64,000 bases of DNA from Lachnospiraceae bacterium (GTDB lineage: Bacteria > Bacillota > Clostridia > Lachnospirales > Lachnospiraceae): the NCBI GenBank assembly GCA_022483465.1, contig JAKVNF010000003.1:248001-312000 (forward strand), written 5' to 3'. The notes beneath the pieces are model-generated. The model ran no database searches and was not told the origin of the DNA. It saw nothing but the letters and a program-made list of their open reading frames with translations. Below, one piece after another: positions 1-64,000 of this stretch (position 1 is the stretch's first letter; every line of letters starts with the position of its first letter). The position numbers and the translations under genes were made by a program.

Positions 1-104
1 GCGTCGGGACCCCGGTCCTTCATGTGTTCATTCATGGCGGCGATCACCGCCCGTCCGTCATAAGAGGTGCTGCTGCCGCACAAGATTCCGCAGATTCCGC
101 ACAA
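1..104 (-). CDS. asnB: Asparagine synthase (glutamine-hydrolysing), N-terminal fragment cut by window edge
   Basis: Reading leftward from 104, the translation starts (M)CGICGILCG and continues to NEHMKDRGPDA at the window edge. This is the start of a class II glutamine amidotransferase domain: the Cys after the initiator is the nucleophile, and the RGPD motif is typical of AsnB. Only about 34 codons are present. MCGI must begin at the codon just before TGC, so the start is UUG (102-104). A Shine-Dalgarno sequence AAGGAG lies 7 bases upstream. A good promoter precedes it (153-181), with a short GC-rich hairpin (121-136) between promoter and ribosome site. It is distinct from the complete asnB at 44097-45680. 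The C-terminal synthetase domain cannot be checked, so a paralogous amidotransferase remains possible. Confidence 0.8.
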   Translation of the reverse strand, partial: MCGICGILCGSSTSYDGRAVIAAMNEHMKDRGPD

Positions 105-152
105 ACCAAGTCTCCTTCCTGCAGCCCGGGGGCTGCGAGAACCGTTTCAAAC

Positions 153-181
153 AGTATACCCGCTGCCCGGGCCCCTGTCAC
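153..181 (-). promoter_or_regulatory. Sigma-A-type promoter of the left-edge asnB
   Basis: On the minus strand, GTGACA (176-181) is separated by 17 bp from TATACT (153-158). Each hexamer is one base from consensus. Transcription would start near 146, giving a leader of about 40 nt before the UUG start. Confidence 0.65.
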
Positions 182-191
182 GGCGGACAAA

Positions 192-224
192 AAATCTCCC
201 CGGAGGAGACCCCCAGGGAGATTT
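192..224 (-). terminator. Intrinsic terminator downstream of cspA
   Basis: AAATCTCCC (192-200) pairs with GGGAGATTT (216-224). On the minus strand the stem is followed by six T. It lies about 100 bases after the cold-shock gene and just upstream of the left-edge asnB promoter, so it separates the two units. Confidence 0.7.
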
Positions 225-324
225 CAATTGCTCATTTACAAAAACACTTTAGTCAAATTAGTTTTACATCTATATCTGATAAAAAGGTACTTTGTGGATG
301 ATCAATTAATGTGTTGGCTCAACT

Positions 325-528
325 TCAGTTGATCTTGGTCACGTTGACAGCCTGAGGTCCCTTCTGACCCTGGATGACATCGTACTCCACTTCCTGGCCC
401 TCGTCGAGAGACTTGAAGCCGTCAGAGTTGATTCCGGAATAGTGTACGAAAACATCGTTTCCCTCGGAATCAGAAATGAAGCCGTAGCCCTTCTGGTTGT
501 TGAACCACTTAACAGTACCCTTGTTCAT
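325..528 (-). CDS. cspA: CspA-family cold-shock protein
   Basis: The 67-residue protein has the full single cold-shock domain. [18 protein letters not shown] carries the first strand and the RNP1 motif KGYGFI (14-19), and VFVHY (26-30) is RNP2. The length is typical for CspA proteins, which bind single-stranded nucleic acid and act as RNA chaperones in the cytoplasm. The ATG is preceded by GGAGGT. It is monocistronic, with its own leader (529-597) and terminator (192-224). The sequence does not show whether this copy is cold-induced or constitutive; the Csp name is used for the family, not for a proven orthologue. Confidence 0.95.
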
Positions 529-597
529 TATTGAACTACCTCCAAAAAAATGAAAAAATATCGCTTCGCTGCGAAATTCGACTTTCGCAACAAAGTG

Positions 598-626
598 ACC
601 TTAGCACATCGAATTTCAAAAGTAAA
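598..626 (-). promoter_or_regulatory. Possible cspA promoter
   Basis: On the minus strand TTTACT (621-626) lies 17 bp from TAAGGT (598-603). It would give a 5' untranslated region of about 60 nt containing a small hairpin (TTCGC...GCGAA). The match to consensus is modest, so this is tentative. Confidence 0.35.
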
Positions 627-696
627 GAAAAATTCTGGAAAAGAAATTTGCAACCTGTAAGCTTGAATGCCCGGGTGTCAGTTCGTACTACACTAT

Positions 697-2265
697 TTAA
701 GCACCACTATCGCACGCTTTTGCAAGATGATATTGTAATACCAACTTTCCTTCAGATCGATCCATGCTGATAGGACACTTAATTCCGGCTTTGCTATAGA
801 GCTCATTCGCAATCCGCTGTGGTTCCCCGGTCATGATTTTCGACTTGTACACAATGCATTTCTGATTCCGAAGAGACATGAACAGCTCTGTCCTCTCTGT
901 TGCTGCTTTCTTTGTGAGTTTCTGAATATACGTTGATCGTTGATGCGATCATCGGGAGCAGCAAATGCCCGCGGAGTGCCTCCTCACTGTGTATCCGCAG
1001 CGGCGTCAGCTTTGAGATTCCCTTGCCAATGTCAAAGTACTGCTCCACCAGCTGCCTTGTATAGTATGCCGGGAGGATATCCTCCGTTGTATAGCACAGG
1101 GAAGTCAGGAGTACAAAGTATCCTGCTTTGTCCAGACGCTTTCCGACCTGTGACAGATTTTGCTTATTTTTCATCGCAGATGCGGTCACCTTCCGTGTCT
1201 CGTCAGCAGCACGCTCCACGTCATAGCCAAGATATGCATGGGCTTGATGATCGAGTTTTGCATCGACTTTTACCGGAACCTGCTTGATATACACATACCG
1301 GTCAAGGTACTGTACCGGATTTTCCGATCGTTTCAGCGCGTCTGCCTGATTCCTCACAAGGTCCCTGTAGATGGATGTGTTATCCGGGAGTCTTGTGAGC
1401 CAATCGATATTCGCACCGTATAGCTCATCAAGATTCGGTGCAGTGCAGTAGCCGGCATCAGGAATCGCCATATCTACTTTCATGCCACGTTCATTGGCTT
1501 CATTGATGATCGGGTTAAGGTAGAGCAGTCCACGATATTTCCTGGATTGACGCGGAACATCAGCGGGTATCCGCTGTCTCTCTGCAAGATGGTTGTCATT
1601 CGAACTTCCCGACTGATCCTGCCGTTGTGATTGCTTACTGCGGTCAGCGGAAAATGAATACTGTTTGGAAGCCCTGTACTGTCAATCAGTACAGCGGGAT
1701 TGTCATATGCATTCTCTTTGACCCACTTGAGATGGGCATCGAAGTATGTGCTGAGGTTTTCCTCTTTGCCTAGTGAGGCAAGAAAGTCGGAGATTTTCTG
1801 CGAGGTGAGGTTTGCGTTGGGATACAGAACATTTGCATAATTCCCTTCATATCACCCTTTGGCATGGCCGTTTGCCTCATTCCAAAGGGTGTAATACTGG
1901 ATCATGGCGTACAGTGTATCCTTGTTCCGGCAGTCGATGGTGTTAAGAACATCGCTGTACTTCATCTTCTTGAGAAGCTCATCAACGAAAAACGAATCTC
2001 CGAAATCGAGCAGGGCTTTCGGCTTTTTACGGCCATCCTCCTTGAACTCTGAAGAAAATGTTTCGTCCGCTGGGGCATATGTCTGTGTATCAGGATCATA
2101 TGTGAAGATTCCACGCTTGCGGTTGTAATAGACCTGGCTTTTCTTATCGACAACTCTGCCGAGATAGACTTCTCCTTCCTTGCAGACAGATTTTCCATTC
2201 CGCACGGACTTGCCTGGAATCTTTGCGTACTCAATATCGTTACTTTTATAGTAACTTATTTTCAT
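697..2265 (-). pseudogene. Decayed IS1634/IS4-type DDE transposase
   Basis: Pieces of one transposase are spread over three frames on the minus strand. The N-terminal 137 codons (MKISYYKSNDIEYAKIPGK...) run from 2265 to an in-frame TGA at about 1852, where a Trp is expected (AKG-stop-YEGNYANVLYPN). The same frame then continues through a DDE-domain block with LIDSTGLPNSIHFPL and NHNGRISREVRM. A frameshift near 1520 leads into NERGMKVDMAIPDAGYC and, further on, RQLVEQYFDIGKGISKL (frame of 803-1483). A second frameshift near 880 leads to the C-terminal piece MSLRNQKCIVYKSK (697-879). One stop and two frameshifts make it inactive. The ends of the original element could not be placed with confidence. 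Its base composition is AT-richer than the neighbouring genes, as expected for acquired DNA. Confidence 0.85.
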
Positions 2266-2498
2266 GTTTGAAAGCCAATATAGTTATATATTCTTAAATG
2301 CTAACTACATTGCACCACAAACGCGATTTTTTGCAATAGAAAGGGTGCCGATTTTCCCTTATTTTACAGTGCTTTTTGGCCTTCGGACTTCATCACTTGT
2401 CGATCGGTAGTTATATATTGCCATCGGGAATTCAAGAGCAAGAGATCGCCGGAAACCGCCCGCAAGGGCATGCTGACAGGAAAAGATGACAGCAAAAA

Positions 2499-2540
2499 AC
2501 GAGCCAAAACGCTGTGGGAAATCGCAGCGTTTTGGCTCGT
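2499..2540 (-). terminator. Intrinsic terminator of yerC-yfhO
   Basis: A perfect 16-bp inverted repeat, ACGAGCCAAAACGCTG (2499-2514) and its complement (2525-2540), with a 10-base loop. On the minus strand it is followed by six T, so it terminates yfhO, which ends 39 bases away. The remaining sequence between the transposase remnant and yfhO (2266-2498, AT-rich) shows no gene. Confidence 0.85.
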
Positions 2541-2578
2541 TTGCTGTTTCGATCATTTCCAGACTGGATGATCGGTTC

Positions 2579-5104
2579 TCAGCGGGCGCGCTTCTTGCGT
2601 CTTCTCACCGAGGGGGCGGTGAGGAGCAGGGCTGCCACCGTGCCGGCCGCAAGGACCGAGACGACGGTGAAGGCGTGGAAGCCCACCGGCACGAAGTTGA
2701 AGCGGATCTCGTGGGAGCCCGCCGGCACGTCGATCGCCATGAGGCCGAAGTCCGCCTTCACGATCTCCACGGGACTGCCGTCCACGGTGGCGGTCCAGCC
2801 TGCATCGTAGGGGACGGAGAAGACGAGAAGGTTCTCCTTGTCGAGGTTTGCCGTCGCCGAGAACCCGTCGTTGTCATAGGAGAAGGTGGAGCAGGCCGTG
2901 GCCTTCCGGTCCGCGCAGTTCTGGTAGAAGGCCTCATCCGAGGTGTCCGCGGAGGTAAAGTCCGTATCCCGGGTGAGAAGATCCCCGTACTTTGCCGCCA
3001 CCTCATCGGAGAGGATGAGGTCCTTCACCAGGAGCCGGTCGGAGAGGCGCCGGTCGTTTACGACGCTTGAATAGTCGCTCTCTGTCACGTAGCTGTCAAA
3101 GGTAAAGCCCATCGGGATGTAGCAGCTGTTCTCGTAGACCATGTATCCGTTGTCGGTCTCATACTTCTGCACGTACCCCAGGATCCCGCCCTGGTCCGCG
3201 TAGGTCTCATCCTGGTGGATCAGGATGTTCTCCAGGTAGTACCTCGCAGAGAGCAGGGCCCTTGCCCCGGGATGGGTGAAGTTCATCTTGGAGTCCACGG
3301 TGCGGGATCTCCCGATTCCCTCGTAGAAGTCCACGATGGAGGACTCCACGGTGCTCTGGAAGCAGTGGATCGTGGGATAGCCCCAGACCATCTCGTAGTT
3401 GGTGGACGTGCCGTCCACCTCGATCCGGTAGAACTGGTCCGCCACCTCGTCGGTGTCCGGCAGGTTGGGGACGTTGTCGAGAAGCTGCTGCTTCCACTTG
3501 ACGCCGCCGCTTCTCGCAATCAGGGAGTTGCCGCTCCAGAGGACTGACATCGTGCAGACAAGGCAGGAGAGGAGCACCGCAAAGAACATCCTGTGGGTGA
3601 TAAGACCGTTCCTGCCGGGACGGAAAACCCTGGGGACAAGGACGGTGCGGGGCGCTGCCGCCTCCCCTTCTCCGTCATCCCCGGCTGCGTCCACCCGAAC
3701 TCTCTCAAAGCCCGAGGGGGCGAAGAGGAGAAATCCCAGGAGGGCGAGCGTTCCGATCGTCGCAACGGCCTCTGCGATAAACAGGTTCGGGTACTTGACC
3801 ATCTGGAACCACTGGATCTGTCCGTTCTCGTCAAAGGTGGGAAGGAGCGCTGCCAGGCAGATCGCGATGTCCGCAGCAAGGCAGACGAAAAAGCCCTTCT
3901 TCAGGGAGGGGAGCCTGGCATCCTCGAGCTCCCGCACGGTCATCATGACCATCATCAGCACCGGCAGGAAGAACCATCTGGCGTAGTACTCGGAGTTGAA
4001 CATCGCAAAGACCGCGTTCAAAACCGGCACCATGGCAAAGATGCCGAGAACCGAGAGGAGCCTCGTCTGCTTCGTCTTTTTGTGGTCCATGAAATAGGCG
4101 ATGACGCCGCTCAACGCAAACATCGGCAGGTAGGCGGAGAGGGAGCTGTTCTTCACCGCATCGCTGGTAAAGAGGGTTCCTCTGCCGATGATGTCCGGCA
4201 CGAAGAAGAGGCTCTTTAGAATCGCCAGGTACGTGGTGGGCTCTGCGTACCGGATCAGATCCCAGCCCGAGAGCATGTCCGCGATCCGAGAGCTCCCGGA
4301 GAGGACGTCCACCACCTGGATCAGGTAGAAGGAGACAAGGAGGAGCCCCAGCACACCAAATATAAGAAGGTGCAGCACCTCCTTCCCGATCTGCTTTGCC
4401 GTCCGTCCCGACTCCGGCACCAGGCAGAAGAAGTACCAGAGGACGAGGAAGATGACCTGCTCATAGAAAAAGAAGTAGTTGATGCAACCGACGAGGGCCG
4501 TCATCCCCACAAAGAAGAGCCGGTCCCGCACAAAGTCCGGGCGGGTTTTCCTGCGCTCCGCCCGCACAAACCGCTCCAGGGAGAGGAGATAGAGCGGGAA
4601 GAAACACATGGCATCGTGGAAGTGCTGGAACACGATGTTGACCGTGAAGATCCCGGAGAAGGCGTAGAGAAAGGCCCCCAGGAGAGCTCCCCGCTCGGTG
4701 CGCACATGATGGCGCAGGTAGGCGTAGGTGCCGGTCACGCAGGTTCCGTACTTGAGCATCATCAGCCCCGGCATGATGTAGGGGACCCACTTCTCCGGAA
4801 ACAGGCAGGAGAGCCAGAAGAAGGGGCTGCCGAAGAGATAGAACGCAAAGGAGCCCGCCATCGGCGAGCCCAGGTCCACCTTGAAGCTCCAGAAGAAGTT
4901 CCCGGAGCGCACCGCCCGGTGGGCCAGGATGTAAAAGGGAACCTGCTGGACGTTGTAGTCGCCGTAGTAGAAAAAGATGCCGCCGTGATAAATCAAAAAG
5001 GGGAGCACCGCGAGAAAATACAGCAGTGCTCCGCCGAGAAAGACCTGATGATAGGGGAACCGCTTCTCCCCGGGATCCCTTTTGATGGAACGCGCGCTGT
5101 TCAT
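2579..5104 (-). CDS. yfhO: YfhO-family polytopic membrane protein, probable glycosyltransferase
   Basis: The 841-residue protein begins with a multi-spanning region (first helix about 21-39, further helices to about 465). The motif GDYNVQQ (48-54), after the first helix, carries the acidic residue characteristic of the GT-C-like YfhO family. A second membrane helix cluster lies near 505-525, followed by a large extracytoplasmic domain (about 530-805) and a final helix near 810-832 with a basic tail ending RRRKKRAR. In Bacillus and Listeria, YfhO-type proteins are linked to lipoteichoic acid glycosylation; the substrate here is unknown. The ATG overlaps the yerC stop (ATGA), so the two are translationally coupled. 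Length is typical of the family. Confidence 0.85.
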   Translation of the reverse strand: MNSARSIKRDPGEKRFPYHQVFLGGALLYFLAVLPFLIYHGGIFFYYGDYNVQQVPFYILAHRAVRSGNFFWSFKVDLGSPMAGSFAFYLFGSPFFWLSCLFPEKWVPYIMPGLMMLKYGTCVTGTYAYLRHHVRTERGALLGAFLYAFSGIFTVNIVFQHFHDAMCFFPLYLLSLERFVRAERRKTRPDFVRDRLFFVGMTALVGCINYFFFYEQVIFLVLWYFFCLVPESGRTAKQIGKEVLHLLIFGVLGLLLVSFYLIQVVDVLSGSSRIADMLSGWDLIRYAEPTTYLAILKSLFFVPDIIGRGTLFTSDAVKNSSLSAYLPMFALSGVIAYFMDHKKTKQTRLLSVLGIFAMVPVLNAVFAMFNSEYYARWFFLPVLMMVMMTVRELEDARLPSLKKGFFVCLAADIAICLAALLPTFDENGQIQWFQMVKYPNLFIAEAVATIGTLALLGFLLFAPSGFERVRVDAAGDDGEGEAAAPRTVLVPRVFRPGRNGLITHRMFFAVLLSCLVCTMSVLWSGNSLIARSGGVKWKQQLLDNVPNLPDTDEVADQFYRIEVDGTSTNYEMVWGYPTIHCFQSTVESSIVDFYEGIGRSRTVDSKMNFTHPGARALLSARYYLENILIHQDETYADQGGILGYVQKYETDNGYMVYENSCYIPMGFTFDSYVTESDYSSVVNDRRLSDRLLVKDLILSDEVAAKYGDLLTRDTDFTSADTSDEAFYQNCADRKATACSTFSYDNDGFSATANLDKENLLVFSVPYDAGWTATVDGSPVEIVKADFGLMAIDVPAGSHEIRFNFVPVGFHAFTVVSVLAAGTVAALLLTAPSVRRRKKRAR

Positions 5105-5415
5105 CTGCTTTTCTTCTCCCCGGCATCCCCGGATTCAATGCGCCCGAGCACCATGTCGTACCCGTCGTTCCCGTAGTTCAGCGAGCGGTTGACCCGCGAG
5201 ATCGTCGCCGTGGAGGCGCCGGTGTTCTCCGCGATGTGCAGATAGGTCTCGCCGCTGCGCAGCATGGTGGCCACCTCAAAGCGCTGGGAGAGGGAGAGAA
5301 TCTCGTTGACCGTGCAGAGATCCTCAAAAAACGCATAGCACTCCTCCCGATTCTGCAGGGCCAGAATTCCATCAAAGAGATGGTCGACGGCCTCTGTCTG
5401 GATTTTCTTATTCAT
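5101..5415 (-). CDS. yerC: YerC/YecD-family TrpR-like transcriptional regulator
   Basis: The 104-residue protein resembles the Trp-repressor superfamily proteins annotated YerC/YecD. It has a helical N-terminus followed by a helix-turn-helix (about 54-80, GETYLHIAENTGAST then ATISRVNRSL). The start chosen is the ATG at 5413-5415, with GGGAGG upstream; a longer reading frame to 5466 has no ribosome site. The ligand and targets of this family are not established, and the Trp pocket cannot be assumed. Its stop overlaps the yfhO start by 4 bases, and this pairing is common in Clostridia. Confidence 0.85.
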   Translation of the reverse strand: MNKKIQTEAVDHLFDGILALQNREECYAFFEDLCTVNEILSLSQRFEVATMLRSGETYLHIAENTGASTATISRVNRSLNYGNDGYDMVLGRIESGDAGEKKSR

Positions 5416-5457
5416 AGTAAAGCTAACCTCCCGCTGATGCCTGTGCAAAGTGCGAAG

Positions 5458-5532
5458 AAACCCCAAAAGGGCGGCGCCCCGGGGTTCTCAACGATACTGT
5501 GAAATTTTAACATATTAAAGCTGTGAAGTAAA
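5458..5532 (-). promoter_or_regulatory. yerC promoter with leader hairpin
   Basis: On the minus strand TTTACT (5527-5532) is spaced 17 bp from TAAAAT (5504-5509). An alternative pair, TTGTCT with TAATAT, overlaps it. The leader of about 80 nt contains a GC-rich hairpin, AACCCC paired with GGGGTT (5458-5487), without a T-run before the ribosome site. Confidence 0.5.
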
Positions 5533-5604
5533 GGAGACAACAGAATGACCAAAGGAAGGGAGGACAGATGCCCATTTTTGGTCTGTTTTTGCCCGGCCTT
5601 TTCC

Positions 5605-5633
5605 TTGCCAAAGGAAAATGGGTATGTTAGCAT
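5605..5633 (+). promoter_or_regulatory. Promoter of the pheB-hom operon
   Basis: TTGCCA (5605-5610), a 17-bp spacer, and TAGCAT (5628-5633). The start would lie about 45 bases before the pheB ATG, which has GGGAAGGGAA as its ribosome site. Confidence 0.55.
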
Positions 5634-5684
5634 ATCCGCTGTGAGCGCACAAATGTCCGTCGGGGAGAGACGGGAAGGGAATCT

Positions 5685-6128
5685 ATGGCAGCAGAGTACT
5701 ATGTAATCCGAAAAGAGGCGGTGCCGCCGGTGCTGCTTCGCGTCGTCGAGGCGAACCGGCTTCTCGCCAGCAGCCGGGCCAAGACCGTCGCCGAGGCGAC
5801 CGAGGCGGTGGGGATCTCCAGGAGTTCGTTCTACAAGTTCAAGGACGACATCGAGGAGTTCCACGCCGGGGCAGCAGGGACCACCCTGACCCTGACGCTG
5901 GAGGTGGACGATCGGACCGGGGTCCTCTCGGACATCCTGAAGGTGATCGCCCAGGTCCACGCCAACATCCTGACGATCCACCAGTCGATCCCGATGAACG
6001 GCGTCGCCACGGTGTCCATCAGTATCCAGATCCTGGAGGACACGGACCACTATCAGGAGATCCTCTCCCGGCTCGAGGCCACGGAGGGCGTCCATAAAAT
6101 CAGAGTGACAGGAAGGCAGGGAATGTGA
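5685..6128 (+). CDS. pheB: UPF0735 ACT-domain protein (PheB-like)
   Basis: The 147-residue protein has an N-terminal helix-turn-helix-like segment (about 12-57, with LRVVEANRLLASS and SRSSFYKFKDDI). An ACT domain follows (about 68-145, starting LTLTLEVDDRTGVLSDILKV). ACT domains bind amino acids. The gene is 1-4 bases from hom and probably co-translated, so a role in sensing an aspartate-family or aromatic amino acid is plausible but unproven. In Bacillus the orthologue is called PheB, although no chorismate mutase activity has been clearly assigned to the family. Length is typical. Confidence 0.85.
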   Translation: MAAEYYVIRKEAVPPVLLRVVEANRLLASSRAKTVAEATEAVGISRSSFYKFKDDIEEFHAGAAGTTLTLTLEVDDRTGVLSDILKVIAQVHANILTIHQSIPMNGVATVSISIQILEDTDHYQEILSRLEATEGVHKIRVTGRQGM

Positions 6129-7342
6129 TGATTGAGACAGCAATATTGGGATTCGGCACAGTGGGAAGCGGCGTCGCCGAGGTGATCGACAAAAACCAAA
6201 AGCAGATCCTCCGGGACGTCCCCGAGGGCATCCACGTGAAGTACATCCTGGATCTTCGGGATTTCCCGGACTCCCCCTACGCGGACCGGGTGGTCCACGA
6301 CATCAATGTGATCGTCAACGACCCGGAAGTGAAGATCGTCTGCGAGACCATGGGAGGAAAGAATCCGGCTTTTGCCTTCTCCAAGGCCTGCCTGGAGGCG
6401 GGAAAGAGCGTCGCCACCTCCAACAAGGAGCTGGTGGACGCCCTCGGCGGCGAACTCTTCGTGACCGCCAAGCAGCATAACGCAAGCTACCTCTTTGAGG
6501 CCTCCGTGGGCGGCGGCATCCCGATCCTGCGCCCTCTGCGCACCTCCTTCTCCCAGGAGTTCATCACCGACATCCAGGGCATCTTAAACGGCACCACCAA
6601 CTACATCCTGACGAAGATGGAGCGGGACAACCTGGATTTTGCCACGGCCTTGAAGCAGGCCCAGGACAACGGCTTTGCAGAGCGCAATCCCGAGGCGGAC
6701 ATCGAGGGGTATGACCCCTGCCGCAAGATCGCGATCCTCGCCTCCCTGGTGACCGGCGGAAACGTCAAGTTCAGCCAGGTGCCCTGCGAGGGCATCTCCA
6801 AGCTCGACCGCAAGGATCTCTCCTATGCAAGGGCCATCGGCAGAGCGGTCAAGCTCCTGGGCGTCTGCGAGCACAGCATGGAGACCGATGAGGTCTATGT
6901 GCGGACCGCGCCGTACCTGGTCGCCAAGGACCATCCGCTGTACGCGGTGAGCGATGTCTTCAACGGCATCCTGGTCCGCGGAAACATGGTCGGCGATCTG
7001 ATGTTCTACGGCTCGGGCGCCGGCAAGCTCCCGACGGCCTCCGCGGTGGTCTCCGATGTGGTGGAGTGCGCAAAGAACCTCGGCAGGACGATCAATATCG
7101 GTCTCACCAACCAGGACGCAAAGCTCGCCGATCCCGGCGCGAAGAAGGAGCAGTTCTTCGTCCGCGCAGGGCGCGAGGCAAAGGATGCCGCGGCATCGAT
7201 CTTCGGCAGTGTGACGCCGGTGTTCCTCGCCGATGCGGCCGACGAGTTCGCCTTTGTGACGCCGGTTCTCTCGGATGCGGAGTTTGACGCGAAGAAGGAA
7301 GAAATCCCGGGCTATCAGAAGGCGATCCGCCTCCTGGGCTGA
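6128..7342 (+). CDS. hom: Homoserine dehydrogenase
   Basis: This NAD(P)-dependent enzyme makes homoserine from aspartate semialdehyde, on the branch to threonine and methionine. The N-terminus carries the Rossmann loop ILGFGTVGSG (about 6-15). The catalytic region contains SNKELVDALGG, then GGGIPILRPLR, GILNGTTNYILTKM and the conserved block DIEGYDPCRKIAILA. About 404 residues is close to the usual 400-430. The ATG at 6128 is chosen; a GTG at 6125 is one codon earlier and equally compatible. It overlaps the pheB stop, so the two are coupled. A terminator (7373-7397) closes the unit. The regulatory C-terminal ACT domain of longer relatives is not obvious here. Confidence 0.93.
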   Translation: MIETAILGFGTVGSGVAEVIDKNQKQILRDVPEGIHVKYILDLRDFPDSPYADRVVHDINVIVNDPEVKIVCETMGGKNPAFAFSKACLEAGKSVATSNKELVDALGGELFVTAKQHNASYLFEASVGGGIPILRPLRTSFSQEFITDIQGILNGTTNYILTKMERDNLDFATALKQAQDNGFAERNPEADIEGYDPCRKIAILASLVTGGNVKFSQVPCEGISKLDRKDLSYARAIGRAVKLLGVCEHSMETDEVYVRTAPYLVAKDHPLYAVSDVFNGILVRGNMVGDLMFYGSGAGKLPTASAVVSDVVECAKNLGRTINIGLTNQDAKLADPGAKKEQFFVRAGREAKDAAASIFGSVTPVFLADAADEFAFVTPVLSDAEFDAKKEEIPGYQKAIRLLG

Positions 7343-7372
7343 GCAGATCGACAAGCGAGATAGAAATGGGTG

Positions 7373-7401
7373 CGGAAAGCGGAAGCCCCGCTTTCCGTAT
7401 T
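7373..7401 (+). terminator. Intrinsic terminator of pheB-hom
   Basis: CGGAAAGCGG (7373-7382) pairs perfectly with CCGCTTTCCG (7388-7397) around a 5-base loop and is followed by TATTTTA. It lies 30 bases after hom and before the MITE. Confidence 0.75.
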
Positions 7402-7427
7402 TTATGGCCCGCGGCTGTTTTATATTT

Positions 7428-7735
7428 GGCGTTAGTAAAGAACCGGGTTGACGGGTTCCATACCACAACCTCCATGGTGAACTCTCGACGCGATAATGTC
7501 TGATGAAGATATAGAATCCCCATTTGGAGCTCTTTTCTTCTCTGCATAATGCCTATCTTGTTATTTATAGTCACATGCTCGGCAAGTGGGTGTATGCTTT
7601 TAGGCAATCTAGGTGATGCTTTGTTACATGATGCAACACAGCACGGATAGGAGTGTACCCAGCTCGAGCTCAAAGTGAGGGATTAGTGGTCTCATGCTAG
7701 GCGATCGCTTATCAACCCGTTTCTTAACTAACGCC
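7428..7735. mobile_element. MITE-like element (308 bp) with terminal inverted repeats
   Basis: The left end starts GGCGTTAGTAAAGAAC at 7428. The complement of the right end, read inward from 7735, starts GGCGTTAGTTAAGAAA. The first 24 bases match at 22 positions and both end in CGGGTTGA or GGGTTGA. The 8 bases on the two outer sides are identical (TTATATTT, 7420-7427 and 7736-7743), a perfect target duplication. The interior holds no transposase reading frame and is AT-richer than the flanks. The GG start, inverted repeats of about 24 bp and 8-bp duplication fit mobilisation in trans by an ISL3-type or similar transposase. The ends differ from those of the ISL3 element at 20272, so that copy is not its obvious parent. 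Confidence 0.88.
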
Positions 7736-7795
7736 TTATATTTTAAGAAGGGATGCCGCTCCGGCCGGTGAAGATGCAGGAGGAATAGAGAAATC

Positions 7796-9115
7796 ATGGT
7801 GAAGGTAGTCAAGTTCGGCGGGTCCTCCCTGGCCGACGCAGCACAGTTTCAGAAGGTCGGTGACATCATCCGCGCCGACGAGGCGCGGTGTTTCGTGATC
7901 CCCTCCGCACCGGGCAAGCGCTTTTCGGGTGACACGAAGGTCACGGACCTTCTGTACCGCTGCTACCATCTGGCCGAGGAGGGAAAGGACTTCTCCGATC
8001 CCTTCGCCGAGATCAAGAGCCGCTACAAGGAGATCATTGACGGCCTGCACCTGTCCGTCTCCCTGGACGAGGAGTTCGACAAGATCGAGAAGAGCTTGAA
8101 GACCGACCCCAGAGCGGACTACACCGCCTCCCGCGGCGAGAACTTAAACGGCCATCTGATGGCCGCCTACCTCGGCTTTGACTTCGTGGATCCCTTTGAC
8201 GTGATCTTCTTCAACGAGGAGGGTACCCTGGATGAGGAGAAGACGAAGTACTGCATGTCCATCATGCTCGCCGAGCACCCGAAGGCCGTGATCCCCGGTT
8301 TCTACGGCCAGGGCGCGGACGGCAGGGTCAAGACCTTCTCCCGCGGCGGCTCCGACATCACCGGCTCCATCGTGGCGGGGGCGGTGCACGCCGACGTCTA
8401 CGAGAACTGGACCGATGTGTCCGGATGTCTTGCGGCGGATCCCAGAGTGGTGCCCAACCCGGTGCCGGTCAAGGTCATCACCTACAAGGAACTGCGGGAG
8501 CTCTCCTACATGGGCGCCTCGGTCCTGCACGAGGATGCGATCTTCCCGGTGCGCAAGGAGGGCATCCCGATCAACATCCGCAACACCAACAAGCCCGAGG
8601 ATGAGGGCACCTGGATCGTGGAGAGCACCTGCCAGAAGACCGGGTACACCATCACCGGCATCGCCGGCAAGAAGGATTTCTGCGCGGTGCTGATCTCCAA
8701 GGACATGATGAACTCCGAGGTGGGCTTCTGCCGCAAGGTCCTGCAGGCCTTTGAGGAGAACGGCATCTCCATCGAGCACATGCCCTCCGGCATCGACACC
8801 ATGACCGTGGTGGTCCACGAGAGCGAGTTCATGGACAAGGAGCAGCGGGTCGTCTCCGCGATCCACCGCCTGGCAGAGCCCGACTCCATCGAGATCGAGG
8901 CGGACCTGTCGCTGATCGCTGTGGTGGGCCGCGGCATGAAGAGCCAGCGCGGCACCGCGGGCCGCATCTTTGCCGCCCTCGCCCACGCCCACGTGAACGT
9001 GCGCATGATCGACCAGGGTTCCTCCGAGCTCAACATCATCATCGGCGTGGAGAACAGGGACTTCGAGAAGGCCATCCAGGCCATCTACGACATCTTTGTG
9101 GTCACCCAGATTTAA
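7796..9115 (+). CDS. lysC: Aspartate kinase
   Basis: The enzyme phosphorylates aspartate, the first step to lysine/diaminopimelate, threonine and methionine. The kinase N-terminus has VKVVKFGGSSLAD (2-14), with the conserved FSRGGSDITGSIVA further on (about 181-194). The C-terminal part (about 300-439) forms two ACT domains, starting near DFCAVLISKDMM and SLIAVVGRGMKS, which usually bind the feedback amino acid. Its 439 residues match monofunctional aspartate kinases. The ATG is preceded by AGGAGG. It is transcribed separately from hom, being separated by a terminator and the inserted MITE; no convincing promoter was found between MITE and ATG. A strong terminator follows. Confidence 0.93.
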   Translation: MVKVVKFGGSSLADAAQFQKVGDIIRADEARCFVIPSAPGKRFSGDTKVTDLLYRCYHLAEEGKDFSDPFAEIKSRYKEIIDGLHLSVSLDEEFDKIEKSLKTDPRADYTASRGENLNGHLMAAYLGFDFVDPFDVIFFNEEGTLDEEKTKYCMSIMLAEHPKAVIPGFYGQGADGRVKTFSRGGSDITGSIVAGAVHADVYENWTDVSGCLAADPRVVPNPVPVKVITYKELRELSYMGASVLHEDAIFPVRKEGIPINIRNTNKPEDEGTWIVESTCQKTGYTITGIAGKKDFCAVLISKDMMNSEVGFCRKVLQAFEENGISIEHMPSGIDTMTVVVHESEFMDKEQRVVSAIHRLAEPDSIEIEADLSLIAVVGRGMKSQRGTAGRIFAALAHAHVNVRMIDQGSSELNIIIGVENRDFEKAIQAIYDIFVVTQI

Positions 9116-9129
9116 ATTTCAGAGCGCTG

Positions 9130-9162
9130 CCGCTCCACCCCCTCGGGGGCGGGGCGGTTTTT
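9130..9162 (+). terminator. Intrinsic terminator of lysC
   Basis: CCGCTCCACCCC (9130-9141) pairs with GGGGCGGGGCGG (9146-9157), with two mismatches, followed by TTTTTCT. Confidence 0.75.
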
Positions 9163-9229
9163 CTATGAAAATTTCATGAAATCGACGCGGGCTCCCCGCC
9201 CCGGGGGCGCCATTTTCCCGGCGATCGAC

Positions 9230-9235
9230 TATAAT
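9230..9235 (+). promoter_or_regulatory. Consensus -10 box upstream of the surface-protein operon
   Basis: TATAAT stands 36 bases before the ATG at 9272, correctly placed for transcription of the next three genes. No good -35 hexamer was seen at 16-18 bp, so it may need an activator or be weak. Confidence 0.45.
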
Positions 9236-9271
9236 GGGAAAAAATGTTTCGGTACGGGAAAGGGGAATGCA

Positions 9272-10126
9272 ATGGCAATGCGCGATGAGGTCCGCAGGGA
9301 GCGGGCCAAGCTCAAGGGAAAAGGGGTGAAGGCCCACCTGGCCTACTTCTGGGATTACTACCGGCTGCCGACCTTCCTGATCGCCATCGGGGCGGCGCTG
9401 GTGATCGGCTTTATCGTGACCCAGGTCACGGCAAAGGACACCGCCTTTGACGCGGTACTGATCAACGCGGACGCCACGGTGGACACCATGACCGCGGTCA
9501 ACGCCGCCGGGCAGACCTTTGCGGACTATGCGGGCATCGACACAAGTAAGTACGACTGGACGATCGACAACTCCCTGTCCCTCTCCCAGGACCGGATGTC
9601 CAGCCAGTACGACTACGCGACGATCATGAAGCTGGCGGCCCAGATGGCAGCCCAGCAGATCGACGTGATGGTTGCCAATCCCTCCAACTTCAGCTACTAC
9701 GCCCTAAACAGCTCCTTTCTGGACCTTCGGGAGGTTGTTTCCGAGGACCAGCTGAAAACCTGGGAGGACGAGGGGCTACTCTGGTACGTGGACGGCAAGG
9801 AGATGGAGACTCTGGGAGAGGAGTCGGATGTCACCACCGAGGCCGCGACGGAGTCGGATACCGAGGGCTCCCTGCAGACCCCGGAGGATACCGAGAAAGC
9901 GGCGCAGCAGGCGGAGGAGGCCGAGTACCTGGAGAACTACACGATGCCGGACCCGGACATCATGGAGGATCCGATCCCGGTGGGCGTTGTGGTGAACAAC
10001 GCGCCCTACATCCAGGACAACGGATTTTACGGCAAGACCACGGCGATCGCGGGTGTTGTGATCAACACCGAGCACCAGAATCTTGCCGCCGCGTTTCTGA
10101 CCTATCTGTTTGGCGAGGGAAAATGA
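9272..10126 (+). CDS. Membrane-anchored extracytoplasmic protein of unknown function
   Basis: I do not recognise the family. The 284-residue protein has a basic cytoplasmic N-terminus, one membrane helix (about 31-52, PTFLIAIGAALVIGFIVTQV) and an outer domain. That domain contains an acidic low-complexity stretch (about 185-220, rich in Glu, Thr and Ser) and ends with a block including VVINTEHQNLAAAFLTYLF. The blocks AAQMAAQQIDVMVANPSNF and SFLDLREVVSEDQL resemble the ligand-binding lobes of extracellular solute-binding proteins, but this is weak. The start at 9272 has AAGGGG upstream. The stop overlaps the next gene (ATGA), so it is co-translated with the serine hydrolase; a cell-envelope role is inferred from context. 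Confidence 0.75.
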   Translation: MAMRDEVRRERAKLKGKGVKAHLAYFWDYYRLPTFLIAIGAALVIGFIVTQVTAKDTAFDAVLINADATVDTMTAVNAAGQTFADYAGIDTSKYDWTIDNSLSLSQDRMSSQYDYATIMKLAAQMAAQQIDVMVANPSNFSYYALNSSFLDLREVVSEDQLKTWEDEGLLWYVDGKEMETLGEESDVTTEAATESDTEGSLQTPEDTEKAAQQAEEAEYLENYTMPDPDIMEDPIPVGVVVNNAPYIQDNGFYGKTTAIAGVVINTEHQNLAAAFLTYLFGEGK

Positions 10127-10983
10127 GAAGACACGCAGCAATATGGCTCATGGGGGCGCTCGCGGCCGCGGCGCTCTTTTTTGCCGGCCCCCTGCGGGGA
10201 CAGGCGGCGGAGCCGAAGAACGCGCTCCCCAACGGGATCTCCTACGCGGCCTGTGACCAGGTCATGGCGGCCGCAAGTCAGATCCGGGAGGAACAGTTCC
10301 TTGGCGTATCCTCCGGGGACCTGCCCGCCGATGCAAGGGCATCCCTGGAGAAGGCCGAGGCCGCGCTGACAGCCCAGGGGATCAAGTATTCCTACTGCGT
10401 CCTGAACCTGGACACCGGGCGGCTCATGAGCAAGAACACGATCACCCGCTTCTACAGCGCGAGCTGCACCAAGGCTCCCTTTATCGTCAGCCTTTTGGAG
10501 AGCGGGTACCGGCCGACCAACGACATGTATCTCGCGGGGCACTACTCCGACAACGACGCCTACCTGCGCCTCTGGAACGTGTTCGGAAACGACAGCTACA
10601 AGACGTTCTGTAAGGACGCCGGGGTGCGGGAGGGGATCGCCGCAAAGCGCTACACCAACCTGACCTCCCTGGAGCTCTTACAGCTCTGGTACCACATGAC
10701 CCCCTTCCTCCTGGAAGAGGGGGACGTGAGCGAGTTCGCCCGGGGGACCTTCGCCGATGGCGCCTGCTCCGCCGTGAACGACATCTTTGACGGCGCCTGC
10801 ACGGTCTACAGCAAGGCCGGCTGGATCTCGGACGGGAGCCTGCAGGTCTACAACGCAGCGGGCCTTGTGCTGGACGGGGACCATCCCTTCCTCGTCTGTC
10901 TGATGACCACCGCCGCCGGGAAAGAGGAGAGCGCGATGGACCTTGCGCTGGCCCTCTTTGCGGTCCATGAGGGCATGGAGTAG
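10123..10983 (+). CDS. Secreted serine hydrolase with class A beta-lactamase/transpeptidase-like motifs
   Basis: The 286-residue protein has a Sec signal peptide (hydrophobic 7-25, cleavage probably after GQAA). It shows all three motifs of the serine beta-lactamase/penicillin-binding fold in order: S114-C-T-K117 (SxxK), S142-D-N144 (SDN) and K231-A-G233 (KxG). The unusual KAG in place of KTG/KSG and the lack of a recognisable Omega-loop Glu suggest a transpeptidase-like or cell-wall serine hydrolase rather than an antibiotic-degrading enzyme. It is translationally coupled to the upstream membrane protein, and a class B sortase follows 22 bases later, which points to wall-protein or peptidoglycan processing. 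Substrate unknown. Confidence 0.75.
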   Translation: MRRHAAIWLMGALAAAALFFAGPLRGQAAEPKNALPNGISYAACDQVMAAASQIREEQFLGVSSGDLPADARASLEKAEAALTAQGIKYSYCVLNLDTGRLMSKNTITRFYSASCTKAPFIVSLLESGYRPTNDMYLAGHYSDNDAYLRLWNVFGNDSYKTFCKDAGVREGIAAKRYTNLTSLELLQLWYHMTPFLLEEGDVSEFARGTFADGACSAVNDIFDGACTVYSKAGWISDGSLQVYNAAGLVLDGDHPFLVCLMTTAAGKEESAMDLALALFAVHEGME

Positions 10984-11005
10984 ACAGGACATTTACAGGA
11001 AATTT

Positions 11006-11854
11006 ATGAAGGATTATTCCACAGACAAAAAGAAGCGGTTCTCCTGGACCGTGCTCATCCCGATCGCCGCGGCCATCGTCATTGCGGTCAATGCGGTGGG
11101 GCTGGTGCGGGGGATCTGGGAGCGAAAGCAGGCGGATGCGGACTATGAGACCTTGCTCGCAGACACTGTGACTTTCCCCGCAGGGGAGGATGCGGCGGAG
11201 GATGAGACCTCTGCGGACACAGAAGAAGCGGCGGAGGCGTCCGATTCTGCGGAGGCGATCACCTACCCGGAGCTTTCGATTGACCATGCGGCGCTGAAGG
11301 AGATCAATTCAGACTACGTCTTTTCCCTCTACATCCCGGTCCTCGACTGCGCCTACCCGGTGGTCCACAGCAAGGACAACACCGAGTACCTGACCACGGA
11401 CTTTTCGGGAAACAAAAGTGTGGACGGTGCGATCTTTCTCGACTGCTATACCAGTGAGGATCTCTCCGACGCCAACAGCTTCATCCTGGGTCACAACATG
11501 CGCTCCGGCTCGATGTTCGGGTGCCTGCGGCGCTTTTACCAGGAGGAGGGCCTGTGCGATCAGGATCCCTACTTCTACATCTACTCGGACGGGGCAGTCC
11601 GCAAGTACCGGATCTTCGGCTATGCCCAGGTGCAGGACGACGATCCCCTCTATGACACCGCCACCGACTACGAGAGCGATGCGGGGTACGACGCCTTTAT
11701 CGACAGGGTGCGGGAGATGTCGATCTACGGCGTGGATGCATCCGGTGTGGACTTCTCGAAGCGCCCGAAGCTCGTGACGCTCTCCACCTGCTATGGAAAC
11801 GGGGCAACACGGTTTGTCGTCTTCGGGGCGCTCGTTGGCACCGCCGATACCTGA
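11006..11854 (+). CDS. srtB: Class B sortase
   Basis: The 282-residue transpeptidase has an N-terminal membrane anchor (about 12-36, WTVLIPIAAAIVIAVNAV), an acidic Ala/Glu-rich linker (about 55-85) and a sortase domain. Catalytic residues are visible: His163 in ILGHNMRSG, Cys262 in TLSTCYG and Arg269 in ATRFVVFG. The order and spacing, with the long insert before the Cys containing DPYFYIYSDG, are those of class B enzymes. ATG 11006 has ACAGGA upstream. No protein in the window shows an obvious NPxTN-type sorting signal, so its substrate lies elsewhere or is non-canonical. Sortase B enzymes in Clostridia can also anchor surface proteins to diaminopimelate-type peptidoglycan. Confidence 0.9.
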   Translation: MKDYSTDKKKRFSWTVLIPIAAAIVIAVNAVGLVRGIWERKQADADYETLLADTVTFPAGEDAAEDETSADTEEAAEASDSAEAITYPELSIDHAALKEINSDYVFSLYIPVLDCAYPVVHSKDNTEYLTTDFSGNKSVDGAIFLDCYTSEDLSDANSFILGHNMRSGSMFGCLRRFYQEEGLCDQDPYFYIYSDGAVRKYRIFGYAQVQDDDPLYDTATDYESDAGYDAFIDRVREMSIYGVDASGVDFSKRPKLVTLSTCYGNGATRFVVFGALVGTADT

Positions 11855-11879
11855 ACAACCTGAACAGCGGGCGGGCGCC

Positions 11880-11908
11880 TTGCCAAATCCGCGCCCGTGT
11901 AATAAACT
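11880..11908 (+). promoter_or_regulatory. Promoter of the small membrane-protein gene
   Basis: TTGCCA (11880-11885), a 17-bp spacer, and TAAACT (11903-11908), about 34 bases before the ATG. It suggests the next gene can be expressed apart from the sortase. Confidence 0.45.
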
Positions 11909-11941
11909 ATCGTCAAGCTTTTTAGGAGGGAATTTACCTTG

Positions 11942-12457
11942 ATGGATGAAGGTGTCATTGAAGTAGTGGTAAGCAACCGGCCCAGCGGAGCGATGAAGTT
12001 CCTGCGGGTTCTTTTTATTATCCTGGCGGTCATTTCCCTGTTTCTGAGTGCGTCAAGCCTGGTGTTCCTCGCCTTTCTGCTGGGATTCGCCCTGGCTGCC
12101 TGGTATGTCTCCGGGCGGATCCAGATCGACTACGAGTACTCCCTGGTGGACCGGGAGCTGCGGGTTGCGCGGATCGCCAACAAGGAGAAGAGAAAGCACC
12201 TCGGCACTTACGATCTGGACAAGATGGAGATCCTCGCCCCGGCGAACTCCTATCATCTGGATGACTACAAAAACCGCACCATCGAGCACGACCTGGACTA
12301 CAGCGATCACGAGAAGGGTCAGGATCACCCCGCGGGCCGCTACTACCTATACTTAGAGGGCAGCACTCGGATTGCCCTGACCCTGCAGGGCGAAGAAGCG
12401 CAGAAACTCCTGGACAGCGTCCGGCAGTTTGCGCCGAGAAAAGTATTCCGCGACTGA
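11942..12457 (+). CDS. Small membrane protein, DUF6106-like
   Basis: The 171-residue protein has two adjacent hydrophobic helices (about 18-60, starting MKFLRVLFIILAVISLFL) and then a soluble domain. This domain has YEYSLVDRELRVARIANKEK and ends in LDSVRQFAPRKVFRD. The architecture resembles small proteins annotated DUF6106 in Lachnospiraceae; I recall this rather than prove it. Function unknown. The ribosome site AGGAGGG (11924-11930) would serve either ATG 11942 or the TTG one codon earlier. Confidence 0.7.
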   Translation: MDEGVIEVVVSNRPSGAMKFLRVLFIILAVISLFLSASSLVFLAFLLGFALAAWYVSGRIQIDYEYSLVDRELRVARIANKEKRKHLGTYDLDKMEILAPANSYHLDDYKNRTIEHDLDYSDHEKGQDHPAGRYYLYLEGSTRIALTLQGEEAQKLLDSVRQFAPRKVFRD

Positions 12458-12495
12458 CGGGAGGGAAGTCCCGTCCGGTCTGAGACGACAACAAA

Positions 12496-12537
12496 GCCAT
12501 CGGGGCACCCCAGTGCGCCCCGGTGGCCTGGTATGAT
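12496..12537 (+). promoter_or_regulatory. guaB promoter region with hairpin and extended -10
   Basis: TGGTATGAT (12529-12537) is an extended -10 (TGn plus TATGAT), 33 bases before guaB. Just upstream lies a GC-rich near-perfect hairpin (12496-12527, GCCATCGGGGCAC opposite GTGCGCCCCGGTGGC). It overlaps where a -35 would sit and lacks a T-run. It may be the terminator of the preceding gene or an operator. Confidence 0.45.
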
Positions 12538-12567
12538 ACACGCAGCTTAGGTTTTGGAAGGAGATAA

Positions 12568-14028
<1,461 letters not shown>

Positions 14029-14053
14029 TCTTTATCATCACGCAGCAGCCAGG

Positions 14054-14085
14054 CGCGGAGCACCCGGATCGGTGCTCCGCGTTTT
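14054..14085 (+). terminator. Intrinsic terminator of guaB
   Basis: Perfect 11-bp stem CGCGGAGCACC (14054-14064) with GGTGCTCCGCG (14071-14081), then TTTT. Confidence 0.85.
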
Positions 14086-14128
14086 CCACCATTCACAAAA
14101 TCGAAAGAAAGAGACAGGACGAGAGAGC

Positions 14129-15826
14129 ATGAGCAGTGTAAGAATCCCCACAGTGGAGGAGTGCCTGAACGGAGAGACCAAGAACTTTATCGAGGAGGCC
14201 ATCGACAAGGACCTTCAGGAGGGTGTGTACGATCACGTGCACACCAGGTTCCCCCCGGAACCCAACGGGTACCTGCACATCGGCCACGCCAAGAGCATCC
14301 TCTTAAACTACGGGATCGCAAAGGAGTACGGCGGCCAGTTCAACCTGCGCTTTGACGACACGAACCCCTCCAAGGAGAAGTCTGAGTTCGTGGATGCCAT
14401 CATCGAGAACGTGAAGTGGCTGGGCGCGGACTTTGGCGGCAAGATCTACTACGCCTCCGACTACTTCGAGCAGATGTACGAGATCGCCGTGAAGATTATC
14501 AAGAAGGGCGATGCCTATGTCTCCGATCTGACCGCGGATGAGATCCGCGAGTACCGCGGCACCCTGACGGAGCCCGGCAAGGAGGATCCCGGCAGAAAGC
14601 GCAGCATCGAGGAGAACCTGGACCTGTTCGAGCGGATGAAAAACGGCGAGTTCCAGGACGGCGAGAAGACCCTGCGGGCGCGGATCGACATGACTTCCTC
14701 CAACATCAACATGCGGGATCCGATCCTCTACCGTGTGGCACACCTGTCCCACGAGCACACCGGCGACAAGTGGTGCATCTACCCGATGTACGACTTTGCC
14801 CACCCCATCGAGGACGGCATTGAGGGCATCACCCACAGCCTCTGCACGCTGGAGTTTGAGGATCATCGGCCGCTCTACGACTGGGTTGTGCGCGAGGCGG
14901 AGTTTGCGGTGCCGCCGCGCCAGATCGAGTTCGCAAAGCTCTATCTCAACAACGTGGTCACCGGCAAGCGATACATCAAGAAGCTCGTCGAGCAGCACAT
15001 CGTGGACGGCTGGGACGATCCGAGACTGGTCTCGATCTCCGGCCTTCGCCGGAGAGGCTTCACGCCCTCGTCCATCAAGGCCTTTGTCAACATGGCCGGC
15101 GTGTCCAAGAGCCAGTCGGTCAACGAGTACGCAGCCCTGGAGTACTGCATCCGCGAGGACTTAAAGCCCACGGCGCCGAGAATGATGGCCGTCCTGGATC
15201 CGGTGAAGCTTGTCATCGACAACTATCCGGAGGGAAAGACCGAGGAGCTCGAGGCGCCCAACAACCTCGAGAACGAGGCCCTCGGCTCCCGCAAGATCAC
15301 CTTCTCCCGGGAGCTCTACGTGGAGCGCGACGACTTCATGGAGAATCCGCCGAAGAAGTACTACCGGCTGTTCCCCGGCAATGAGGTCCGCCTGATGTAC
15401 GCCTACTTCGTGAAATGCACGTCCTTCGAGAAGGACGAGACCGGCAAGGTCACGGTGATTCACTGCACCTATGACCCCGAGACCAAGTCCGGCTCCGGCT
15501 TTACCGGCCGCAAGGTCAAGGGCACGATCCACTGGGTCAACGCCGCGGACGCGGTGCCGCTGAAGGCCCGCCTCTACGAGAACATCATCGACGAGGAGAA
15601 GGGCGTCTACAACGAGGACGGCTCCCTGAACCTCAACCCCCACAGCGAGACCGATGTGACCGCGCTGTGCGAGCCCGTCCTGGCCAAGGCCAAGGCCTTT
15701 GACCGGTTCCAGTTCGTGCGCAATGGCTACTTCTGCGCTGACTTCAAGGATTCGAAGGAGGGCGCACCGGTGTTCAACCGCATCGTCACCCTGAAGAGCT
15801 CCTTCAAGCTCCCGACAAAGCAGTAA
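14129..15826 (+). CDS. glnS: Glutaminyl-tRNA synthetase
   Basis: The enzyme charges tRNA-Gln with glutamine. The class I HIGH signature appears as [13 protein letters not shown] (about 46-58). The GlnRS-specific stretch [17 protein letters not shown] follows the position of the KMSKS loop, which here reads [11 protein letters not shown] instead of the VMSKR form of Escherichia coli. The C-terminal beta-barrel anticodon-binding region includes [14 protein letters not shown]. About 565 residues is normal. The start at 14129 has AGAGAG/GACAGGAC upstream and fits the family; a longer frame from 14072 lies in the guaB terminator. Many Clostridia use the Gln amidotransferase pathway instead, so possession of glnS is worth noting but not unusual in Lachnospiraceae. 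Confidence 0.95.
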
Positions 15827-15849
15827 TCGGAAATTCGATTCAAAAGTAA

Positions 15850-15888
15850 AGAGGGAAGATCTGCGAGAGCCGGTCTCCCCTCTTTTTT
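15850..15888 (+). terminator. Intrinsic terminator of glnS
   Basis: AGAGGG (15850-15855) plus AGA pairs with TCT plus CCCTCT (15878-15883), followed by six T. Confidence 0.65.
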
Positions 15889-16007
15889 GCGACTGCGTAT
15901 CCAAGTGCGCATCAGAATTCCACTGGCTGTAAGTAGATGCAGTGATCTTTATCCGAAAACCGCTAGCTTTCAGAAAATAGCGGTGTATACAGGAGGACAA
16001 GTAAGAA

Positions 16008-16045
16008 ACAGGGCAAGGGAGCCGATACCGGCTCCCCTGCCCTGT
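16008..16045. other. Strong hairpin upstream of the hisC-like pseudogene
   Basis: ACAGGGCAAGGGAGCCG (16008-16024) pairs with 16029-16045 at 16 of 17 positions around the loop ATAC. The plus-strand side has no T-run; the minus-strand side is followed by TTTCTTACTT. It could be a weak minus-strand terminator or a leader structure. An AGGAGG sits 12 bases upstream with no start codon behind it. Confidence 0.5.
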
Positions 16046-16092
16046 CTCTGTGATAGAAGAGAACAATCCCGCGCGGCAGGAAGGAGGAAGCG

Positions 16093-17233
16093 ATGATGGA
16101 AATCGAGTCCCTGCGAAAGCACTGTTTCGAGAACAAGCCGGCGAGCCTCCGGGGCGCGAGGCAAAAGACCGCCACCCCGGAGGAGGTGATCCGCATGAAC
16201 TACAACGAGAATCCCTATGGCATGTCGGCGCGGGCAAGGGAGCTGCTTCTTGCCGCCGCGTCGGAAGCAAGCCAGTATCAGGATCTCAATTCGGTTGAAC
16301 TTCGGCAGGCGATCGGGGACCTCTACGGCCTTGGCGAGGACAACGTCCTCGTCGGGTCGGGATCCAGCGCCGTTATCGACATGATCGGGGAGATCTTCCT
16401 GAACGAGGGCGAGGAGGTGGTCTGCGGGGCGCCCTCCTATGAGGCCTTCCCGGACATGGCACGTGACAACGGCGGGGTCCGGGTGCCGGTACCGCTGACC
16501 GGGGACTATCGCTTTGACCTTGCCGCCATGCGAGAAGCGGTCAACGAGAGGACCAAGCTGGTCATTGTGGTCAACCCCAACAACCCCAACGGCACGATCC
16601 GGTCAGGCAAAGAGCTTGCGGCATTCATCCGCTCCCTGCCGCCACCGTCATCCCAGCCATCGACGAGGCCTACGCGGAGTACGTGACCGATCCCGGGTAC
16701 GAGGGCATGATCTCCCTTGTCCGGAACGGATATGACCGGCCGCTTGTCGTGCTGCGCACCTTCTCGAAGATCTATGGCCTCACGAGTCTTCGGATTGGCT
16801 ACGCCATCGCCGCCCCGGAACTCATTGACCAGCTCATGCTGGCCTGCCAGGCTTGGAACGTGGGGCGGCTCGCCCAGACCGCGGCCTCCGCAGCACTCCA
16901 AGACCAGGCCTTCGTGTCCCGGATGGCGGCGGCAAACCGGGCAGAGCGGGAGAACCTCTATCAGGGGCTGTGGCCATTGGCTGTGAGGTGGTCCCCTCCG
17001 AGGCAAACTATCTCTACTTCCGCGCCCCCGGGCTGGATGCCTCTGCCGTCCGGGCTGCCCTGGAGTGCCGGGGGATCCTCATCGGCGCGCCGGATGACCA
17101 CAACCGGGTGAGCGTCGGGACCTCGGAGCAGAACCAGAAGTTTTTGACGGCGCTTCAGGAGATCCTGGGGGAGGAACGAGCCGAGGTGGACAAAGCGGTC
17201 AAAAAAAGCAGCCCTCTCTCGAGGACTGCCTGA
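16093..17233 (+). pseudogene. Histidinol-phosphate aminotransferase-like pseudogene (two frameshifts)
   Basis: The first frame (from ATG 16093 or 16096, with AAGGAGG upstream) has the aminotransferase N-terminus: RMNYNENPYGMSARA, GSGSSAVIDMIGEIF and VVNPNNPNGTIRSGKEL. Near 16636 homology jumps one frame (ATVIPAIDEAYAEY then TDPGYEG and the PLP-lysine region LRTFSKIYGLTSLRIGY). Near 16975 it jumps again (AIGCEVVPSEANYLYF to the end at 17233). Both jumps are what one missing base each would give. All key motifs are otherwise preserved, so inactivation is recent or the breaks are sequence errors. An intact HisC-type gene lies at 35181-36284, so function may be redundant. Class I/II PLP aminotransferase is certain; the histidinol-phosphate substrate is inferred. 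Confidence 0.85.
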
Positions 17234-17249
17234 TGTCTGACTGAATCAC

Positions 17250-17855
17250 TCAAAGACTTGCGGCGAGCCGCTGGAAGGAGTCCAGCACGGCGCCCATGCG
17301 GCGCTGGTACTCGGCGGAGCCCCGGGCCTTGTCCCGGATCACCTCACGCATGATGCCGGCCTTGACGTAGCCAAGGACCGAGCAGAAGGTATCCCGGGAG
17401 TCCATCCGAAGGTACGCGGAGTAGTCGGACTCGGCCTCTCTGGCGGCGTAGAAGGCGAACACAGTCTGCTCCGGCTGGTTCAAAGAGGAGAGAGCCTCCT
17501 TGTCCTGCTCGAGCCGCACGCTGTCGAGAAACAGGAGGTAGCTGGGATACTGGTCCATCAGCGCGGTCTCCGCCCGCAGGAAGTCCCGCTCGAGCTCGAA
17601 GAAGTCGTGCTTTCCGGGCTTGATCCGGGTGTTCAGCTCCAGCAGGGCGTAGCGGGTGATGTAGTCGTACAGGAAGCTGTAGTACCCCGCCTTGCTGTTA
17701 AAGTAGTGGAAGAGCAGTCCCTTGCTGATCTGGGCACCGGCCACGATCTCATCTGTGCTCGTGTTGCGGTAGCCGTTCACCGCAAAGAGCTGCAGGCCTG
17801 CGTTGATCATCCGGTCCTGTTTCTCCTTTTTCAGGTCAAAAAACTTTTCGTTCAT
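17250..17855 (-). CDS. TetR/AcrR-family transcriptional regulator
   Basis: The 201-residue protein has the TetR-type DNA-binding region at the N-terminus (about 8-54): KQDRMINAGLQLFAVNGY, then TSTDEIVAGAQISKGLLFHYF, the classical third-helix motif. The remainder is a helical ligand domain without recognisable pocket residues. The start at 17855 has GAGGTGTG upstream; the longer frame to 18005 runs through the promoter and is not coding. It ends 17 bases from the convergent hisC-like pseudogene. It could control itself or the divergent gene at 18123; two dyads in its upstream region (17896-17928) are candidate operators. Confidence 0.9.
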   Translation of the reverse strand: MNEKFFDLKKEKQDRMINAGLQLFAVNGYRNTSTDEIVAGAQISKGLLFHYFNSKAGYYSFLYDYITRYALLELNTRIKPGKHDFFELERDFLRAETALMDQYPSYLLFLDSVRLEQDKEALSSLNQPEQTVFAFYAAREAESDYSAYLRMDSRDTFCSVLGYVKAGIMREVIRDKARGSAEYQRRMGAVLDSFQRLAASL

Positions 17856-17895
17856 ACGGTACACACCTCGCAGATGCTTCTGAAAAACAAAACGT

Positions 17896-17928
17896 TGACC
17901 ATACCGGTCAGGACCTATGATAGCATAG
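17896..17928. promoter_or_regulatory. Candidate operator dyads upstream of the TetR gene
   Basis: Two adjacent inverted repeats: TGACC-5-GGTCA (17896-17910) and CTATG-4-CATAG (17915-17928). They lie 41-73 bases upstream of the TetR-family start, where its promoter should be. Autoregulation is inferred from position only. Confidence 0.35.
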
Positions 17929-18122
17929 CGGGCAAAGCGTGACAATCCCCGCTTCGGACCGGGAGATGTCGAAAAACGGCCGCTGCGGCGGGACATCATG
18001 GACAAAAATTCGGGAAACGACTCTTTCCTTTTGGATAGTCTTGTCGTACCATGATAAAAAATGGCGAAGGGCCAGGGGCCCGCGCCGCTGCAAAAGATGT
18101 TGCGGCCATGGGAGGTACGACG

Positions 18123-18752
18123 ATGGGATTTGGAAAATTGTTAGCAGGATTTGCCGTTGCCGGCGCTGTTGCAGCCGGTGTGTATTACTATCTGGACAAG
18201 GACAGCCGCAAGAGCGGAAAGACGTCAAACGGTGAGGACATCACCGATGCCGAGGAGGCCCGCGACGAGACCGCGGACAAGGTGAAGGACGCTGCCACCC
18301 GCGCCTACACCACGATCCGCCAGACCACCGAGGACACCGTGTCCAAGGTCAAGGAGGCCATCGGCCCCAACGGGGAGAAGATCGTCACCACCGCAGCGGA
18401 CACCGCTGCCAAGGTGCGCGACGTGGTGCTCGACTCCGCCGGCAAGGTGAAGGACATCATCCGCGACGAGAAGCAGTGCTACGAGGATCTGTCCAAGGCA
18501 CCGAAGGAAGAGGAGACCGAGGAGAAGGCCGAGGAGGCCGCCCCCAAGGAGGAGAAACCCGCCGAGGAGGAAGCTGCCGCCGGGGAGACCTCTCCGGAGG
18601 AGAAGCAGGTCGCCGGTGAGGAGGAAGCCCCTTCCCACGACACCGCCTTTGCCGAGGAGCCCAAGGAGGACGAGAAGACAGAAGACGACGCGCCGGAGAC
18701 TGACGGCACAGAGGAGAAGGAGACCTTCTTCGACGACTCGCAAAAGTCCTGA
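18123..18752 (+). CDS. Membrane-anchored, charged LEA/YtxH-like protein of unknown function
   Basis: The 209-residue protein starts MGFGKLLAGFAVAGAVAAGV, a single hydrophobic helix. A long amphipathic, coiled-coil-like region follows (about 40-125) with repeated units such as DETADKVKDAATRAY, DTVSKVKEAIG and DTAAKVRDVVLDSAGKVKD. Such 11-residue-periodic helices are seen in LEA and YtxH-type stress proteins. The C-terminal third (130-209) is very acidic, with Glu/Pro/Ala runs and no predicted fold. The start is set by GGGAGG before ATG 18123. No enzyme motif is visible; an envelope or stress-protective role is only a guess. Confidence 0.7.
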   Translation: MGFGKLLAGFAVAGAVAAGVYYYLDKDSRKSGKTSNGEDITDAEEARDETADKVKDAATRAYTTIRQTTEDTVSKVKEAIGPNGEKIVTTAADTAAKVRDVVLDSAGKVKDIIRDEKQCYEDLSKAPKEEETEEKAEEAAPKEEKPAEEEAAAGETSPEEKQVAGEEEAPSHDTAFAEEPKEDEKTEDDAPETDGTEEKETFFDDSQKS

Positions 18753-18776
18753 TCTTCTTCATAACATTGAGACAAG

Positions 18777-18808
18777 AGCCAGGAAGCAATGATGCTTCTT
18801 GGCTTTTT
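18777..18808 (+). terminator. Intrinsic terminator after the LEA-like gene
   Basis: AGCCAGGAAGCA (18777-18788) pairs with TGCTTCTTGGCT (18793-18804) with one mismatch, followed by TTTT. Confidence 0.8.
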
Positions 18809-18827
18809 GTTGGGATTTTGGGACAGG

Positions 18828-18848
18828 GCGCGGGAATGGCTCCCGCGC
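18828..18848 (+). other. Leader hairpin upstream of uraA
   Basis: GCGCGGGA (18828-18835) and TCCCGCGC (18841-18848) form a perfect 8-bp stem 40 bases before the uraA ATG; a T-rich run (TATTTTTCTTT) comes 12 bases after the stem. No PyrR-binding-loop consensus was recognised, so pyrimidine attenuation is not claimed. Confidence 0.35.
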
Positions 18849-18888
18849 AGGACCCGCAGCTATTTTTCTTTGAGAGAGGAGAAAATTC

Positions 18889-20298
18889 ATGAAACAAGCG
18901 GTGATCGGAGATCATCCCATTTATGATGCCAGCGAGCTGGGGAAGGGCCGGGTACTGATCCTGGGCTTTCAGCACGTGTTCGCCATGTTCGGCGCAACGG
19001 TGCTGGTGCCGCTTCTGACCGGACTTTCGGTGTCCACCACGCTCCTCTGGGCGGGCCTTGGGACCCTGCTCTTTCACCTGATCTCGAAGCGCAAGGTGCC
19101 GGCCTTCCTCGGCTCCTCCTTCGCGTTCCTGGCAGGGTATGCGGCCATCGCCCCCAACGGGGAGCCGGACCTGCTGCGCTACGCCTGCTTCGGCGTTGCC
19201 TGCGCAGGCCTGGTGTACCTGATCCTTGCCGGCCTCTTCAAGGCCTTCGGCGCGAACCGGGTCATGAAGTTCTTCCCGCCCATCGTGACGGGCCCTATCA
19301 TCATCTGCATCGGCCTGAACCTTTCCCAGTCCGCCATCACGAACTGTGAGACCAACTGGGGCATTGCCCTGATCGCCATCGTGGTGGTCATCCTCTGCAA
19401 CATCTTCGGCAAGGGCATGGTCAAGATCATCCCGATCCTCCTGGGCGTCATCGCCTCCTACGCGGTGGCGGCGCTCTGCGGCCTCATCGACTTCACCCAG
19501 GTGAAGGAAGCCGCCTGGATCGGCCTGCCGATGTCCTACAACCGGACCGTGTTCTCCATCTTCACGGATGGCAACGTTGACCACGGCCTTCTCATCACTT
19601 CCGTCATCACGATCGTCCCGATCGCCTTCGCCACCATGATGGAGCACATCGGAGACATCTCCGCCATCTCCTCCACCGTCGGCAAGAACTTCATCAAGGA
19701 TCCCGGACTCCACCGCACCCTGACCGGCGACGGCCTGGCCACCACCCTGGCCTCCCTCTTCGGCGCACCGGCCAACACCACCTACGGCGAGAACACCGGC
19801 GTTCTGACCCTGACCAAGGTCTATGACCCTGCCGTCATCCGCCTCGCCGCCGTCATCGCCATCATCCTCTCCTTCTGCCCCAAGTTCGCCGCGATCATCG
19901 AGGTGATGCCCTCTGCCACCATCGGCGGCATCTCCCTGGTCCTTTACGGCATGATCTCCGCCGTTGGTATTCGGAACCTGGTGGAGACCCACGTGGACTT
20001 CTCCAAGTCTAGAAACGTCCTGATCGCCGCCCTGATCATGGTGCTCTCCATTGGCATCAACTACTCCACCGCCGGCGCCATCAACATCCCGGTGGGCAGC
20101 ATTACGATCGGCTTTTCCGGACTTGCCACCGGCTCCCTGGTGGGCATCATCCTGAACGCCGTGCTGCCCGGAAAGGACTACGTCTTTGAGGACGATGAGC
20201 CAAACGATACCGGTGTGGACCTGCAGATCCACCAGGGCGAGAACCTCGCCGATGAGGCCGAGAAGAAAAAGGGCCCTTTCACTTTTTTTGTGGGATGA
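18889..20298 (+). CDS. uraA: Uracil permease (NCS2 family), C-terminus altered by IS insertion
   Basis: The 469-residue membrane protein has the 12-14 helix NCS2 layout. It begins YDASELGKGRVLILGFQHVF, typical of uracil:cation symporters, and keeps the signature region MMEHIGDISAISS and TTYGENTGVL. It imports uracil for salvage. The ATG has GAGAGGAG upstream. The last residues, PFTFFVG, are encoded by the left inverted repeat of an ISL3 element inserted at 20272. Joining the flanks across the insertion restores ...EKKKG followed by TGA, so the original protein ended seven residues earlier. The altered tail is cytoplasmic and probably harmless. The gene is now cut off from what was probably its terminator (22074-22101). 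Confidence 0.93.
   Translation: MKQAVIGDHPIYDASELGKGRVLILGFQHVFAMFGATVLVPLLTGLSVSTTLLWAGLGTLLFHLISKRKVPAFLGSSFAFLAGYAAIAPNGEPDLLRYACFGVACAGLVYLILAGLFKAFGANRVMKFFPPIVTGPIIICIGLNLSQSAITNCETNWGIALIAIVVVILCNIFGKGMVKIIPILLGVIASYAVAALCGLIDFTQVKEAAWIGLPMSYNRTVFSIFTDGNVDHGLLITSVITIVPIAFATMMEHIGDISAISSTVGKNFIKDPGLHRTLTGDGLATTLASLFGAPANTTYGENTGVLTLTKVYDPAVIRLAAVIAIILSFCPKFAAIIEVMPSATIGGISLVLYGMISAVGIRNLVETHVDFSKSRNVLIAALIMVLSIGINYSTAGAINIPVGSITIGFSGLATGSLVGIILNAVLPGKDYVFEDDEPNDTGVDLQIHQGENLADEAEKKKGPFTFFVG
20264..20271. repeat. Left target-site duplication of the ISL3 element
   Basis: AGAAAAAG, identical to 22026-22033 and lying inside the uraA reading frame. Confidence 0.92.
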
Positions 20299-22025
20299 GC
20301 CCTTCCTGACCGTCTCCGAGGTCCTCTGCCCCCGGTCCTCCACAGGTGCCCTCTGCTCTCCGTGTATCTGTACTCCCGGGCGGACCGTGGGAGCATCGCC
20401 GAGGGGCCCACGGTCTCGGAACAGCGTTCTCCATCAGATCCGCTTGTACGGATTTCTGGATGCATCCATGATCTTTAGGAAAAAGTACTCATCATCTGGA
20501 AGGCCATAGGCTTTCCTGCGGATGACCTTGATGTGTGCGTTGATCCCCTCTATCTTCCCGGAGCTGATCGGACAGAGCCCGTATCCCACAATGCCGTCAA
20601 AGTGGTTCTCAATGAGCCTGGCAAACCAGAGAAAGTGCTCATTTTTCGTGCCCCTGCACCAGTCGATGATATCTGTAAACTTCTCGATCATCGTCGCCTG
20701 ATTGGCTGAGGCATATGCTTCCTGCATGGCCTGCTTGATCAGATCACAGGTGAACAGCAGCTTGTTCGAGTTGATGATGTCGTCGTATCGCCGCTCGAAA
20801 TCGTCATGGGTATGCCTGTAATCGGTCGTACCGAAGATCGCAGATCCCTTGCGGCACACCTTGCCCTCACGGGCTTCCTGATCGTGTTTCTGCAGGGACT
20901 CCCTGCTGGCACAGAGTATCTTCCTTGACCCCTTCAGAACAGTAGCTTCCTCGACCAGGCCTTCCTTCTTCAGGCGGATCTGTTCCTCCTTCCGAACCTC
21001 GGCAATGACCTTCTCGTTGAAGTTCTTGACGATGTGGAAATGATCATAAACGATCTGGATCCAACCGCATTTTGCCTTGAAAGCCTCCTGGAAGTCGCTG
21101 TTCATATCCATGGCAACGGCCTCTACATGATGCATCCAGTCGTCACCCACCAGCTCCATGAATTCTTCTACAACGGCCTTTGTTTTGCCTGCTCGGATGA
21201 ACAGCACCGCACCGGTTATCAGGTCTATGATGTGCGTCGCATATTTGTGTCCGTTATGCAGCTTGAACTCGTCAATGGCAAGATACCTTGCATAGGCGGC
21301 AGGCTTTTTGAGCTTGCCATTCTCATCCGCGTAAAGACTCTTCAGACGCTTAAGATCGATCTTCTTGATCGTATTGATGTTGACGCCAGTAATGATTGCC
21401 GTGTCCGTAAGGGTAAATTCATCCATAGAAAGATAGCGAATGATCAGCTGCTCAAGCTCCTTTGTAATCATCGAATCATCTGCCTTGAACGCGACATCCG
21501 GTGTGATGGTCTTGCCACAGAGATTGCATCTCCACTGGTACTTGTCGCACTCAATGATGGTTTGGCATGCCTGAAAGGGAATGTGTTTGATCTTCGTGTG
21601 GTAGGTCTGATTCTTGTACATCCTGCGCCCGCAGCAAGAGCATACAGGATGGTCCAGCTGGTCCAATTTACCGCGCAGAATATAAGCCCTTTTGAAGGTA
21701 TTCTCACTCAGTTTGCTCTTCCGCATGGAGTGGAAGGGCCTGACGTCTCGAATAGGAACCTCTTCAACGCTCTCCTGATGGAACCCCGTCAGGTGGCTTG
21801 GGAACATCAGATAGTCATTTTGAGTCCGGGAAGCAAAAGACATTTGCCCATTCGCCTCGGTGTATGTATAATTCTGATTCATAAGAGGTTTCCTTTTTAT
21901 CCCGTATTGCATATCTTGGTCGACGTGCAATCGAGATGATATCAGGAAATCTCTTTTTGTAAATAGAAGATATTCTCTATAGGCTGCCTTCTTTTAGTGC
22001 ATCACACAAGAAAAATGAAAGACCC
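20272..22025. mobile_element. Complete ISL3-family insertion sequence (1754 bp)
   Basis: The left end reads GGCCCTTTCACTTTTTTTG from 20272. The complement of the right end reads GGGTCTTTCATTTTTCTTG from 22025. The two match at about 21 of 26 positions. The element is bounded by an exact 8-bp duplication, AGAAAAAG (20264-20271 and 22026-22033). It carries one transposase gene on the minus strand (20434-21882), antisense to uraA. Size, ends starting GG and 8-bp duplication are all ISL3 features. The intact reading frame, recognisable ends and perfect duplication indicate a recent insertion. Confidence 0.93.
20434..21882 (-). CDS. ISL3-family transposase
   Basis: About 482 residues, apparently intact. 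The N-terminal zinc-binding domain has the pairs CSCCG and CNLCG (about 82-125). A helix-turn-helix region follows (YLSMDEFTLTDTAIITGVN). The DDE catalytic core shows LAIDEFKLHNGHKY (first Asp), AVAMDMNSDFQEAF (second Asp) and ISSGKIEGINAHIKVIRRK (Glu), the last being the ISL3 hallmark. The start ATG at 21882 is chosen because it opens the conserved part, but its ribosome site is weak; frames from 21912 or 21930 are possible. The gene fills the element at 20272-22025. Confidence 0.93.
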   Translation of the reverse strand: MNQNYTYTEANGQMSFASRTQNDYLMFPSHLTGFHQESVEEVPIRDVRPFHSMRKSKLSENTFKRAYILRGKLDQLDHPVCSCCGRRMYKNQTYHTKIKHIPFQACQTIIECDKYQWRCNLCGKTITPDVAFKADDSMITKELEQLIIRYLSMDEFTLTDTAIITGVNINTIKKIDLKRLKSLYADENGKLKKPAAYARYLAIDEFKLHNGHKYATHIIDLITGAVLFIRAGKTKAVVEEFMELVGDDWMHHVEAVAMDMNSDFQEAFKAKCGWIQIVYDHFHIVKNFNEKVIAEVRKEEQIRLKKEGLVEEATVLKGSRKILCASRESLQKHDQEAREGKVCRKGSAIFGTTDYRHTHDDFERRYDDIINSNKLLFTCDLIKQAMQEAYASANQATMIEKFTDIIDWCRGTKNEHFLWFARLIENHFDGIVGYGLCPISSGKIEGINAHIKVIRRKAYGLPDDEYFFLKIMDASRNPYKRI

Positions 22026-22033
22026 AGAAAAAG
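22026..22033. repeat. Right target-site duplication of the ISL3 element
   Basis: AGAAAAAG, identical to 20264-20271. It is followed by GGCTGA, which is the original end (Gly, stop) of uraA. Confidence 0.92.
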
Positions 22034-22073
22034 GGCTGAGCCGTAACAAAAGAAAGACATTGAGAAATGCCGA

Positions 22074-22106
22074 CCCCCACTCTCCGCAGGGAGAGCGGGG
22101 GCCTTT
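22074..22106 (+). terminator. Former uraA terminator, now separated by the IS
   Basis: CCCCCACTCTCC pairs with GGGAGAGCGGGGG (22074-22101) with small mismatches and is followed by CCTTTGT. In the uninterrupted locus it would lie about 35 bases after the uraA stop. Confidence 0.6.
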
Positions 22107-22192
22107 GTCATCCTGTTGCGTCTTTCCTTTCCTCTGGTACCGCCCCCTCTCTGGCGGTAAAATATCCCAGTGCACAGCGAAAGGAGGCACGG

Positions 22193-23038
22193 ATGGACAA
22201 CAACAAACTCCCGAAGATCAATGCCGACGAGCGGGGGATTCTGAAGAGCGTTCGGACCTTTGCCCTGGACATGGACGGGACGATCTACCTCGATACGACC
22301 TGGCTCCCCGGGGCCAGGGACTTTCTGGACCGGGTAAGAAAGAGCGGCCGATCGGTGTACTTTCTCACCAACAACTCCTCAAAGAACGAGACCGCCTATG
22401 TCGAGAAGCTCCGGAAGATGGGGTACCCGGCAGGGCCCTGCCAGATCGTGACCTCCGGACAGGCAGCCATCTGGTACCTGCAGCAGCACTTTTCGGGAAA
22501 GCGGGTCTGCCTTCTGGGGAATCACCTTCTTGCCGCGGAGTTTGCCGCGGCGGGGATCCCACTCGATGAGAAGAACCCGGAGGTCGCCGTCCTTGCCTTT
22601 GACACGGAGCTCACCTATGAGAAGCTCTGCCGCTTCTGTGACGCGGTGCGGGCGGGAATCCCGTACCTGGCAACCCACCCGGACCTTGTCTGTCCCACAA
22701 AGACCGGGAGCATCCCGGATGCCGGGTCCTTCATCGCCCTGGTGGAGACCGCAACGGGAAGGCGCCCGGACAAGGTGATCGGAAAGCCGGAGACGACCAT
22801 CACCGATTACCTGCTTGCGCGGATCGCGCGCGACACCGGCAGGACCCCGGAAAGAAAAGAGATCGCGATGGTGGGGGACCGGCTCTACACGGACGTCGCG
22901 GCCGGGGTGAAAGCGGGCTTTGTCTCCGTGTTTGTGCTCTCCGGGGAGGGCACCATGGAGGATGCGAAGAAGAGCCCGGAGGTCCCGGATCTCATCTACC
23001 GATCGGTGGCGGATCTGCCGCTGCCGGCGCTCTCGTAA
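22193..23038 (+). CDS. HAD-superfamily phosphatase, NagD/subfamily IIA-like
   Basis: The 281-residue cytoplasmic hydrolase has HAD motif I ALDMDGTIYLD (Asp26 nucleophile, Asp28 acid/base), motif II FLTNNSSKN, the Lys of motif III in KVIGKPE, and motif IV MVGDRLYTDVAAG. The inserted cap between motifs II and III marks subfamily IIA (NagD, AraL, phosphoglycolate/4-nitrophenyl phosphatases). The substrate cannot be predicted; such enzymes often remove sugar-phosphate or damaged-metabolite phosphates. ATG 22193 has a perfect AAAGGAGG upstream. It is 18 bases before addB and probably co-transcribed with it. Confidence 0.9.
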   Translation: MDNNKLPKINADERGILKSVRTFALDMDGTIYLDTTWLPGARDFLDRVRKSGRSVYFLTNNSSKNETAYVEKLRKMGYPAGPCQIVTSGQAAIWYLQQHFSGKRVCLLGNHLLAAEFAAAGIPLDEKNPEVAVLAFDTELTYEKLCRFCDAVRAGIPYLATHPDLVCPTKTGSIPDAGSFIALVETATGRRPDKVIGKPETTITDYLLARIARDTGRTPERKEIAMVGDRLYTDVAAGVKAGFVSVFVLSGEGTMEDAKKSPEVPDLIYRSVADLPLPALS

Positions 23039-23056
23039 TCAAAAGGGGGAAACCAC

Positions 23057-26000
23057 ATGGAATATCGGTTTTGCTACGGGCCCTCGGGGTCCGGAAAGAG
23101 CCGCACGCTGCAGGAGTGGGTGCTTTCGAGTGCGGCAAAAGAGCTCGCCGCCTTTGCCTCCCTGGAGGGGGACGGGGAGCAGGCGCTCTCCAACTACCTC
23201 TACGTCGTCCCGGAGCAGTTCACGATGCAGACCCAGAAGGATCTGGCGGGGCGGGCAAAGAGCCGCGGCATCATGAACGTGGACGTCCTCTCCTTCGGCC
23301 GCCTCTCCCACCGAATTTTTGAGGAGACCGGGGAGGATGCAAGGGCCGCCCTGGATGACGTGGGCAAGTCCCTGATCCTCCGGAAGCTTGCGGGCTCCTG
23401 CAAAAAGGACCTCGCCTCCATCGGGGGAAAGATCGACGGCCTCGGCATGATCTCGGAGGTAAAGAGCCAGATCAGCGAGTTCATGCAGTACGATCTCGCC
23501 CCGGAGGACGTGGAAAAGCTCTCGGGCTTTGCAAAGGGGCGGGGCCAGGGTGCCCTGGCAGGGCGCCTTGCTGACCTGGCCCTCCTCTACCGCGCTTTTC
23601 TCGACTACGGGAAGGACCGCTTTGTGACGGGGGAGGAGACCTACGACCTCCTTGCCAGGGCGATCCCGAAGTCCCAGCTTGTCCGCAACAGCGTCGTCGT
23701 CTTTGACGGCTTCACCGGCTTTACCCCGGTCCAGTACCGGGTCCTCGGCGCCATCATGCAGTGCGCGAAGAAGACGGTCTTCTCGATCACGGCGGGGGAG
23801 GACGGGGGCCCGGCCTTCCCGGAGCTTACATCGGACACGAAGCTTGAGGAGCAGGACCTCTTTTACCTCTCCCGCAAGACCATGCGGGACATCATCCGCC
23901 TGGGGGAGAAGTTCGGCGTGCCAAGGGGACAAGACGTCTCCCTTTTGGGAGAGAGCCACCGCTCGGAGGGAATCCCGGAGCTCTCGCATTTGGAGAAGAA
24001 CCTCTTCCGCCACCCGGTGCGGCCCTATCCGAAGGCCCCGGAGCGGATCTTCCTCTTTGAGGCCTCCTCCCGCGGGGAGGAGGTGCGGCAGGTGTTTCTC
24101 TCCATCGGGCGCCTCATCCGGGAGCAGGGCCTTGCATACCGGGACTTTGGAATCGTGGCGGGAGACCTTGCTGCCTACGCGGACCTTGTTGCCGAGGAGG
24201 CAAAGCGGCAGCAGGTTCCGATCTACCTCGACCAGAACCGGGCGGTGCTCTTAAATCCCCTGACCGAGGCGATCCGGAGCGCCCTGGACCTTGCCGCCAC
24301 GGGCCTTACCTACGAGACGGTGTTTCGGTACCTGCGCGCCGGGCTCTCGGACCTCTCGCTCGAGGAGACCGATGCCCTGGAGAACTACTGCATCGAGCAC
24401 GGCATCCGCGGCAAGAAAAAGTGGGAGATCCCCTTTGAGGATGCCGCGCTGGAGCCGCTCCGGCAGCGCTTCCTCGATGAGATCGCGCCCCTCCTTGCGC
24501 CAAACGGCGGAACCGCGGCGGAGCGGACCCTTGCCCTGTACCAGTATTTGACCGGGATCCGGGCGGGGGAGAAGACGGCCGCCTTTGCCGCCAAGTTTGC
24601 CGAGGCGGGCGATGCGGTGCGGGAGCTCGAGTACGACCAGATCTACCGGTCGGTGATCGCCCTCCTTGACCAGATCTACGCGCTCCTCGGGGACGAGGCG
24701 ATCAGCGCCAAGGACTACCTCTTACTCGTGGAGACCGGCTTTACGGAGATCCGCCTGGGGGTCCTGCCCCAGAAGGCGGACCGGGTCCTTGTGGGCGACA
24801 TCGAGCGATCCCGCCTCTGCGAGGTCAAGGTGCTGTACCTCGTGGGCGCCAACGACGGCAGCATCCCCCGGGGGACGGACAAGGGCGGCCTGATCTCCGA
24901 CCTCGACCGGGAGTTTCTGCGGGAGGCGGGGGTGGAGCTCGCCCCGACCCCCAGGGAGCAGATGTACATCCAGCGCCTCTACCTATACCTGAACGTGACA
25001 AAGCCCACGAAGGCACTGTTTTTCTCCTACGCGAGGACCGCCCAGGACGGCTCGGCCCTTCGGCCCTCCTATCTGGTGCCGGTGGTGCAGAACCTCTATC
25101 CCGAGCTGAAGACAACGCTTCCGGAGGAGGATCCGCCGGCGCGGCAGCTCCTCACGAGTAAAGACGGGATCCGGCGCCTTGCCGGTGCCCTGCGCGCCTT
25201 TTCGGAGGGGGCCTACCGGGAGGATGCGGAGAAAAAGAATGCGCTCCTCACCGTCTACGGGACCCTCTGGCACCTGGACGAGGCAGGGACGAAGGCCCTG
25301 ACGAGGGCCTCTTTCCAGACCTACCGGCCAAAGCCCCTCTCGAAGCAGACGGCGCTTCTACTCTACCTTCGCACGGTCTCCGGGTCTGTCACAAGGCTCG
25401 AGACCGCGGCCAAGTGTTCCCTGCGGCAGTTTTTGAAGTACGGCCTGCACCTCACCGAGCGGAAGGAGTACCGGCTCGAGTCCAACGACACGGGAAACGT
25501 CCTCCACGACTCCATCGCGGCATTCTCCGACCTGTTAAAGAGCCGGGACCTTGCCTGGGATGCCTTCTCGCGGGAGGAGGGAGACGAGGCGGCCGATGAG
25601 GCGCTGCTTGCCAGCGCCGGGCGCTACGGGAACCGGCTCTTCTATGACAGCGTGCGGAGCGAGGCGGCCCTGGCCAGAATGCGGCGGATCCTGCACCGCA
25701 CGGTGCACACGCTCCAGTTCCAGGTGCAGTGCGGCAACTTTGTGCCCACCTGGTTTGAGGTCCCCTTTGGCGGGGACGGGACCTTCCGCTTTGCCCTGGA
25801 GGGAGGCGGGGAGCTGATCCTGCACGGCCGCATTGACCGGGTGGATCTTGCCCGGGAGGGCGGCACCTGCTATGTGAAGATCGTTGACTACAAGTCCGGG
25901 GACCTTACCCTGGATCTCGAGAAGATCAAAAAGGGCCTGCAGCTGCAGCTTGTTCTGTACATGGAGGCGGTGCTGGACTACCTGCGCCGGAGCGACCCAG

Positions 26001-26479
26001 GCGAGGAGGTGCTGCCGGGCGCCCTTCTCTACTACCGCTTCCAGGACCCGATCCTGACAGGGACCAAGGCGGTCTTCCCGGCGGCGGAGGATGCGGCCTC
26101 CCTCGACCTTGCGAGGAGCCGTGCCGACGACGAGCTGGTGAAGGCCCTTCGCCCCAGGGGTATGCTGAATGCGGACGAGCACGTGCTCACCCTCCTCGAC
26201 CACACCGGGGAGGCCACCTCCCGAGTGGTCCCCATGGGGCATGTCAAGAGCGGCGCCCTGACTGCCGGCACGAAGACCTTCACCAAGGAGAGCTTTGAGG
26301 AGCTGATGAGCGAGGTGAACCGGCTGATCTGCGAGATGGCGCAGGAGATCCTCGACGGGAAGATCGACGCCAACCCAGTGGATCTGGGGGGCGGGAAAAC
26401 CGCCTGCACCTACTGCCCCTATGCGGATGTCTGCGGCTTTGATCTGAGAATACCGGGCTACCGGTACAGGGAAGACTGA
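23057..26479 (+). CDS. addB: ATP-dependent helicase/nuclease subunit B (AddB)
   Basis: AddB pairs with AddA to process double-strand breaks for RecA loading in Gram-positives. The 1140-residue protein begins with a Walker A-like loop GPSGSGKS (8-15). The C-terminal RecB-type nuclease domain has the catalytic DYKSG (Asp944, Lys946). Four cysteines for the AddB iron-sulfur cluster are visible: C787 and the C-terminal trio C1117, C1120, C1126 (CTYCPYADVC). Length matches clostridial AddB. addA begins one base after the stop, as in the standard addBA operon. Confidence 0.95.
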   Translation: MEYRFCYGPSGSGKSRTLQEWVLSSAAKELAAFASLEGDGEQALSNYLYVVPEQFTMQTQKDLAGRAKSRGIMNVDVLSFGRLSHRIFEETGEDARAALDDVGKSLILRKLAGSCKKDLASIGGKIDGLGMISEVKSQISEFMQYDLAPEDVEKLSGFAKGRGQGALAGRLADLALLYRAFLDYGKDRFVTGEETYDLLARAIPKSQLVRNSVVVFDGFTGFTPVQYRVLGAIMQCAKKTVFSITAGEDGGPAFPELTSDTKLEEQDLFYLSRKTMRDIIRLGEKFGVPRGQDVSLLGESHRSEGIPELSHLEKNLFRHPVRPYPKAPERIFLFEASSRGEEVRQVFLSIGRLIREQGLAYRDFGIVAGDLAAYADLVAEEAKRQQVPIYLDQNRAVLLNPLTEAIRSALDLAATGLTYETVFRYLRAGLSDLSLEETDALENYCIEHGIRGKKKWEIPFEDAALEPLRQRFLDEIAPLLAPNGGTAAERTLALYQYLTGIRAGEKTAAFAAKFAEAGDAVRELEYDQIYRSVIALLDQIYALLGDEAISAKDYLLLVETGFTEIRLGVLPQKADRVLVGDIERSRLCEVKVLYLVGANDGSIPRGTDKGGLISDLDREFLREAGVELAPTPREQMYIQRLYLYLNVTKPTKALFFSYARTAQDGSALRPSYLVPVVQNLYPELKTTLPEEDPPARQLLTSKDGIRRLAGALRAFSEGAYREDAEKKNALLTVYGTLWHLDEAGTKALTRASFQTYRPKPLSKQTALLLYLRTVSGSVTRLETAAKCSLRQFLKYGLHLTERKEYRLESNDTGNVLHDSIAAFSDLLKSRDLAWDAFSREEGDEAADEALLASAGRYGNRLFYDSVRSEAALARMRRILHRTVHTLQFQVQCGNFVPTWFEVPFGGDGTFRFALEGGGELILHGRIDRVDLAREGGTCYVKIVDYKSGDLTLDLEKIKKGLQLQLVLYMEAVLDYLRRSDPGEEVLPGALLYYRFQDPILTGTKAVFPAAEDAASLDLARSRADDELVKALRPRGMLNADEHVLTLLDHTGEATSRVVPMGHVKSGALTAGTKTFTKESFEELMSEVNRLICEMAQEILDGKIDANPVDLGGGKTACTYCPYADVCGFDLRIPGYRYRED

Positions 26480-26480
26480 T

Positions 26481-29400
26481 ATGGGATTTACATTTACCGA
26501 GAACCAGAATAAGGTACTGAACGCCCGCGGCCACAACGTGCTCGTCTCCGCCGCGGCGGGGAGCGGCAAGACCGCGGTGCTGGTGGAGCGCATCATCCGG
26601 ATGATCACCGAGGGGGACCACCCCTGCGACATTGACCGACTTTTGGTCGTGACCTTCACCCGGGCCGCCGCCGGCGAGATGCGCGAGCGCATCGCGAAGG
26701 CGGTGACGGAGCGCCTGGCAAAGGACCCGGAGAACCGGCACCTGCAGAAGCAGGAGACCCTCCTGCACCATGCCCAGATCACGACGATTGACAGCTTCTG
26801 CTCCTATCTTCTGCGGAACAGCTTTGCGACGATTGACCTGGACCCGGGCTTTCGGCAGATGGACGAGACGGAGAACGCCCTGCTGGAGTCGGATGTCTGC
26901 AGTACGTTCTTGGATGCGCTCTATGAGGCAAAGGATCCGGACCTTGCCCTGGTGCACCGCACCTACTGCCAAGGTTTAGGCGATGCGGAGATCCCGGAGC
27001 TCCTCCTCTCGCTCCTTCACACCTCGCTCTCTCACCCCTTCGGGGATGCCTGGCTCCAGGATCGGAAGAACGACTACGTGGTCAACGACGAGGCGGATCT
27101 CTTCTCCCGGGACTGGATGCAGTCCCTTCTATCCGACGGGGAGGAGCGGCTCACGGAAGCCCTCTCCCTCTATGACGGGTGCCTTGCGATCTGCCGGGCG
27201 CCCGGCGGGCCAGGAGCCTATGAGAAGACGGTTGCGCCGGAGCGGGATGCCCTCGCAGCTGCCCTTTTGCGGGCAAAGAACCTGACGGGAAAGGAGAAGT
27301 ACGAGGCCCTCTACGCGGCCGCCGGCATGGACTTTGGGCGGCTTGGGCGCATCACCAAGAAGGACGAGGTGGACCCGGCGCTCCAGGAGCAGGCAAAGTC
27401 CCTGCGGGATCTGGCCAAGGAGAGCGTGCGGGCCGCCGCGGCGGCCTGCTTTCCGGAGCCCCTCTCCGACACCCTCTACCGGATGAAGGAGATGGCGCCT
27501 GTCATGAACGCCCTCATTGACCTGACCCTGCGCTTTCACCAGGCGCTCCAGGACAGGAAGCGGGAGAAGAACGTCATCAGCTTTGCGGACCTCGAGCAGT
27601 ACGCTCTGGAGATTCTCCTTGTGCGGAGCGAGGACGGCACCTACACCGAGCGGCCGGAGGCGGCCGCCTACCGGAGCTACTTCGATGAGATCCTGATCGA
27701 CGAGTACCAGGACTCCAACGAGGTGCAGGAGCTCTTGCTCTCCGCGGTATCCGGGGAGAGGCAGGGGCGGTACGCGAGATTCATGGTGGGCGATGTGAAG
27801 CAGAGCATCTACCGCTTCCGGAACGCCCGGCCCGAGATCTTCGGGGCAAAGCTCGACACGTACCTTCCGGGGGATCCAAAGACCGAGCGCATCGACCTCG
27901 ACCAGAACTTCCGCTCAAGGACCGAGGTCCTGGATGCGGTAAACCTTGTCTTTCGAAAGATCATGCGGCGGGAGATCGGCGGCGTTGCCTACGACGAGGA
28001 CGCGGCCCTAAAGCCCGGCGCGAAGTACCCGGCATCCCCTGTGTCCCCCGACCCCTACACCGCGGAGCTCCTTTTGATTCGGACCGGGGAGAAGGAGGAG
28101 GAGAGCGCCCTGCCGGCTGCGCCGGGGGACGGGGATGATGGCGAAGATGAGATCGCGGCCCTCTCCGGGGCAAAGAAGGAGGCCCTTGCCATCGCAGAGC
28201 GGATCCGGGACCTGATCGCCACGCTCCCTGTGACGGACAAGGAGACCGGGGCCCTTCGCCCCTGCCGCTACCGGGACATCGTGATCCTCCTCCGCTCGGC
28301 GACGGCCCTGCCTGCCTTCCGGCAGATCTTTGAGCGGGAGAACATCCCGCTGTACGCGGAGAACCGCACCGGGTACTTTGCCGCCGAGGAGGTGCGGCAG
28401 GTGCTCCAGCTCCTTCGGATTATCCAGAATCCCCGGCAGGACATCCCGCTCTACGGGGCCCTGCGGGGATACTTCGGGGGCTTTTCCGAGGAGGAGATCG
28501 CGCGGATCCGGGCGGAGGGCGACGCCATCGCAAAGCGCGAGCAGGAGGAGACGGCAGCGAAAGAGGAGACAGCCGAGAAAGAAAAGCAGGCGCCGCTTCT
28601 ACTCGACAGCGGCAAGGCCTTCCTGCGGGGCACGGCCCCGGAGGATGCGGGCCTTCGGGCGAGGCTCTCTGACTTTTCCTCCCGCCTTTCCTCCTGGCGG
28701 GAGCAGGCCAAGATCCTGCCGATCCATGAGCTGTTGACCGTTTTGATCCATGAGACCGGATTTGACACCTATGTGGCGGCCCTCCCCGCCGGCGCCCAGC
28801 GGCGCGCCAACGTGGAGGAGCTCATCGCCCTTGCCCAGGGCTTTGAGCAGACCGCCTACCGCGGCGTCTTTGCCTTTGTCCGCTACCTGGATCAGATGCA
28901 GCGCTACTCGGTGGACCAGGGCGAAGCGGGGATTTTGGACGAGAACGCGGACGTCGTGCGGATCATGACGATCCACAAGTCCAAGGGCCTGGAGTTCCCG
29001 GTCTGCTTTGTGGCGGGTCTTGCCTCCCGCTACGCCTTCTCGAGGGACACGAAGGGGCGCCTCATCCTGGACAGCGACCTCGGGCTTGGCGCCGACTACG
29101 TGGACCTCGACACGAGAAGCGCCGCCCCGACCCTTCGAAAGAATGCGGTGGCGGCCAAGATCCGCAGGGACAGCCTCGGCGAGGAGCTGCGGGTTCTGTA
29201 CGTCGCGATGACAAGGGCCAAGGAAAAGCTCATCCTGACCGCCCAGGTCAAGGACATGGACAAGCTCCTGCAGAGCCTTCGCGCGGGCACCGCCGCCTTC
29301 GTGCCGGTGCCGGGCAAGGCATCGCCCCTGCCGGCCCAGGTGATCGCGGGGACTGGCGGGTATCTGCAGCTTTTGCTCCTTGCCCTCTTTGGGCAGGCGG

Positions 29401-30374
29401 TGGAGGCAAATGGGGAGATCCCCTCCGCCCTGGAGGAGCTCCCCGTATCCCCGATCCGGGTGTCGGTGACGGATGCCGCAGACCTCACCCTGATGGAGCA
29501 GGAGGACCAGTTGAATGCCGGGGCAAGACGCGCGCTTCTGCAGTCGGTGCAGGGCGTTTCCGAGGAGGATCTTCCGGACCCGGACCTTGCCAGGGCCCTT
29601 GCCGCCAACTTTGCCTTCCGCTATCCCCACGAGGACCTCAGGGATCTCTACACCAAGACCTCGGTCTCCGATTTAAAGCACGCTGCGATGGAGGAGAAGG
29701 GCCTCACCGTCGGCTGGGAGGGGGAGGGCGCCAAGGAGCTCTTCCCGGAGCACGACAGCGCGGATATCCCGGTGCCAAAGTTTATTTCTCTTGGCAAGGA
29801 GAAGGAGAGCGGGACCACCCCGCCCCTTGTCGGGGCAGCCCGGGGCACGGCGATCCACCGCGCCTGCGAGCTCATCCCCTACCGCAGGTGGAAGGAGCCG
29901 GGGAAGGTGACAGGAGAGGAGTTTTTGGGCTTTGTGGAGGAGATGATTGCCTCCGGGGAGATCCCAGAGGAATACCGGCCAGTCCTTCTGCCAAAGACCT
30001 TCCTCCCCTTCCTCTCCTCCGGCATCGCGGGGCGGATGGCAAAGGCGGCCGCAACCGGCCACCTTCGCAGGGAGCAGCCCTTTGTCTATGGGCTCCCCGC
30101 GGATGAGGTGAATCCCGCGTTTCCCCACAGCGAGACGATCCTGATCCAGGGCATCATCGACGCCTTCTTCCTGGAAAAGGGCCCGGACGGAAAGCCCCAG
30201 GCGGTGGTCGTCGACTACAAGACGGACCGGGTCCGCACGGGGAAGGAGCTTGCCGACCTCTACGCGACCCAGCTCGATCTCTACGCCAGGGCCCTGGAGG
30301 GCATGCTGGGGGTCCCGGTCGCCGGGAAGATCCTCTACAGCTTCGCGCTCCAGCAGGAGGTGCCGCTGCCCTGA
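26481..30374 (+). CDS. addA: ATP-dependent helicase/nuclease subunit A (AddA)
   Basis: The 1297-residue UvrD-like (SF1) helicase has Walker A SAAAGSGKTAVL (Lys30), the Q-motif region FTENQNKVLNARG, Walker B DEYQDS (407-412), motif III with VGDVKQSIYRFR, and motif VI VAMTRAKEKL. The C-terminal RecB-family nuclease has the catalytic VVVDYKTD (Asp1245, Lys1247). It translocates 3' to 5' and with AddB trims DNA ends until a chi-like site. Length is slightly above the usual 1200-1250, owing to Glu/Lys-rich inserts around 545-560 and 690-705. It is coupled to addB (1-base gap). Confidence 0.95.
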   Translation: MGFTFTENQNKVLNARGHNVLVSAAAGSGKTAVLVERIIRMITEGDHPCDIDRLLVVTFTRAAAGEMRERIAKAVTERLAKDPENRHLQKQETLLHHAQITTIDSFCSYLLRNSFATIDLDPGFRQMDETENALLESDVCSTFLDALYEAKDPDLALVHRTYCQGLGDAEIPELLLSLLHTSLSHPFGDAWLQDRKNDYVVNDEADLFSRDWMQSLLSDGEERLTEALSLYDGCLAICRAPGGPGAYEKTVAPERDALAAALLRAKNLTGKEKYEALYAAAGMDFGRLGRITKKDEVDPALQEQAKSLRDLAKESVRAAAAACFPEPLSDTLYRMKEMAPVMNALIDLTLRFHQALQDRKREKNVISFADLEQYALEILLVRSEDGTYTERPEAAAYRSYFDEILIDEYQDSNEVQELLLSAVSGERQGRYARFMVGDVKQSIYRFRNARPEIFGAKLDTYLPGDPKTERIDLDQNFRSRTEVLDAVNLVFRKIMRREIGGVAYDEDAALKPGAKYPASPVSPDPYTAELLLIRTGEKEEESALPAAPGDGDDGEDEIAALSGAKKEALAIAERIRDLIATLPVTDKETGALRPCRYRDIVILLRSATALPAFRQIFERENIPLYAENRTGYFAAEEVRQVLQLLRIIQNPRQDIPLYGALRGYFGGFSEEEIARIRAEGDAIAKREQEETAAKEETAEKEKQAPLLLDSGKAFLRGTAPEDAGLRARLSDFSSRLSSWREQAKILPIHELLTVLIHETGFDTYVAALPAGAQRRANVEELIALAQGFEQTAYRGVFAFVRYLDQMQRYSVDQGEAGILDENADVVRIMTIHKSKGLEFPVCFVAGLASRYAFSRDTKGRLILDSDLGLGADYVDLDTRSAAPTLRKNAVAAKIRRDSLGEELRVLYVAMTRAKEKLILTAQVKDMDKLLQSLRAGTAAFVPVPGKASPLPAQVIAGTGGYLQLLLLALFGQAVEANGEIPSALEELPVSPIRVSVTDAADLTLMEQEDQLNAGARRALLQSVQGVSEEDLPDPDLARALAANFAFRYPHEDLRDLYTKTSVSDLKHAAMEEKGLTVGWEGEGAKELFPEHDSADIPVPKFISLGKEKESGTTPPLVGAARGTAIHRACELIPYRRWKEPGKVTGEEFLGFVEEMIASGEIPEEYRPVLLPKTFLPFLSSGIAGRMAKAAATGHLRREQPFVYGLPADEVNPAFPHSETILIQGIIDAFFLEKGPDGKPQAVVVDYKTDRVRTGKELADLYATQLDLYARALEGMLGVPVAGKILYSFALQQEVPLP

Positions 30375-30502
30375 GGATGGTTCCAGGACAGTTCAAAGGA
30401 ATCTGTGTCTGGACCCCGGGGGCGGATGGGAGGAAAATCCCCTCCGTGGGAGAGAGATGCGGGGATCCAGGACATTCATAAAAGAAAAGAGGTATGACAG
30501 AT

Positions 30503-30736
30503 ATGACCAGAAATCCGATGCAGATGATGAAACTGATGGAGCGGCTGAAGATCTTTCAGCAGCAGCACCCGAAGGCGGAGCCCTTCTTCCGGCAGGTCGC
30601 GGGGAGCGTCCTGGAGCCGGGGGCGGTGATCGAGGTGAAGGTCACCGACGTTTCCGGGAAGGAGTACGTCTCCAACATCCGGGTGACCCCGGAGGACGTG
30701 GAGACCATGCGGCTTCTGCGGGACCTCAAGGACTGA
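30503..30736 (+). CDS. Small conserved-looking protein of unknown function
   Basis: A 77-residue soluble protein starting MTRNPMQMMKLMERLKIFQQ, helical at first, then a beta-rich end (GAVIEVKVTDVSGKEYVSNIRVTPED), perhaps a small OB- or Sm-like barrel. I do not recognise the family. AGAGG at 30488-30492 suits ATG 30503 (10-base spacing) better than ATG 30494 (one base). It lies 128 bases after addA and before a strong terminator, so it may be the last gene of the addBA unit. Confidence 0.65.
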   Translation: MTRNPMQMMKLMERLKIFQQQHPKAEPFFRQVAGSVLEPGAVIEVKVTDVSGKEYVSNIRVTPEDVETMRLLRDLKD

Positions 30737-30761
30737 ACAGAAGAAAACAAGGCAGTAAAAA

Positions 30762-30797
30762 GCAGGCCGCTGACTGGATGAGTCAGCGGCCCGCTTT
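30762..30797. terminator. Bidirectional terminator between the addA unit and gpx
   Basis: GGCCGCTGACT and AGTCAGCGGCC pair perfectly within 30762-30794, followed by TTTG on the plus strand and preceded by an A-rich run that gives T on the minus strand. It serves the convergent genes on both sides. Confidence 0.7.
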
Positions 30798-30841
30798 GAC
30801 GATTCAAATCATAAATGGTAACAGATTCAAAAGTGCAGAGC

Positions 30842-31387
30842 TCAGAGCAGGGCCTCCACCTCGCTCTTCACGTCGTGCATGCTGGTGGTGGGCTCATAGC
30901 GCGCCACCACGTTCCCCTGCCGGTCCACCAGGAACTTGGTGAAGTTCCACTTGATGTTGGCGTTGTTCTTGTAGTCGGGGTCGATCTTCTTGAGCATCGT
31001 GTCCATGAGCAGGGCCTTGGGGCCGGATCCGAAGCCCTCGAAGGTCTTCTGGCTCTTTAAGAAGGTGTAGAGCGGAAGCTCGTTCTCACCGTTCACGTCG
31101 GACTTCTTCATCTGCGGGAACTCGGTGTGGTACTTGAGGGTGCAGAACTCGTGGATCTCATCATCGGTGCCGGGGGTCTGTCCCGCAAACTGGTTGCAGG
31201 GGATGTCGAGGATCTCCAGTCCCTTGTCGTGGAACTCGTGGTACATCTCCTCCAGATCCTTGTACTGGGGCGTGAAGCCGCAGCCGGTGGCGGTATTCAC
31301 CACCAGGACGACCTTGCCGCGGAAATTGGACATGGGAACTTCTTCTCCCTTGGGATTTGTCACACTGTAATCATAAAAGCCTGCCAT
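30842..31387 (-). CDS. gpx: Glutathione peroxidase-family (thioredoxin-dependent) peroxidase
   Basis: The 181-residue protein has the peroxidatic Cys36 in NTATGCGFTPQY, CNQFAGQ (Cys64, Gln) and WNFTKFLVD, which supplies the Trp and Asn of the active site. It is the cysteine, not selenocysteine, form; bacterial Cys-type enzymes generally use thioredoxin rather than glutathione. It reduces organic hydroperoxides in the cytoplasm. It has its own consensus promoter containing a palindrome (31467-31495), pointing to peroxide-responsive control. Confidence 0.93.
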   Translation of the reverse strand: MAGFYDYSVTNPKGEEVPMSNFRGKVVLVVNTATGCGFTPQYKDLEEMYHEFHDKGLEILDIPCNQFAGQTPGTDDEIHEFCTLKYHTEFPQMKKSDVNGENELPLYTFLKSQKTFEGFGSGPKALLMDTMLKKIDPDYKNNANIKWNFTKFLVDRQGNVVARYEPTTSMHDVKSEVEALL

Positions 31388-31466
31388 AGCTGCCTCCTTG
31401 ACCGGACCACTGTCCGGATTCTGTGCTGTTTGATCGGGAAACTTCCTGTCTCCCTTCGACGATCTA

Positions 31467-31495
31467 AATATATTGCGCGCAATTTAATTTGTCAA
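31467..31495 (-). promoter_or_regulatory. gpx promoter with internal palindromic operator
   Basis: On the minus strand, perfect TTGACA (31490-31495), 17-bp spacer, and TATATT (31467-31472). The spacer contains the perfect 12-base palindrome ATTGCGCGCAAT (31472-31483), touching the -10. Position and form suit a MarR/OhrR-type repressor, which would fit an organic-peroxide gene; the identity of the regulator is inference. Confidence 0.7.
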
Positions 31496-31539
31496 GATCA
31501 AAATGAAAAAATCAGTCGCCGCCCGCCATGCCAGTACGC

Positions 31540-31545
31540 TATAAT
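31540..31545 (+). promoter_or_regulatory. -10 box of the flavodoxin-ferredoxin gene
   Basis: TATAAT lies 33 bases before ATG 31578 and diverges from the gpx promoter. No clear -35 was found. Confidence 0.4.
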
Positions 31546-31577
31546 TCGTACATCAACAGACAGGCAGGGAGGCTGAT

Positions 31578-32357
31578 ATGATCTTTTATTTTTCCGCAAC
31601 CGGCAACACCAAGCACGCCGCCAAGGTCATCGCGGACCGAAACGGCGACCGGCTGATCCCCATCGCGGAGGCGATGCGCACGGGAAACTGCTCCTATCAG
31701 GCGGGCCCCGGGGAGGACATCGGCATCATCACCCCGGTCTACTTCTGGGGGATCCCGGACGTGGTGCACCGGTTTTTGAAGACGGTCCAGCTCTCGGGCC
31801 AGGGAACGGACCGGTACGTCTACTGCGTCCTCACCTACGGCACCGTGACGGGCGGCGCATCCTCGATGATCATGACGGACCTCAAGGAGAACTTCGGACT
31901 CACGATCTTGGCGGTCTTTGCGGCAAGGACCGTGGACACCTATCTGCCGATATTTTCGGTGGCGGATGCGGCAAAGAATGAGAAGGTCCTGAAACAGTAC
32001 GACAAGGACCTGGAGGAGATTGCGGGGAAGGTGGCAGAGCGCACCGTCGGGGACTACAACTACGACCGGGGCGCCTGGGCTCTTTGCTGGCCCATCGCGC
32101 AGCTTGTCTACGACCACGTGCGAAAGACCAAGAAGTTTTCAGTCTCCCCAGACTGCATCGGGTGCGGCCTCTGCGAGAGGCAGTGTCCCGACAGCGTGAT
32201 CCGCTTACAGGACGGAAAGCCCGTCTGGACCAGGGAGCGCTGCAGCCTCTGCCTTGGCTGCGTCAACCGCTGTCCGAAGAACGCCATCTCCTTTGGCGGA
32301 AAGACCGAGGGGAAGGGGCAGTACCAAAATCCCGAGGAGAAGCCGGATCTTTCCTGA
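31578..32357 (+). CDS. EFR1-type flavodoxin-ferredoxin fusion protein
   Basis: The 259-residue protein starts with a flavodoxin-like FMN-binding loop, FYFSATGNTKHAA (3-15). Other flavodoxin-fold blocks follow to about 120. The C-terminal part has two [4Fe-4S] motifs: CIGCGLCERQCP (193-204) and CSLCLGCVNRCP (222-233). It belongs to the EFR1 family of electron-transfer proteins common in anaerobic Firmicutes; partner enzymes are unknown. The ATG has GGGAGG upstream. It is divergent from gpx. Confidence 0.88.
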   Translation: MIFYFSATGNTKHAAKVIADRNGDRLIPIAEAMRTGNCSYQAGPGEDIGIITPVYFWGIPDVVHRFLKTVQLSGQGTDRYVYCVLTYGTVTGGASSMIMTDLKENFGLTILAVFAARTVDTYLPIFSVADAAKNEKVLKQYDKDLEEIAGKVAERTVGDYNYDRGAWALCWPIAQLVYDHVRKTKKFSVSPDCIGCGLCERQCPDSVIRLQDGKPVWTRERCSLCLGCVNRCPKNAISFGGKTEGKGQYQNPEEKPDLS

Positions 32358-32363
32358 CAAAAA

Positions 32364-32479
32364 TGCATTTATGCAGGCTTTGATGCATAAAGTTTTGGCG
32401 AGGACTCTCTCTGAACCCCTGAAAAATGCGGCAAATCCGGGATTGTATGCAATCCTGCACAGGAACTGGATGCATAAAC
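32364..32479. promoter_or_regulatory. Repeated TGCAT-type sites upstream of the amino-acid transporter
   Basis: The region holds a palindrome TGCATTTATGCA (32364-32375), then GATGCATAAAG (32382-32392), TGTATGCAATCC (32444-32455) and GATGCATAAAC (32470-32480). The last ends 24 bases upstream of the transporter -35. The spacing suggests cooperative binding of a repressor or activator. It does not fit the standard 18-bp ArgR box exactly. Confidence 0.4.
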
Positions 32480-32503
32480 TATCACAATTCGTCACTATTT
32501 TTC

Positions 32504-32532
32504 TTGATCTTGCGGGGGCGAAGAAATATAGT
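32504..32532 (+). promoter_or_regulatory. Promoter of the amino-acid ABC transporter
   Basis: TTGATC (32504-32509), 17-bp spacer, TATAGT (32527-32532). The leader of about 50 nt contains GC-rich sequence (GCCCCGCCGGGGC) and ends in AAGGAGG. Confidence 0.65.
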
Positions 32533-32588
32533 AATGGGAAAGAGAACCGGAGCCCCGCCGGGGCCCTCGGCGAAGGAGGATCATACTT

Positions 32589-33530
32589 ATGAAGAAGAGA
32601 GTCTTAACGGTTGTGATGGCAGGCCTTCTGGGCGCAGGCCTTGCCGCCTGCGGAAGCAGCAGTTCTACCAGCGCCTCCACCGAGGCAGCAGCGACCACTG
32701 AGGCAGCGGCTGCCACGACAGAAGCAGCAGCAGCGACCACCGAGGCAGCAGCAACCACCGAGGCGGCTTCCGAGAGCGCTTCCGTGGATCTGTCCCAGTC
32801 CAAGTACCTGTCCGACGGCGTCATGACGGTCGGCCTGAACGCGACCTTCCCGCCCTTCGAGTACGTGGGCGACGGCACCGACACCTTCGATGACATCACC
32901 GCCAACGAGGGCAACGTCACCGGCTTTGATGTGGCCATGATGAACGAGATCGGTAAGCGCATCGGCGTCTCCGTGGAGATCGAGGACATGGATTTCGACG
33001 GCATCATCCCGGCACTGGGCAGCAAGATCGATGTGGCTGCCACCGGCATGACGATCACCGATGAGCGCAAGGAGTCCGTCAACTTCTCGGATCCCTACTA
33101 CGATGCCACCCAGTCCGTTCTGGTCAAGGCAGACAGCACCATTGCCACCGAGGATGATCTGAAGAACTGCAGCGCCATCGGCGTGCAGGGCGGCACCACT
33201 GGTGAGACCATTGCCCGCGGCATCAACGATGCAGCCACCGTCTCTGTCAAGAGCTTCAACCAGGCGGTTGCAGACCTGGTCAACGGCAAGAACGACGCCG
33301 TTATCCTGGATCAGGTCCCGGCAGAGGCCTTTGCCGAGAGCTACAGCGGACAGATCAAGGCCCTGGACGGCTCCCAGCTCAACTTCGATGTGGAGCAGTA
33401 CGGCATCGCAATGCCCAAGGATGACGAGGTCATGCTCGATGCGATCAACGGCGCCCTGTCTGATATGAAGGCAGACGGCACCTATGACAGCCTGGTAGAG
33501 CAGTACATCTCCAACTACTCTGCAGAATAA
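32589..33530 (+). CDS. Polar amino-acid ABC transporter, substrate-binding lipoprotein
   Basis: The 313-residue protein has a lipoprotein signal (LGAGLAAC, lipidated Cys21) and a flexible linker (about 22-65) made of repeats of the type ATTEAA. The family 3 periplasmic-binding domain follows: VGLNATFPPFEYVG, FDVAMMNEIGKRIG, DVAATGMTITDERK and VNFSDPYYDA. The solute is probably a polar amino acid (Arg, His, Gln, Cys or similar); the exact ligand cannot be read from sequence. It is the first gene of the three-gene transporter; a hairpin after it (33559-33589) would let it be made in excess over the membrane parts. Confidence 0.92.
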   Translation: MKKRVLTVVMAGLLGAGLAACGSSSSTSASTEAAATTEAAAATTEAAAATTEAAATTEAASESASVDLSQSKYLSDGVMTVGLNATFPPFEYVGDGTDTFDDITANEGNVTGFDVAMMNEIGKRIGVSVEIEDMDFDGIIPALGSKIDVAATGMTITDERKESVNFSDPYYDATQSVLVKADSTIATEDDLKNCSAIGVQGGTTGETIARGINDAATVSVKSFNQAVADLVNGKNDAVILDQVPAEAFAESYSGQIKALDGSQLNFDVEQYGIAMPKDDEVMLDAINGALSDMKADGTYDSLVEQYISNYSAE

Positions 33531-33558
33531 GCCAGCGCACAGAATTCAAACGAACGGC

Positions 33559-33589
33559 CGGACAGAGAAGTCAAGGATTTCTCTGTCCG
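33559..33589 (+). terminator. Partial terminator between binding protein and permease
   Basis: CGGACAGAGAA (33559-33569) pairs with TTCTCTGTCCG (33579-33589), followed only by ACTTTG. The weak T-run suggests partial read-through to the permease. A possible -10 (TAAGAT) follows near 33602. Confidence 0.5.
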
Positions 33590-33650
33590 ACTTTGTGGTG
33601 TAAGATACAGGAAGAAACGGCAGTCGTCACAACAGGCGGCGGGAGGTACG

Positions 33651-34340
33651 ATGGACAGCATCAGCACACAGTTTTATAAGGCCTTTATCCGAAATGACAG
33701 ATGGCTCCTCTACGTGAAAGGCCTGGGCAACACCCTGGAGGTCACTGCGTTTGCGGCGCTCCTGGGCGTGGTCCTTGGCACCCTGGCGTGCCTCTTTAAC
33801 CTGCAGCGCAGCAAGTCGGGAAAGCGGACGATCGGCTCCTATATCGCCTACGTCTACATCGACGTGATCCGCGGCACGCCCACGATGATTCAGCTGCTCA
33901 TCATGTGGAACGTCATCATGGCGACCTCGAAGAACAAGATCCTGGTGGCCTGCATGGCCTTCGGCATCAACTCCGGCGCCTACGTCGCCGAGATTCTCCG
34001 GGGCGGCATCCAGTCCGTGGATGAGGGCCAGATGGAGGCCGGGCGCAGCCTTGGCCTTACCCGGAACATGACCATGCTGTACGTGGTCCTGCCCCAGGCC
34101 TTCAAGAACTGCTTCCCGTCCCTGCTGAACGAATTCATCACCCTGCTCAAGGAGACCTCCATCGCCGGTGCGGTGGGCCTGACCGAGCTGACACACGCGG
34201 CGGACCAGGTGTCCAGCGCGACCTACCAGTACATGATGCCGCTTCTTGGCGCGGCCGTGATGTACTTTGTGGTCGTGAAGATCCTGTCGTTCCTGTTTGG
34301 CATACTGGAAAGGAAGCTGAGAGAAAGTGACAACCGATAA
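33651..34340 (+). CDS. Amino-acid ABC transporter, permease
   Basis: The 229-residue membrane protein of the HisM/GlnP type has about five helices. Its EAA loop sequence, [22 protein letters not shown], contacts the ATPase, and it also has [16 protein letters not shown], typical of polar amino-acid uptake permeases. ATG 33651 has GGGAGG upstream. Only one permease gene is present, so it probably works as a homodimer. The ATPase gene overlaps its last 14 bases. Confidence 0.92.
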
Positions 34341-35070
34341 GACTGCGATGATCCGCATCCGGGGCCTCAAGAAGGACTTCGGCGACAACCACGTGCTGCG
34401 GGGCATCGACTACGACATCCAGAAGGGCCAGAAGATCGTGCTGGTGGGTCCCTCCGGCTGCGGCAAGTCGACGTTCCTGCGCTGCATCAACCTCCTGGAG
34501 ACGCCCACCGACGGCGAGATCTGGCTCGATGACGTGAAGGTGAACGATCCCGCCACCGACATCAACAAGGTGCGGCGGCGCATGGGCATGGTGTTCCAGC
34601 GCTTCAACCTGTTTCAAAACCTGACCATCATGGACAACATCACCCTGGCGCCGGTGAAGCTCGGCATCCTCTCCAAGGAGGAGGCCAAGGAGAAGGCGCT
34701 GCAGCTGTTAAAGCGGGTGAACCTGCAGGACAAGGCGGATGCCTATCCCCACTCCCTCTCCGGCGGCATGCAGCAGCGCATCGCCATCGTCCGGGCACTG
34801 GAGATGAATCCGGAGGTCATGCTGTTCGACGAGCCCACGTCCGCCCTCGATCCCGAGATGGTGGGCGAGGTGCTGGAGGTCATGAAGCAGCTGGCCGATG
34901 AGGGCATGACGATGGTGGTCGTCACCCACGAGATGGCCTTTGCCAGGGAGATCGCAAGCCGCGTTCTCTTCATCGACGAGGGCGTCATCAAGGAGGAGGG
35001 AAGTCCTGAGGACTTCTTCACCCATCCCAAGAACCTGAGACTGCAGGATTTTCTGTCCAAAGTTCTGTAG
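34327..35070 (+). CDS. Amino-acid ABC transporter, ATP-binding protein
   Basis: The 247-residue ATPase of the GlnQ/HisP type has Walker [10 protein letters not shown] (41-49), Q-loop VFQRFNLF, signature LSGGMQQR, Walker [15 protein letters not shown] and switch His in VVVTHEM. The GTG start at 34327 lies inside the permease gene; ATG 34348 is an alternative. It closes the transporter operon, before a terminator at 35095. Confidence 0.93.
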
Positions 35071-35076
35071 CCGCGG

Positions 35077-35082
35077 TAGAAT
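35077..35082 (+). promoter_or_regulatory. -10-like element TAGAAT, repeated at 41748
   Basis: The 15-base block GTAGAATACGAAAAG (35076-35090) occurs identically at 41747-41761, each time just after a stop codon and just before a GC-rich hairpin and a new gene. TAGAAT resembles a -10 box; no -35 was found. Confidence 0.4.
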
Positions 35083-35094
35083 ACGAAAAGAGTG

Positions 35095-35133
35095 CGGGCC
35101 GGAAGAGAGCGTCTCATTCGGCCCGTTTGTTTT
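35095..35133 (+). terminator. Intrinsic terminator of the transporter operon
   Basis: CGGGCCG (35095-35101) with CGGCCCG (35119-35125), plus an inner GAGA/TCTC, followed by TTTGTTTT. Confidence 0.65.
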
Positions 35134-35180
35134 GGAGACAAAGATGGGAATTGCGGCCGCCATGCGGCCAGGGAGGAACT

Positions 35181-36284
35181 ATGTCCTGGGAAGAAAACGT
35201 CAGAACCGTCACCCCCTATACGGCGGGAGAGCAGCCGAAGGACCCCGGCATCATCAAGCTCAACACCAATGAGTGCCCCTATCCTCCGACGCCGAAGATC
35301 CAAGAGGCCTTAAAAGAGCTGGAGGATACGACCGACCGCCTCCGCCTCTATCCCGATATGAACGCGACGCGCCTGGTGAATGCCCTGGCGGACATCTACG
35401 GCGTGGACCCCGCGCAGATCTACGTGGGCGTCGGCTCCGACGACGTGCTGTCCATGAGCTTTCTCACCTTCTTTACGAGCGGGAAGAGAATCCTCTTCCC
35501 CGACATCACCTACTCCTTCTACGACGTCTGGGCGGAGCTCTACCGCATCCCCTACACCATGGTGCCCCTCCGGGACGACTTCTCGATCGACCCGGAAAAC
35601 TACATCCCGGACTCTGCCTCCTACGCGGGAAAGAACGAGAATATCGGCGGCCTCATCTTCCCGAACCCCAACGCCCCCACCGGCGTAGCGCTCCCCCTTG
35701 CTGACATCGAGCGGATTGTGAAGGCAAACCCCGACATCCCGGTCATCGTGGATGAGGCCTACGTGGACTTCGGCTCCGAGTCGGCAAGGACCCTCCTTCC
35801 GAAGTACGAGAACCTCCTCATCATCCAAACCTTCTCCAAGTCCCGGGCGCTGGCCGGCCTTCGCATCGGCTTTGCGATCGGCAGCAAGAAGATGATCTCC
35901 TACCTAAACGACGTGAAGTTCTCCTTCAACAGCTACACGATGAACCTCCCCGCCATCGTGATGGCGGAGGCCGCGGTAAAAGACGACGCCTACTTCCACA
36001 GCCTCACCGACAGGATCATCGAAACAAGAGAGGCGTTTAAGAAGGACCTTTCCGCCCTCGGCTTTACCTATCCGGACTCGATGACGAACTTCGTCTTTGC
36101 GTCTCATCCCAAGGTTCACGCCAAGGAGCTCTTTGCCGAGCTTCGCGCCAAGGGGATCCTCGTCCGGTATTTTGACAAACCGCGCATCAACGAGTATCTT
36201 CGTATTACTGTGGGCACCAGGGAGCAGATGCAGAAGGTGGTTTCTGCCCTCCGGGAGATCCTTACGGAGCACCACGCGCTCTGA
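35181..36284 (+). CDS. hisC: Histidinol-phosphate aminotransferase
   Basis: A full-length 367-residue PLP enzyme of fold type I. Conserved pieces include KLNTNECPYPP (substrate entrance), GVGSDDVLSMSF, FPNPNAPTGVALP, DEAYVDFG and the PLP lysine K220 in QTFSKSRALAGLRIGF. It converts imidazole-acetol phosphate plus Glu to histidinol phosphate; HisC-type enzymes can also act on aromatic amino acids. ATG 35181 has GGGAGGA upstream. It is not in a his operon here. A second, frameshifted HisC-type gene lies at 16093-17233. Confidence 0.9.
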   Translation: MSWEENVRTVTPYTAGEQPKDPGIIKLNTNECPYPPTPKIQEALKELEDTTDRLRLYPDMNATRLVNALADIYGVDPAQIYVGVGSDDVLSMSFLTFFTSGKRILFPDITYSFYDVWAELYRIPYTMVPLRDDFSIDPENYIPDSASYAGKNENIGGLIFPNPNAPTGVALPLADIERIVKANPDIPVIVDEAYVDFGSESARTLLPKYENLLIIQTFSKSRALAGLRIGFAIGSKKMISYLNDVKFSFNSYTMNLPAIVMAEAAVKDDAYFHSLTDRIIETREAFKKDLSALGFTYPDSMTNFVFASHPKVHAKELFAELRAKGILVRYFDKPRINEYLRITVGTREQMQKVVSALREILTEHHAL

Positions 36285-36330
36285 GCCTGCAAATCCCAAA
36301 AATACAAGCCACAAGGAGAAGTCCGAGCAA

Positions 36331-36822
36331 ATGTTGAAGAACTACCTGTACTGCTTTGTCATTGCCATGGTGCCGATCGTCGAGCTGCGCGGCGCGGTCC
36401 CGATCGCCACCGCCTTTCACGCGGCGGATCCCTCGTTCAACCTGGTCATCGCGTTCATCCTGATCGCCATCGGAAACATGCTGCCGGTGCCCTTCATCTT
36501 TTTCTTTGCCAGGAAGGTCCTGGTCTGGGGAAAGGACAAGAAGGTGATCGGCAAGTTTTTCACCTGGTGTCTGGAGAAGGGCCACAAGGGCGGCGAGAAG
36601 CTCAAGGCCGGCGCCGGAAAGGGCCTGTACTGGGCACTGCTCCTGTTCGTCGGCATCCCGCTCCCCGGGACCGGCGCATGGACCGGAACCCTGGCTGCCT
36701 CCTTCCTGGACATGGACTTTAAGAAGAGCACCCTGGCCGTCATGGGCGGTGTCGCCCTGGCGGGCGTCATCATGGCGGTGCTGAGCTTTGGCGTTGCCGC
36801 CGGCGTCGGCGCCGTGCACTGA
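36331..36822 (+). CDS. COG2426-type small multidrug export membrane protein
   Basis: The 163-residue integral membrane protein shows PIVELRGAVPIATAF, FIFFFARKVLVWG, and FVGIPLPGTGAWTGTLAASFLDM. These are signatures of the COG2426 'small multi-drug export' family, related to the DedA/SNARE-associated transporters. About four helices are present. Substrate not established for the family. ATG 36331 has AAGGAG upstream; a longer open frame from 36097 overlaps hisC and is not used. Probably co-transcribed with hisC and the methyltransferase. Confidence 0.85.
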   Translation: MLKNYLYCFVIAMVPIVELRGAVPIATAFHAADPSFNLVIAFILIAIGNMLPVPFIFFFARKVLVWGKDKKVIGKFFTWCLEKGHKGGEKLKAGAGKGLYWALLLFVGIPLPGTGAWTGTLAASFLDMDFKKSTLAVMGGVALAGVIMAVLSFGVAAGVGAVH

Positions 36823-36832
36823 GGAAGCAGTC

Positions 36833-37666
36833 ATGCAGGAAGACGGATATCTCCAAGCGGAAGAGGCCTACGAGAGCGGCTTTTCCTCTGTCTATGACCG
36901 CTTCATGGACGAAGTCCCCTATGACCGCTGGGCGGACCGCATCCGGAAAAACCTTGCGCATTACGGAGTAAAAGACGATGCCGCGGAACGGAAGATCCTG
37001 GTGGACCTTGGCTGCGGCACCGGGCAGATGACGCGGCGCATGGCGGATTTTGGCTACGACTGCATCGGCGTCGACCTCTCCGAGGAGATGCTCGCCGTTG
37101 CCGGCAATGCGGAGGCGGCTAAGCCCCGGGGGATCCTCTACCTCAACCAGGACATGCGGGAACTCGACCTCTACGGCTGCGCCGGGCAGGTGATCTCCTG
37201 CTGCGACAGCGTCAACTACCTGGTGACGGAGGAGGACATGGCGGCGATGCTCAGGCAGGTGGAGGAGACCCTCCTTCCCGGCGGGCTTTTTGTCTTTGAC
37301 TTCAACACCCTGCACAAGTACCGGGACACGATGGGAGAGAAGACCATCGCCGAGAACCGGGTCAACGAGAGCTTTGTCTGGGAGAACCACTTCCTGGAGG
37401 AGGCGGAGGATGAGGACGGCGGGAAGCTTACGCACATCAATGTCTGCGACGTCACCTTCTACATCCGGGAGGGGGACTCAGAGCTCTTTCGCCGCTACGC
37501 GGAGCAGCACTGGCAGCGGGGCTGGACCCTGGCGGAGATGAAAGCGCTGCTCGAGAAGACGGGTTTTGAACTTTTGGAAGCCGTGGATGACGACACCGAT
37601 GCCCCCGCGGGGGATAAGACCGAGCGGGTGGTGATCACCGCAAGAAAGAAGGGCACAGCCTCATGA
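36833..37666 (+). CDS. Class I SAM-dependent methyltransferase
   Basis: The 277-residue cytoplasmic enzyme has the SAM-binding motif I VDLGCGTGQ (57-65), motif II with CIGVDLSEEML, and post-I LNQDMREL. The substrate cannot be predicted. ATG 36833 has GAGGAAG upstream, 10 bases after the preceding stop. Its stop overlaps the start of nadE by 4 bases, so the two are co-translated. Confidence 0.88.
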   Translation: MQEDGYLQAEEAYESGFSSVYDRFMDEVPYDRWADRIRKNLAHYGVKDDAAERKILVDLGCGTGQMTRRMADFGYDCIGVDLSEEMLAVAGNAEAAKPRGILYLNQDMRELDLYGCAGQVISCCDSVNYLVTEEDMAAMLRQVEETLLPGGLFVFDFNTLHKYRDTMGEKTIAENRVNESFVWENHFLEEAEDEDGGKLTHINVCDVTFYIREGDSELFRRYAEQHWQRGWTLAEMKALLEKTGFELLEAVDDDTDAPAGDKTERVVITARKKGTAS

Positions 37667-39597
37667 GAGACGGATTTTTCCGGACCGCCGGCGCGGTCCC
37701 TGCGATCCGGGTCGCGGACCCGGACTACAACACAGAAAGGATACTGTCCTGCCTGAAGAAGGCAGAGGAGGCGGGTGCAAAGCTCGTCGTCTTCCCGGAG
37801 CTTGCGATCACCGGCTATACCTGCCAGGACCTGTTTTTACAGGACGCGCTGCTTGCCGGCGCCGAGGCGGGCCTTGCGAGAATGCTGGAGGCCACCAGGG
37901 GGTCTGACACCCTGATCCTTGTGGGCTTTCCCTATCGGCGGGGCGCCTGCCTCTACAACACCGCGGCGGCGGTGCAGGGCGGAAAGCTCCTTGCCCTGAT
38001 CCCCAAGCGGTTTCTCCCCACCTACGGGGAGTTCTATGAGACGCGGCAGTTCACCGCAGGCCCGGAGGAAGTGGAGAACGTGACCCTCCTGGGGCAGGAA
38101 GTGCCCTTCGGGTCCCGGATCCTCTTGGACGTGGACGCGATCCCCGGGCTTTCCATCGGAACCGAGATCTGCGAGGACGCCTGGGTCCCCAACGCCCCGG
38201 ACGTCGCCCTGGCCCTTGCCGGCGGGACGATCCTTGCCAACCTCTCTGCCTCCAACGAGACGGTGGGGAAGGACGCCTACCGCACAAATCTCGTCACCAA
38301 CCTCTCCGGCCGCACGATCACGGGCTACGTCTACGTGAGCTCCGGGGACGGGGAGTCCACCCAGGACATCGTCTTCGGCGGGAGAGTTCTCCTTGCGGAG
38401 AACGGGAGCATCCTGGGAGAGCGCAAGATCTTCGACAACGGCTGGAACGAGGACAAGCTCTGCTGTGCGGACTTTGACATCGCCCGCCTCCTCTACGAGA
38501 GAAGGCGGATGTCGACCTTTGCCGGCCAGGAGACGGCGCCCAGGATGGTGCACGTTTCGGTCCACATGGAGCGGGAGATCACCCCGATCACCAGAACCTT
38601 CCCCCGGCATCCCTTCGTGCCGGCGGGGAAGGCAGACCGGGACGAGCGCTGCCGGGACATCATCCAGATCCAGTCCCGGGGCCTTGCCAAGCGCCTCACC
38701 CACATCGGCTGCCAGTCGGCGGTGATCGGCGTCTCCGGGGGCCTCGACTCCACACTGGCGCTCCTTGTCACCGCCAGGGCCTTTGACCTTGCGGGCATCG
38801 AGCGGAAAAAGATCCTTGCGGTCACGATGCCCTGCTTTGGCACCACGGACCGGACCTACCAGAACGCAATCCACCTGGCAGAGGAGCTGGGCGCTGCGCT
38901 AAAAGAGGTCAACATCAAGGCAGCGGTCACCCAGCACTTCTCGGACATCGGTCAGGACATGGAGGTCCACGATGTCACCTACGAGAACGGCCAGGCAAGA
39001 GAGCGGACCCAGGTTTTGATGGACCTTGCCAACAAGACAAACGGCATCGTCATCGGCACCGGGGATCTCTCGGAGCTGGCCCTGGGCTGGGCCACCTACA
39101 ACGGGGACCACATGTCGATGTACGGGGTGAACGCCGGCGTCCCGAAGACCCTGGTGTCCCACCTGGTGTGCTGGTTTGCCGACACGACGGAAAAGCCAAA
39201 CCTTGCCGCAACGCTCCGGGACGTCCTGGACACCCCGGTGTCCCCGGAGCTCTTACCGCCCGAGAAGGACGGGAGAATTGCCCAGCGCACCGAGGACCTC
39301 GTTGGCCCCTACGAGCTCCACGACTTCTTCCTCTACTACATGCTGCGCTGCGGCTTCCCGCCGGCAAAGATCTTCCGGATCGCGCTCCAGACCTTTGACG
39401 GCGACTACGACCGGGCAACCATCCTGAAGTGGCTGAAGAACTTCTACCGGAGGTTCTTTGCCCAGCAGTTCAAGCGCTCCTGCCTGCCGGATTCCCCGAA
39501 GGTCGGATCGGCGGCGGTCTCCCCGAGGGGGGACCTTCGGATGCCCTCCGACGCATCAAGGAATCTCTGGATGGCAGAGCTCGAGACGCTTCAATAG
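37663..39597 (+). CDS. nadE: Glutamine-dependent NAD+ synthetase
   Basis: The 644-residue enzyme joins two domains. The N-terminal nitrilase-like glutaminase (1-280) has its triad: Glu in FPELAITGYT, Lys in PKRFLPTYGEFYE, and Cys170 in GTEICEDAW. The C-terminal synthetase has the PP-loop SGGLDST (358-364) and GTGDLSELALGW. It amidates nicotinic acid adenine dinucleotide using glutamine, and so ties NAD supply to nitrogen status. Length is typical for the long bacterial form. The ATG overlaps the methyltransferase stop. Confidence 0.95.
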   Translation: MRDGFFRTAGAVPAIRVADPDYNTERILSCLKKAEEAGAKLVVFPELAITGYTCQDLFLQDALLAGAEAGLARMLEATRGSDTLILVGFPYRRGACLYNTAAAVQGGKLLALIPKRFLPTYGEFYETRQFTAGPEEVENVTLLGQEVPFGSRILLDVDAIPGLSIGTEICEDAWVPNAPDVALALAGGTILANLSASNETVGKDAYRTNLVTNLSGRTITGYVYVSSGDGESTQDIVFGGRVLLAENGSILGERKIFDNGWNEDKLCCADFDIARLLYERRRMSTFAGQETAPRMVHVSVHMEREITPITRTFPRHPFVPAGKADRDERCRDIIQIQSRGLAKRLTHIGCQSAVIGVSGGLDSTLALLVTARAFDLAGIERKKILAVTMPCFGTTDRTYQNAIHLAEELGAALKEVNIKAAVTQHFSDIGQDMEVHDVTYENGQARERTQVLMDLANKTNGIVIGTGDLSELALGWATYNGDHMSMYGVNAGVPKTLVSHLVCWFADTTEKPNLAATLRDVLDTPVSPELLPPEKDGRIAQRTEDLVGPYELHDFFLYYMLRCGFPPAKIFRIALQTFDGDYDRATILKWLKNFYRRFFAQQFKRSCLPDSPKVGSAAVSPRGDLRMPSDASRNLWMAELETLQ

Positions 39598-39615
39598 GAA
39601 GCAGAAAGGAGAGCC

Positions 39616-40500
39616 ATGATCCTGCACTTTACCAAGATGGAGGGGGCGGGCAACGACTACGTCTACGTGAACGGCTTCACCGAGCACGTGAAGGAGGCGG
39701 ACAAGCCCGCGGTGGTGCGCTATCTCTCCGACCGGCACTTCGGCGTCGGCGGGGACGGTGTGATTTTTATCAACGCCGGGAAGCAGGCGGACCTCGAGAT
39801 GGAGATGTTCAACGCGGACGGCACCCGGGGCGAGATGTGCGGCAACGGCATCCGGTGCGTGGGCAAGTACGCCTATGACCGGGGCATGGTCCGGTCAAAG
39901 ACCTTCACGGTGGAGAGCTTTGGCGCCGTCAAGCACCTGGAGATCACAAAGACCAATCCGGACGGCTCGGCGAAGGAGCTTGCCGTCGACATGGGCGCGC
40001 CGATCTTGCAGGCCAAGGACATCCCGGTGAAGGCAACCGCCTCCCCGGTGGTGAACGAGCCCATCGAGGTGGATGGCAAAGAGTACCGCATGACCTGCGT
40101 CTCCATGGGAAATCCCCACTGCGTCATCTTTGTGGACGACGTGGACGCTCTGGACCTTCCCGCTATCGGCCCAAAGTTTGAGCACCACCCCCGCTTCCCG
40201 AAGCGGACCAACACGGAGTTCGTGCAGGTCCTCTCGAGGGACCGGGTGAAGATGCGGGTCTGGGAGCGGGGAACCGGCGAGACGCTGGCCTGCGGCACCG
40301 GGTGCTGTGCCACCGGCACCGCCTGCGTCCTGAATGACAAGACGGACCGCGCCATCACCGTGGAGGTGAGGGGCGGCGAGATCGGAATCTTCTGGGACCC
40401 GGACACCGGCAGGATCCGGATGCAGGGCCCCGCCACAGAGGTCTTTTCCGGGGAGATTTCCCTCCCTGATGCCTGTCTTTCGGCCCCGGAACAGGGGTGA
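39616..40500 (+). CDS. dapF: Diaminopimelate epimerase
   Basis: The 294-residue enzyme interconverts LL- and meso-diaminopimelate for lysine and peptidoglycan. The catalytic cysteine pair is visible: Cys75 in GEMCGNGIR and Cys226 in LACGTGCCATG. The N-terminus FTKMEGAGNDYVYVNG is diagnostic. The ATG has AAAGGAG upstream. dapL follows 29 bases after its stop, so the pair supplies LL- then meso-DAP. Confidence 0.96.
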   Translation: MILHFTKMEGAGNDYVYVNGFTEHVKEADKPAVVRYLSDRHFGVGGDGVIFINAGKQADLEMEMFNADGTRGEMCGNGIRCVGKYAYDRGMVRSKTFTVESFGAVKHLEITKTNPDGSAKELAVDMGAPILQAKDIPVKATASPVVNEPIEVDGKEYRMTCVSMGNPHCVIFVDDVDALDLPAIGPKFEHHPRFPKRTNTEFVQVLSRDRVKMRVWERGTGETLACGTGCCATGTACVLNDKTDRAITVEVRGGEIGIFWDPDTGRIRMQGPATEVFSGEISLPDACLSAPEQG

Positions 40501-40529
40501 AACATCCATCCAACAAAGGAGGTAGACAC

Positions 40530-41747
40530 ATGTTTGAAGCGAATGAAGACTACTTGAAGCTCCCCGGGAGCTATCTCTTCTCCACCGTGGCCAAGAAGAC
40601 CGCGGCCTACGTGGCAGAGCACCCGGAGGCGAAGATCATCCGCATGGGCATCGGCGATGTGACGCAGCCCCTGCCGCCCGCGGTGATCAAGGCGCTCCAC
40701 AAGGCGGTGGACGAGCAGGCGGACGCGAAGACCTTCCGCGGCTATGCCCCGGACCTCGGCTATGAGTTCCTGCGCAAGGCCATAGCCGAGAACGACTACC
40801 GGGACCGCGGCTGCGACATCCGCGACGATGAGATCTTCATCTCCGACGGCGCCAAGTCCGACTCCGGCAACATCCAGGAGATCTTCCAGCGGGACAACCG
40901 CCTGGCGGTCTGCGACCCGGTGTACCCGGTGTACGTGGACTCCAACGTGATGGCGGGAAGGACCGGCGAGTACGACGAGAGGACCACCAGATGGTCCCGC
41001 GTCATCTACATGCCCTGCACCGAGGCCAACGGCTTTGTCCCGGACTATCCCGAAAAGACGCCTGACTTTATCTACCTCTGCTCCCCGAACAACCCCACCG
41101 GCGAGGCCATGAACAAGGACCAGCTCCAGGGCTGGGTCGACTACGCCAACGAGAAGGGCGCCGTCATCCTCTTTGACGCCGCCTATGAGGCCTACATCCA
41201 CGACGAGAACGTCCCCCACTCGATCTATGAGTGCGCCGGCGCAAGAACCTGCGCCATCGAGTTCCGCTCCTTCTCGAAGAACGCGGGCTTTACGGGCCTT
41301 CGCCTCGGGGCAACGGTCATCCCGAAGGATCTCAAGGACCACAACGGTGTTGCCCTCTGGAACCTCTGGGCACGGCGCCACGGCACCAAGTACAACGGCG
41401 CCCCCTACATCGTGCAGCGTGCCGGTGAGGCCTGCTACACCAAGGAGGGCAAGGAGGAGATCCGCGAGATGGTCGGCCGCTACATGCACAACGCGGCCTT
41501 CATTAGAAAGAGCCTTGCGGACATGGGCTATGCCACCTACGGCGGCGTGAACTCCCCCTACATCTGGATCCGCACCCCGAACAACCTGACCTCCTGGGAG
41601 TTCTTTGACCTGCTCCTGTCCAAGGCCAACGTGGTGGGCACGCCCGGATCGGGCTTTGGTCCCTCCGGCGAGCACTTCTTCCGCCTGACTGCTTTCGGCA
41701 GTGAGGAAAATTCCGTGGAGGCAATGGAAAGAATCCGGAAGATGTAG
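40530..41747 (+). CDS. dapL: LL-diaminopimelate aminotransferase
   Basis: The 405-residue PLP enzyme converts tetrahydrodipicolinate directly to LL-DAP using glutamate, bypassing the succinyl or acetyl intermediates. Signatures include MFEANEDYLKLPGSYLFS, IGDVTQPLPPAV, FISDGAKSDSGNIQEIF and the PLP lysine K250 in FRSFSKNAGFTGLRLG. The start has a perfect AAAGGAGGT eight bases upstream. Together with dapF it indicates a meso-DAP cell wall and the DapL route. Confidence 0.95.
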   Translation: MFEANEDYLKLPGSYLFSTVAKKTAAYVAEHPEAKIIRMGIGDVTQPLPPAVIKALHKAVDEQADAKTFRGYAPDLGYEFLRKAIAENDYRDRGCDIRDDEIFISDGAKSDSGNIQEIFQRDNRLAVCDPVYPVYVDSNVMAGRTGEYDERTTRWSRVIYMPCTEANGFVPDYPEKTPDFIYLCSPNNPTGEAMNKDQLQGWVDYANEKGAVILFDAAYEAYIHDENVPHSIYECAGARTCAIEFRSFSKNAGFTGLRLGATVIPKDLKDHNGVALWNLWARRHGTKYNGAPYIVQRAGEACYTKEGKEEIREMVGRYMHNAAFIRKSLADMGYATYGGVNSPYIWIRTPNNLTSWEFFDLLLSKANVVGTPGSGFGPSGEHFFRLTAFGSEENSVEAMERIRKM

Positions 41748-41788
41748 TAGAATACGAAAAGCATCCGGGCCGGGAGACCGGTGGATGC
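41747..41788. promoter_or_regulatory. Repeated TAGAAT element and hairpin before the SEC-C gene
   Basis: The block GTAGAATACGAAAAG overlaps the dapL stop region (41747-41761). A hairpin follows: GCATCC (41761-41766) pairs with GGATGC (41783-41788), with CCGG/CCGG inside. On the minus strand the hairpin is followed by TTTTCGTATT. It may be a promoter with a structured leader, or a terminator in either direction. Confidence 0.4.
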
Positions 41789-41816
41789 ACACGAGAAATC
41801 TGGAGGAAACGAAACC

Positions 41817-42329
<513 letters not shown>

Positions 42330-42350
42330 CTGCCTGACCAACTACAACGA

Positions 42351-42386
42351 CGTCCGTCTGACCCCTCCGGGCAGGCGGACGTTTTT
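42351..42386 (+). terminator. Intrinsic terminator after the SEC-C gene
   Basis: CGTCCGTCTG (42351-42360) and CAGGCGGACG (42372-42381), one mismatch, then TTTTT. Confidence 0.8.
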
Positions 42387-42419
42387 GCAATGATGCAAAA
42401 GAAACAAGGGAGAAGAGCG

Positions 42420-43427
42420 ATGGTACTTTGGTGGCGGGAAGCGGACCTTCCCCCGGCGCTGCAGCAGGCCTGCGAGGCCCCGGCAATGAAAAGAATTCGG
42501 GACGTCGACATGAACTGCGGGATGAATTACACGAAATTTCCCCGCTTTGCCAGGATCGGCGCCTACAGCCGCTATGAGCACAGCCTGGGGGTCTCCTGCA
42601 TCCTCTGGCGGATGACAAAGGATCCTGCCATGGCCCTTGCGGGCCTCTTCCACGACATCGCGGCCCCTGCCTTCTCTCACGTGGTGGACTTTGCCAGGGG
42701 AGACTACAAAAAGCAGGAGGCGACGGAGCGGGAAACGGAGGGCATCATCCGGGAGGACCCGGTGATCCAAAAGGTCCTGGAAGAGCTCGGGCTCTCGGTG
42801 CAGGACGTCGCCTCCGACAGTGCCTATCCCCTTGCCAACTGCAAGGCGCCAGGCCTTTGCGCCGACCGCCTCGAGTACACCCTCGGCAACATGGTCAACT
42901 ACGGCTTTGCCAAAAAAGAGGAGGCAAAGACCTATCTGGACCGCGTCACAATTCGGCAGAACGAGGCGGGAGAGGAGGAGCTTGGCTTTTCCGATGCAGA
43001 GAGCGGGATCGCCTTTGCAAAAAGGGCTCTTCTTTGCGGGTCGGTTTACGCCTGCCCGGAGGACCGCTACGGCATGGAGATCCTCGCAGAGCTGTTAAAA
43101 AAGGCCCTGGAGCGGGGGATCCTTTCGGAGGCGGATCTTTGGACCACAGAGCCGTGGGTTTCTCAAAAGCTCTCCGAATCGGCGCTTGCCCCCGACTGGG
43201 CGGCCTTTTGCAGGATGCAAAGGCTCGAGGTCCGGGAGGATTTCCCGAAGGAGGGAGAACGCAGCGGCTGGCGGAGCCTTCAGGTCAAGAAGCGCTGGAT
43301 CGATCCCCTCTGCGGGGACGAGGGCCGGGCCTTTCAGATCGACCCGGCATTTCAGAAGGACCTTGCGGAATTTCTGTCGGATCCCCAGAAAGAGGTCATG
43401 CGGGATCCGGACTGGGACTGGAATTAG
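42420..43427 (+). CDS. HD-domain phosphohydrolase
   Basis: The 335-residue protein has an HD metal site: RYEHSLGVSCILWRM (His), then GLFHDIAAPAFSHVVDF (HD pair), and later CADRLEYTLGNM (the distal Asp). The arrangement resembles dNTPase/YdhJ-like HD phosphohydrolases. The substrate, probably a nucleotide or phosphorylated metabolite, is unknown. Start 42420 has AAGGGAG upstream. Followed after 24 bases by a small gene, probably co-transcribed. Confidence 0.85.
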   Translation: MVLWWREADLPPALQQACEAPAMKRIRDVDMNCGMNYTKFPRFARIGAYSRYEHSLGVSCILWRMTKDPAMALAGLFHDIAAPAFSHVVDFARGDYKKQEATERETEGIIREDPVIQKVLEELGLSVQDVASDSAYPLANCKAPGLCADRLEYTLGNMVNYGFAKKEEAKTYLDRVTIRQNEAGEEELGFSDAESGIAFAKRALLCGSVYACPEDRYGMEILAELLKKALERGILSEADLWTTEPWVSQKLSESALAPDWAAFCRMQRLEVREDFPKEGERSGWRSLQVKKRWIDPLCGDEGRAFQIDPAFQKDLAEFLSDPQKEVMRDPDWDWN

Positions 43428-43451
43428 GATGATTTTTGGAAAGGAGCAGCG

Positions 43452-43694
43452 ATGGGTGAGAAATACCTGATTGCGAACACGACACGGGAAGAGCGGGAGA
43501 AAATCGTCTACGATGCCCTCGGCATCACCGACGGTCTCTGCGACGGCTGTGCCCCCGGGATACTCAAGATGTACGACGACTATATCGAGGGCAGGATGGA
43601 GCTGGTGGAGGTCAACGCGGCTTTCCACCGTGGCTACGAGATGGAGCACGACAAGGACGAGCGCGGCGGCTCCTGCCCCGAGGGCGCGGTCTGA
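43452..43694 (+). CDS. Small soluble protein of unknown function
   Basis: An 80-residue acidic protein beginning MGEKYLIANTTREEREKIVYD. It has a short Cys-containing stretch (GLCDGCAPG, about 28-36) and helical segments (ILKMYDDYIEGRMELVEVNAAF). I recall similar short hypothetical proteins in Lachnospiraceae but no function. AAAGGAG precedes the ATG. Confidence 0.7.
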   Translation: MGEKYLIANTTREEREKIVYDALGITDGLCDGCAPGILKMYDDYIEGRMELVEVNAAFHRGYEMEHDKDERGGSCPEGAV

Positions 43695-43721
43695 AGAGGA
43701 AGAAAAACCAATACCACGACG

Positions 43722-43751
43722 AAGGACCCGCAGCTGCTGCGGGTCCTTTCC
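43722..43751 (+). terminator. Intrinsic terminator of the HD-hydrolase unit
   Basis: Perfect 12-bp stem AAGGACCCGCAG (43722-43733) and CTGCGGGTCCTT (43737-43748), then TTCC. Confidence 0.75.
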
Positions 43752-44096
43752 TTTACCGGTGGAGAGGGAACAGCTGCCATCGCGCAAACCCGGAAAAGGA
43801 AAGGCCTGCAAGTACCAACGCATGTCAGGTTGATCCGGTTTGGAGCACGACAAAGAGCCTGCCACTTCCGTGACGGGCCCTTTGCCGGTGAATAAAGTAA
43901 AGAATAGAGAATATAGCCGTCCACCCTGCCAGGCAGGAATAGGCGGGATCAGGAAACACCCAAAGCGGCTGTTTCCTCAGCCCACATATCCCCGGGGCCG
44001 GAAGGGGAATCCGGACGTCTCCTTACTTTGCTCACCCTTTTAGGAGGAAAGCTGCCGGCAGGTGGCAAGTCCCGCCCGCAGCAGGCAGAATGCAGC
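43752..44096. other. Convergent intergenic region, no gene seen
   Basis: This stretch lies between a plus-strand terminator and the 3' end of asnB. It holds a hairpin AGGAAACA/TGTTTCCT (43951-43977) and a weak GC-rich stem (44051-44082) that, with CTTTCC after it on the minus strand, may terminate asnB. No coding potential with a ribosome site was found on either strand. Confidence 0.5.
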
Positions 44097-45680
44097 TCAG
44101 ACGCCGGAAGCGCCGTAGTTGGAGAGCACACGGGCGGACGGATCGTCGACGTCGCAGCCCTCCCAGTTCTTGTTGGGCATCCAGTAGGCGGGGATCAGCT
44201 GATCCTGGCCCGGGTAGTACTTCTGGAAGATCTCCATGTACAGCAGGGACTCCTTGGTGAAGGGGGTCACATGCGTGTACTTCTTGCGCTTTTCCTCGAA
44301 CTCCTCGTCGGTGTAGAGGCTGTTTGCGTAGTCGATGATGTCGTTCCGGAGGGAGTGGCCCACCGCATCGGAGAAGGCGGCCTTCTCACGCATCAGGATG
44401 TTCTCCGGGATCAGCTTGTCCTTCTCAAAGGCATGGCGCAGCAGGTACTTGCCGATGCCGTAGGTGTTCATCTTCTTGGCCGGGTCCACATGCATCACGT
44501 AGTCCACGAAGTCCAGATCGCCGAAGGGAACCCGGGCCTCCAGGGAGTTGACGGAGATGCAGCGGTCGGCACGGAGCACGTCGTAGACGTTGATCTCGCG
44601 GATGCGCTTCTCGGCCTCCTTCTGGAATTCCTCCGGGCTCGGCGCGAAGTCGGTGTACTTGTAGCCAAAGAGCTCATCGGAGATCTCACCGGTCAGGATG
44701 ACGCGGATGTCGGTGTTCTCATGGATCCACTTGCAGACCAGGTACATGCCGATGGAGGCGCGGACCGTGGTGATGTCGTAGGTGCCGAGGGCCGCAATGA
44801 CGGGATCCAGGGCGCTTATGACATCGTCTCTTGTGATGATGACCTCGTGGTGGTTGGAGCCGATGTACTGGGCAACCTCACGGGCATACTTTAAGTCGAT
44901 GGCGTCGATATCCATGCCGATGGAGAAGGTCTCCAGGGGCTTGTCCATGAGCTTTGCCGCGGCGCCGCAGACCAGAGAGGAATCGAGGCCGCCGGAGAGC
45001 AGGTAGCCGACCGGGGCATCCGCATCCAGCCGCTTCTCAATGCCGCGCATCAGCTTGTCGTGGATGTTCTGGCAGATGGTCTCCACATCGTCGTGATAGA
45101 AGTACTTCACGTCGGTCAGATCCCGGTAGGTGTGGAAGGCGCCGCCCTGGTAGTAGCATCCCGGTGGGAAGGGCATGATCTTGTCGCAGATGCCGATCAG
45201 GCTCTTGGGCTCGGAGGCGAAGAGGATGACGCCCTTCTCATCGTAGCCGTAGTACAGGGGACGGATGCCGATCGGGTCTCTTGCCGCGATGTACTCGTTG
45301 GTTCTGGCATCGTAGATGATCAGGGCATACTCCGCATCGAGCATGCGGAACATCGAGGTGCCGAGCTCCTCATAGAGAGGAAGCAGGATCTCACAGTCGG
45401 AGTCGGAGACGAAGGTGTAGCCCCGCTCCTCCAGGATCTTTTTGATCGGGCGGAAGCCGTAGAGCTCGCCGTTGCAGACGCAGTAGCTTCCCCGCAGGGA
45501 GAAGGGCTGCATGCCCTCCGGGGTTAGGCCCATGATGGAGAGCCGGTTGAATCCCAGAAGCCCGTTCCCGGTGTCGACCACGCGGGAAGCGTCCGGGCCA
45601 CGGGAAATGGTCTTCTTCAGCATCTCGTTGAACAGATCAGCGGATGCATCTTTGCCGCAGTAACCAAGAATGGAACACAT
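44097..45680 (-). CDS. asnB: Asparagine synthetase (glutamine-hydrolysing)
   Basis: The 527-residue enzyme makes asparagine from aspartate, ATP and glutamine. The N-terminal glutaminase domain begins (M)CSILGYCG with the nucleophile Cys2, and has SRGPDASRVV and VCNGELYGFRPIKKI. The synthetase domain has the PP-loop LLSGGLDSSLVCGAA. AsnB proteins usually begin MCGI; this one has MCSI, a mild change. Its own promoter and a leader terminator lie upstream (45731-45840), so expression is probably set by attenuation. The left edge of the window carries the start of a second asnB. Confidence 0.95.
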   Translation of the reverse strand: MCSILGYCGKDASADLFNEMLKKTISRGPDASRVVDTGNGLLGFNRLSIMGLTPEGMQPFSLRGSYCVCNGELYGFRPIKKILEERGYTFVSDSDCEILLPLYEELGTSMFRMLDAEYALIIYDARTNEYIAARDPIGIRPLYYGYDEKGVILFASEPKSLIGICDKIMPFPPGCYYQGGAFHTYRDLTDVKYFYHDDVETICQNIHDKLMRGIEKRLDADAPVGYLLSGGLDSSLVCGAAAKLMDKPLETFSIGMDIDAIDLKYAREVAQYIGSNHHEVIITRDDVISALDPVIAALGTYDITTVRASIGMYLVCKWIHENTDIRVILTGEISDELFGYKYTDFAPSPEEFQKEAEKRIREINVYDVLRADRCISVNSLEARVPFGDLDFVDYVMHVDPAKKMNTYGIGKYLLRHAFEKDKLIPENILMREKAAFSDAVGHSLRNDIIDYANSLYTDEEFEEKRKKYTHVTPFTKESLLYMEIFQKYYPGQDQLIPAYWMPNKNWEGCDVDDPSARVLSNYGASGV

Positions 45681-45730
45681 TTGCGAATCTCCTCTATTCT
45701 CACGATTCTCTATTTCTCAACAGGGACAAC

Positions 45731-45783
45731 AAAAAAGCGACAGGACGGCAATACAGATCTCTGCATTGCGACGTCTCTGCCGC
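45731..45783 (-). terminator. Leader terminator (attenuator) of asnB
   Basis: On the minus strand, GCGGCAGAGACG opposite CGTCCTGTCGC encloses GCAATGCAGA/TCTGTATTGC, and six T follow. It lies between the asnB promoter and start codon: about 22 nt after the presumed start and about 50 bases before the ATG. It must therefore be read through for asnB to be made. Confidence 0.75.
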
Positions 45784-45811
45784 GTTCGTTCCTTGTTGAT
45801 TTATGTGTGAC

Positions 45812-45840
45812 ATTATGAGCCCGGCCGGGAAGTTTGTCAA
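45812..45840 (-). promoter_or_regulatory. asnB promoter
   Basis: On the minus strand, consensus TTGACA (45835-45840), 17-bp spacer containing the palindrome CCCGGCCGGG, and CATAAT (45812-45817). Confidence 0.8.
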
Positions 45841-46113
45841 GCACCAAAGAGAAAAAGGGGAAGACCTTCCGCAGGACCCCTGCAGGGGATGCCGAACTTA
45901 AGAAAGAAAGGAGTGCGCCCCCCGTGCGGCCTTTTGCAGAGTAATGCGGCGACGTATTTGAAAAGTTCGGAATTTTCCCAAAAAGACGCAGGACACAAAA
46001 GCGTCACAAATTCATGACATAAGAAACACAAATTTTTCATATGATTCACAGGACACAGCAAAAAGGTGTTTTTGTCATTTTCAAATCATATGAGCACAGG
46101 AGGATTCCAACAA
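45841..46113. other. Intergenic region with inverted repeat before the NEW3 gene
   Basis: No gene was seen. It is AT-rich near the plus-strand gene. TCATATGATT (46037-46046) and AATCATATGA (46084-46093) form an inverted repeat ending five bases before the ribosome site AGGAGG. CAGGACACA occurs twice (near 45990 and 46049). No promoter with both hexamers was convincing; TATGAT at 46039 may be a -10. Confidence 0.4.
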
Positions 46114-47325
46114 ATGAACAGGCACTTTGGGTATTCGCTTCGGAGGACCGGCGCTGCCGTCTTGGCAGCAGGTCTCATCGCGGTCACGCCGCTTACCGTC
46201 TTCGCGGCAACCAGTGATTCCACCACGGAGACCGCATCGGTGATCGCCAGTGGGCTCACCATGAGCACCGACTACAACGGCCTCTCTGTCCAGGCGGGTG
46301 ACACGGTCTCCTTCAACCTGAGCTTTACCAACAGCGGGGCCGGCGAGGAGGTCTCCCTCTCCGCATCAGGACTGCCGGACGGGTTTGACGGCTACTTCCA
46401 GGGCGGAAGCCACACCGTGACCAAGGCCTATGTGGCAAACGGCGTCAGCTCCGATGTCGTTACCTATACGGTAACGATCCCCGATGACACCTCCGACGGC
46501 ACCTACAACTTCACGCTGACCGCCGAGGGCGACAACGGCACCGCTTCCCTTCCGATTACCCTGAATGTCTCGGAGATCGCCGTCAGCGCTTCCACATTTA
46601 CCGCTGACTCGGAGGAGCAGGAGGGCACGTCCGGAACGTCCTTCACCTTCTCCTCAACCCTGACCAACAACTCTCTGGAGTCCGGCTCCTATGCCCTTTC
46701 CGCAGATGCACCGACCGGCTGGCAGGTGACCTTCACCTCCAGTGATTCCAAGCAGGTCTCCTCGGTGGATGTGGATGCCCAGGGTTCCGCAACCCTGACC
46801 ATCGGCGTCACCCCGGCAACCGGCGTGGAGGCTGGTGAGTACAACATCCCCGTCTATGCCAAGAACGGTTCCGACTCCGTGGAGCTGGATCTGAAGGTGA
46901 CCATCACCGGTACCTACACCCTGGATCTTGCCACCGAGGACCAGACCCTCTCCTTTGACGCCAAGACCAACAAGCAGACGGCCGTGACGCTGACCCTCAC
47001 CAACTCCGGCAACATCGATCTGAACAACATCAACCTGACTTCCTCCGCACCCACCGACTGGACGGTCTCGTTCTCCCAGGACACCATTGACACCCTGGCT
47101 GCCGGCGCAACCCAGAACGTCACGATGTATGTGACCCCTTCGGATGCCGCCATCAGCGGTGACTACGTCCTGTCCGTGACCGCAAAGAGCGATGAGACCT
47201 CGCAGACCTCTCAGTTCCGTGTGACCGTGCAGACCCAGACCATCTGGGGCATTGTGGGACTGGTCATCATCGCCGGCATCGTGGTTTGCCTGTTCTTTGT
47301 CTTCAGAAAGTTCGGGAGGCGCTGA
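46114..47325 (+). CDS. NEW3-domain secreted membrane-anchored protein
   Basis: The 403-residue protein has a Sec signal peptide (to about Ala32), three Ig-like beta-sandwich units and a C-terminal membrane helix (about 373-395, IVGLVIIAGIVVCLFFVF) with a basic tail. The second and third units read LTLTNSGNIDLNNINL and ...APTDWTVSFS, the pattern of NEW3 (alpha-galactosidase-associated) domains. It is very rich in Thr/Ser and Asp. It is four bases upstream of an ABC ATPase, and NEW3 proteins often accompany ABC-2 exporters, where they may be a receptor or periplasm-side partner. The start is fixed by AGGAGG and the signal peptide. Confidence 0.88.
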   Translation: MNRHFGYSLRRTGAAVLAAGLIAVTPLTVFAATSDSTTETASVIASGLTMSTDYNGLSVQAGDTVSFNLSFTNSGAGEEVSLSASGLPDGFDGYFQGGSHTVTKAYVANGVSSDVVTYTVTIPDDTSDGTYNFTLTAEGDNGTASLPITLNVSEIAVSASTFTADSEEQEGTSGTSFTFSSTLTNNSLESGSYALSADAPTGWQVTFTSSDSKQVSSVDVDAQGSATLTIGVTPATGVEAGEYNIPVYAKNGSDSVELDLKVTITGTYTLDLATEDQTLSFDAKTNKQTAVTLTLTNSGNIDLNNINLTSSAPTDWTVSFSQDTIDTLAAGATQNVTMYVTPSDAAISGDYVLSVTAKSDETSQTSQFRVTVQTQTIWGIVGLVIIAGIVVCLFFVFRKFGRR

Positions 47326-47328
47326 TCT

Positions 47329-48417
47329 ATGGCTGACGAGACAAAAGACCCCATCATCCAGACCGTGAACCTGTGCAAGGATTACGGCGAGGTGCATGCG
47401 GTCGATCACCTGAACCTCCAGGTGCACCCCGGCGAGGTCTTCGGCCTGCTCGGCCCCAACGGCGCCGGCAAGACGACCACCACGCTGATGCTCCTGGGGC
47501 TCACCGAGCCGACCTCGGGACATGCCTTCATCAACGGGCTCAACTGCACGCGGCATTCCCTGGAGGTCAAAAACCTGGTCGGGTATCTGCCCGACAACGT
47601 GGGCTTCTATCCGGCCATGACGGGCCGGGACAACCTGATCTTCTCCGGCATGATGAACGGCCTCTCTGAGGCGGATGCCGGAAAGCGGGCGGCCAGGGAG
47701 CTCGAGCGCGTGGGCATGACCTACGCGGCAGACCGGAACGCCGGCACCTACTCCCGAGGCATGCGGCAGCGCCTCGGCATCGCAGACGTCCTGATGAAGG
47801 ATCCCAAGGTCATCATCATGGATGAGCCCACCGCCGGCATCGACCCGGAGGGCGTCCGGGCGATGACCGTTCTCATCCGGAACCTGGCACTGGAGGAGCA
47901 CATCACGCTCCTCATCTCCTCCCACGACCTGTATCAGGTCCAGAGGATTTCCGACCGGGTCGGCATCTTCGTCCACGGCAAGATGATTGCCTGCGGCAAG
48001 GTGCAGGATCTGGGCCGGCAGCTGCAGAACGAGGGCCTGTACATGTTTGACTTCACCGCCGAGAAGAACGGCGAGAAGGAGTGGTCCCCGGAGTTCCAGC
48101 AGAAGATCCGGGAGATCCCGGACGTCACGATCGTCGGCCGCAAGGTCGACGGCTCCATCCACGTCGAGGCAAAGCGCGACATCCTGCTCGAGCTGCAGAA
48201 GCTCATGGTAGAGCAGGGCATCGCCGTCCGTGAGATGCACCAGACCGGCGGCGATCTGGATGAGATCTACCGCAAGTACTTTGAAAAGGCAGAGGAAGAA
48301 GAGGAAGGAGGGAAATCCAATGGCAGAAGCGGGCAAAACGCAGGCGGCGAAGAAGCAGACCGCCCCGTCGGGCTTAAAGCAAAGCTGGCAGCAGTTCGTA
48401 GCAGAAGAAAGAAGTGA
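47329..48417 (+). CDS. ABC-2 type exporter, ATP-binding protein
   Basis: The 362-residue ATPase has Walker A GPNGAGKTT (42-50), signature YSRGMRQRLGIAD, Walker B VIIMDEPTAGIDPEG and switch His in LISSHDL. These match the CcmA/NatA-type exporter ATPases. After the nucleotide-binding domain (to about 230) it has an extra C-terminal domain (240-320), and then an acidic, disordered tail (from about 322, EEEEEGGKSNGRSG). The sequence of the tail overlaps the start of the permease gene. Probable role: drive export of a lipid, peptide or surface component with the next gene. Confidence 0.9.
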   Translation: MADETKDPIIQTVNLCKDYGEVHAVDHLNLQVHPGEVFGLLGPNGAGKTTTTLMLLGLTEPTSGHAFINGLNCTRHSLEVKNLVGYLPDNVGFYPAMTGRDNLIFSGMMNGLSEADAGKRAARELERVGMTYAADRNAGTYSRGMRQRLGIADVLMKDPKVIIMDEPTAGIDPEGVRAMTVLIRNLALEEHITLLISSHDLYQVQRISDRVGIFVHGKMIACGKVQDLGRQLQNEGLYMFDFTAEKNGEKEWSPEFQQKIREIPDVTIVGRKVDGSIHVEAKRDILLELQKLMVEQGIAVREMHQTGGDLDEIYRKYFEKAEEEEEGGKSNGRSGQNAGGEEADRPVGLKAKLAAVRSRRKK

Positions 48418-49396
48418 AGCGGCGAAGCGCAACCGGCATGGCATGCACGTGCTCTACCGCAAGGAGCTCTCCGACCACATCAACTCCACCAGGTGCCAGA
48501 TCCTGTACTTCATGTTGGCCCTCGTGTGCTTCATCGCCCTCTACGGGGCGGAGCAGACCCTGGCCCAGAGTGCCTCGCAGACCTCGGACGGCACGACCAC
48601 GGTCTCGAAGTTCATGTTCCTGCTCCTGTTCACGACCTCGGGCAGCAACATCTACTCGATCTCCACGTTCCTGGGCTTTCTGGGACCGGTCTTCGGCATT
48701 ATGCTCGGCTTTGATGCCATCAACGAGGAGATCGCCCAGGGCACGCTGAACCGCCTGGCGGCACAGCCCATCTGGCGCGACACGATCATCATCTCGAAGT
48801 TCCTGGCGGGGGCCACGTTCATCTTCCTGACCGTGTTCTCCATCGGGGGCCTCGTCACCGGCATCGGCATGATCGGCACCGGCCTTGTCCCCTCGGGGGA
48901 GGAGGTCGCGCGGATTCTGTTCTACCTGCTGATGGCCTCGATCTACATCTGCACCTGGATGGCGCTTGCCGAGCTCTTCTCGGTGACCTGCCGCCACGCA
49001 GCCACCTCGGCGCTCTCCTCGATCGCTATCTGGCTGTTCCTGACGATGTTCATGAGCCTTCTGGCCAGCGGCATCGCCGGCATGGTCTATCCCACCGGCC
49101 AGTCCGTGCAGGGCCAGATGAACACCCTGGCCAACTACAACCTGCAGGTGGGTCTCAACCGGATCTCGCCCTACTACCTCTTCTCGGAGGTGACGACGAT
49201 CCTGATGAACCCGAACGTGCGCTCCACGAACCTGGTGTCGATCCTGCAGTCCTCGGACAGCGCGATCGCCTCCTACCTGACGCTGGGGCAGAGTCTGCTG
49301 CAGATCATTCCCCACATCGTGGTGATGTTTGCGGAGATGATCGCCTTCTTCGCAGCGGCCTACATCAGCTTCATGCGCAAGGAGATCCGCGCGTAA
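48320..49396 (+). CDS. ABC-2 type exporter, permease
   Basis: The 358-residue membrane protein has a basic cytoplasmic N-terminus (about 1-60) and six helices, for example ILYFMLALVCFIALYG, GFLGPVFGIMLGFDAI and IVVMFAEMIAFFAAAYI. The pattern RDTIIISKFLAGATFIF is typical of ABC-2 permeases (NosY-like). The start at 48320 has an excellent GGAGGG upstream and overlaps the ATPase gene by 98 bases in another frame. A later Met (48440) is a possible alternative start that would leave the helices intact. It ends in a strong terminator. Confidence 0.88.
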   Translation: MAEAGKTQAAKKQTAPSGLKQSWQQFVAEERSEAAKRNRHGMHVLYRKELSDHINSTRCQILYFMLALVCFIALYGAEQTLAQSASQTSDGTTTVSKFMFLLLFTTSGSNIYSISTFLGFLGPVFGIMLGFDAINEEIAQGTLNRLAAQPIWRDTIIISKFLAGATFIFLTVFSIGGLVTGIGMIGTGLVPSGEEVARILFYLLMASIYICTWMALAELFSVTCRHAATSALSSIAIWLFLTMFMSLLASGIAGMVYPTGQSVQGQMNTLANYNLQVGLNRISPYYLFSEVTTILMNPNVRSTNLVSILQSSDSAIASYLTLGQSLLQIIPHIVVMFAEMIAFFAAAYISFMRKEIRA

Positions 49397-49418
49397 GCCG
49401 AATCGATTTGAAACACGG

Positions 49419-49450
49419 CAGCCTGCTCCGCAAGGGGACAGGCTGTTTTT
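49419..49450 (+). terminator. Intrinsic terminator of the ABC-2 exporter unit
   Basis: CAGCCTG (49419-49425) and CAGGCTG (49439-49445), then TTTTT. The rest of the gap to 49691 holds no gene. Confidence 0.75.
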
Positions 49451-49623
49451 GTGCTCTCACGAGATGAAATATGAAACATCTGTGAAAAGCATTACATGAG
49501 GAAACGGAAAAAAACAGATTCTTATCCCGGGGGAGTGGTGAGACGGCTGACGATACTGTGTGCGGTGTCGGAACTGTACGAAAATAAAGTCAGACAAATT
49601 TCCGAAGGCAAGAGGACTTTACA

Positions 49624-49652
49624 ACGCTTTTCAAGCGTGCTAGCATCATAAT
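49624..49652 (+). promoter_or_regulatory. Dyad and -10-like box before the 49692 gene
   Basis: ACGCTT-3-AAGCGT (49624-49638) is followed eight bases later by CATAAT (49647-49652), 40 bases before the ATG at 49692. The dyad sits where a repressor would block a promoter; no clear -35 was found. Confidence 0.35.
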
Positions 49653-49691
49653 GAAAGTAAAAAAATATAAAAGGAAGGAGGGCGCGGCACG

Positions 49692-50702
49692 ATGGAGAAG
49701 GATATGCTGCAGGGCATCCGGAGAGACTCGATCGAAGGACATGTCCCGCTGAAGAACATCGGATTGGATCTGGTAGTACTGTTTTATGAGGAAATGACCA
49801 AACGGGGAAAGCACTCGGAAAAACCCGCTGGGCCTCTGATTCAGGAGGCAAAGGCGGAGGCGGCGGAGTGGTTCCCGGAGATGAGCGAGATTGTGAAATA
49901 TGCGGCGGATGCGCTGACCCAGAGCGCAGGCCGGGGGGAGGAAAGCCCCCGGGAGGATGCCTTCGCACAGTCCGTCTCCAAGCTCGCCATCTCCCTGCAG
50001 GCGGCCAGCACGCTCTTTGTCTCCAACAGCCTCGGGAGCAACGACATGATCCTCGAGGACATCGGCGCGAGGTACCTGGAGTGCCGGGGAACGCTCCCTG
50101 ACGAGGGGTCCAGGGCCCAAAAGCGCGAGGAGAAGGAGTTTGCCAGCCACCAGGCCAAAGAGGGGAGCGAGGACCGGTGGGACCGCAATGCCAGCATGGT
50201 GGAGCGGCTCACCAAGGAGTTTTTCCGCTACCAGATCGACGACGAGAGCCGCGGCAAGGCGATCCAGGCGCTCATGGATTTTGACCACGACAACACCCAG
50301 GACAAGGAGCTCTGGAACACGGTCCTTGGCTACCTCGACGGGATGGGCCTCTCCGATGAGGACACGAGCCCGATCCTGCAGGAGGAGCGAAGGGATCTCA
50401 TCCAGACCCTGCGCCACGTGCAGCCGGGGGTCGTGCGGTATTTCCTCTACCGCTGCAACCAGCTGGCGGAGACGGAGTTTGAGGGGGTGCGGGATCGGTT
50501 CCTGTGCCAGAAGCAATACGCCTACGACGAGGACACGAAGAAGTTCTACGATGCGCTGCAGGTTTTGGAGACCGCGTACATTGAGGAGACCTTCCGGAGC
50601 GACTCGGGGCAGGAGATGCGCCGGCGCGAGGTCACCCAGAGCATGGATGCGCACCTGTTATTCTTCAGACTCCTTGGCAAGACCGACTCGGCGACGGCGT
50701 GA
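49692..50702 (+). CDS. Unrecognised helical cytoplasmic protein upstream of glnN
   Basis: I do not recognise this 336-residue protein. It is soluble and mostly helical, with no signal peptide, membrane helix, Cys-rich motif or ATP loop. Regions of note are SVSKLAISLQAASTLFVSNS (about 97-116), a charged linker (about 140-165), and MVERLTKEFFRYQIDDE. The start has GGAAGGAGGG upstream. It stands alone between an exporter terminator and the glnN promoter, so a link to nitrogen metabolism is possible but not shown. Confidence 0.75.
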   Translation: MEKDMLQGIRRDSIEGHVPLKNIGLDLVVLFYEEMTKRGKHSEKPAGPLIQEAKAEAAEWFPEMSEIVKYAADALTQSAGRGEESPREDAFAQSVSKLAISLQAASTLFVSNSLGSNDMILEDIGARYLECRGTLPDEGSRAQKREEKEFASHQAKEGSEDRWDRNASMVERLTKEFFRYQIDDESRGKAIQALMDFDHDNTQDKELWNTVLGYLDGMGLSDEDTSPILQEERRDLIQTLRHVQPGVVRYFLYRCNQLAETEFEGVRDRFLCQKQYAYDEDTKKFYDALQVLETAYIEETFRSDSGQEMRRREVTQSMDAHLLFFRLLGKTDSATA

Positions 50703-50763
50703 GCCTTCGTCAGATTGCCGGTTTTGCATCGGACGGCCTCTGTATCATTGTATGCAATTTTGA

Positions 50764-50791
50764 TTGACAAACCCCTTTCTGCGGATATAAT
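50764..50791 (+). promoter_or_regulatory. glnN promoter
   Basis: Consensus TTGACA (50764-50769), 16-bp spacer and consensus TATAAT (50786-50791). This is the strongest promoter in the window by sequence, followed at once by a terminator. Confidence 0.85.
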
Positions 50792-50806
50792 ACAGTTCTA
50801 TAAAGC

Positions 50807-50857
50807 AAAGGCGCTTTGAGAGACGGAAGAAGTCTCTCAAGGCGCTTTTTGGTTTTT
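50807..50857 (+). terminator. Leader terminator (attenuator) of glnN
   Basis: AAAGGCGCTTTGAGAGAC (50807-50824) pairs with GTCTCTCAAGGCGCTTT (50832-50848) with one bulge and one mismatch, around the loop GGAAGAA. It is followed by TTTTTGGTTTTTC. It begins about 10 nt after the presumed transcription start and ends before the glnN ribosome site. Confidence 0.8.
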
Positions 50858-50881
50858 CAGAGAACAGGAGGATATCGATCA

Positions 50882-52987
50882 ATGGATACGGTAAAGATCC
50901 CGGAGATTTACGGCAGCCTTGTCTTCAACGACAAGGTGATGAAAGAGCGGCTCCCCAAGGATGTCTACAGGGCCGTCCACAAGGCGATCGCCAGCGGCTC
51001 CTCTCTGCAGCTTGACGTGGCCAACACCGTGGCAGCTGCGATGAAGGAGTGGGCAATCGAGAAGGGTGCCACCCACTACACGCACTGGTTCCAGCCGATG
51101 ACCGGTCTGACTGCGGAGAAGCACGACTCCTTCATCAGCCCTCAGGCAAATGGAACCGTCATCATGGAGTTCTCCGGCAAGGAGCTGATCAAGGGCGAGC
51201 CCGACGCCTCCTCCTTCCCGTCCGGCGGCCTGCGTGCCACTTTTGAGGCAAGAGGATACACTGCGTGGGATCCCTCTTCACCGGCCTTCATCAAGGACGG
51301 CACCCTCTACATCCCGACGGCTTTCTGCAGCTACGGCGGCGAGGCCCTCGACAAGAAGACCCCGCTCCTTCGCTCCATGGCAGCCCTCTCCAGGGAGGCC
51401 GTGAAGGTGCTGCACGTTCTGGGCAACACCGAGGTCACCCATGTGGACACCACCGTGGGTTCCGAGCAGGAGTACTTCCTGATCGACAAGGATATGTACT
51501 TAAAGCGCAAGGACCTGCTGATGTGCGGCAGAACCCTGATCGGCGCCCCTGCTCCCAAGGGACAGGAGATGGAGGATCACTACTTCGGTGTCCTCAAGCC
51601 GAAGGTCTCTGAGTACATGCATGACCTGGATCAGGAGCTGTGGAAGCTCGGCGTCCCGGCCAAGACCAAGCACAACGAGGTCGCTCCTTCCCAGCACGAG
51701 CTGGCTCCGGTCTTCGAGACCGCAAACGTCGCCGTCGACCACAACCAGCTGACCATGGAGGTCATGAAGAAGGTTGCCGACAAGCACGGCTATGCGTGCC
51801 TGCTGCATGAGAAGCCGTTCGACGGTGTCAACGGCTCCGGCAAGCACAACAACTGGTCCATCGTCACCGATACCGGTGTGAACCTCCTGGATCCCGGCAA
51901 GACCCCTGCCGAGAACACCCAGTTCCTGGTCTTCCTGATGGCAGTCATCTCCGCTGTGGATGATTATCAGGATCTGATGCGTGTCTCGGTCGCCACGGCT
52001 GGCAATGATCACCGCCTTGGCGCAAACGAGGCGCCGCCGGCCATCATCTCCATCTTCGTGGGCGATGAGCTCGCAGGTGTCTTAAAGGCCATCGATGAGG
52101 GCAAGGACTTCGTCGGCACCGGCAAGATCAAGATGGATCTGGGCGCTCCGGTTCTTCCGAACATCACCAAGGACACCACGGACCGCAACCGGACCTCGCC
52201 GTTTGCCTTCACTGGCAACAAGTTTGAGTTCCGTATGCCCGGCTCCTCGCTGAGCGTTGCAGACCCCAACATCGTCCTGAACACCGCCGTCGCAGAGTCT
52301 CTCTCCAAGATCTACGACAAGCTCAAGGATGTCGCGCCCGATGACATGGCAGCCGCAGTTCAGAAGCTCGTGAAGGAGCTCCTGGACGCCCACAAGAGAA
52401 TCCTCTTCAACGGCAACGGCTACACCGACGCCTGGGTCGAGGAGGCAGCAAAGCGCGGCCTCTACAACTTAAAGTCCCTGCCTGAGGCAATGCCCAGACT
52501 CATCGCGGACAAGAACGTCGAGCTCTTCACCAAGCACGGCATCTTCACGAAGGAGGAGCTGGATTCCCGCTACGAGATCTTCCTCGAGAACTACGTGAAG
52601 ACGATCCACATCGAGTCCCTGACGATGCAGGAGATGGTGCGCAAGGACTTCACCTGCGGCATCGTGTCCTACATGAAGGACATCACCAACGAGACCCTCA
52701 AGAAGAAGCAGCTCATGCCGAGCCTGGACTGCTCCTACGAGGAGAAGATCATCGGCACCCTGGATGCCACCGAGGCGAAGATCTGCACCTCTGTCGAGAA
52801 GCTCGACGAGGACACCAGGCACGCCGAGACCATCGAGGACGAGCTCGCGTGCGCAACCTACTACTACAAGACGATTCTTGCCGACATGGCAGAGCTTCGC
52901 GCCAGCGTCGACAAGGCAGAGGCCATCATCCCGGACAGCTACCTTCCTTATCCGACCTACGGCCAGATGCTGTTCTCCCTTCGCTGA
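50882..52987 (+). CDS. glnN: Glutamine synthetase type III
   Basis: The 701-residue enzyme assimilates ammonia into glutamine. It is the large GSIII form (about 700 residues, versus 440-470 for GSI): GSTTTHYTHWF-like FQPMTG region ([20 protein letters not shown]), [15 protein letters not shown], and the catalytic block [12 protein letters not shown] with [20 protein letters not shown] and [17 protein letters not shown]. The GSIII-specific C-terminus is complete. ATG 50882 has AACAGGAGG upstream. It sits between a leader attenuator and gltBD, and its product feeds the next two genes. Confidence 0.95.
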
Positions 52988-53082
52988 GCGGGTTCGGGGG
53001 TGCAATCCCCGTCGTTCTACCGCAATGTCATCCTGACAGTTCGCCTTGCACCTTCGGTGTGAGACTGCAATTGTATACCGCA

Positions 53083-53150
53083 AAATCCGGCAATGAGGCT
53101 GGCAGGTTTCATGGGTCCTGCCATGCCTGCCAGCATCAGGCCGGATTTTT
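53083..53150 (+). terminator. Long terminator between glnN and gltB
   Basis: AAATCCGGC (53083-53091) pairs with GCCGGATTT (53140-53148) and encloses GCTGGCAGG/CCTGCCAGC (53098-53106 and 53126-53134), followed by T. It is about 95 bases after glnN and 57 before gltB. It may end glnN or be a gltB leader attenuator; no strong gltB promoter was found, which leaves the choice open. Confidence 0.75.
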
Positions 53151-53206
53151 GCGTATCTGCGCATATTTTCAGAAACTTTCGGATTGCCACGCAAAGGAAT
53201 TGAAAA

Positions 53207-56200
53207 ATGGAGAAAACGAAAGAAAAATTCTATACCAAGGAGTTCTATGAGAGCCTGCAGAAGGAGCACGACGCCTGCGGCATCGGCACCATCGTGAACA
53301 TCGACGGCCACAAGGACTACCGGGTGCTGGACGATGCCCTCTCGATCGTGGAAAAGCTCGAGCACCGCGCCGGAAAGGACGCGACCGGGAAGGTGGGCGA
53401 CGGTGTCGGCATCCTCACCCAGGTCTCCCACACGTTCTTTTCGAAGGCAGCAAAAGAGGCGGGCATCACCCTGGGCGGTGAGCGCGACTACGGTGTCGGC
53501 ATGTTCTTCCTGCCCCAGGACACCTTAAAGCGCACCTTCGCGATGCGCATGCTGGAGGTCATCACCCAGAAGGAGGGCCTCAACTTCCTCGGCTGGCGCG
53601 CCGTCCCGGTGCACCCGGAGATCTTGGGCGCCCCCGCGAGGGACTGCATGCCCTACATCAGCCAGTGCTTCATCGAGCGCCCCAAGGACTGTCCCAAGGG
53701 CATCGATTTTGACCGGCGTCTGTATGTGGTCCGCCGGGAGTTTGAGCAGTCCTCCGAGGACACCTACATCTGCTCCCTCTCTTCAAGGACCATCGTCTAC
53801 AAGGGCATGTTCCTCGTGATGCAGCTTCGCAAGTTCTACGATGACCTGCAGGATCCGGATTTCCAGACCGCCATCGCCATCGTCCACTCGCGCTTTTCGA
53901 CGAACACGACGCCCTCCTGGAACCGCGCCCATCCCTACCGGATGATCGCCCACAACGGCGAGATCAACACGATCCGCGGCAACATCGACCGTATGCTCGC
54001 CCGTGAGGAGACCATGTTCTCGCCGATCATGGAATCCGACATCGACAAGATCTTCCCGGTGGTCAACACCGCGGGCTCCGACTCCGCGATGCTCGACAAC
54101 ACCCTGGAGTTTTTGTACATGAACGGCATGGATCTGCCGCTGGCCATGATGGTGACGATCCCCGAGCCCTGGAAGCACAACGGCTTCATGAGCGAGGACC
54201 GGAAGGACTTCTACCATTACTATGCGACCATGATGGAGCCCTGGGACGGCCCGGCGGCCATCTTGTTCTCCGACGGCGATCTCGTCGGCGCGACCCTGGA
54301 CCGGAACGGCCTTCGCCCGTCCCGCTACTACATCACCGATGACAACCGCCTGATCCTCGCCTCCGAGGTGGGCGTTCTGGACATTGCCCCGGAGCACGTC
54401 CTGACCAAGGGACGCCTCGAGCCCGGCAAGATCCTGCTCGTCGACACCGTGCAGAAGCGGATCATCTCCGACGCGGAGTGCAAGAACTACTACAGCCACC
54501 GCCAGCCCTACGGCGAGTGGCTCGACTCCCACCTGCTGCACCTGGAGAACCTGGCGATCCCCAACAAGAAGATCCCGACCCACAGCCAGGAGGACCGGGA
54601 CAAGCTCTACAAGGTCTTCGGCTACACGAATGAGGACGTGAACGATGAGATCCTGCCCATGGCCTTAAACGGCGTGGAGCCCACGGCCTCCATGGGCCAC
54701 GACGTGCCGCTGGCCGTCCTCTCGAAGCAGCACCAGCTCCTCTTCAACTACTTCAAGCAGCTGTTTGCGCAGGTCACGAATCCGCCCATCGACAGCCTGC
54801 GGGAGAAGATCGTCACCGACACCACGGTCTACATCGGCTCCGATGGTGACCTCTTAAACGAGAAGGGCAACAACTGCACGGTCCTCGAGGTGAACAACCC
54901 GATCCTGACCGGCGTGGACATCATGAAGATCAAGTCCCTGAACCAGCCGGGCTTCCACGCAAGAACCCTCTCGCTCCTCTACTACAAGAACACGAGCCTT
55001 GCCAAGGCCCTGGAGCAGCTGAACATCTCCGTGGACCGGGCAGAGACCGAGGGCATCAACATCATCATCCTCTCCGACCGCGGCGTGGATGAGAACCACG
55101 TGCCGATTCCGTCCCTCCTTGCCGTCTCCTCCGTGGAGCAGCACCTGGTGCGCACGAAAAAGCGCACGAAGGTATCCCTGATCCTCGAGTCCGGCGAGCC
55201 CAGAGACGTCCACCAGGTGGCAACCCTCCTTGGCTTTGGTGCCCGGGCCGTGAATCCCTACCTTGCCCACGAGTGCATCGCCGAGCTCATCGACATGGGG
55301 AACCTGGACAAGGACTATCACACCGCCATTGAGGACTACAACAAGGCCCTGCTCCAGGGCGTTGTGAAGATCGCCGCCAAGATGGGTATTTCGACGATCC
55401 AGTCCTATCAGTCCGCCCGCATCTTCGAGGCGGTGGGCCTCTCCCAGGAGATCATCGACCGGTACTTCACCGGCACCGTCTCCCGTGTCGGCGGCATCGG
55501 CATCCCCGAGATCGAGGAGGGAATCACCTTCCGCCACGACCACGCCTTTGACCCGCTGGGCCTTGGCGTTGACACCACCCTGGACTCCGTTGGCTTCCAC
55601 AACCTGCGCTCCGGCAAGGACAAGGAGGATCACCTCTACAGCCCGGAGACCATCATCACGCTCCAGCAGGCGGTGCGCACCGGCTCCTACGAGAAGTTCA
55701 AGGAGTACACGAAGCTCGTCGACGACCCGGCAAGGCCCCACACCCTGCGGAGCCTGATGGACTTTGCGCCGAAGAACGCGCCGATTCCGCTCGAAGAGGT
55801 GGAGCCCGTCGAGAACATCCTGCACCGCTTCAAGACCGGCGCCATGTCCTTTGGCTCGATCTCCCAGGAGGCCCACGAGACCCTGGCCCTGGCGATGAAC
55901 AGGATCGGCGGCAAGTCCAACACCGGTGAGGGCGGCGAGGATCCCGCCCGCTACGGCACGGACCGCAACTCCGCGATCAAGCAGGTGGCCTCCGGGCGCT
56001 TTGGTGTCACCAGCGCCTACTTAAACAGCGCCGTCGAGATCCAGATCAAGATGGCCCAGGGTGCCAAGCCCGGCGAGGGCGGTCACCTTCCGGGAAAGAA
56101 GGTCTACCCTTGGGTTGCAAAGATCCGCTACAGCACCCCCGGCGTGGCCCTGATCTCCCCGCCGCCGCACCACGACATCTACTCGATCGAGGATCTGGCA

Positions 56201-57757
56201 CAGCTGATCTACGACTTAAAGAACGCAAACCGGGGTGCCAGGATCTCCGTGAAGCTCGTCTCCGAGTCGGGCGTTGGCACGATTGCCTGCGGCGTTGCCA
56301 AGGCAGGTGCCCAGGTCATCCTGATCTCGGGTTATGACGGCGGCACCGGCGCGGCGCCCACCTCCAGCATCCACAACGCGGGCCTTCCCTGGGAGCTCGG
56401 CATCGCTGAGGCCCATCAGAACCTGATCGCAAACGGCCTTCGGGGCCGCGTCATCCTGGAGACCGACGGAAAGCTCATGTCCGGCCGGGACGTTGCCATC
56501 GCGGCGCTCCTTGGCGCCGAGGAGTACGGCTTTGCCACCGCGCCCCTCATCTGCATGGGCTGCATGATGATGCGCGTCTGCTCCAAGGACACCTGCCCGG
56601 TGGGCATCGCGACCCAGAACCGGTTGCTGCGGGACCGCTTTGCCGGAAAGCCGGAGTATGTCATCAACTTCATGACCTTCATCGCCCAGGAGCTGCGCGA
56701 GATCATGGCAAAGATGGGCTTTAGCACGCTGGATGAGATGATCGGACGGACCGACTGCCTCGAGGTCAAGAAGAACCCGATCACCAAGCGCGCGAGCAAG
56801 GTCGACCTCTCGAGAGTCCTGGATCCCCGGTTTGCCCATGCGGCCGAGTCCCACTTTGAGAAGGAGAAGGTCTACGACTTCCACCTCGAGAAGACCCTCG
56901 ACATGTCGGTGCTGCTGCCCGCCTTCGCGCCCCAGTTTGACAAGAAGCCGGAGGATGTCAAGAAGAAGACGGTGGAGCTCAAAGTGAGCTCCACGGACCG
57001 GGCCTTTGGCACGATCCTCGGCTCCGACATCACGCGGCACTTCGGCGAGAAGCTCCCGGAGGACACCTTTGAGGTCATCGCCCACGGCGGCGGCGGGCAG
57101 AGCTTTGGCGCCTTCGCGCCCAAGGGCCTGACCCTTCGCCTCTACGGCGACGCCAACGACGGCTTCGGCAAGGGCCTCTCCGGCGGCAAGCTCATCGTGG
57201 CCCCGGAGAAGGGCTCGAAGTTCGTCGCCTCGAAGAACATCATCATCGGCAATGTCGCCCTCTACGGCGCGACCTCCGGCCGTGCCTATGTCTGCGGCAT
57301 CGCCGGCGAGCGCTTCTGCGTGCGCAACTCCGGTGCCATCGCGGTGGCAGAGGGCTGCGGCGACCACGGCCTCGAGTACATGACGGGCGGCCGCGCGGTG
57401 ATCTTAGGGCCCACCGGCAAGAACTTTGCGGCCGGCATGTCCGGCGGCATCGCCTACGTGCTGGATGAGGACCACACCCTCTACCGCAGAATGAACAAGG
57501 ACATGGTCTCGATGCAGGAGCTCTCGGAGAAGTACGACATCCAGGAGCTCAAGTACATCCTGCAGGACTATGAGAAGGAGACGGGCTCGGAGCTGGCAAA
57601 GAAGATCCTGGCCAACTTCGCGGACTACATCCCCTCCTTCAAGAAGATCCTGCCCAATGACTATCAAAAGATGCTGATCGCGATCAGCAAGTATGAGGAG
57701 CAGGGCATTTCCCACGACAATGCCGTGCTGGAAGCATTCGAGGAGGTGACGGCGTAA
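53207..57757 (+). CDS. gltB: Glutamate synthase, large (alpha) subunit
   Basis: The 1516-residue enzyme makes two glutamates from glutamine and 2-oxoglutarate. The mature N-terminal nucleophile Cys is in HDACGIGTIV (Cys24, so a short propeptide). The central and FMN domains have the 3Fe-4S cysteines in CMMMRVCSKDTCPVG and PPHHDIYSIEDLAQLIYDLK. The C-terminal beta-helix has the repeated Gly-rich segments of the family (LYGDANDGFGKGLSGGKL). Length is typical. gltD follows with a 1-base overlap. Confidence 0.96.
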   Translation: MEKTKEKFYTKEFYESLQKEHDACGIGTIVNIDGHKDYRVLDDALSIVEKLEHRAGKDATGKVGDGVGILTQVSHTFFSKAAKEAGITLGGERDYGVGMFFLPQDTLKRTFAMRMLEVITQKEGLNFLGWRAVPVHPEILGAPARDCMPYISQCFIERPKDCPKGIDFDRRLYVVRREFEQSSEDTYICSLSSRTIVYKGMFLVMQLRKFYDDLQDPDFQTAIAIVHSRFSTNTTPSWNRAHPYRMIAHNGEINTIRGNIDRMLAREETMFSPIMESDIDKIFPVVNTAGSDSAMLDNTLEFLYMNGMDLPLAMMVTIPEPWKHNGFMSEDRKDFYHYYATMMEPWDGPAAILFSDGDLVGATLDRNGLRPSRYYITDDNRLILASEVGVLDIAPEHVLTKGRLEPGKILLVDTVQKRIISDAECKNYYSHRQPYGEWLDSHLLHLENLAIPNKKIPTHSQEDRDKLYKVFGYTNEDVNDEILPMALNGVEPTASMGHDVPLAVLSKQHQLLFNYFKQLFAQVTNPPIDSLREKIVTDTTVYIGSDGDLLNEKGNNCTVLEVNNPILTGVDIMKIKSLNQPGFHARTLSLLYYKNTSLAKALEQLNISVDRAETEGINIIILSDRGVDENHVPIPSLLAVSSVEQHLVRTKKRTKVSLILESGEPRDVHQVATLLGFGARAVNPYLAHECIAELIDMGNLDKDYHTAIEDYNKALLQGVVKIAAKMGISTIQSYQSARIFEAVGLSQEIIDRYFTGTVSRVGGIGIPEIEEGITFRHDHAFDPLGLGVDTTLDSVGFHNLRSGKDKEDHLYSPETIITLQQAVRTGSYEKFKEYTKLVDDPARPHTLRSLMDFAPKNAPIPLEEVEPVENILHRFKTGAMSFGSISQEAHETLALAMNRIGGKSNTGEGGEDPARYGTDRNSAIKQVASGRFGVTSAYLNSAVEIQIKMAQGAKPGEGGHLPGKKVYPWVAKIRYSTPGVALISPPPHHDIYSIEDLAQLIYDLKNANRGARISVKLVSESGVGTIACGVAKAGAQVILISGYDGGTGAAPTSSIHNAGLPWELGIAEAHQNLIANGLRGRVILETDGKLMSGRDVAIAALLGAEEYGFATAPLICMGCMMMRVCSKDTCPVGIATQNRLLRDRFAGKPEYVINFMTFIAQELREIMAKMGFSTLDEMIGRTDCLEVKKNPITKRASKVDLSRVLDPRFAHAAESHFEKEKVYDFHLEKTLDMSVLLPAFAPQFDKKPEDVKKKTVELKVSSTDRAFGTILGSDITRHFGEKLPEDTFEVIAHGGGGQSFGAFAPKGLTLRLYGDANDGFGKGLSGGKLIVAPEKGSKFVASKNIIIGNVALYGATSGRAYVCGIAGERFCVRNSGAIAVAEGCGDHGLEYMTGGRAVILGPTGKNFAAGMSGGIAYVLDEDHTLYRRMNKDMVSMQELSEKYDIQELKYILQDYEKETGSELAKKILANFADYIPSFKKILPNDYQKMLIAISKYEEQGISHDNAVLEAFEEVTA

Positions 57758-59259
57758 TGGGAAAGACTACCGGATTCCTGGATTACCAGAGAAAAGCAAA
57801 CGGGGACATTCCGCCGAAGGAGCGCATCCAGAACTTTTCCGAGTTCCACACCTACCTGGATGAGGAGGACAGAAGTAAGCAGGCGGGCCGCTGCATGAAC
57901 TGCGGCGTGCCGCTGTGCCAGTCCGCGATGAAGCTCTCCGGCATGGTGACCGGGTGCCCGCTCCACAACCTGATCCCCGAGTGGAATGACGAGGTCTGGC
58001 AGGGGCATGTGCGCTACGCGTTCACAAGGCTCCAGAAGACCTCCAACTTCCCGGAGTTCACGGGAAGGGTTTGTCCCGCGCTCTGCGAGAAGGCCTGCAT
58101 CAACGGCGAGTACGGCGAGCCGGTGACGATCCACGACAACGAGCTCTACATCATCGAGACCGCCTGGGCAAAGGGCACGATTCAGCCGAGGATCCCCAGA
58201 ATCCGCTCCGGCAAGCGGGTCGCGGTGGTGGGCTCCGGCCCCGCAGGTCTTGCCTGCGCGGATGAGCTCAATCACCGTGGGCACCTTGTCACCGTGCTCG
58301 AGCGGGAGGACCGGATCGGCGGCCTTCTCATGTACGGCATCCCGAACATGAAGCTCGACAAGTCGGTGATTGCGCGCAGAAGAAAGCTCATGGAGGAAGA
58401 GGGCGTCGTCTTTGAGACCGGCGTCAACGTGGGCGTCACCGTGACCGCGGAGGAGCTCTTAAAGAAGTACGACGCGGTGGTCCTTGCCTGCGGCGCAAAG
58501 CAGCCCCGGGCCCTTGCCGGCGCGGATCCCGAGAAGACCCCCGGCGTCTACTACGCGGTGGACTTCTTGAAGTCGACGACCAAGGCCCTCCTTGCCACGG
58601 GCTCCGTCAGCGCCGCGGACTTCCGCAAGGCCACCGGCTACATCAGCGCGAAGGACAAGAACGTCGTGGTGGTCGGCGGCGGTGACACCGGCAACGACTG
58701 CATCGGCACCTGCATCCGCCACGGCTGCAAGAGCATCACGGCTCTCGAGATGATGCCGGAGCCGCCCCTCACCCGCACGGTCTCCAACCCCTGGCCGGAG
58801 TGGCCCAAGGTCAAGAAGACCGACTACGGCCATGAGGAGGCCATCGCGGTCTTCGGGAAGGACCCCAGAGTCTACGAGACCACGGTCAAGGAGATCCACA
58901 CCAACAAGAAGGGGGAGCTTCGCGAGATCGTCACCGTGAAGGTGAAGTTTGAGAACCGCAAGATCGTCGAGATCCCCGGCACGGAGCAGACCTTGAAGTG
59001 CGAGCTCCTTCTCATCGCCGCCGGCTTTACCGGCTGCGAGAAGTACACGGCCGAGGCCTTCGGCACCAAGCTCACCCAGCGGGGCACCGTGGAGACCGCG
59101 GCGGAGGACGCCTTTGCGACTTCCGTCAACAAGGTCTTCACCGCGGGCGACATGCACCGGGGCCAGTCCCTGGTCGTCTGGGCGATCACCGAGGGAAGAC
59201 GCTGCGCAAGAGACGTGGATCTCTTCCTGATGGGCTACTCGAACCTTAGGGAGTCCTGA
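57757..59259 (+). CDS. gltD: Glutamate synthase, small (beta) subunit
   Basis: The 500-residue subunit passes electrons from NAD(P)H to GltB. N-terminal cysteines for two [4Fe-4S] clusters are visible (CMNCGVPLCQS, then CPLHNL and RVCPALCEKACI), followed by the FAD loop VVGSGPAGLACADEL and the NAD(P) loop VVVGGGDTGNDC. Full length. Start overlaps the gltB stop (TAATG), giving coupled translation. Confidence 0.95.
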   Translation: MGKTTGFLDYQRKANGDIPPKERIQNFSEFHTYLDEEDRSKQAGRCMNCGVPLCQSAMKLSGMVTGCPLHNLIPEWNDEVWQGHVRYAFTRLQKTSNFPEFTGRVCPALCEKACINGEYGEPVTIHDNELYIIETAWAKGTIQPRIPRIRSGKRVAVVGSGPAGLACADELNHRGHLVTVLEREDRIGGLLMYGIPNMKLDKSVIARRRKLMEEEGVVFETGVNVGVTVTAEELLKKYDAVVLACGAKQPRALAGADPEKTPGVYYAVDFLKSTTKALLATGSVSAADFRKATGYISAKDKNVVVVGGGDTGNDCIGTCIRHGCKSITALEMMPEPPLTRTVSNPWPEWPKVKKTDYGHEEAIAVFGKDPRVYETTVKEIHTNKKGELREIVTVKVKFENRKIVEIPGTEQTLKCELLLIAAGFTGCEKYTAEAFGTKLTQRGTVETAAEDAFATSVNKVFTAGDMHRGQSLVVWAITEGRRCARDVDLFLMGYSNLRES

Positions 59260-59321
59260 GCGATTTGGCAAAATCCCGAAAATGGCGCGAAAGCCCGGCG
59301 GAATTTTGACAGTTCTCCGGG

Positions 59322-59350
59322 TTGCCAGAAAAAGGATACTTGTATACAAT
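59322..59350 (+). promoter_or_regulatory. amtB promoter
   Basis: TTGCCA (59322-59327), 17-bp spacer, TACAAT (59345-59350). The leader to the ATG is about 125 nt and contains two hairpins. Confidence 0.65.
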
Positions 59351-59362
59351 ATTCCCATAGGC

Positions 59363-59388
59363 GCCGGCGGGGCAAGAACCCCACCGGC
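59363..59388 (+). promoter_or_regulatory. Upstream leader hairpin of amtB with six-base loop
   Basis: GCCGG-C-GGGG (59363-59372) pairs with CCCC-A-CCGGC (59379-59388) around the six-base loop CAAGAA. It precedes the leader terminator by 20 bases, an arrangement like that of ANTAR-controlled leaders, but the loop lacks the conserved first A. Confidence 0.55.
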
Positions 59389-59408
59389 AAGACGAACAGG
59401 ACAGCAAG

Positions 59409-59446
59409 GGAGCTGTGCGGAACATGGTCCGCACAGCTCCTTTTTT
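59409..59446 (+). terminator. Leader terminator (attenuator) of amtB
   Basis: GGAGCTGTGCGGA (59409-59421) pairs perfectly with TCCGCACAGCTCC (59428-59440) around the loop ACATGG, followed by six T. It lies between the amtB promoter and the start codon (36 bases before ATG). Confidence 0.85.
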
Positions 59447-59481
59447 CGTTCCTGTGAATCCGGCAAAGAGGAGGAGAAATT

Positions 59482-61230
59482 ATGGAAATCAGTGTAACCA
59501 CAGTCATATGGGTGCTGGTCTGTACCGCACTCGTCTACTTCATGCAGGCGGGCTTTGCCCTCTGCGAGGCGGGCCTCACAAGGGCCAAGAACACCGGCAA
59601 CATCCTGATGAAGAACATGATGGACTTCTGCATCGGAACCCCGTGCTTCTGGTTCATCGGCTTCTCGATCATGTTCCACGGGGGACTGGGCGGCTTCATC
59701 GGCAGCCCGGACTTCTTCATCCGCGGCGCCTACACCGCCAAGAACAGCGTCGTCCCCCAGACGATGCCCCTCTGGTGCTACGTGATCTTCCAGACCGTGT
59801 TCTGCGCCACCGCCGCGACCATCGTCTCCGGATCCATGGCAGAGCGCACGAACTTCAAGGCCTACTGCGTCTACAGCGCCGTGATCTCCCTGATCGTCTA
59901 TCCGATCTGCGGCCACTGGAGCTGGGGCGGCGGCTGGCTCTCCACCCTGGGCTTCCATGACTTCGCAGGTTCCGCGCAGGTCCACAACGTGGGCGGCCTC
60001 ATCGCCTGCCTTGGCGCAGCGCTCCTTGGACCCCGCATCGGCAAGTATGACAAGAACGGCAACCCCCGCGCCATCCTCGGCCACAACATGACCGCCGTCG
60101 CCCTCGGTGTCTTCATTCTCTGGTTCTGCTGGTTCGGATTCAACGGCGGTTCCACCGTCGCCATGAGCACCGCAGACGATGCGGCCTCCGCATCCCTGGT
60201 CTTCATGAACACGAACCTCGCCGCTGCCATCGCCACCGTGGTCACCATGATTTTCACCTGGTGCCGGTACGGCAAGCCTGACGTCTCCATGACCTTCAAC
60301 GCCTCTCTGGCGGGCCTGGTGGCCATCACCGCTGGCTGCGACTGCGTCTCCCCGGTGGGCGCTGCCATCATCGGCGTCGTCTCCGGTTTCCTGGTTGTCT
60401 TCTCCGTCGAGTTCTTTGACCGGGTCGCCAAGATCGACGATCCCGTCGGTGCCGTCTCCGTCCACTTCGTGAACGGCGTCTGGGGCACCATCGCGGTGGG
60501 CCTCTTCTCCACCGGCACAGACGGCGTCGGCAAGGGCCTCTTCTACGGCGGCGGCGCAGGCCAGCTGGGCGTGCAGCTTATCGGCATCCTCGCCATCGAT
60601 GTCTACGTCCTGGTTGTCATGTTCATCGTCTTCAAGATCATCGACAAGACCATCGGCCTTCGCGTTCCCGCAGAGGTCGAGATCGAGGGCCTGGACAAGT
60701 ACGAGCACGGCCTTGCCAGCGCCTACAGCGGATTTGCGATCTCTGATCCCACCTACCTGGAGATGGACGTGAACGAGAACACCGACCTCGGCGAGGAGAA
60801 CTACGACAAGGCCTCCGAGGCGCAGAAGAGCGCCGCCGTCAAGGTTCAGACCGCACCGACCGGCGTCTACGACACCGGCATGCACAAGGTCTCCATCATC
60901 TGCCGCCTGTCCAAGTTTGACGAGCTCAAGACCGCGCTGAACAAGCTGGGCGTCACCGGCATGACCATGACGCAGGTCATGGGCTGCGGCATCCAGAAGG
61001 GCTCCAACGAGCGCTACCGTGGCGCCGTGGTCGACAGCACGCTTCTTCCGAAGGTGAAGGTCGAGGTCATCGTCTCCAAGATCCCGGTGGATTCCGTGAT
61101 CGAGGCGGCGAAGAAGGCCCTCTACACCGGCCACATCGGAGACGGCAAGATCTTCGTCTACAACGTCACCAGGGTCGTCAAGATCCGCACCGGCGAGGAG
61201 GACTTTGCAGCCCTTCAGGACGTCGAGTAA
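59482..61230 (+). CDS. amtB: Ammonium transporter fused to a P-II signalling domain
   Basis: Residues 1-about 410 form the Amt channel: GFALCEAGLTRAKNTGNI at the N-terminus, the conserved DFAGSAQVHNVGG (first pore His region), NGGSTVAM, and VHFVNGVWGTIAVGLF (second pore His). A linker is followed by a complete P-II (GlnK-type) domain from about 467: MHKVSIICRLSKFDELKTAL, then GCGIQKGSNERYRGAVVD, whose T-loop Tyr512 is the site of uridylylation in classical P-II, and KVKVEVIVSKIPVDSVIEAA. Free P-II normally plugs AmtB; here the plug would be tethered. ATG 59482 has GAGGAGG upstream. Confidence 0.93.
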   Translation: MEISVTTVIWVLVCTALVYFMQAGFALCEAGLTRAKNTGNILMKNMMDFCIGTPCFWFIGFSIMFHGGLGGFIGSPDFFIRGAYTAKNSVVPQTMPLWCYVIFQTVFCATAATIVSGSMAERTNFKAYCVYSAVISLIVYPICGHWSWGGGWLSTLGFHDFAGSAQVHNVGGLIACLGAALLGPRIGKYDKNGNPRAILGHNMTAVALGVFILWFCWFGFNGGSTVAMSTADDAASASLVFMNTNLAAAIATVVTMIFTWCRYGKPDVSMTFNASLAGLVAITAGCDCVSPVGAAIIGVVSGFLVVFSVEFFDRVAKIDDPVGAVSVHFVNGVWGTIAVGLFSTGTDGVGKGLFYGGGAGQLGVQLIGILAIDVYVLVVMFIVFKIIDKTIGLRVPAEVEIEGLDKYEHGLASAYSGFAISDPTYLEMDVNENTDLGEENYDKASEAQKSAAVKVQTAPTGVYDTGMHKVSIICRLSKFDELKTALNKLGVTGMTMTQVMGCGIQKGSNERYRGAVVDSTLLPKVKVEVIVSKIPVDSVIEAAKKALYTGHIGDGKIFVYNVTRVVKIRTGEEDFAALQDVE

Positions 61231-61290
61231 TTCCTCTGGTGTTCCCAGGCAATCCCTCTGCCTGAAAACATAAGGCCCTTCCTTTTCCGA

Positions 61291-61320
61291 AAGCAGTCCA
61301 CCGGCCGTGGGCTGCTTTTT
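61291..61320 (+). terminator. Intrinsic terminator of amtB
   Basis: AAGCAGTCCAC (61291-61301) and GTGGGCTGCTT (61307-61317), one mismatch, then TTT. Confidence 0.8.
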
Positions 61321-61523
61321 GGCGTGCCGGAACCGGAGAAGACGTACTATTTCTGTCCCTGCAGGGACAAGCGGTTTCCGGGCTAAGGGCCGGATTCCTC
61401 CGGGAAGGGACGCGGACAGGAAAACATGCAGGACGGTGTCAATGCGGGGCGGCACCAGCAGGGGCTTTGCCGTGGCTGCAGATGCGAGGCGTTTCCCAGA
61501 TAGGGCACAGTAGAAATACCTCG
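61321..61523. other. Intergenic region with a 16-base palindrome
   Basis: No gene was seen. It contains the perfect palindrome TGTCCCTGCAGGGACA (61354-61369), which may be an operator. It is about 155 bases upstream of the next promoter, so the link to that gene is loose. Confidence 0.35.
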
Positions 61524-61552
61524 TTGACAGAAACGACAGCAAATGCTATATC
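61524..61552 (+). promoter_or_regulatory. Promoter of the EAL-domain gene
   Basis: Consensus TTGACA (61524-61529), 17-bp spacer, TATATC (61547-61552). Confidence 0.75.
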
Positions 61553-61615
61553 AGTTTTCTGGAAAGATAAAAAACAGGGGCGCTGTGAGACAAGCGCTCC
61601 GGGGGAGATCGTGCG

Positions 61616-64000
61616 ATGGACACATGCAGTGAACTGCACCGATACTATGATGCCCTGACACTGGGCATTTGCCTCATCACCAGAGAGGGAGAGCGGATTC
61701 TCTTTGCCAACCGCGGGATGTGCGCCCTCTACAACTGTGCCACCGAGGAGGAGTTTCTCGGGATGACGGGCGGCGTCTTCTCCGGCATGACGACAAGACA
61801 GGGCCTTTCCCTGGCAAGGGCCTGCGGCCAGCGCACCGACTACTTCACGGTCCACTACAGCTTCCGGACGAGGGACCTCCACTTTCGGGAGGCGGATGCC
61901 ATCGTCACCCTCATGGAGGCAGAGGGCATCCCCTGCTACTGCATGCAGACCGTGACCACCCAGATGGAGCGGTCGGTGGACAGCTCGGACCACATCACCG
62001 GCTTTCCCGGCGCCAGGGAGTTCTTCCAGGGGGCCCTCGCCATGGCCCGGGGCAATGCGGAAAAGGGCACCTTTGCCAGCATGTGCCCCGCCTGCTTCAA
62101 CATCGCAAACTTCCGGGGCTTCAACCGGGAGAACGGCATGGAGGAGGGGGACCGGGTCCTTGCGGGCGCCGCAAAGGCCCTGCGGGAGATCTTCCCCGGC
62201 GGGTACTTCGGCCACCCCAACGCGGACACCTTCTACGCCATTCTCCCCCGGGAGGACCTGCGCGCGAGGACCGATGCCCTCTGCCGGAGCGTGAACCGGA
62301 TGCTGGGGGAGGGCGGCTACGCCATGAAGGCGGGCCTTGTCATCTTTGACAAGCCGGTCTCCACGGAGACCCTTCGCCATTCTTTCGATATGGCAAGGAT
62401 CGCCTGCGACAGCGTAAAGAGCGACCGCTTGCAGAACTTTGCGGTCTTTCGCGAGGAGATGCAGGAGCAGCTGGAGCTTCGCCAGTACGTGCTGGGCCAC
62501 TTCGAGGAGGCCCTGCGGCAGGGGTACCTGAAGGTCTACTACCAGCCGATCGTCCGCACGGCGACCGGCAAGGTCTGCGCTCTGGAGGCGCTCTCCCGCT
62601 GGGAGGACCCGGAGAAGGGGATCCTCTCGCCCCTTGTCTTTGTGCCCACCCTGGAGCGGGCGCGCCGCATCGGCCAGCTCGACGCCTACATGATCGAGAA
62701 GGTGGCCCAGTTTCAGTCGGAGCGGCAAAAAAGCGGGGAGGCGCTCTTCCCGATCTCCCTCAACCTCTCGCGCCTCGACTTCGACCTGATCCAGCCTTTG
62801 GCAAAGCTCGAGGAGGTCTGCGCGAAGTACCGGATCCCGGCGGGGTGCATCTGCGCCGAGATCACCGAGACCATGGTGGCGGAGAACCGGGAGGAGATGG
62901 GCCGTGTGATCCGGGGCTTTCATGAGGCGGGCTTTGAGATCTGGCTCGACGACTTTGGCGCCGAGTACTCCTCGTTGAACTCCCTGCACCGCTGCCCCTT
63001 TGACCTCATCAAGCTCGACATGGGCTTTTTCCAGAACTTCGACGACAAGAGCCGGGCGATTTTGACGAACCTTGTGAGCATGGCAAAGGACCTTGGGATG
63101 CACACCCTGGCGGAGGGCGTGGAGACAAAGGAGCAGGTGGACTTTCTTGCCGGCATCGGGTGCGAGCGGATTCAGGGCTACTACTACGGCCGCCCGGAGC
63201 CCTATGCCTCGCTGGTTGCCCGGGCGGCGGAGCGGAGCCTTGTCCCGGAGAACGAGCTGGAGCGCTCGATCTTTGACGCGGCGGGCCTTGTCAACCTGGT
63301 CTCTCAGACCCCGAAGGCGCTGTTCTTTGTAAAGGGAAAGACCCTGCGCCTTCTTGCAGCCAACGCCGCCTTCTGGCCGGAGCTTGCCCCGAAGGGGGAA
63401 CTGGACCTTGCCGAGGTAAACCGGATCCTGCAGGACCCCGCCGCCTCCCGCCAGAACGGGCGGTTTCTCGCTGGCGCCGGACGGGTCTTCCGGGACGGGA
63501 AGGACGACATGATCGCGGTGCTTCGGGGCGAGTACCTTCGCTTTCACGCGGAGAAGATCGCCGGCGTGGAGGGCTTCTGGGCCGGGAGCTGCACCCTCAT
63601 CAACATGCGCTACGACCAGGAGATCGGGGAGGCAAAGCAGCTGGACCGGATCTTCCGCCACCTGATCCCGCTCTACGAGAGCATCTGCATCACGGACCCG
63701 GGCGCAGATACGCTTCGCATCTTCTTTGCCCCCTATCAGGAGACGGCCTCTTTCAAGACGATGCCGGGGGCCGCCTCTGCGGTGCGTCGCTTTGCCCAAA
63801 ACCACGTCGATCCCGCGGACCGGGACCGGTTTCTTTCCTACTACCAAACGACCCTCGCGGAGACGAAGGTCCGGGAGAACCTCTTTCGCCTGCGGGGCAG
63901 GACGGGGTCTACCGCTGGTGCCTCTACACGGCGATCCCCGTGCACTTCCAGGGGAGAAGGTGCGTCCTCTTCTGCAGCAGGCTCGCGGTGATGGAGCGGG
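61616..64000 (+). CDS. Degenerate-GGDEF/EAL cyclic-di-GMP phosphodiesterase-like protein, 3' frameshift, cut by window edge
   Basis: From ATG 61616 (GGGGGAGAT upstream) a PAS-like sensor region (1-115) is followed by a GGDEF-type domain (about 120-275) in which the signature is lost (GHPNADTFYAIL). An EAL domain (about 290-540) keeps its catalytic residues: E324-A-L, SLNLSRLDFD, EITETMV, DDFGAEYSSLN, KLDMGFF and AEGVETKEQ. A further PAS-like region follows. From about 63894, where GGGG would need one more G, the open frame changes to a low-complexity Arg/Ser tail, and the likely continuation (QDGVYRWCLYTAIPVHF) is in the next frame and open to the window end. So the 3' part is frameshifted or misread. 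Probable role: c-di-GMP breakdown, with a GTP/nucleotide-sensing pseudo-GGDEF. Confidence 0.8.

Follow-up and report, generated by a model that had tools for sequence, protein, structure and literature searches.

The leaders of asnB, glnN, gltB and amtB within the window, i.e., the whole analyzed stretch of 64,000 nucleotides, share a small hairpin which overlaps the leader terminator and is of the type recognized by ANTAR antiterminators. Quite probably, these leaders are the targets of a NitR protein encoded beside glnA and belong to a nitrogen antitermination regulon operating with one hairpin; a NitR nitrogen regulon is the most likely reading. NitR antitermination is already known in Clostridium; the unusual feature here is the absence of the published two-hairpin target.

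Leader Architecture of the Nitrogen Genes

The promoters of asnB, glnN and amtB lie where the original prediction had placed them, and each is followed by a terminator ahead of the ribosome site. The asnB gene (44097..45680, minus strand), encoding a glutamine-hydrolysing asparagine synthase (NF006949, 591 bits), is preceded by the promoter TTGACA-17-CATAAT (45812..45840, minus strand) with 11 of 12 consensus matches. About 22 free bases precede the P2-like hexaloop hairpin GCGGC[AGAGAC]GTCGC (45768..45783, minus strand), which lies within the 5' arm of the terminator (45737..45783, minus strand; -30.2 kcal/mol, z -5.7), a bulged stem followed by TTTTTT. All z scores compare the folding energy with 200 shuffles per leader. 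The remaining genes are encoded on the plus strand. A promoter with all 12 consensus matches (TTGACA-16-TATAAT, 50764..50791) precedes glnN (50882..52987), the gene of a type III glutamine synthetase (GSIII_N, 5e-82). Its hairpin AAAGC[AAAGGC]GCTTT (50802..50817) is located at the predicted 5' end of the RNA and is followed by the terminator at 50807..50849 (-29.4 kcal/mol, z -6.9). The amtB gene (59482..61230) encodes an ammonium transporter with a fused P-II domain at its C-terminus (residues 467-572); its promoter TTGCCA-17-TACAAT (59322..59350) matches the consensus at 10 of 12 positions, and the hairpin ACAGC[AAGGGA]GCTGT (59401..59416) overlaps a terminator at 59406..59443 (-29.5 kcal/mol, z -7.4). 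The leader terminator which had been suggested for gltB is present as well (53086..53145, followed by TTTTT; -40.3 kcal/mol, z -5.9) and contains the hairpin CCGGC[AATGAG]GCTGG (53087..53102) within its stem, but no clear promoter appeared for this gene in the promoter scan. The genes of the large (gltB, 53207..57757) and small subunit (gltD, 57757..59259, TIGR01317) of glutamate synthase follow. In 16.5 kb the promoter scan detected seven such sites, compared with 2.8 (sd 1.8) in shuffled sequences.

All four leaders can form a hexaloop C[A..G..]G on a 5-bp stem along the 5' border of the terminator. A stem with a six-base loop carrying A at position 1 and G at position 4 (A1/G4), closed by a C-G pair, is the recognition hairpin of ANTAR antiterminators, and all four leaders have these bases and this closing pair. 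The coordinates of hairpin and terminator overlap in every case; by this sequence overlap the two structures are mutually exclusive. The original prediction had stated that the leaders share no sequence beyond AAGAA in two terminator loops, which is wrong in view of this common hexaloop. AAGAA itself was dropped as a shared motif; the terminator loops vary freely among relatives. When a hexaloop, a stem of at least 4 bp and a simple terminator are strictly required together, the window yields two instances (glnN and amtB), compared with 0.05 on average for 40 dinucleotide shuffles. The asnB and gltB leaders escape this strict scan owing to bulges in the stems of their terminators. With their loops AGAGAC and AATGAG, respectively, they also deviate from the family consensus AANGRN, and their 5' arms lie within the terminator stem; we regard both as atypical and doubtful members. 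A search of the window against Rfam at the gathering score yielded no riboswitch, T-box or other leader; at a lax threshold the scores lay far under the cut-off, the best being 22.8 bits against 39 for one relative leader.

Conservation and Covariation in Relatives

The hairpin recurs in relatives before glnN, amtB, asnB, gltB and pyrG. Among the leader terminators (score at least 20), 106 of 138 carried an A1/G4 hexaloop at the 5' edge, compared with 16 of 136 other terminators from the same loci (score at least 24), both counted in the relatives and the window; 32 of the 138 leader terminators lacked the hairpin at this threshold. From these loci query matches beginning after residue 25 were omitted, the GlnN loci represent the best 80 of 591 confirmed, and the counts exclude the copies L001-L003 from the own genome, apart from the pyrG leader of L002. 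Keeping one terminator per leader reduced the 106 to 103 elements, all of which have the C-G closing pair although it was not a selection criterion. When sites were anchored by C[A..G..]G alone, a stem of at least 4 bp was present at 157 of 498 leader sites vs. 31 of 251 antisense sites and 519 of 7,408 sites in whole loci; six other loop-letter pairs reached 6-11% in the leaders with the same anchored test.

Absence of covariation in relatives had been named as a result that would refute the proposal. The hexaloop stem does covary, with a value of 0.806 compared with 0.259 for shuffled and at most 0.167 for slid stems, in a set which was selected for pairing. Moreover, a stem of at least 4 bp occurs in 27 of 29 loci from the family search; the model behind this search leaves the stem unpaired, and four of the 29 loci repeat leaders that built the model. 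Exceptions exist, like the glnN leader L035, whose loop AAGAGC has lost G4. Within the genus we read 16 asnB, 15 gltB (one from another family) and 15 pyrG loci. Upstream of asnB the same hairpin or base-paired variants were observed. The gltB and pyrG elements are patchy, with candidates in five of 14 and three of 15 leaders, respectively (own leaders included), one of the gltB candidates looking spurious.

Probable Use of a Single Hairpin Close to the RNA 5' End

Instead of the usual pair, the target on the RNA seems to consist of a single hairpin close to the beginning of the message. None of the four window leaders has a canonical first hairpin P1, that is an upstream A1/G4 hexaloop; between approximately the promoter and the hairpin described above they contain no other A1/G4 hexaloop with a stem of at least 3 bp. 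A recognizable promoter was found for 72 of the 103 elements, and in 58 of these the distance from the end of the -10 box to the start of the loop is 13-16 bases, so that no more than one hairpin fits at the predicted 5' end of the RNA. A promoter close upstream is more frequent for the elements (70 of 101) than for control terminators (23 of 135). Upstream A1/G4 hexaloops (stem at least 3 bp) accompany 11 of the 103 elements; other letter pairs give counts from 2 to 25, so that second hairpins are at chance level in this set; they occur in four of 29 family loci and four of 19 order loci, counts which carry no letter control. Upstream of the amtB element lies a hairpin (59363..59388, plus strand) with the loop CAAGAA, which has G at position 4 and C at position 1, is separated by a 12-base linker and is not a canonical P1; it could be a decayed first hairpin. 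The pyrG leader combines a hexaloop stem of 3 bp with an upstream G4-only hexaloop. The expectation of a variant or new mechanism holds in a narrower form, one hairpin instead of two, while the protein family was already known. Among the open-licence literature matches listed, we recognized neither a one-hairpin ANTAR target nor a target RNA of a Lachnospiraceae NitR.

NitR and Its Gene

The original prediction had seen no such regulator in the window, and this is correct: the single ANTAR gene of the whole genome is located about 5.3 kb beyond the window end in a pyrG-glnA-nitR cluster, where nitR starts 12 bases after glnA. Of 30 loci from relatives 25 were scored, and in 22 of these glnA is directly upstream of nitR, a position typical of NitR. 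The encoded protein is, judged by its sequence, NitR-like and composed of a pseudo-receiver and an ANTAR domain (PF03861, 5.7e-14, residues 136-188). Its Response_reg score of 25.5 lies under the cut-off of 30.2, and the nearest solved chains by sequence are 1s8n (Rv1626, 7.5e-13) and 1qo0 (AmiR, 8.7e-6). At the presumed phospho-acceptor position, assigned with the receiver motif, the own-genome NitR has N; none of the 22 readable relatives has an aspartate and 18 have G (alignment by eye; 25 ORFs extracted, with L086, L106 and L108 left out as cut or wrong). Several positions which contact the RNA stem in EutV, placed by offset, do not appear to be conserved in NitR.

Co-occurrence of Element and ANTAR Genes

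A terminator-structured model of the element (R1) was searched against genomes with and without ANTAR genes. At E<=1e-4 matches were obtained within the family in 89 of 131 ANTAR-positive and one of 19 ANTAR-negative genomes (150 genomes, p 1.5e-7), within the order in 34 of 68 and one of 48 (116 genomes), and within the order minus the own family in 24 of 57 and one of 48 (p 3.8e-7); these p values ignore common descent. Accordingly, 42 of the 131 ANTAR-positive family genomes have no match at this threshold. At E<=0.1 eight of the 19 ANTAR-negative family genomes have matches too, because the model also picks up ordinary terminators. It is likely, with somewhat less assurance than for the window leaders, that an order-wide class exists in which a single A1/G4 hexaloop near the mRNA start replaces the two tandem hairpins hitherto regarded as essential and a pseudo-receiver NitR runs the whole nitrogen regulon, covering ammonium uptake, GS/GOGAT, the import of peptides and the amidotransferases for CTP, asparagine and purines.

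Proposed Mechanism and Comparison With Known ANTAR Systems

We infer NitR as the binder, the direction of control and the nitrogen signal with its route to the pseudo-receiver as follows. Without active NitR the nascent leader would fold into the strong terminator, and transcription would stop before the gene; leader terminators have about -28 to -40 kcal/mol and hexaloop hairpins about -4 to -6 kcal/mol. Under a shortage of nitrogen (probably sensed as glutamine), NitR would bind the weak hexaloop hairpin as it leaves the RNA polymerase, reading A1 and G4 of the loop together with the C-G closing pair. The hairpin held by NitR would occupy the 5' arm of the terminator, so that the polymerase would continue into the gene. 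A single hairpin would be used, which in most elements with a recognizable promoter is only a few bases away from the predicted 5' end of the RNA. The nitrogen signal may reach the pseudo-receiver by contact with GlnA or P-II. Putative targets are glnN, gltBD, amtB, asnB and the pyrG-glnA-nitR cluster, which would imply autoregulation; peptide and amino-acid uptake genes are probably further targets.

According to a review (PMC6316151, citing Stutz et al., 2007), the ANTAR protein NitR of Clostridium saccharobutylicum is tied to the GS/GOGAT genes, which are induced by antitermination on nitrogen limitation; the range of the leaders described here is wider, with amtB, asnB, pyrG and, probably, genes for the uptake of peptides and amino acids. 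The eut leaders of Enterococcus faecalis likewise have A1/G4 hexaloops overlapping an intrinsic terminator and an ANTAR reader, EutV, but they contain two tandem hairpins with a 5-12 base linker and are read by a phosphorylated receiver (PMC3369931, PMC8934654); the present leaders have a single hairpin instead, and the receiver of their probable reader NitR lacks the phospho-aspartate. EutV genetics showed the first hairpin to be essential and both to be needed (PMC3369931), while the authors of a crystal study of EutV conclude that the two hexaloops of an RNA molecule cannot be bound by the same dimer simultaneously (PMC8934654). The present leaders bear on this tension: if the proposal is true, ANTAR antitermination requires only one loop per RNA, and a natural one-hairpin system would separate protein recruitment from terminator blocking. 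NasR and the nasF leader of Klebsiella oxytoca share the antitermination, the A1/G4 loops and the C:G closing pair, the latter also obtained by SELEX; the lone P2 hairpin was bound weakly (~12 uM), both hairpins were needed for full affinity, and NasR, unlike NitR here, senses nitrate via a NIT domain (PMC7496416). AmiR of Pseudomonas aeruginosa (196 aa, chain 1qo0) resembles NitR in joining a pseudo-receiver to an ANTAR domain, but is controlled by AmiC (PMC8934654); NitR here neighbors glnA. For Lachnospiraceae-like bacteria and neighboring families, frequent inhabitants of gut and rumen, the proposal provides a mechanism of nitrogen control that can be tested, together with a list of its targets.

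Canonical two-hairpin targets, in which the first hairpin has degenerated or precedes the assigned promoter and NitR acts exactly like EutV, would fit the protein family as well as the G4-bearing hexaloops upstream of the amtB element, with its 12-base linker, and in the pyrG leader. We consider this improbable, as the predicted RNA 5' ends of 58 of the 72 promoter-bearing elements have no room for a first hairpin, and upstream A1/G4 hexaloops (11 of 103) do not stand out from other letter pairs and occur in four of 29 family and four of 19 order loci. Still less probable is that a different RNA-binding factor or a small RNA uses the leaders and NitR controls something else. Such a factor would be compatible with the EutV stem contacts not kept in NitR, whose role as binder is itself deduced; however, the A1/G4 loop, the C-G closure and the terminator overlap are the ANTAR signature, presence of the element follows ANTAR genes in family and order, and the window holds no Rfam family at gathering score. 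That the leaders are constitutive terminators tuning expression, with the hexaloop as a by-product of the terminator sequence, is very improbable. Terminator-like sites are indeed common (22 found vs. 11.7 expected), many matches of the model in the own genome are plain terminators, and the hexaloop arms of the window asnB and gltB leaders lie inside the terminator stem. Yet the 5' arm is wholly outside this stem in 96 of the 103 elements, the hexaloop stem covaries anyway, and control terminators mostly lack the hexaloop. A common nitrogen-linked RNA-binding antiterminator, as originally proposed together with the rightly named ANTAR and NitR families, therefore remains the best reading, without the accompanying view that the leaders have no feature in common.

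Elements in the Own Genome

In the own genome R1 yielded 19 matches at 17 loci up to E<=10. Five of these loci have an A1/G4 hexaloop (glnN, amtB, L119, L130 and L125, the last with a T-G closing pair and no gene assigned), and the other 12 look like ordinary terminators; the window asnB, window gltB and pyrG leaders are not among the matches at this threshold. The model alone is thus not specific in this GC-rich genome and not fully sensitive. A pattern combining promoter and loop detected six sites, compared with four for the reversed control pattern, and three of the six (glnN, L119/L162 and L160) combine promoter, hairpin and terminator.

Leader Architecture and a Common Hexaloop Hairpin

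Gene names were assigned by Pfam and NCBIfam matches. The promoter-leader-terminator layout described in the original prediction for asnB, glnN and amtB was confirmed: the promoter scan gave 12/12 consensus matches for glnN (TTGACA-16-TATAAT), 11/12 for asnB (TTGACA-17-CATAAT) and 10/12 for amtB (TTGCCA-17-TACAAT). Each promoter is followed by a hairpin with a T-run (glnN -29.4, asnB -30.2 and amtB -29.5 kcal/mol), the stability of which was reached by none of 200 shuffles. The gltB leader, for which a terminator had been considered possible, carries a hairpin with a T-run too (-40.3 kcal/mol).

The further statement that the hairpins have no shared sequence beyond AAGAA in two loops had to be corrected. 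At the 5' edge of the terminator all four leaders contain a six-base loop on a stem of 5 bp, the loop having A at position 1 and G at position 4 (A1/G4): GCGGC[AGAGAC]GTCGC for asnB, AAAGC[AAAGGC]GCTTT for glnN, CCGGC[AATGAG]GCTGG for gltB and ACAGC[AAGGGA]GCTGT for amtB. No other A1/G4 hexaloop with a stem of at least 3 bp lies between approximately the promoter and this hairpin in any of the four leaders, and the overlap of the hairpin with the terminator renders both folds mutually exclusive. The same loop and the same terminator overlap are described for ANTAR targets in excerpts of PMC3369931, and a C:G closing pair together with A1/G4 was obtained by NasR selection (PMC7496416, in part).

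Conservation and Covariation in Relatives

Leaders of glnN, amtB, gltB, asnB and pyrG were drawn from the best 80 of 591 loci around GlnN relatives. An A1/G4 hexaloop with a stem of at least 4 bp was present at the 5' edge of 106 of the 138 leader terminators scoring at least 20 (glnN 55/64, amtB 27/37, pyrG 12/15, asnB 7/13, gltB 5/9), vs. 16 of 136 other terminators of the same best 80 loci with a score of at least 24, several of these 16 resembling true elements of other genes. The 103 elements of these best 80 loci, one per leader, all possess a C-G closing pair and their loop mostly reads AANGRN; in 96 the terminator stem includes no part of the 5' arm, unlike in asnB and gltB of the window. 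An exception to the ANTAR rule is the glnN leader L035 (approximately 9889-9949), whose loop AAGAGC retains A1 and has A at position 4.

The proposed covariation check across relatives came out in favor of the hexaloop stem. The arm pairs covary (AAGC/GCTT, TGAC/GTCA, CAGC/GCTG, AGAC/GTCT, ACGC/GCGT and others), with a value of 0.806 for 73 distinct hairpins, a set chosen for pairing, vs. 0.259 for shuffled and at most 0.167 for slid sequences. Because of this selection fairer stem tests were called for. With the anchor C[A..G..]G alone, stems were found at 157 of 498 leader sites, vs. 31 of 251 antisense sites and 519 of 7,408 sites loci-wide. A stem-blind model search of the family yielded 29 loci, four of which (L131, L133, L148, L153) duplicate leaders already in the model; 27 had the stem, and one of the two misses (L138) has a hairpin by eye.

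A NitR-like Protein and the Co-occurrence of ANTAR Genes with the Leaders

The source genome encodes a single ANTAR gene (C3:317347-317937), located about 5.3 kb beyond the window end, in agreement with the original prediction that no such regulator lies in the window. The gene order is pyrG, glnA, nitR, with nitR starting 12 bases 3' of glnA; among 30 relatives' loci, glnA was directly upstream of nitR in 22 of the 25 scorable ones. NitR (P0001) is 196 amino acids long; residues 136-188 form the ANTAR domain, and the receiver match stays under the cut-off. By sequence, the closest solved chains include 1s8n (Rv1626), 1qo0 (AmiR) and 6wsh, which is listed as 'Response regulator' and which we take to be EutV. 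By eye, the phospho-aspartate is absent from the receiver in all 22 readable relatives (G in 18, N in the NitR studied here). The protein therefore joins a pseudo-receiver to its ANTAR domain, like AmiR according to parts of PMC8934654. It fits NitR of Clostridium, to which a review, seen in excerpt, attributes the induction of GS/GOGAT genes on nitrogen limitation (PMC6316151); for C. thermocellum, an ANTAR gene is discussed under ammonia assimilation (PMC4676874, in part). By offset from the EutV contacts, the positions of the G4-reading E, the aromatic residue (H) and M are kept within NitR residues 162-179, D, S and S stand at the positions of the Asn/Arg residues that touch the stem, and the contacts of NitR to the stem may differ from those of EutV.

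R1, a terminator-structured RNA model built from the leaders, which matched plain terminators as well, was compared with the distribution of ANTAR genes, in raw counts ignoring kinship throughout. An ANTAR gene occurs in 131 of 150 family genomes. R1 matches at E ≤ 1e-4 were found in 89 of these 131 vs. one of the 19 others (G137, 81% complete), and at E ≤ 0.1 in 120/131 vs. 8/19. Among 116 genomes of the order the counts were 34/68 with vs. 1/48 without an ANTAR gene at E ≤ 1e-4 (the latter G249, 88% complete), 44/68 vs. 4/48 at E ≤ 1e-3, and 24/57 vs. 1/48 at E ≤ 1e-4 after subtraction of the own family.

A Proposed Target of One Hairpin Instead of Two

A promoter with at least 9/12 matches within 75 bases precedes 72 of the 103 elements from the best 80 GlnN loci, and in 58 of those 72 the loop starts 13-16 bases past the -10 box. 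By a like measure, a promoter is close upstream of 70 of 101 elements vs. 23 of 135 control terminators in these best 80 loci. If transcription starts, as is usual, some 7 bases past that box, the stem would begin at RNA base 1-4, leaving no space for a first hairpin. In other genomes the same spacing was found for 20 of the 23 promoter-bearing loci among the 29 family loci, and for 11 of the 16 among the 19 order loci. Upstream A1/G4 hexaloops with a stem of at least 3 bp accompany 11 of the 103 elements (best 80 GlnN loci), a number inside the span of 2 to 25 counted for other letter pairs. The glnN leader of the window has no space for a first hairpin, the asnB leader has about 22 bases before the hairpin without an upstream A1/G4 hexaloop, and the amtB leader, like that of pyrG beyond the window end, contains an upstream hexaloop that has G4 but lacks A1.

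The common antiterminator of the original prediction is the favored account, as a probable ANTAR/NitR-type regulon, and the supposed variant mechanism is narrowed to a one-hairpin target, of which no description was found in the open papers searched. EutV differs, since deletion of its first hairpin abolished induction (PMC3369931, in excerpt), as does NasR, whose binding to the isolated second hairpin occurs at about 12 uM and for whose full affinity both hairpins are required (PMC7496416, in part). As argued from the EutV structure in parts of PMC8934654, one dimer is unable to hold both loops of one RNA simultaneously, and a one-loop ANTAR system would therefore be structurally plausible. 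Upstream of amtB, L006, L009 and L022 show by eye two tandem hexaloop-terminator units with a single hairpin each, an arrangement by which switching would become sharper or proceed in two steps.

Proposed Mechanism and Extent of the Regulon

The leaders most likely constitute a predicted NitR/ANTAR nitrogen regulon that is known in kind, with glnN and amtB as firm members and asnB and gltB, atypical in the window, as likely ones. Predicted stabilities have medians of -3.9 kcal/mol for the hexaloop hairpin vs. -22.8 kcal/mol for the terminator (103 elements, best 80 GlnN loci), so something must hold the weak hairpin for read-through. It could fold first as the RNA emerges, and in the simplest account NitR would bind it on nitrogen shortage and thereby permit read-through. 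The gene order and the P-II domain fused to AmtB lead us to guess that the signal might reach NitR via contact with GlnA or P-II. This domain spans residues 467-572 at the C-terminus of AmtB (window 59482-61230) and could serve as a nitrogen sensor in the vicinity of the predicted NitR targets.

The same anatomy occurs elsewhere in the source genome: at L119 (C1:1496810), upstream of an ABC transporter ATPase whose C-terminal domain is of the oligopeptide type; at L160 (C1:359281), upstream of a Peripla_BP_6 binding protein; in weaker form at L130, upstream of an SBP_bac_5 binding protein; and with a 3-bp stem at L002 (6390-6448), upstream of pyrG-glnA-nitR. The R1 search of this genome did not report the pyrG leader or the asnB and gltB leaders of the window. 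Within the genus, candidates were present in 9 of 16 asnB leaders, counting that of the source genome, with L168 and L180 added by eye, in 5 of 14 gltB leaders, one being doubtful, and in 3 of 15 pyrG leaders. In the L168 asnB leader the hairpin is letter-identical, but the terminator lacks a clear T-run. In relatives the element is also found upstream of glnA and, by eye, before genes resembling purF and a P-II gene (L142, L143, L150, L156); these suggest that enzymes using glutamine recur in the regulon. L242 and L251, from a different family of the order, carry hexaloop elements in front of genes that, judged by eye, may encode a molybdenum hydroxylase.
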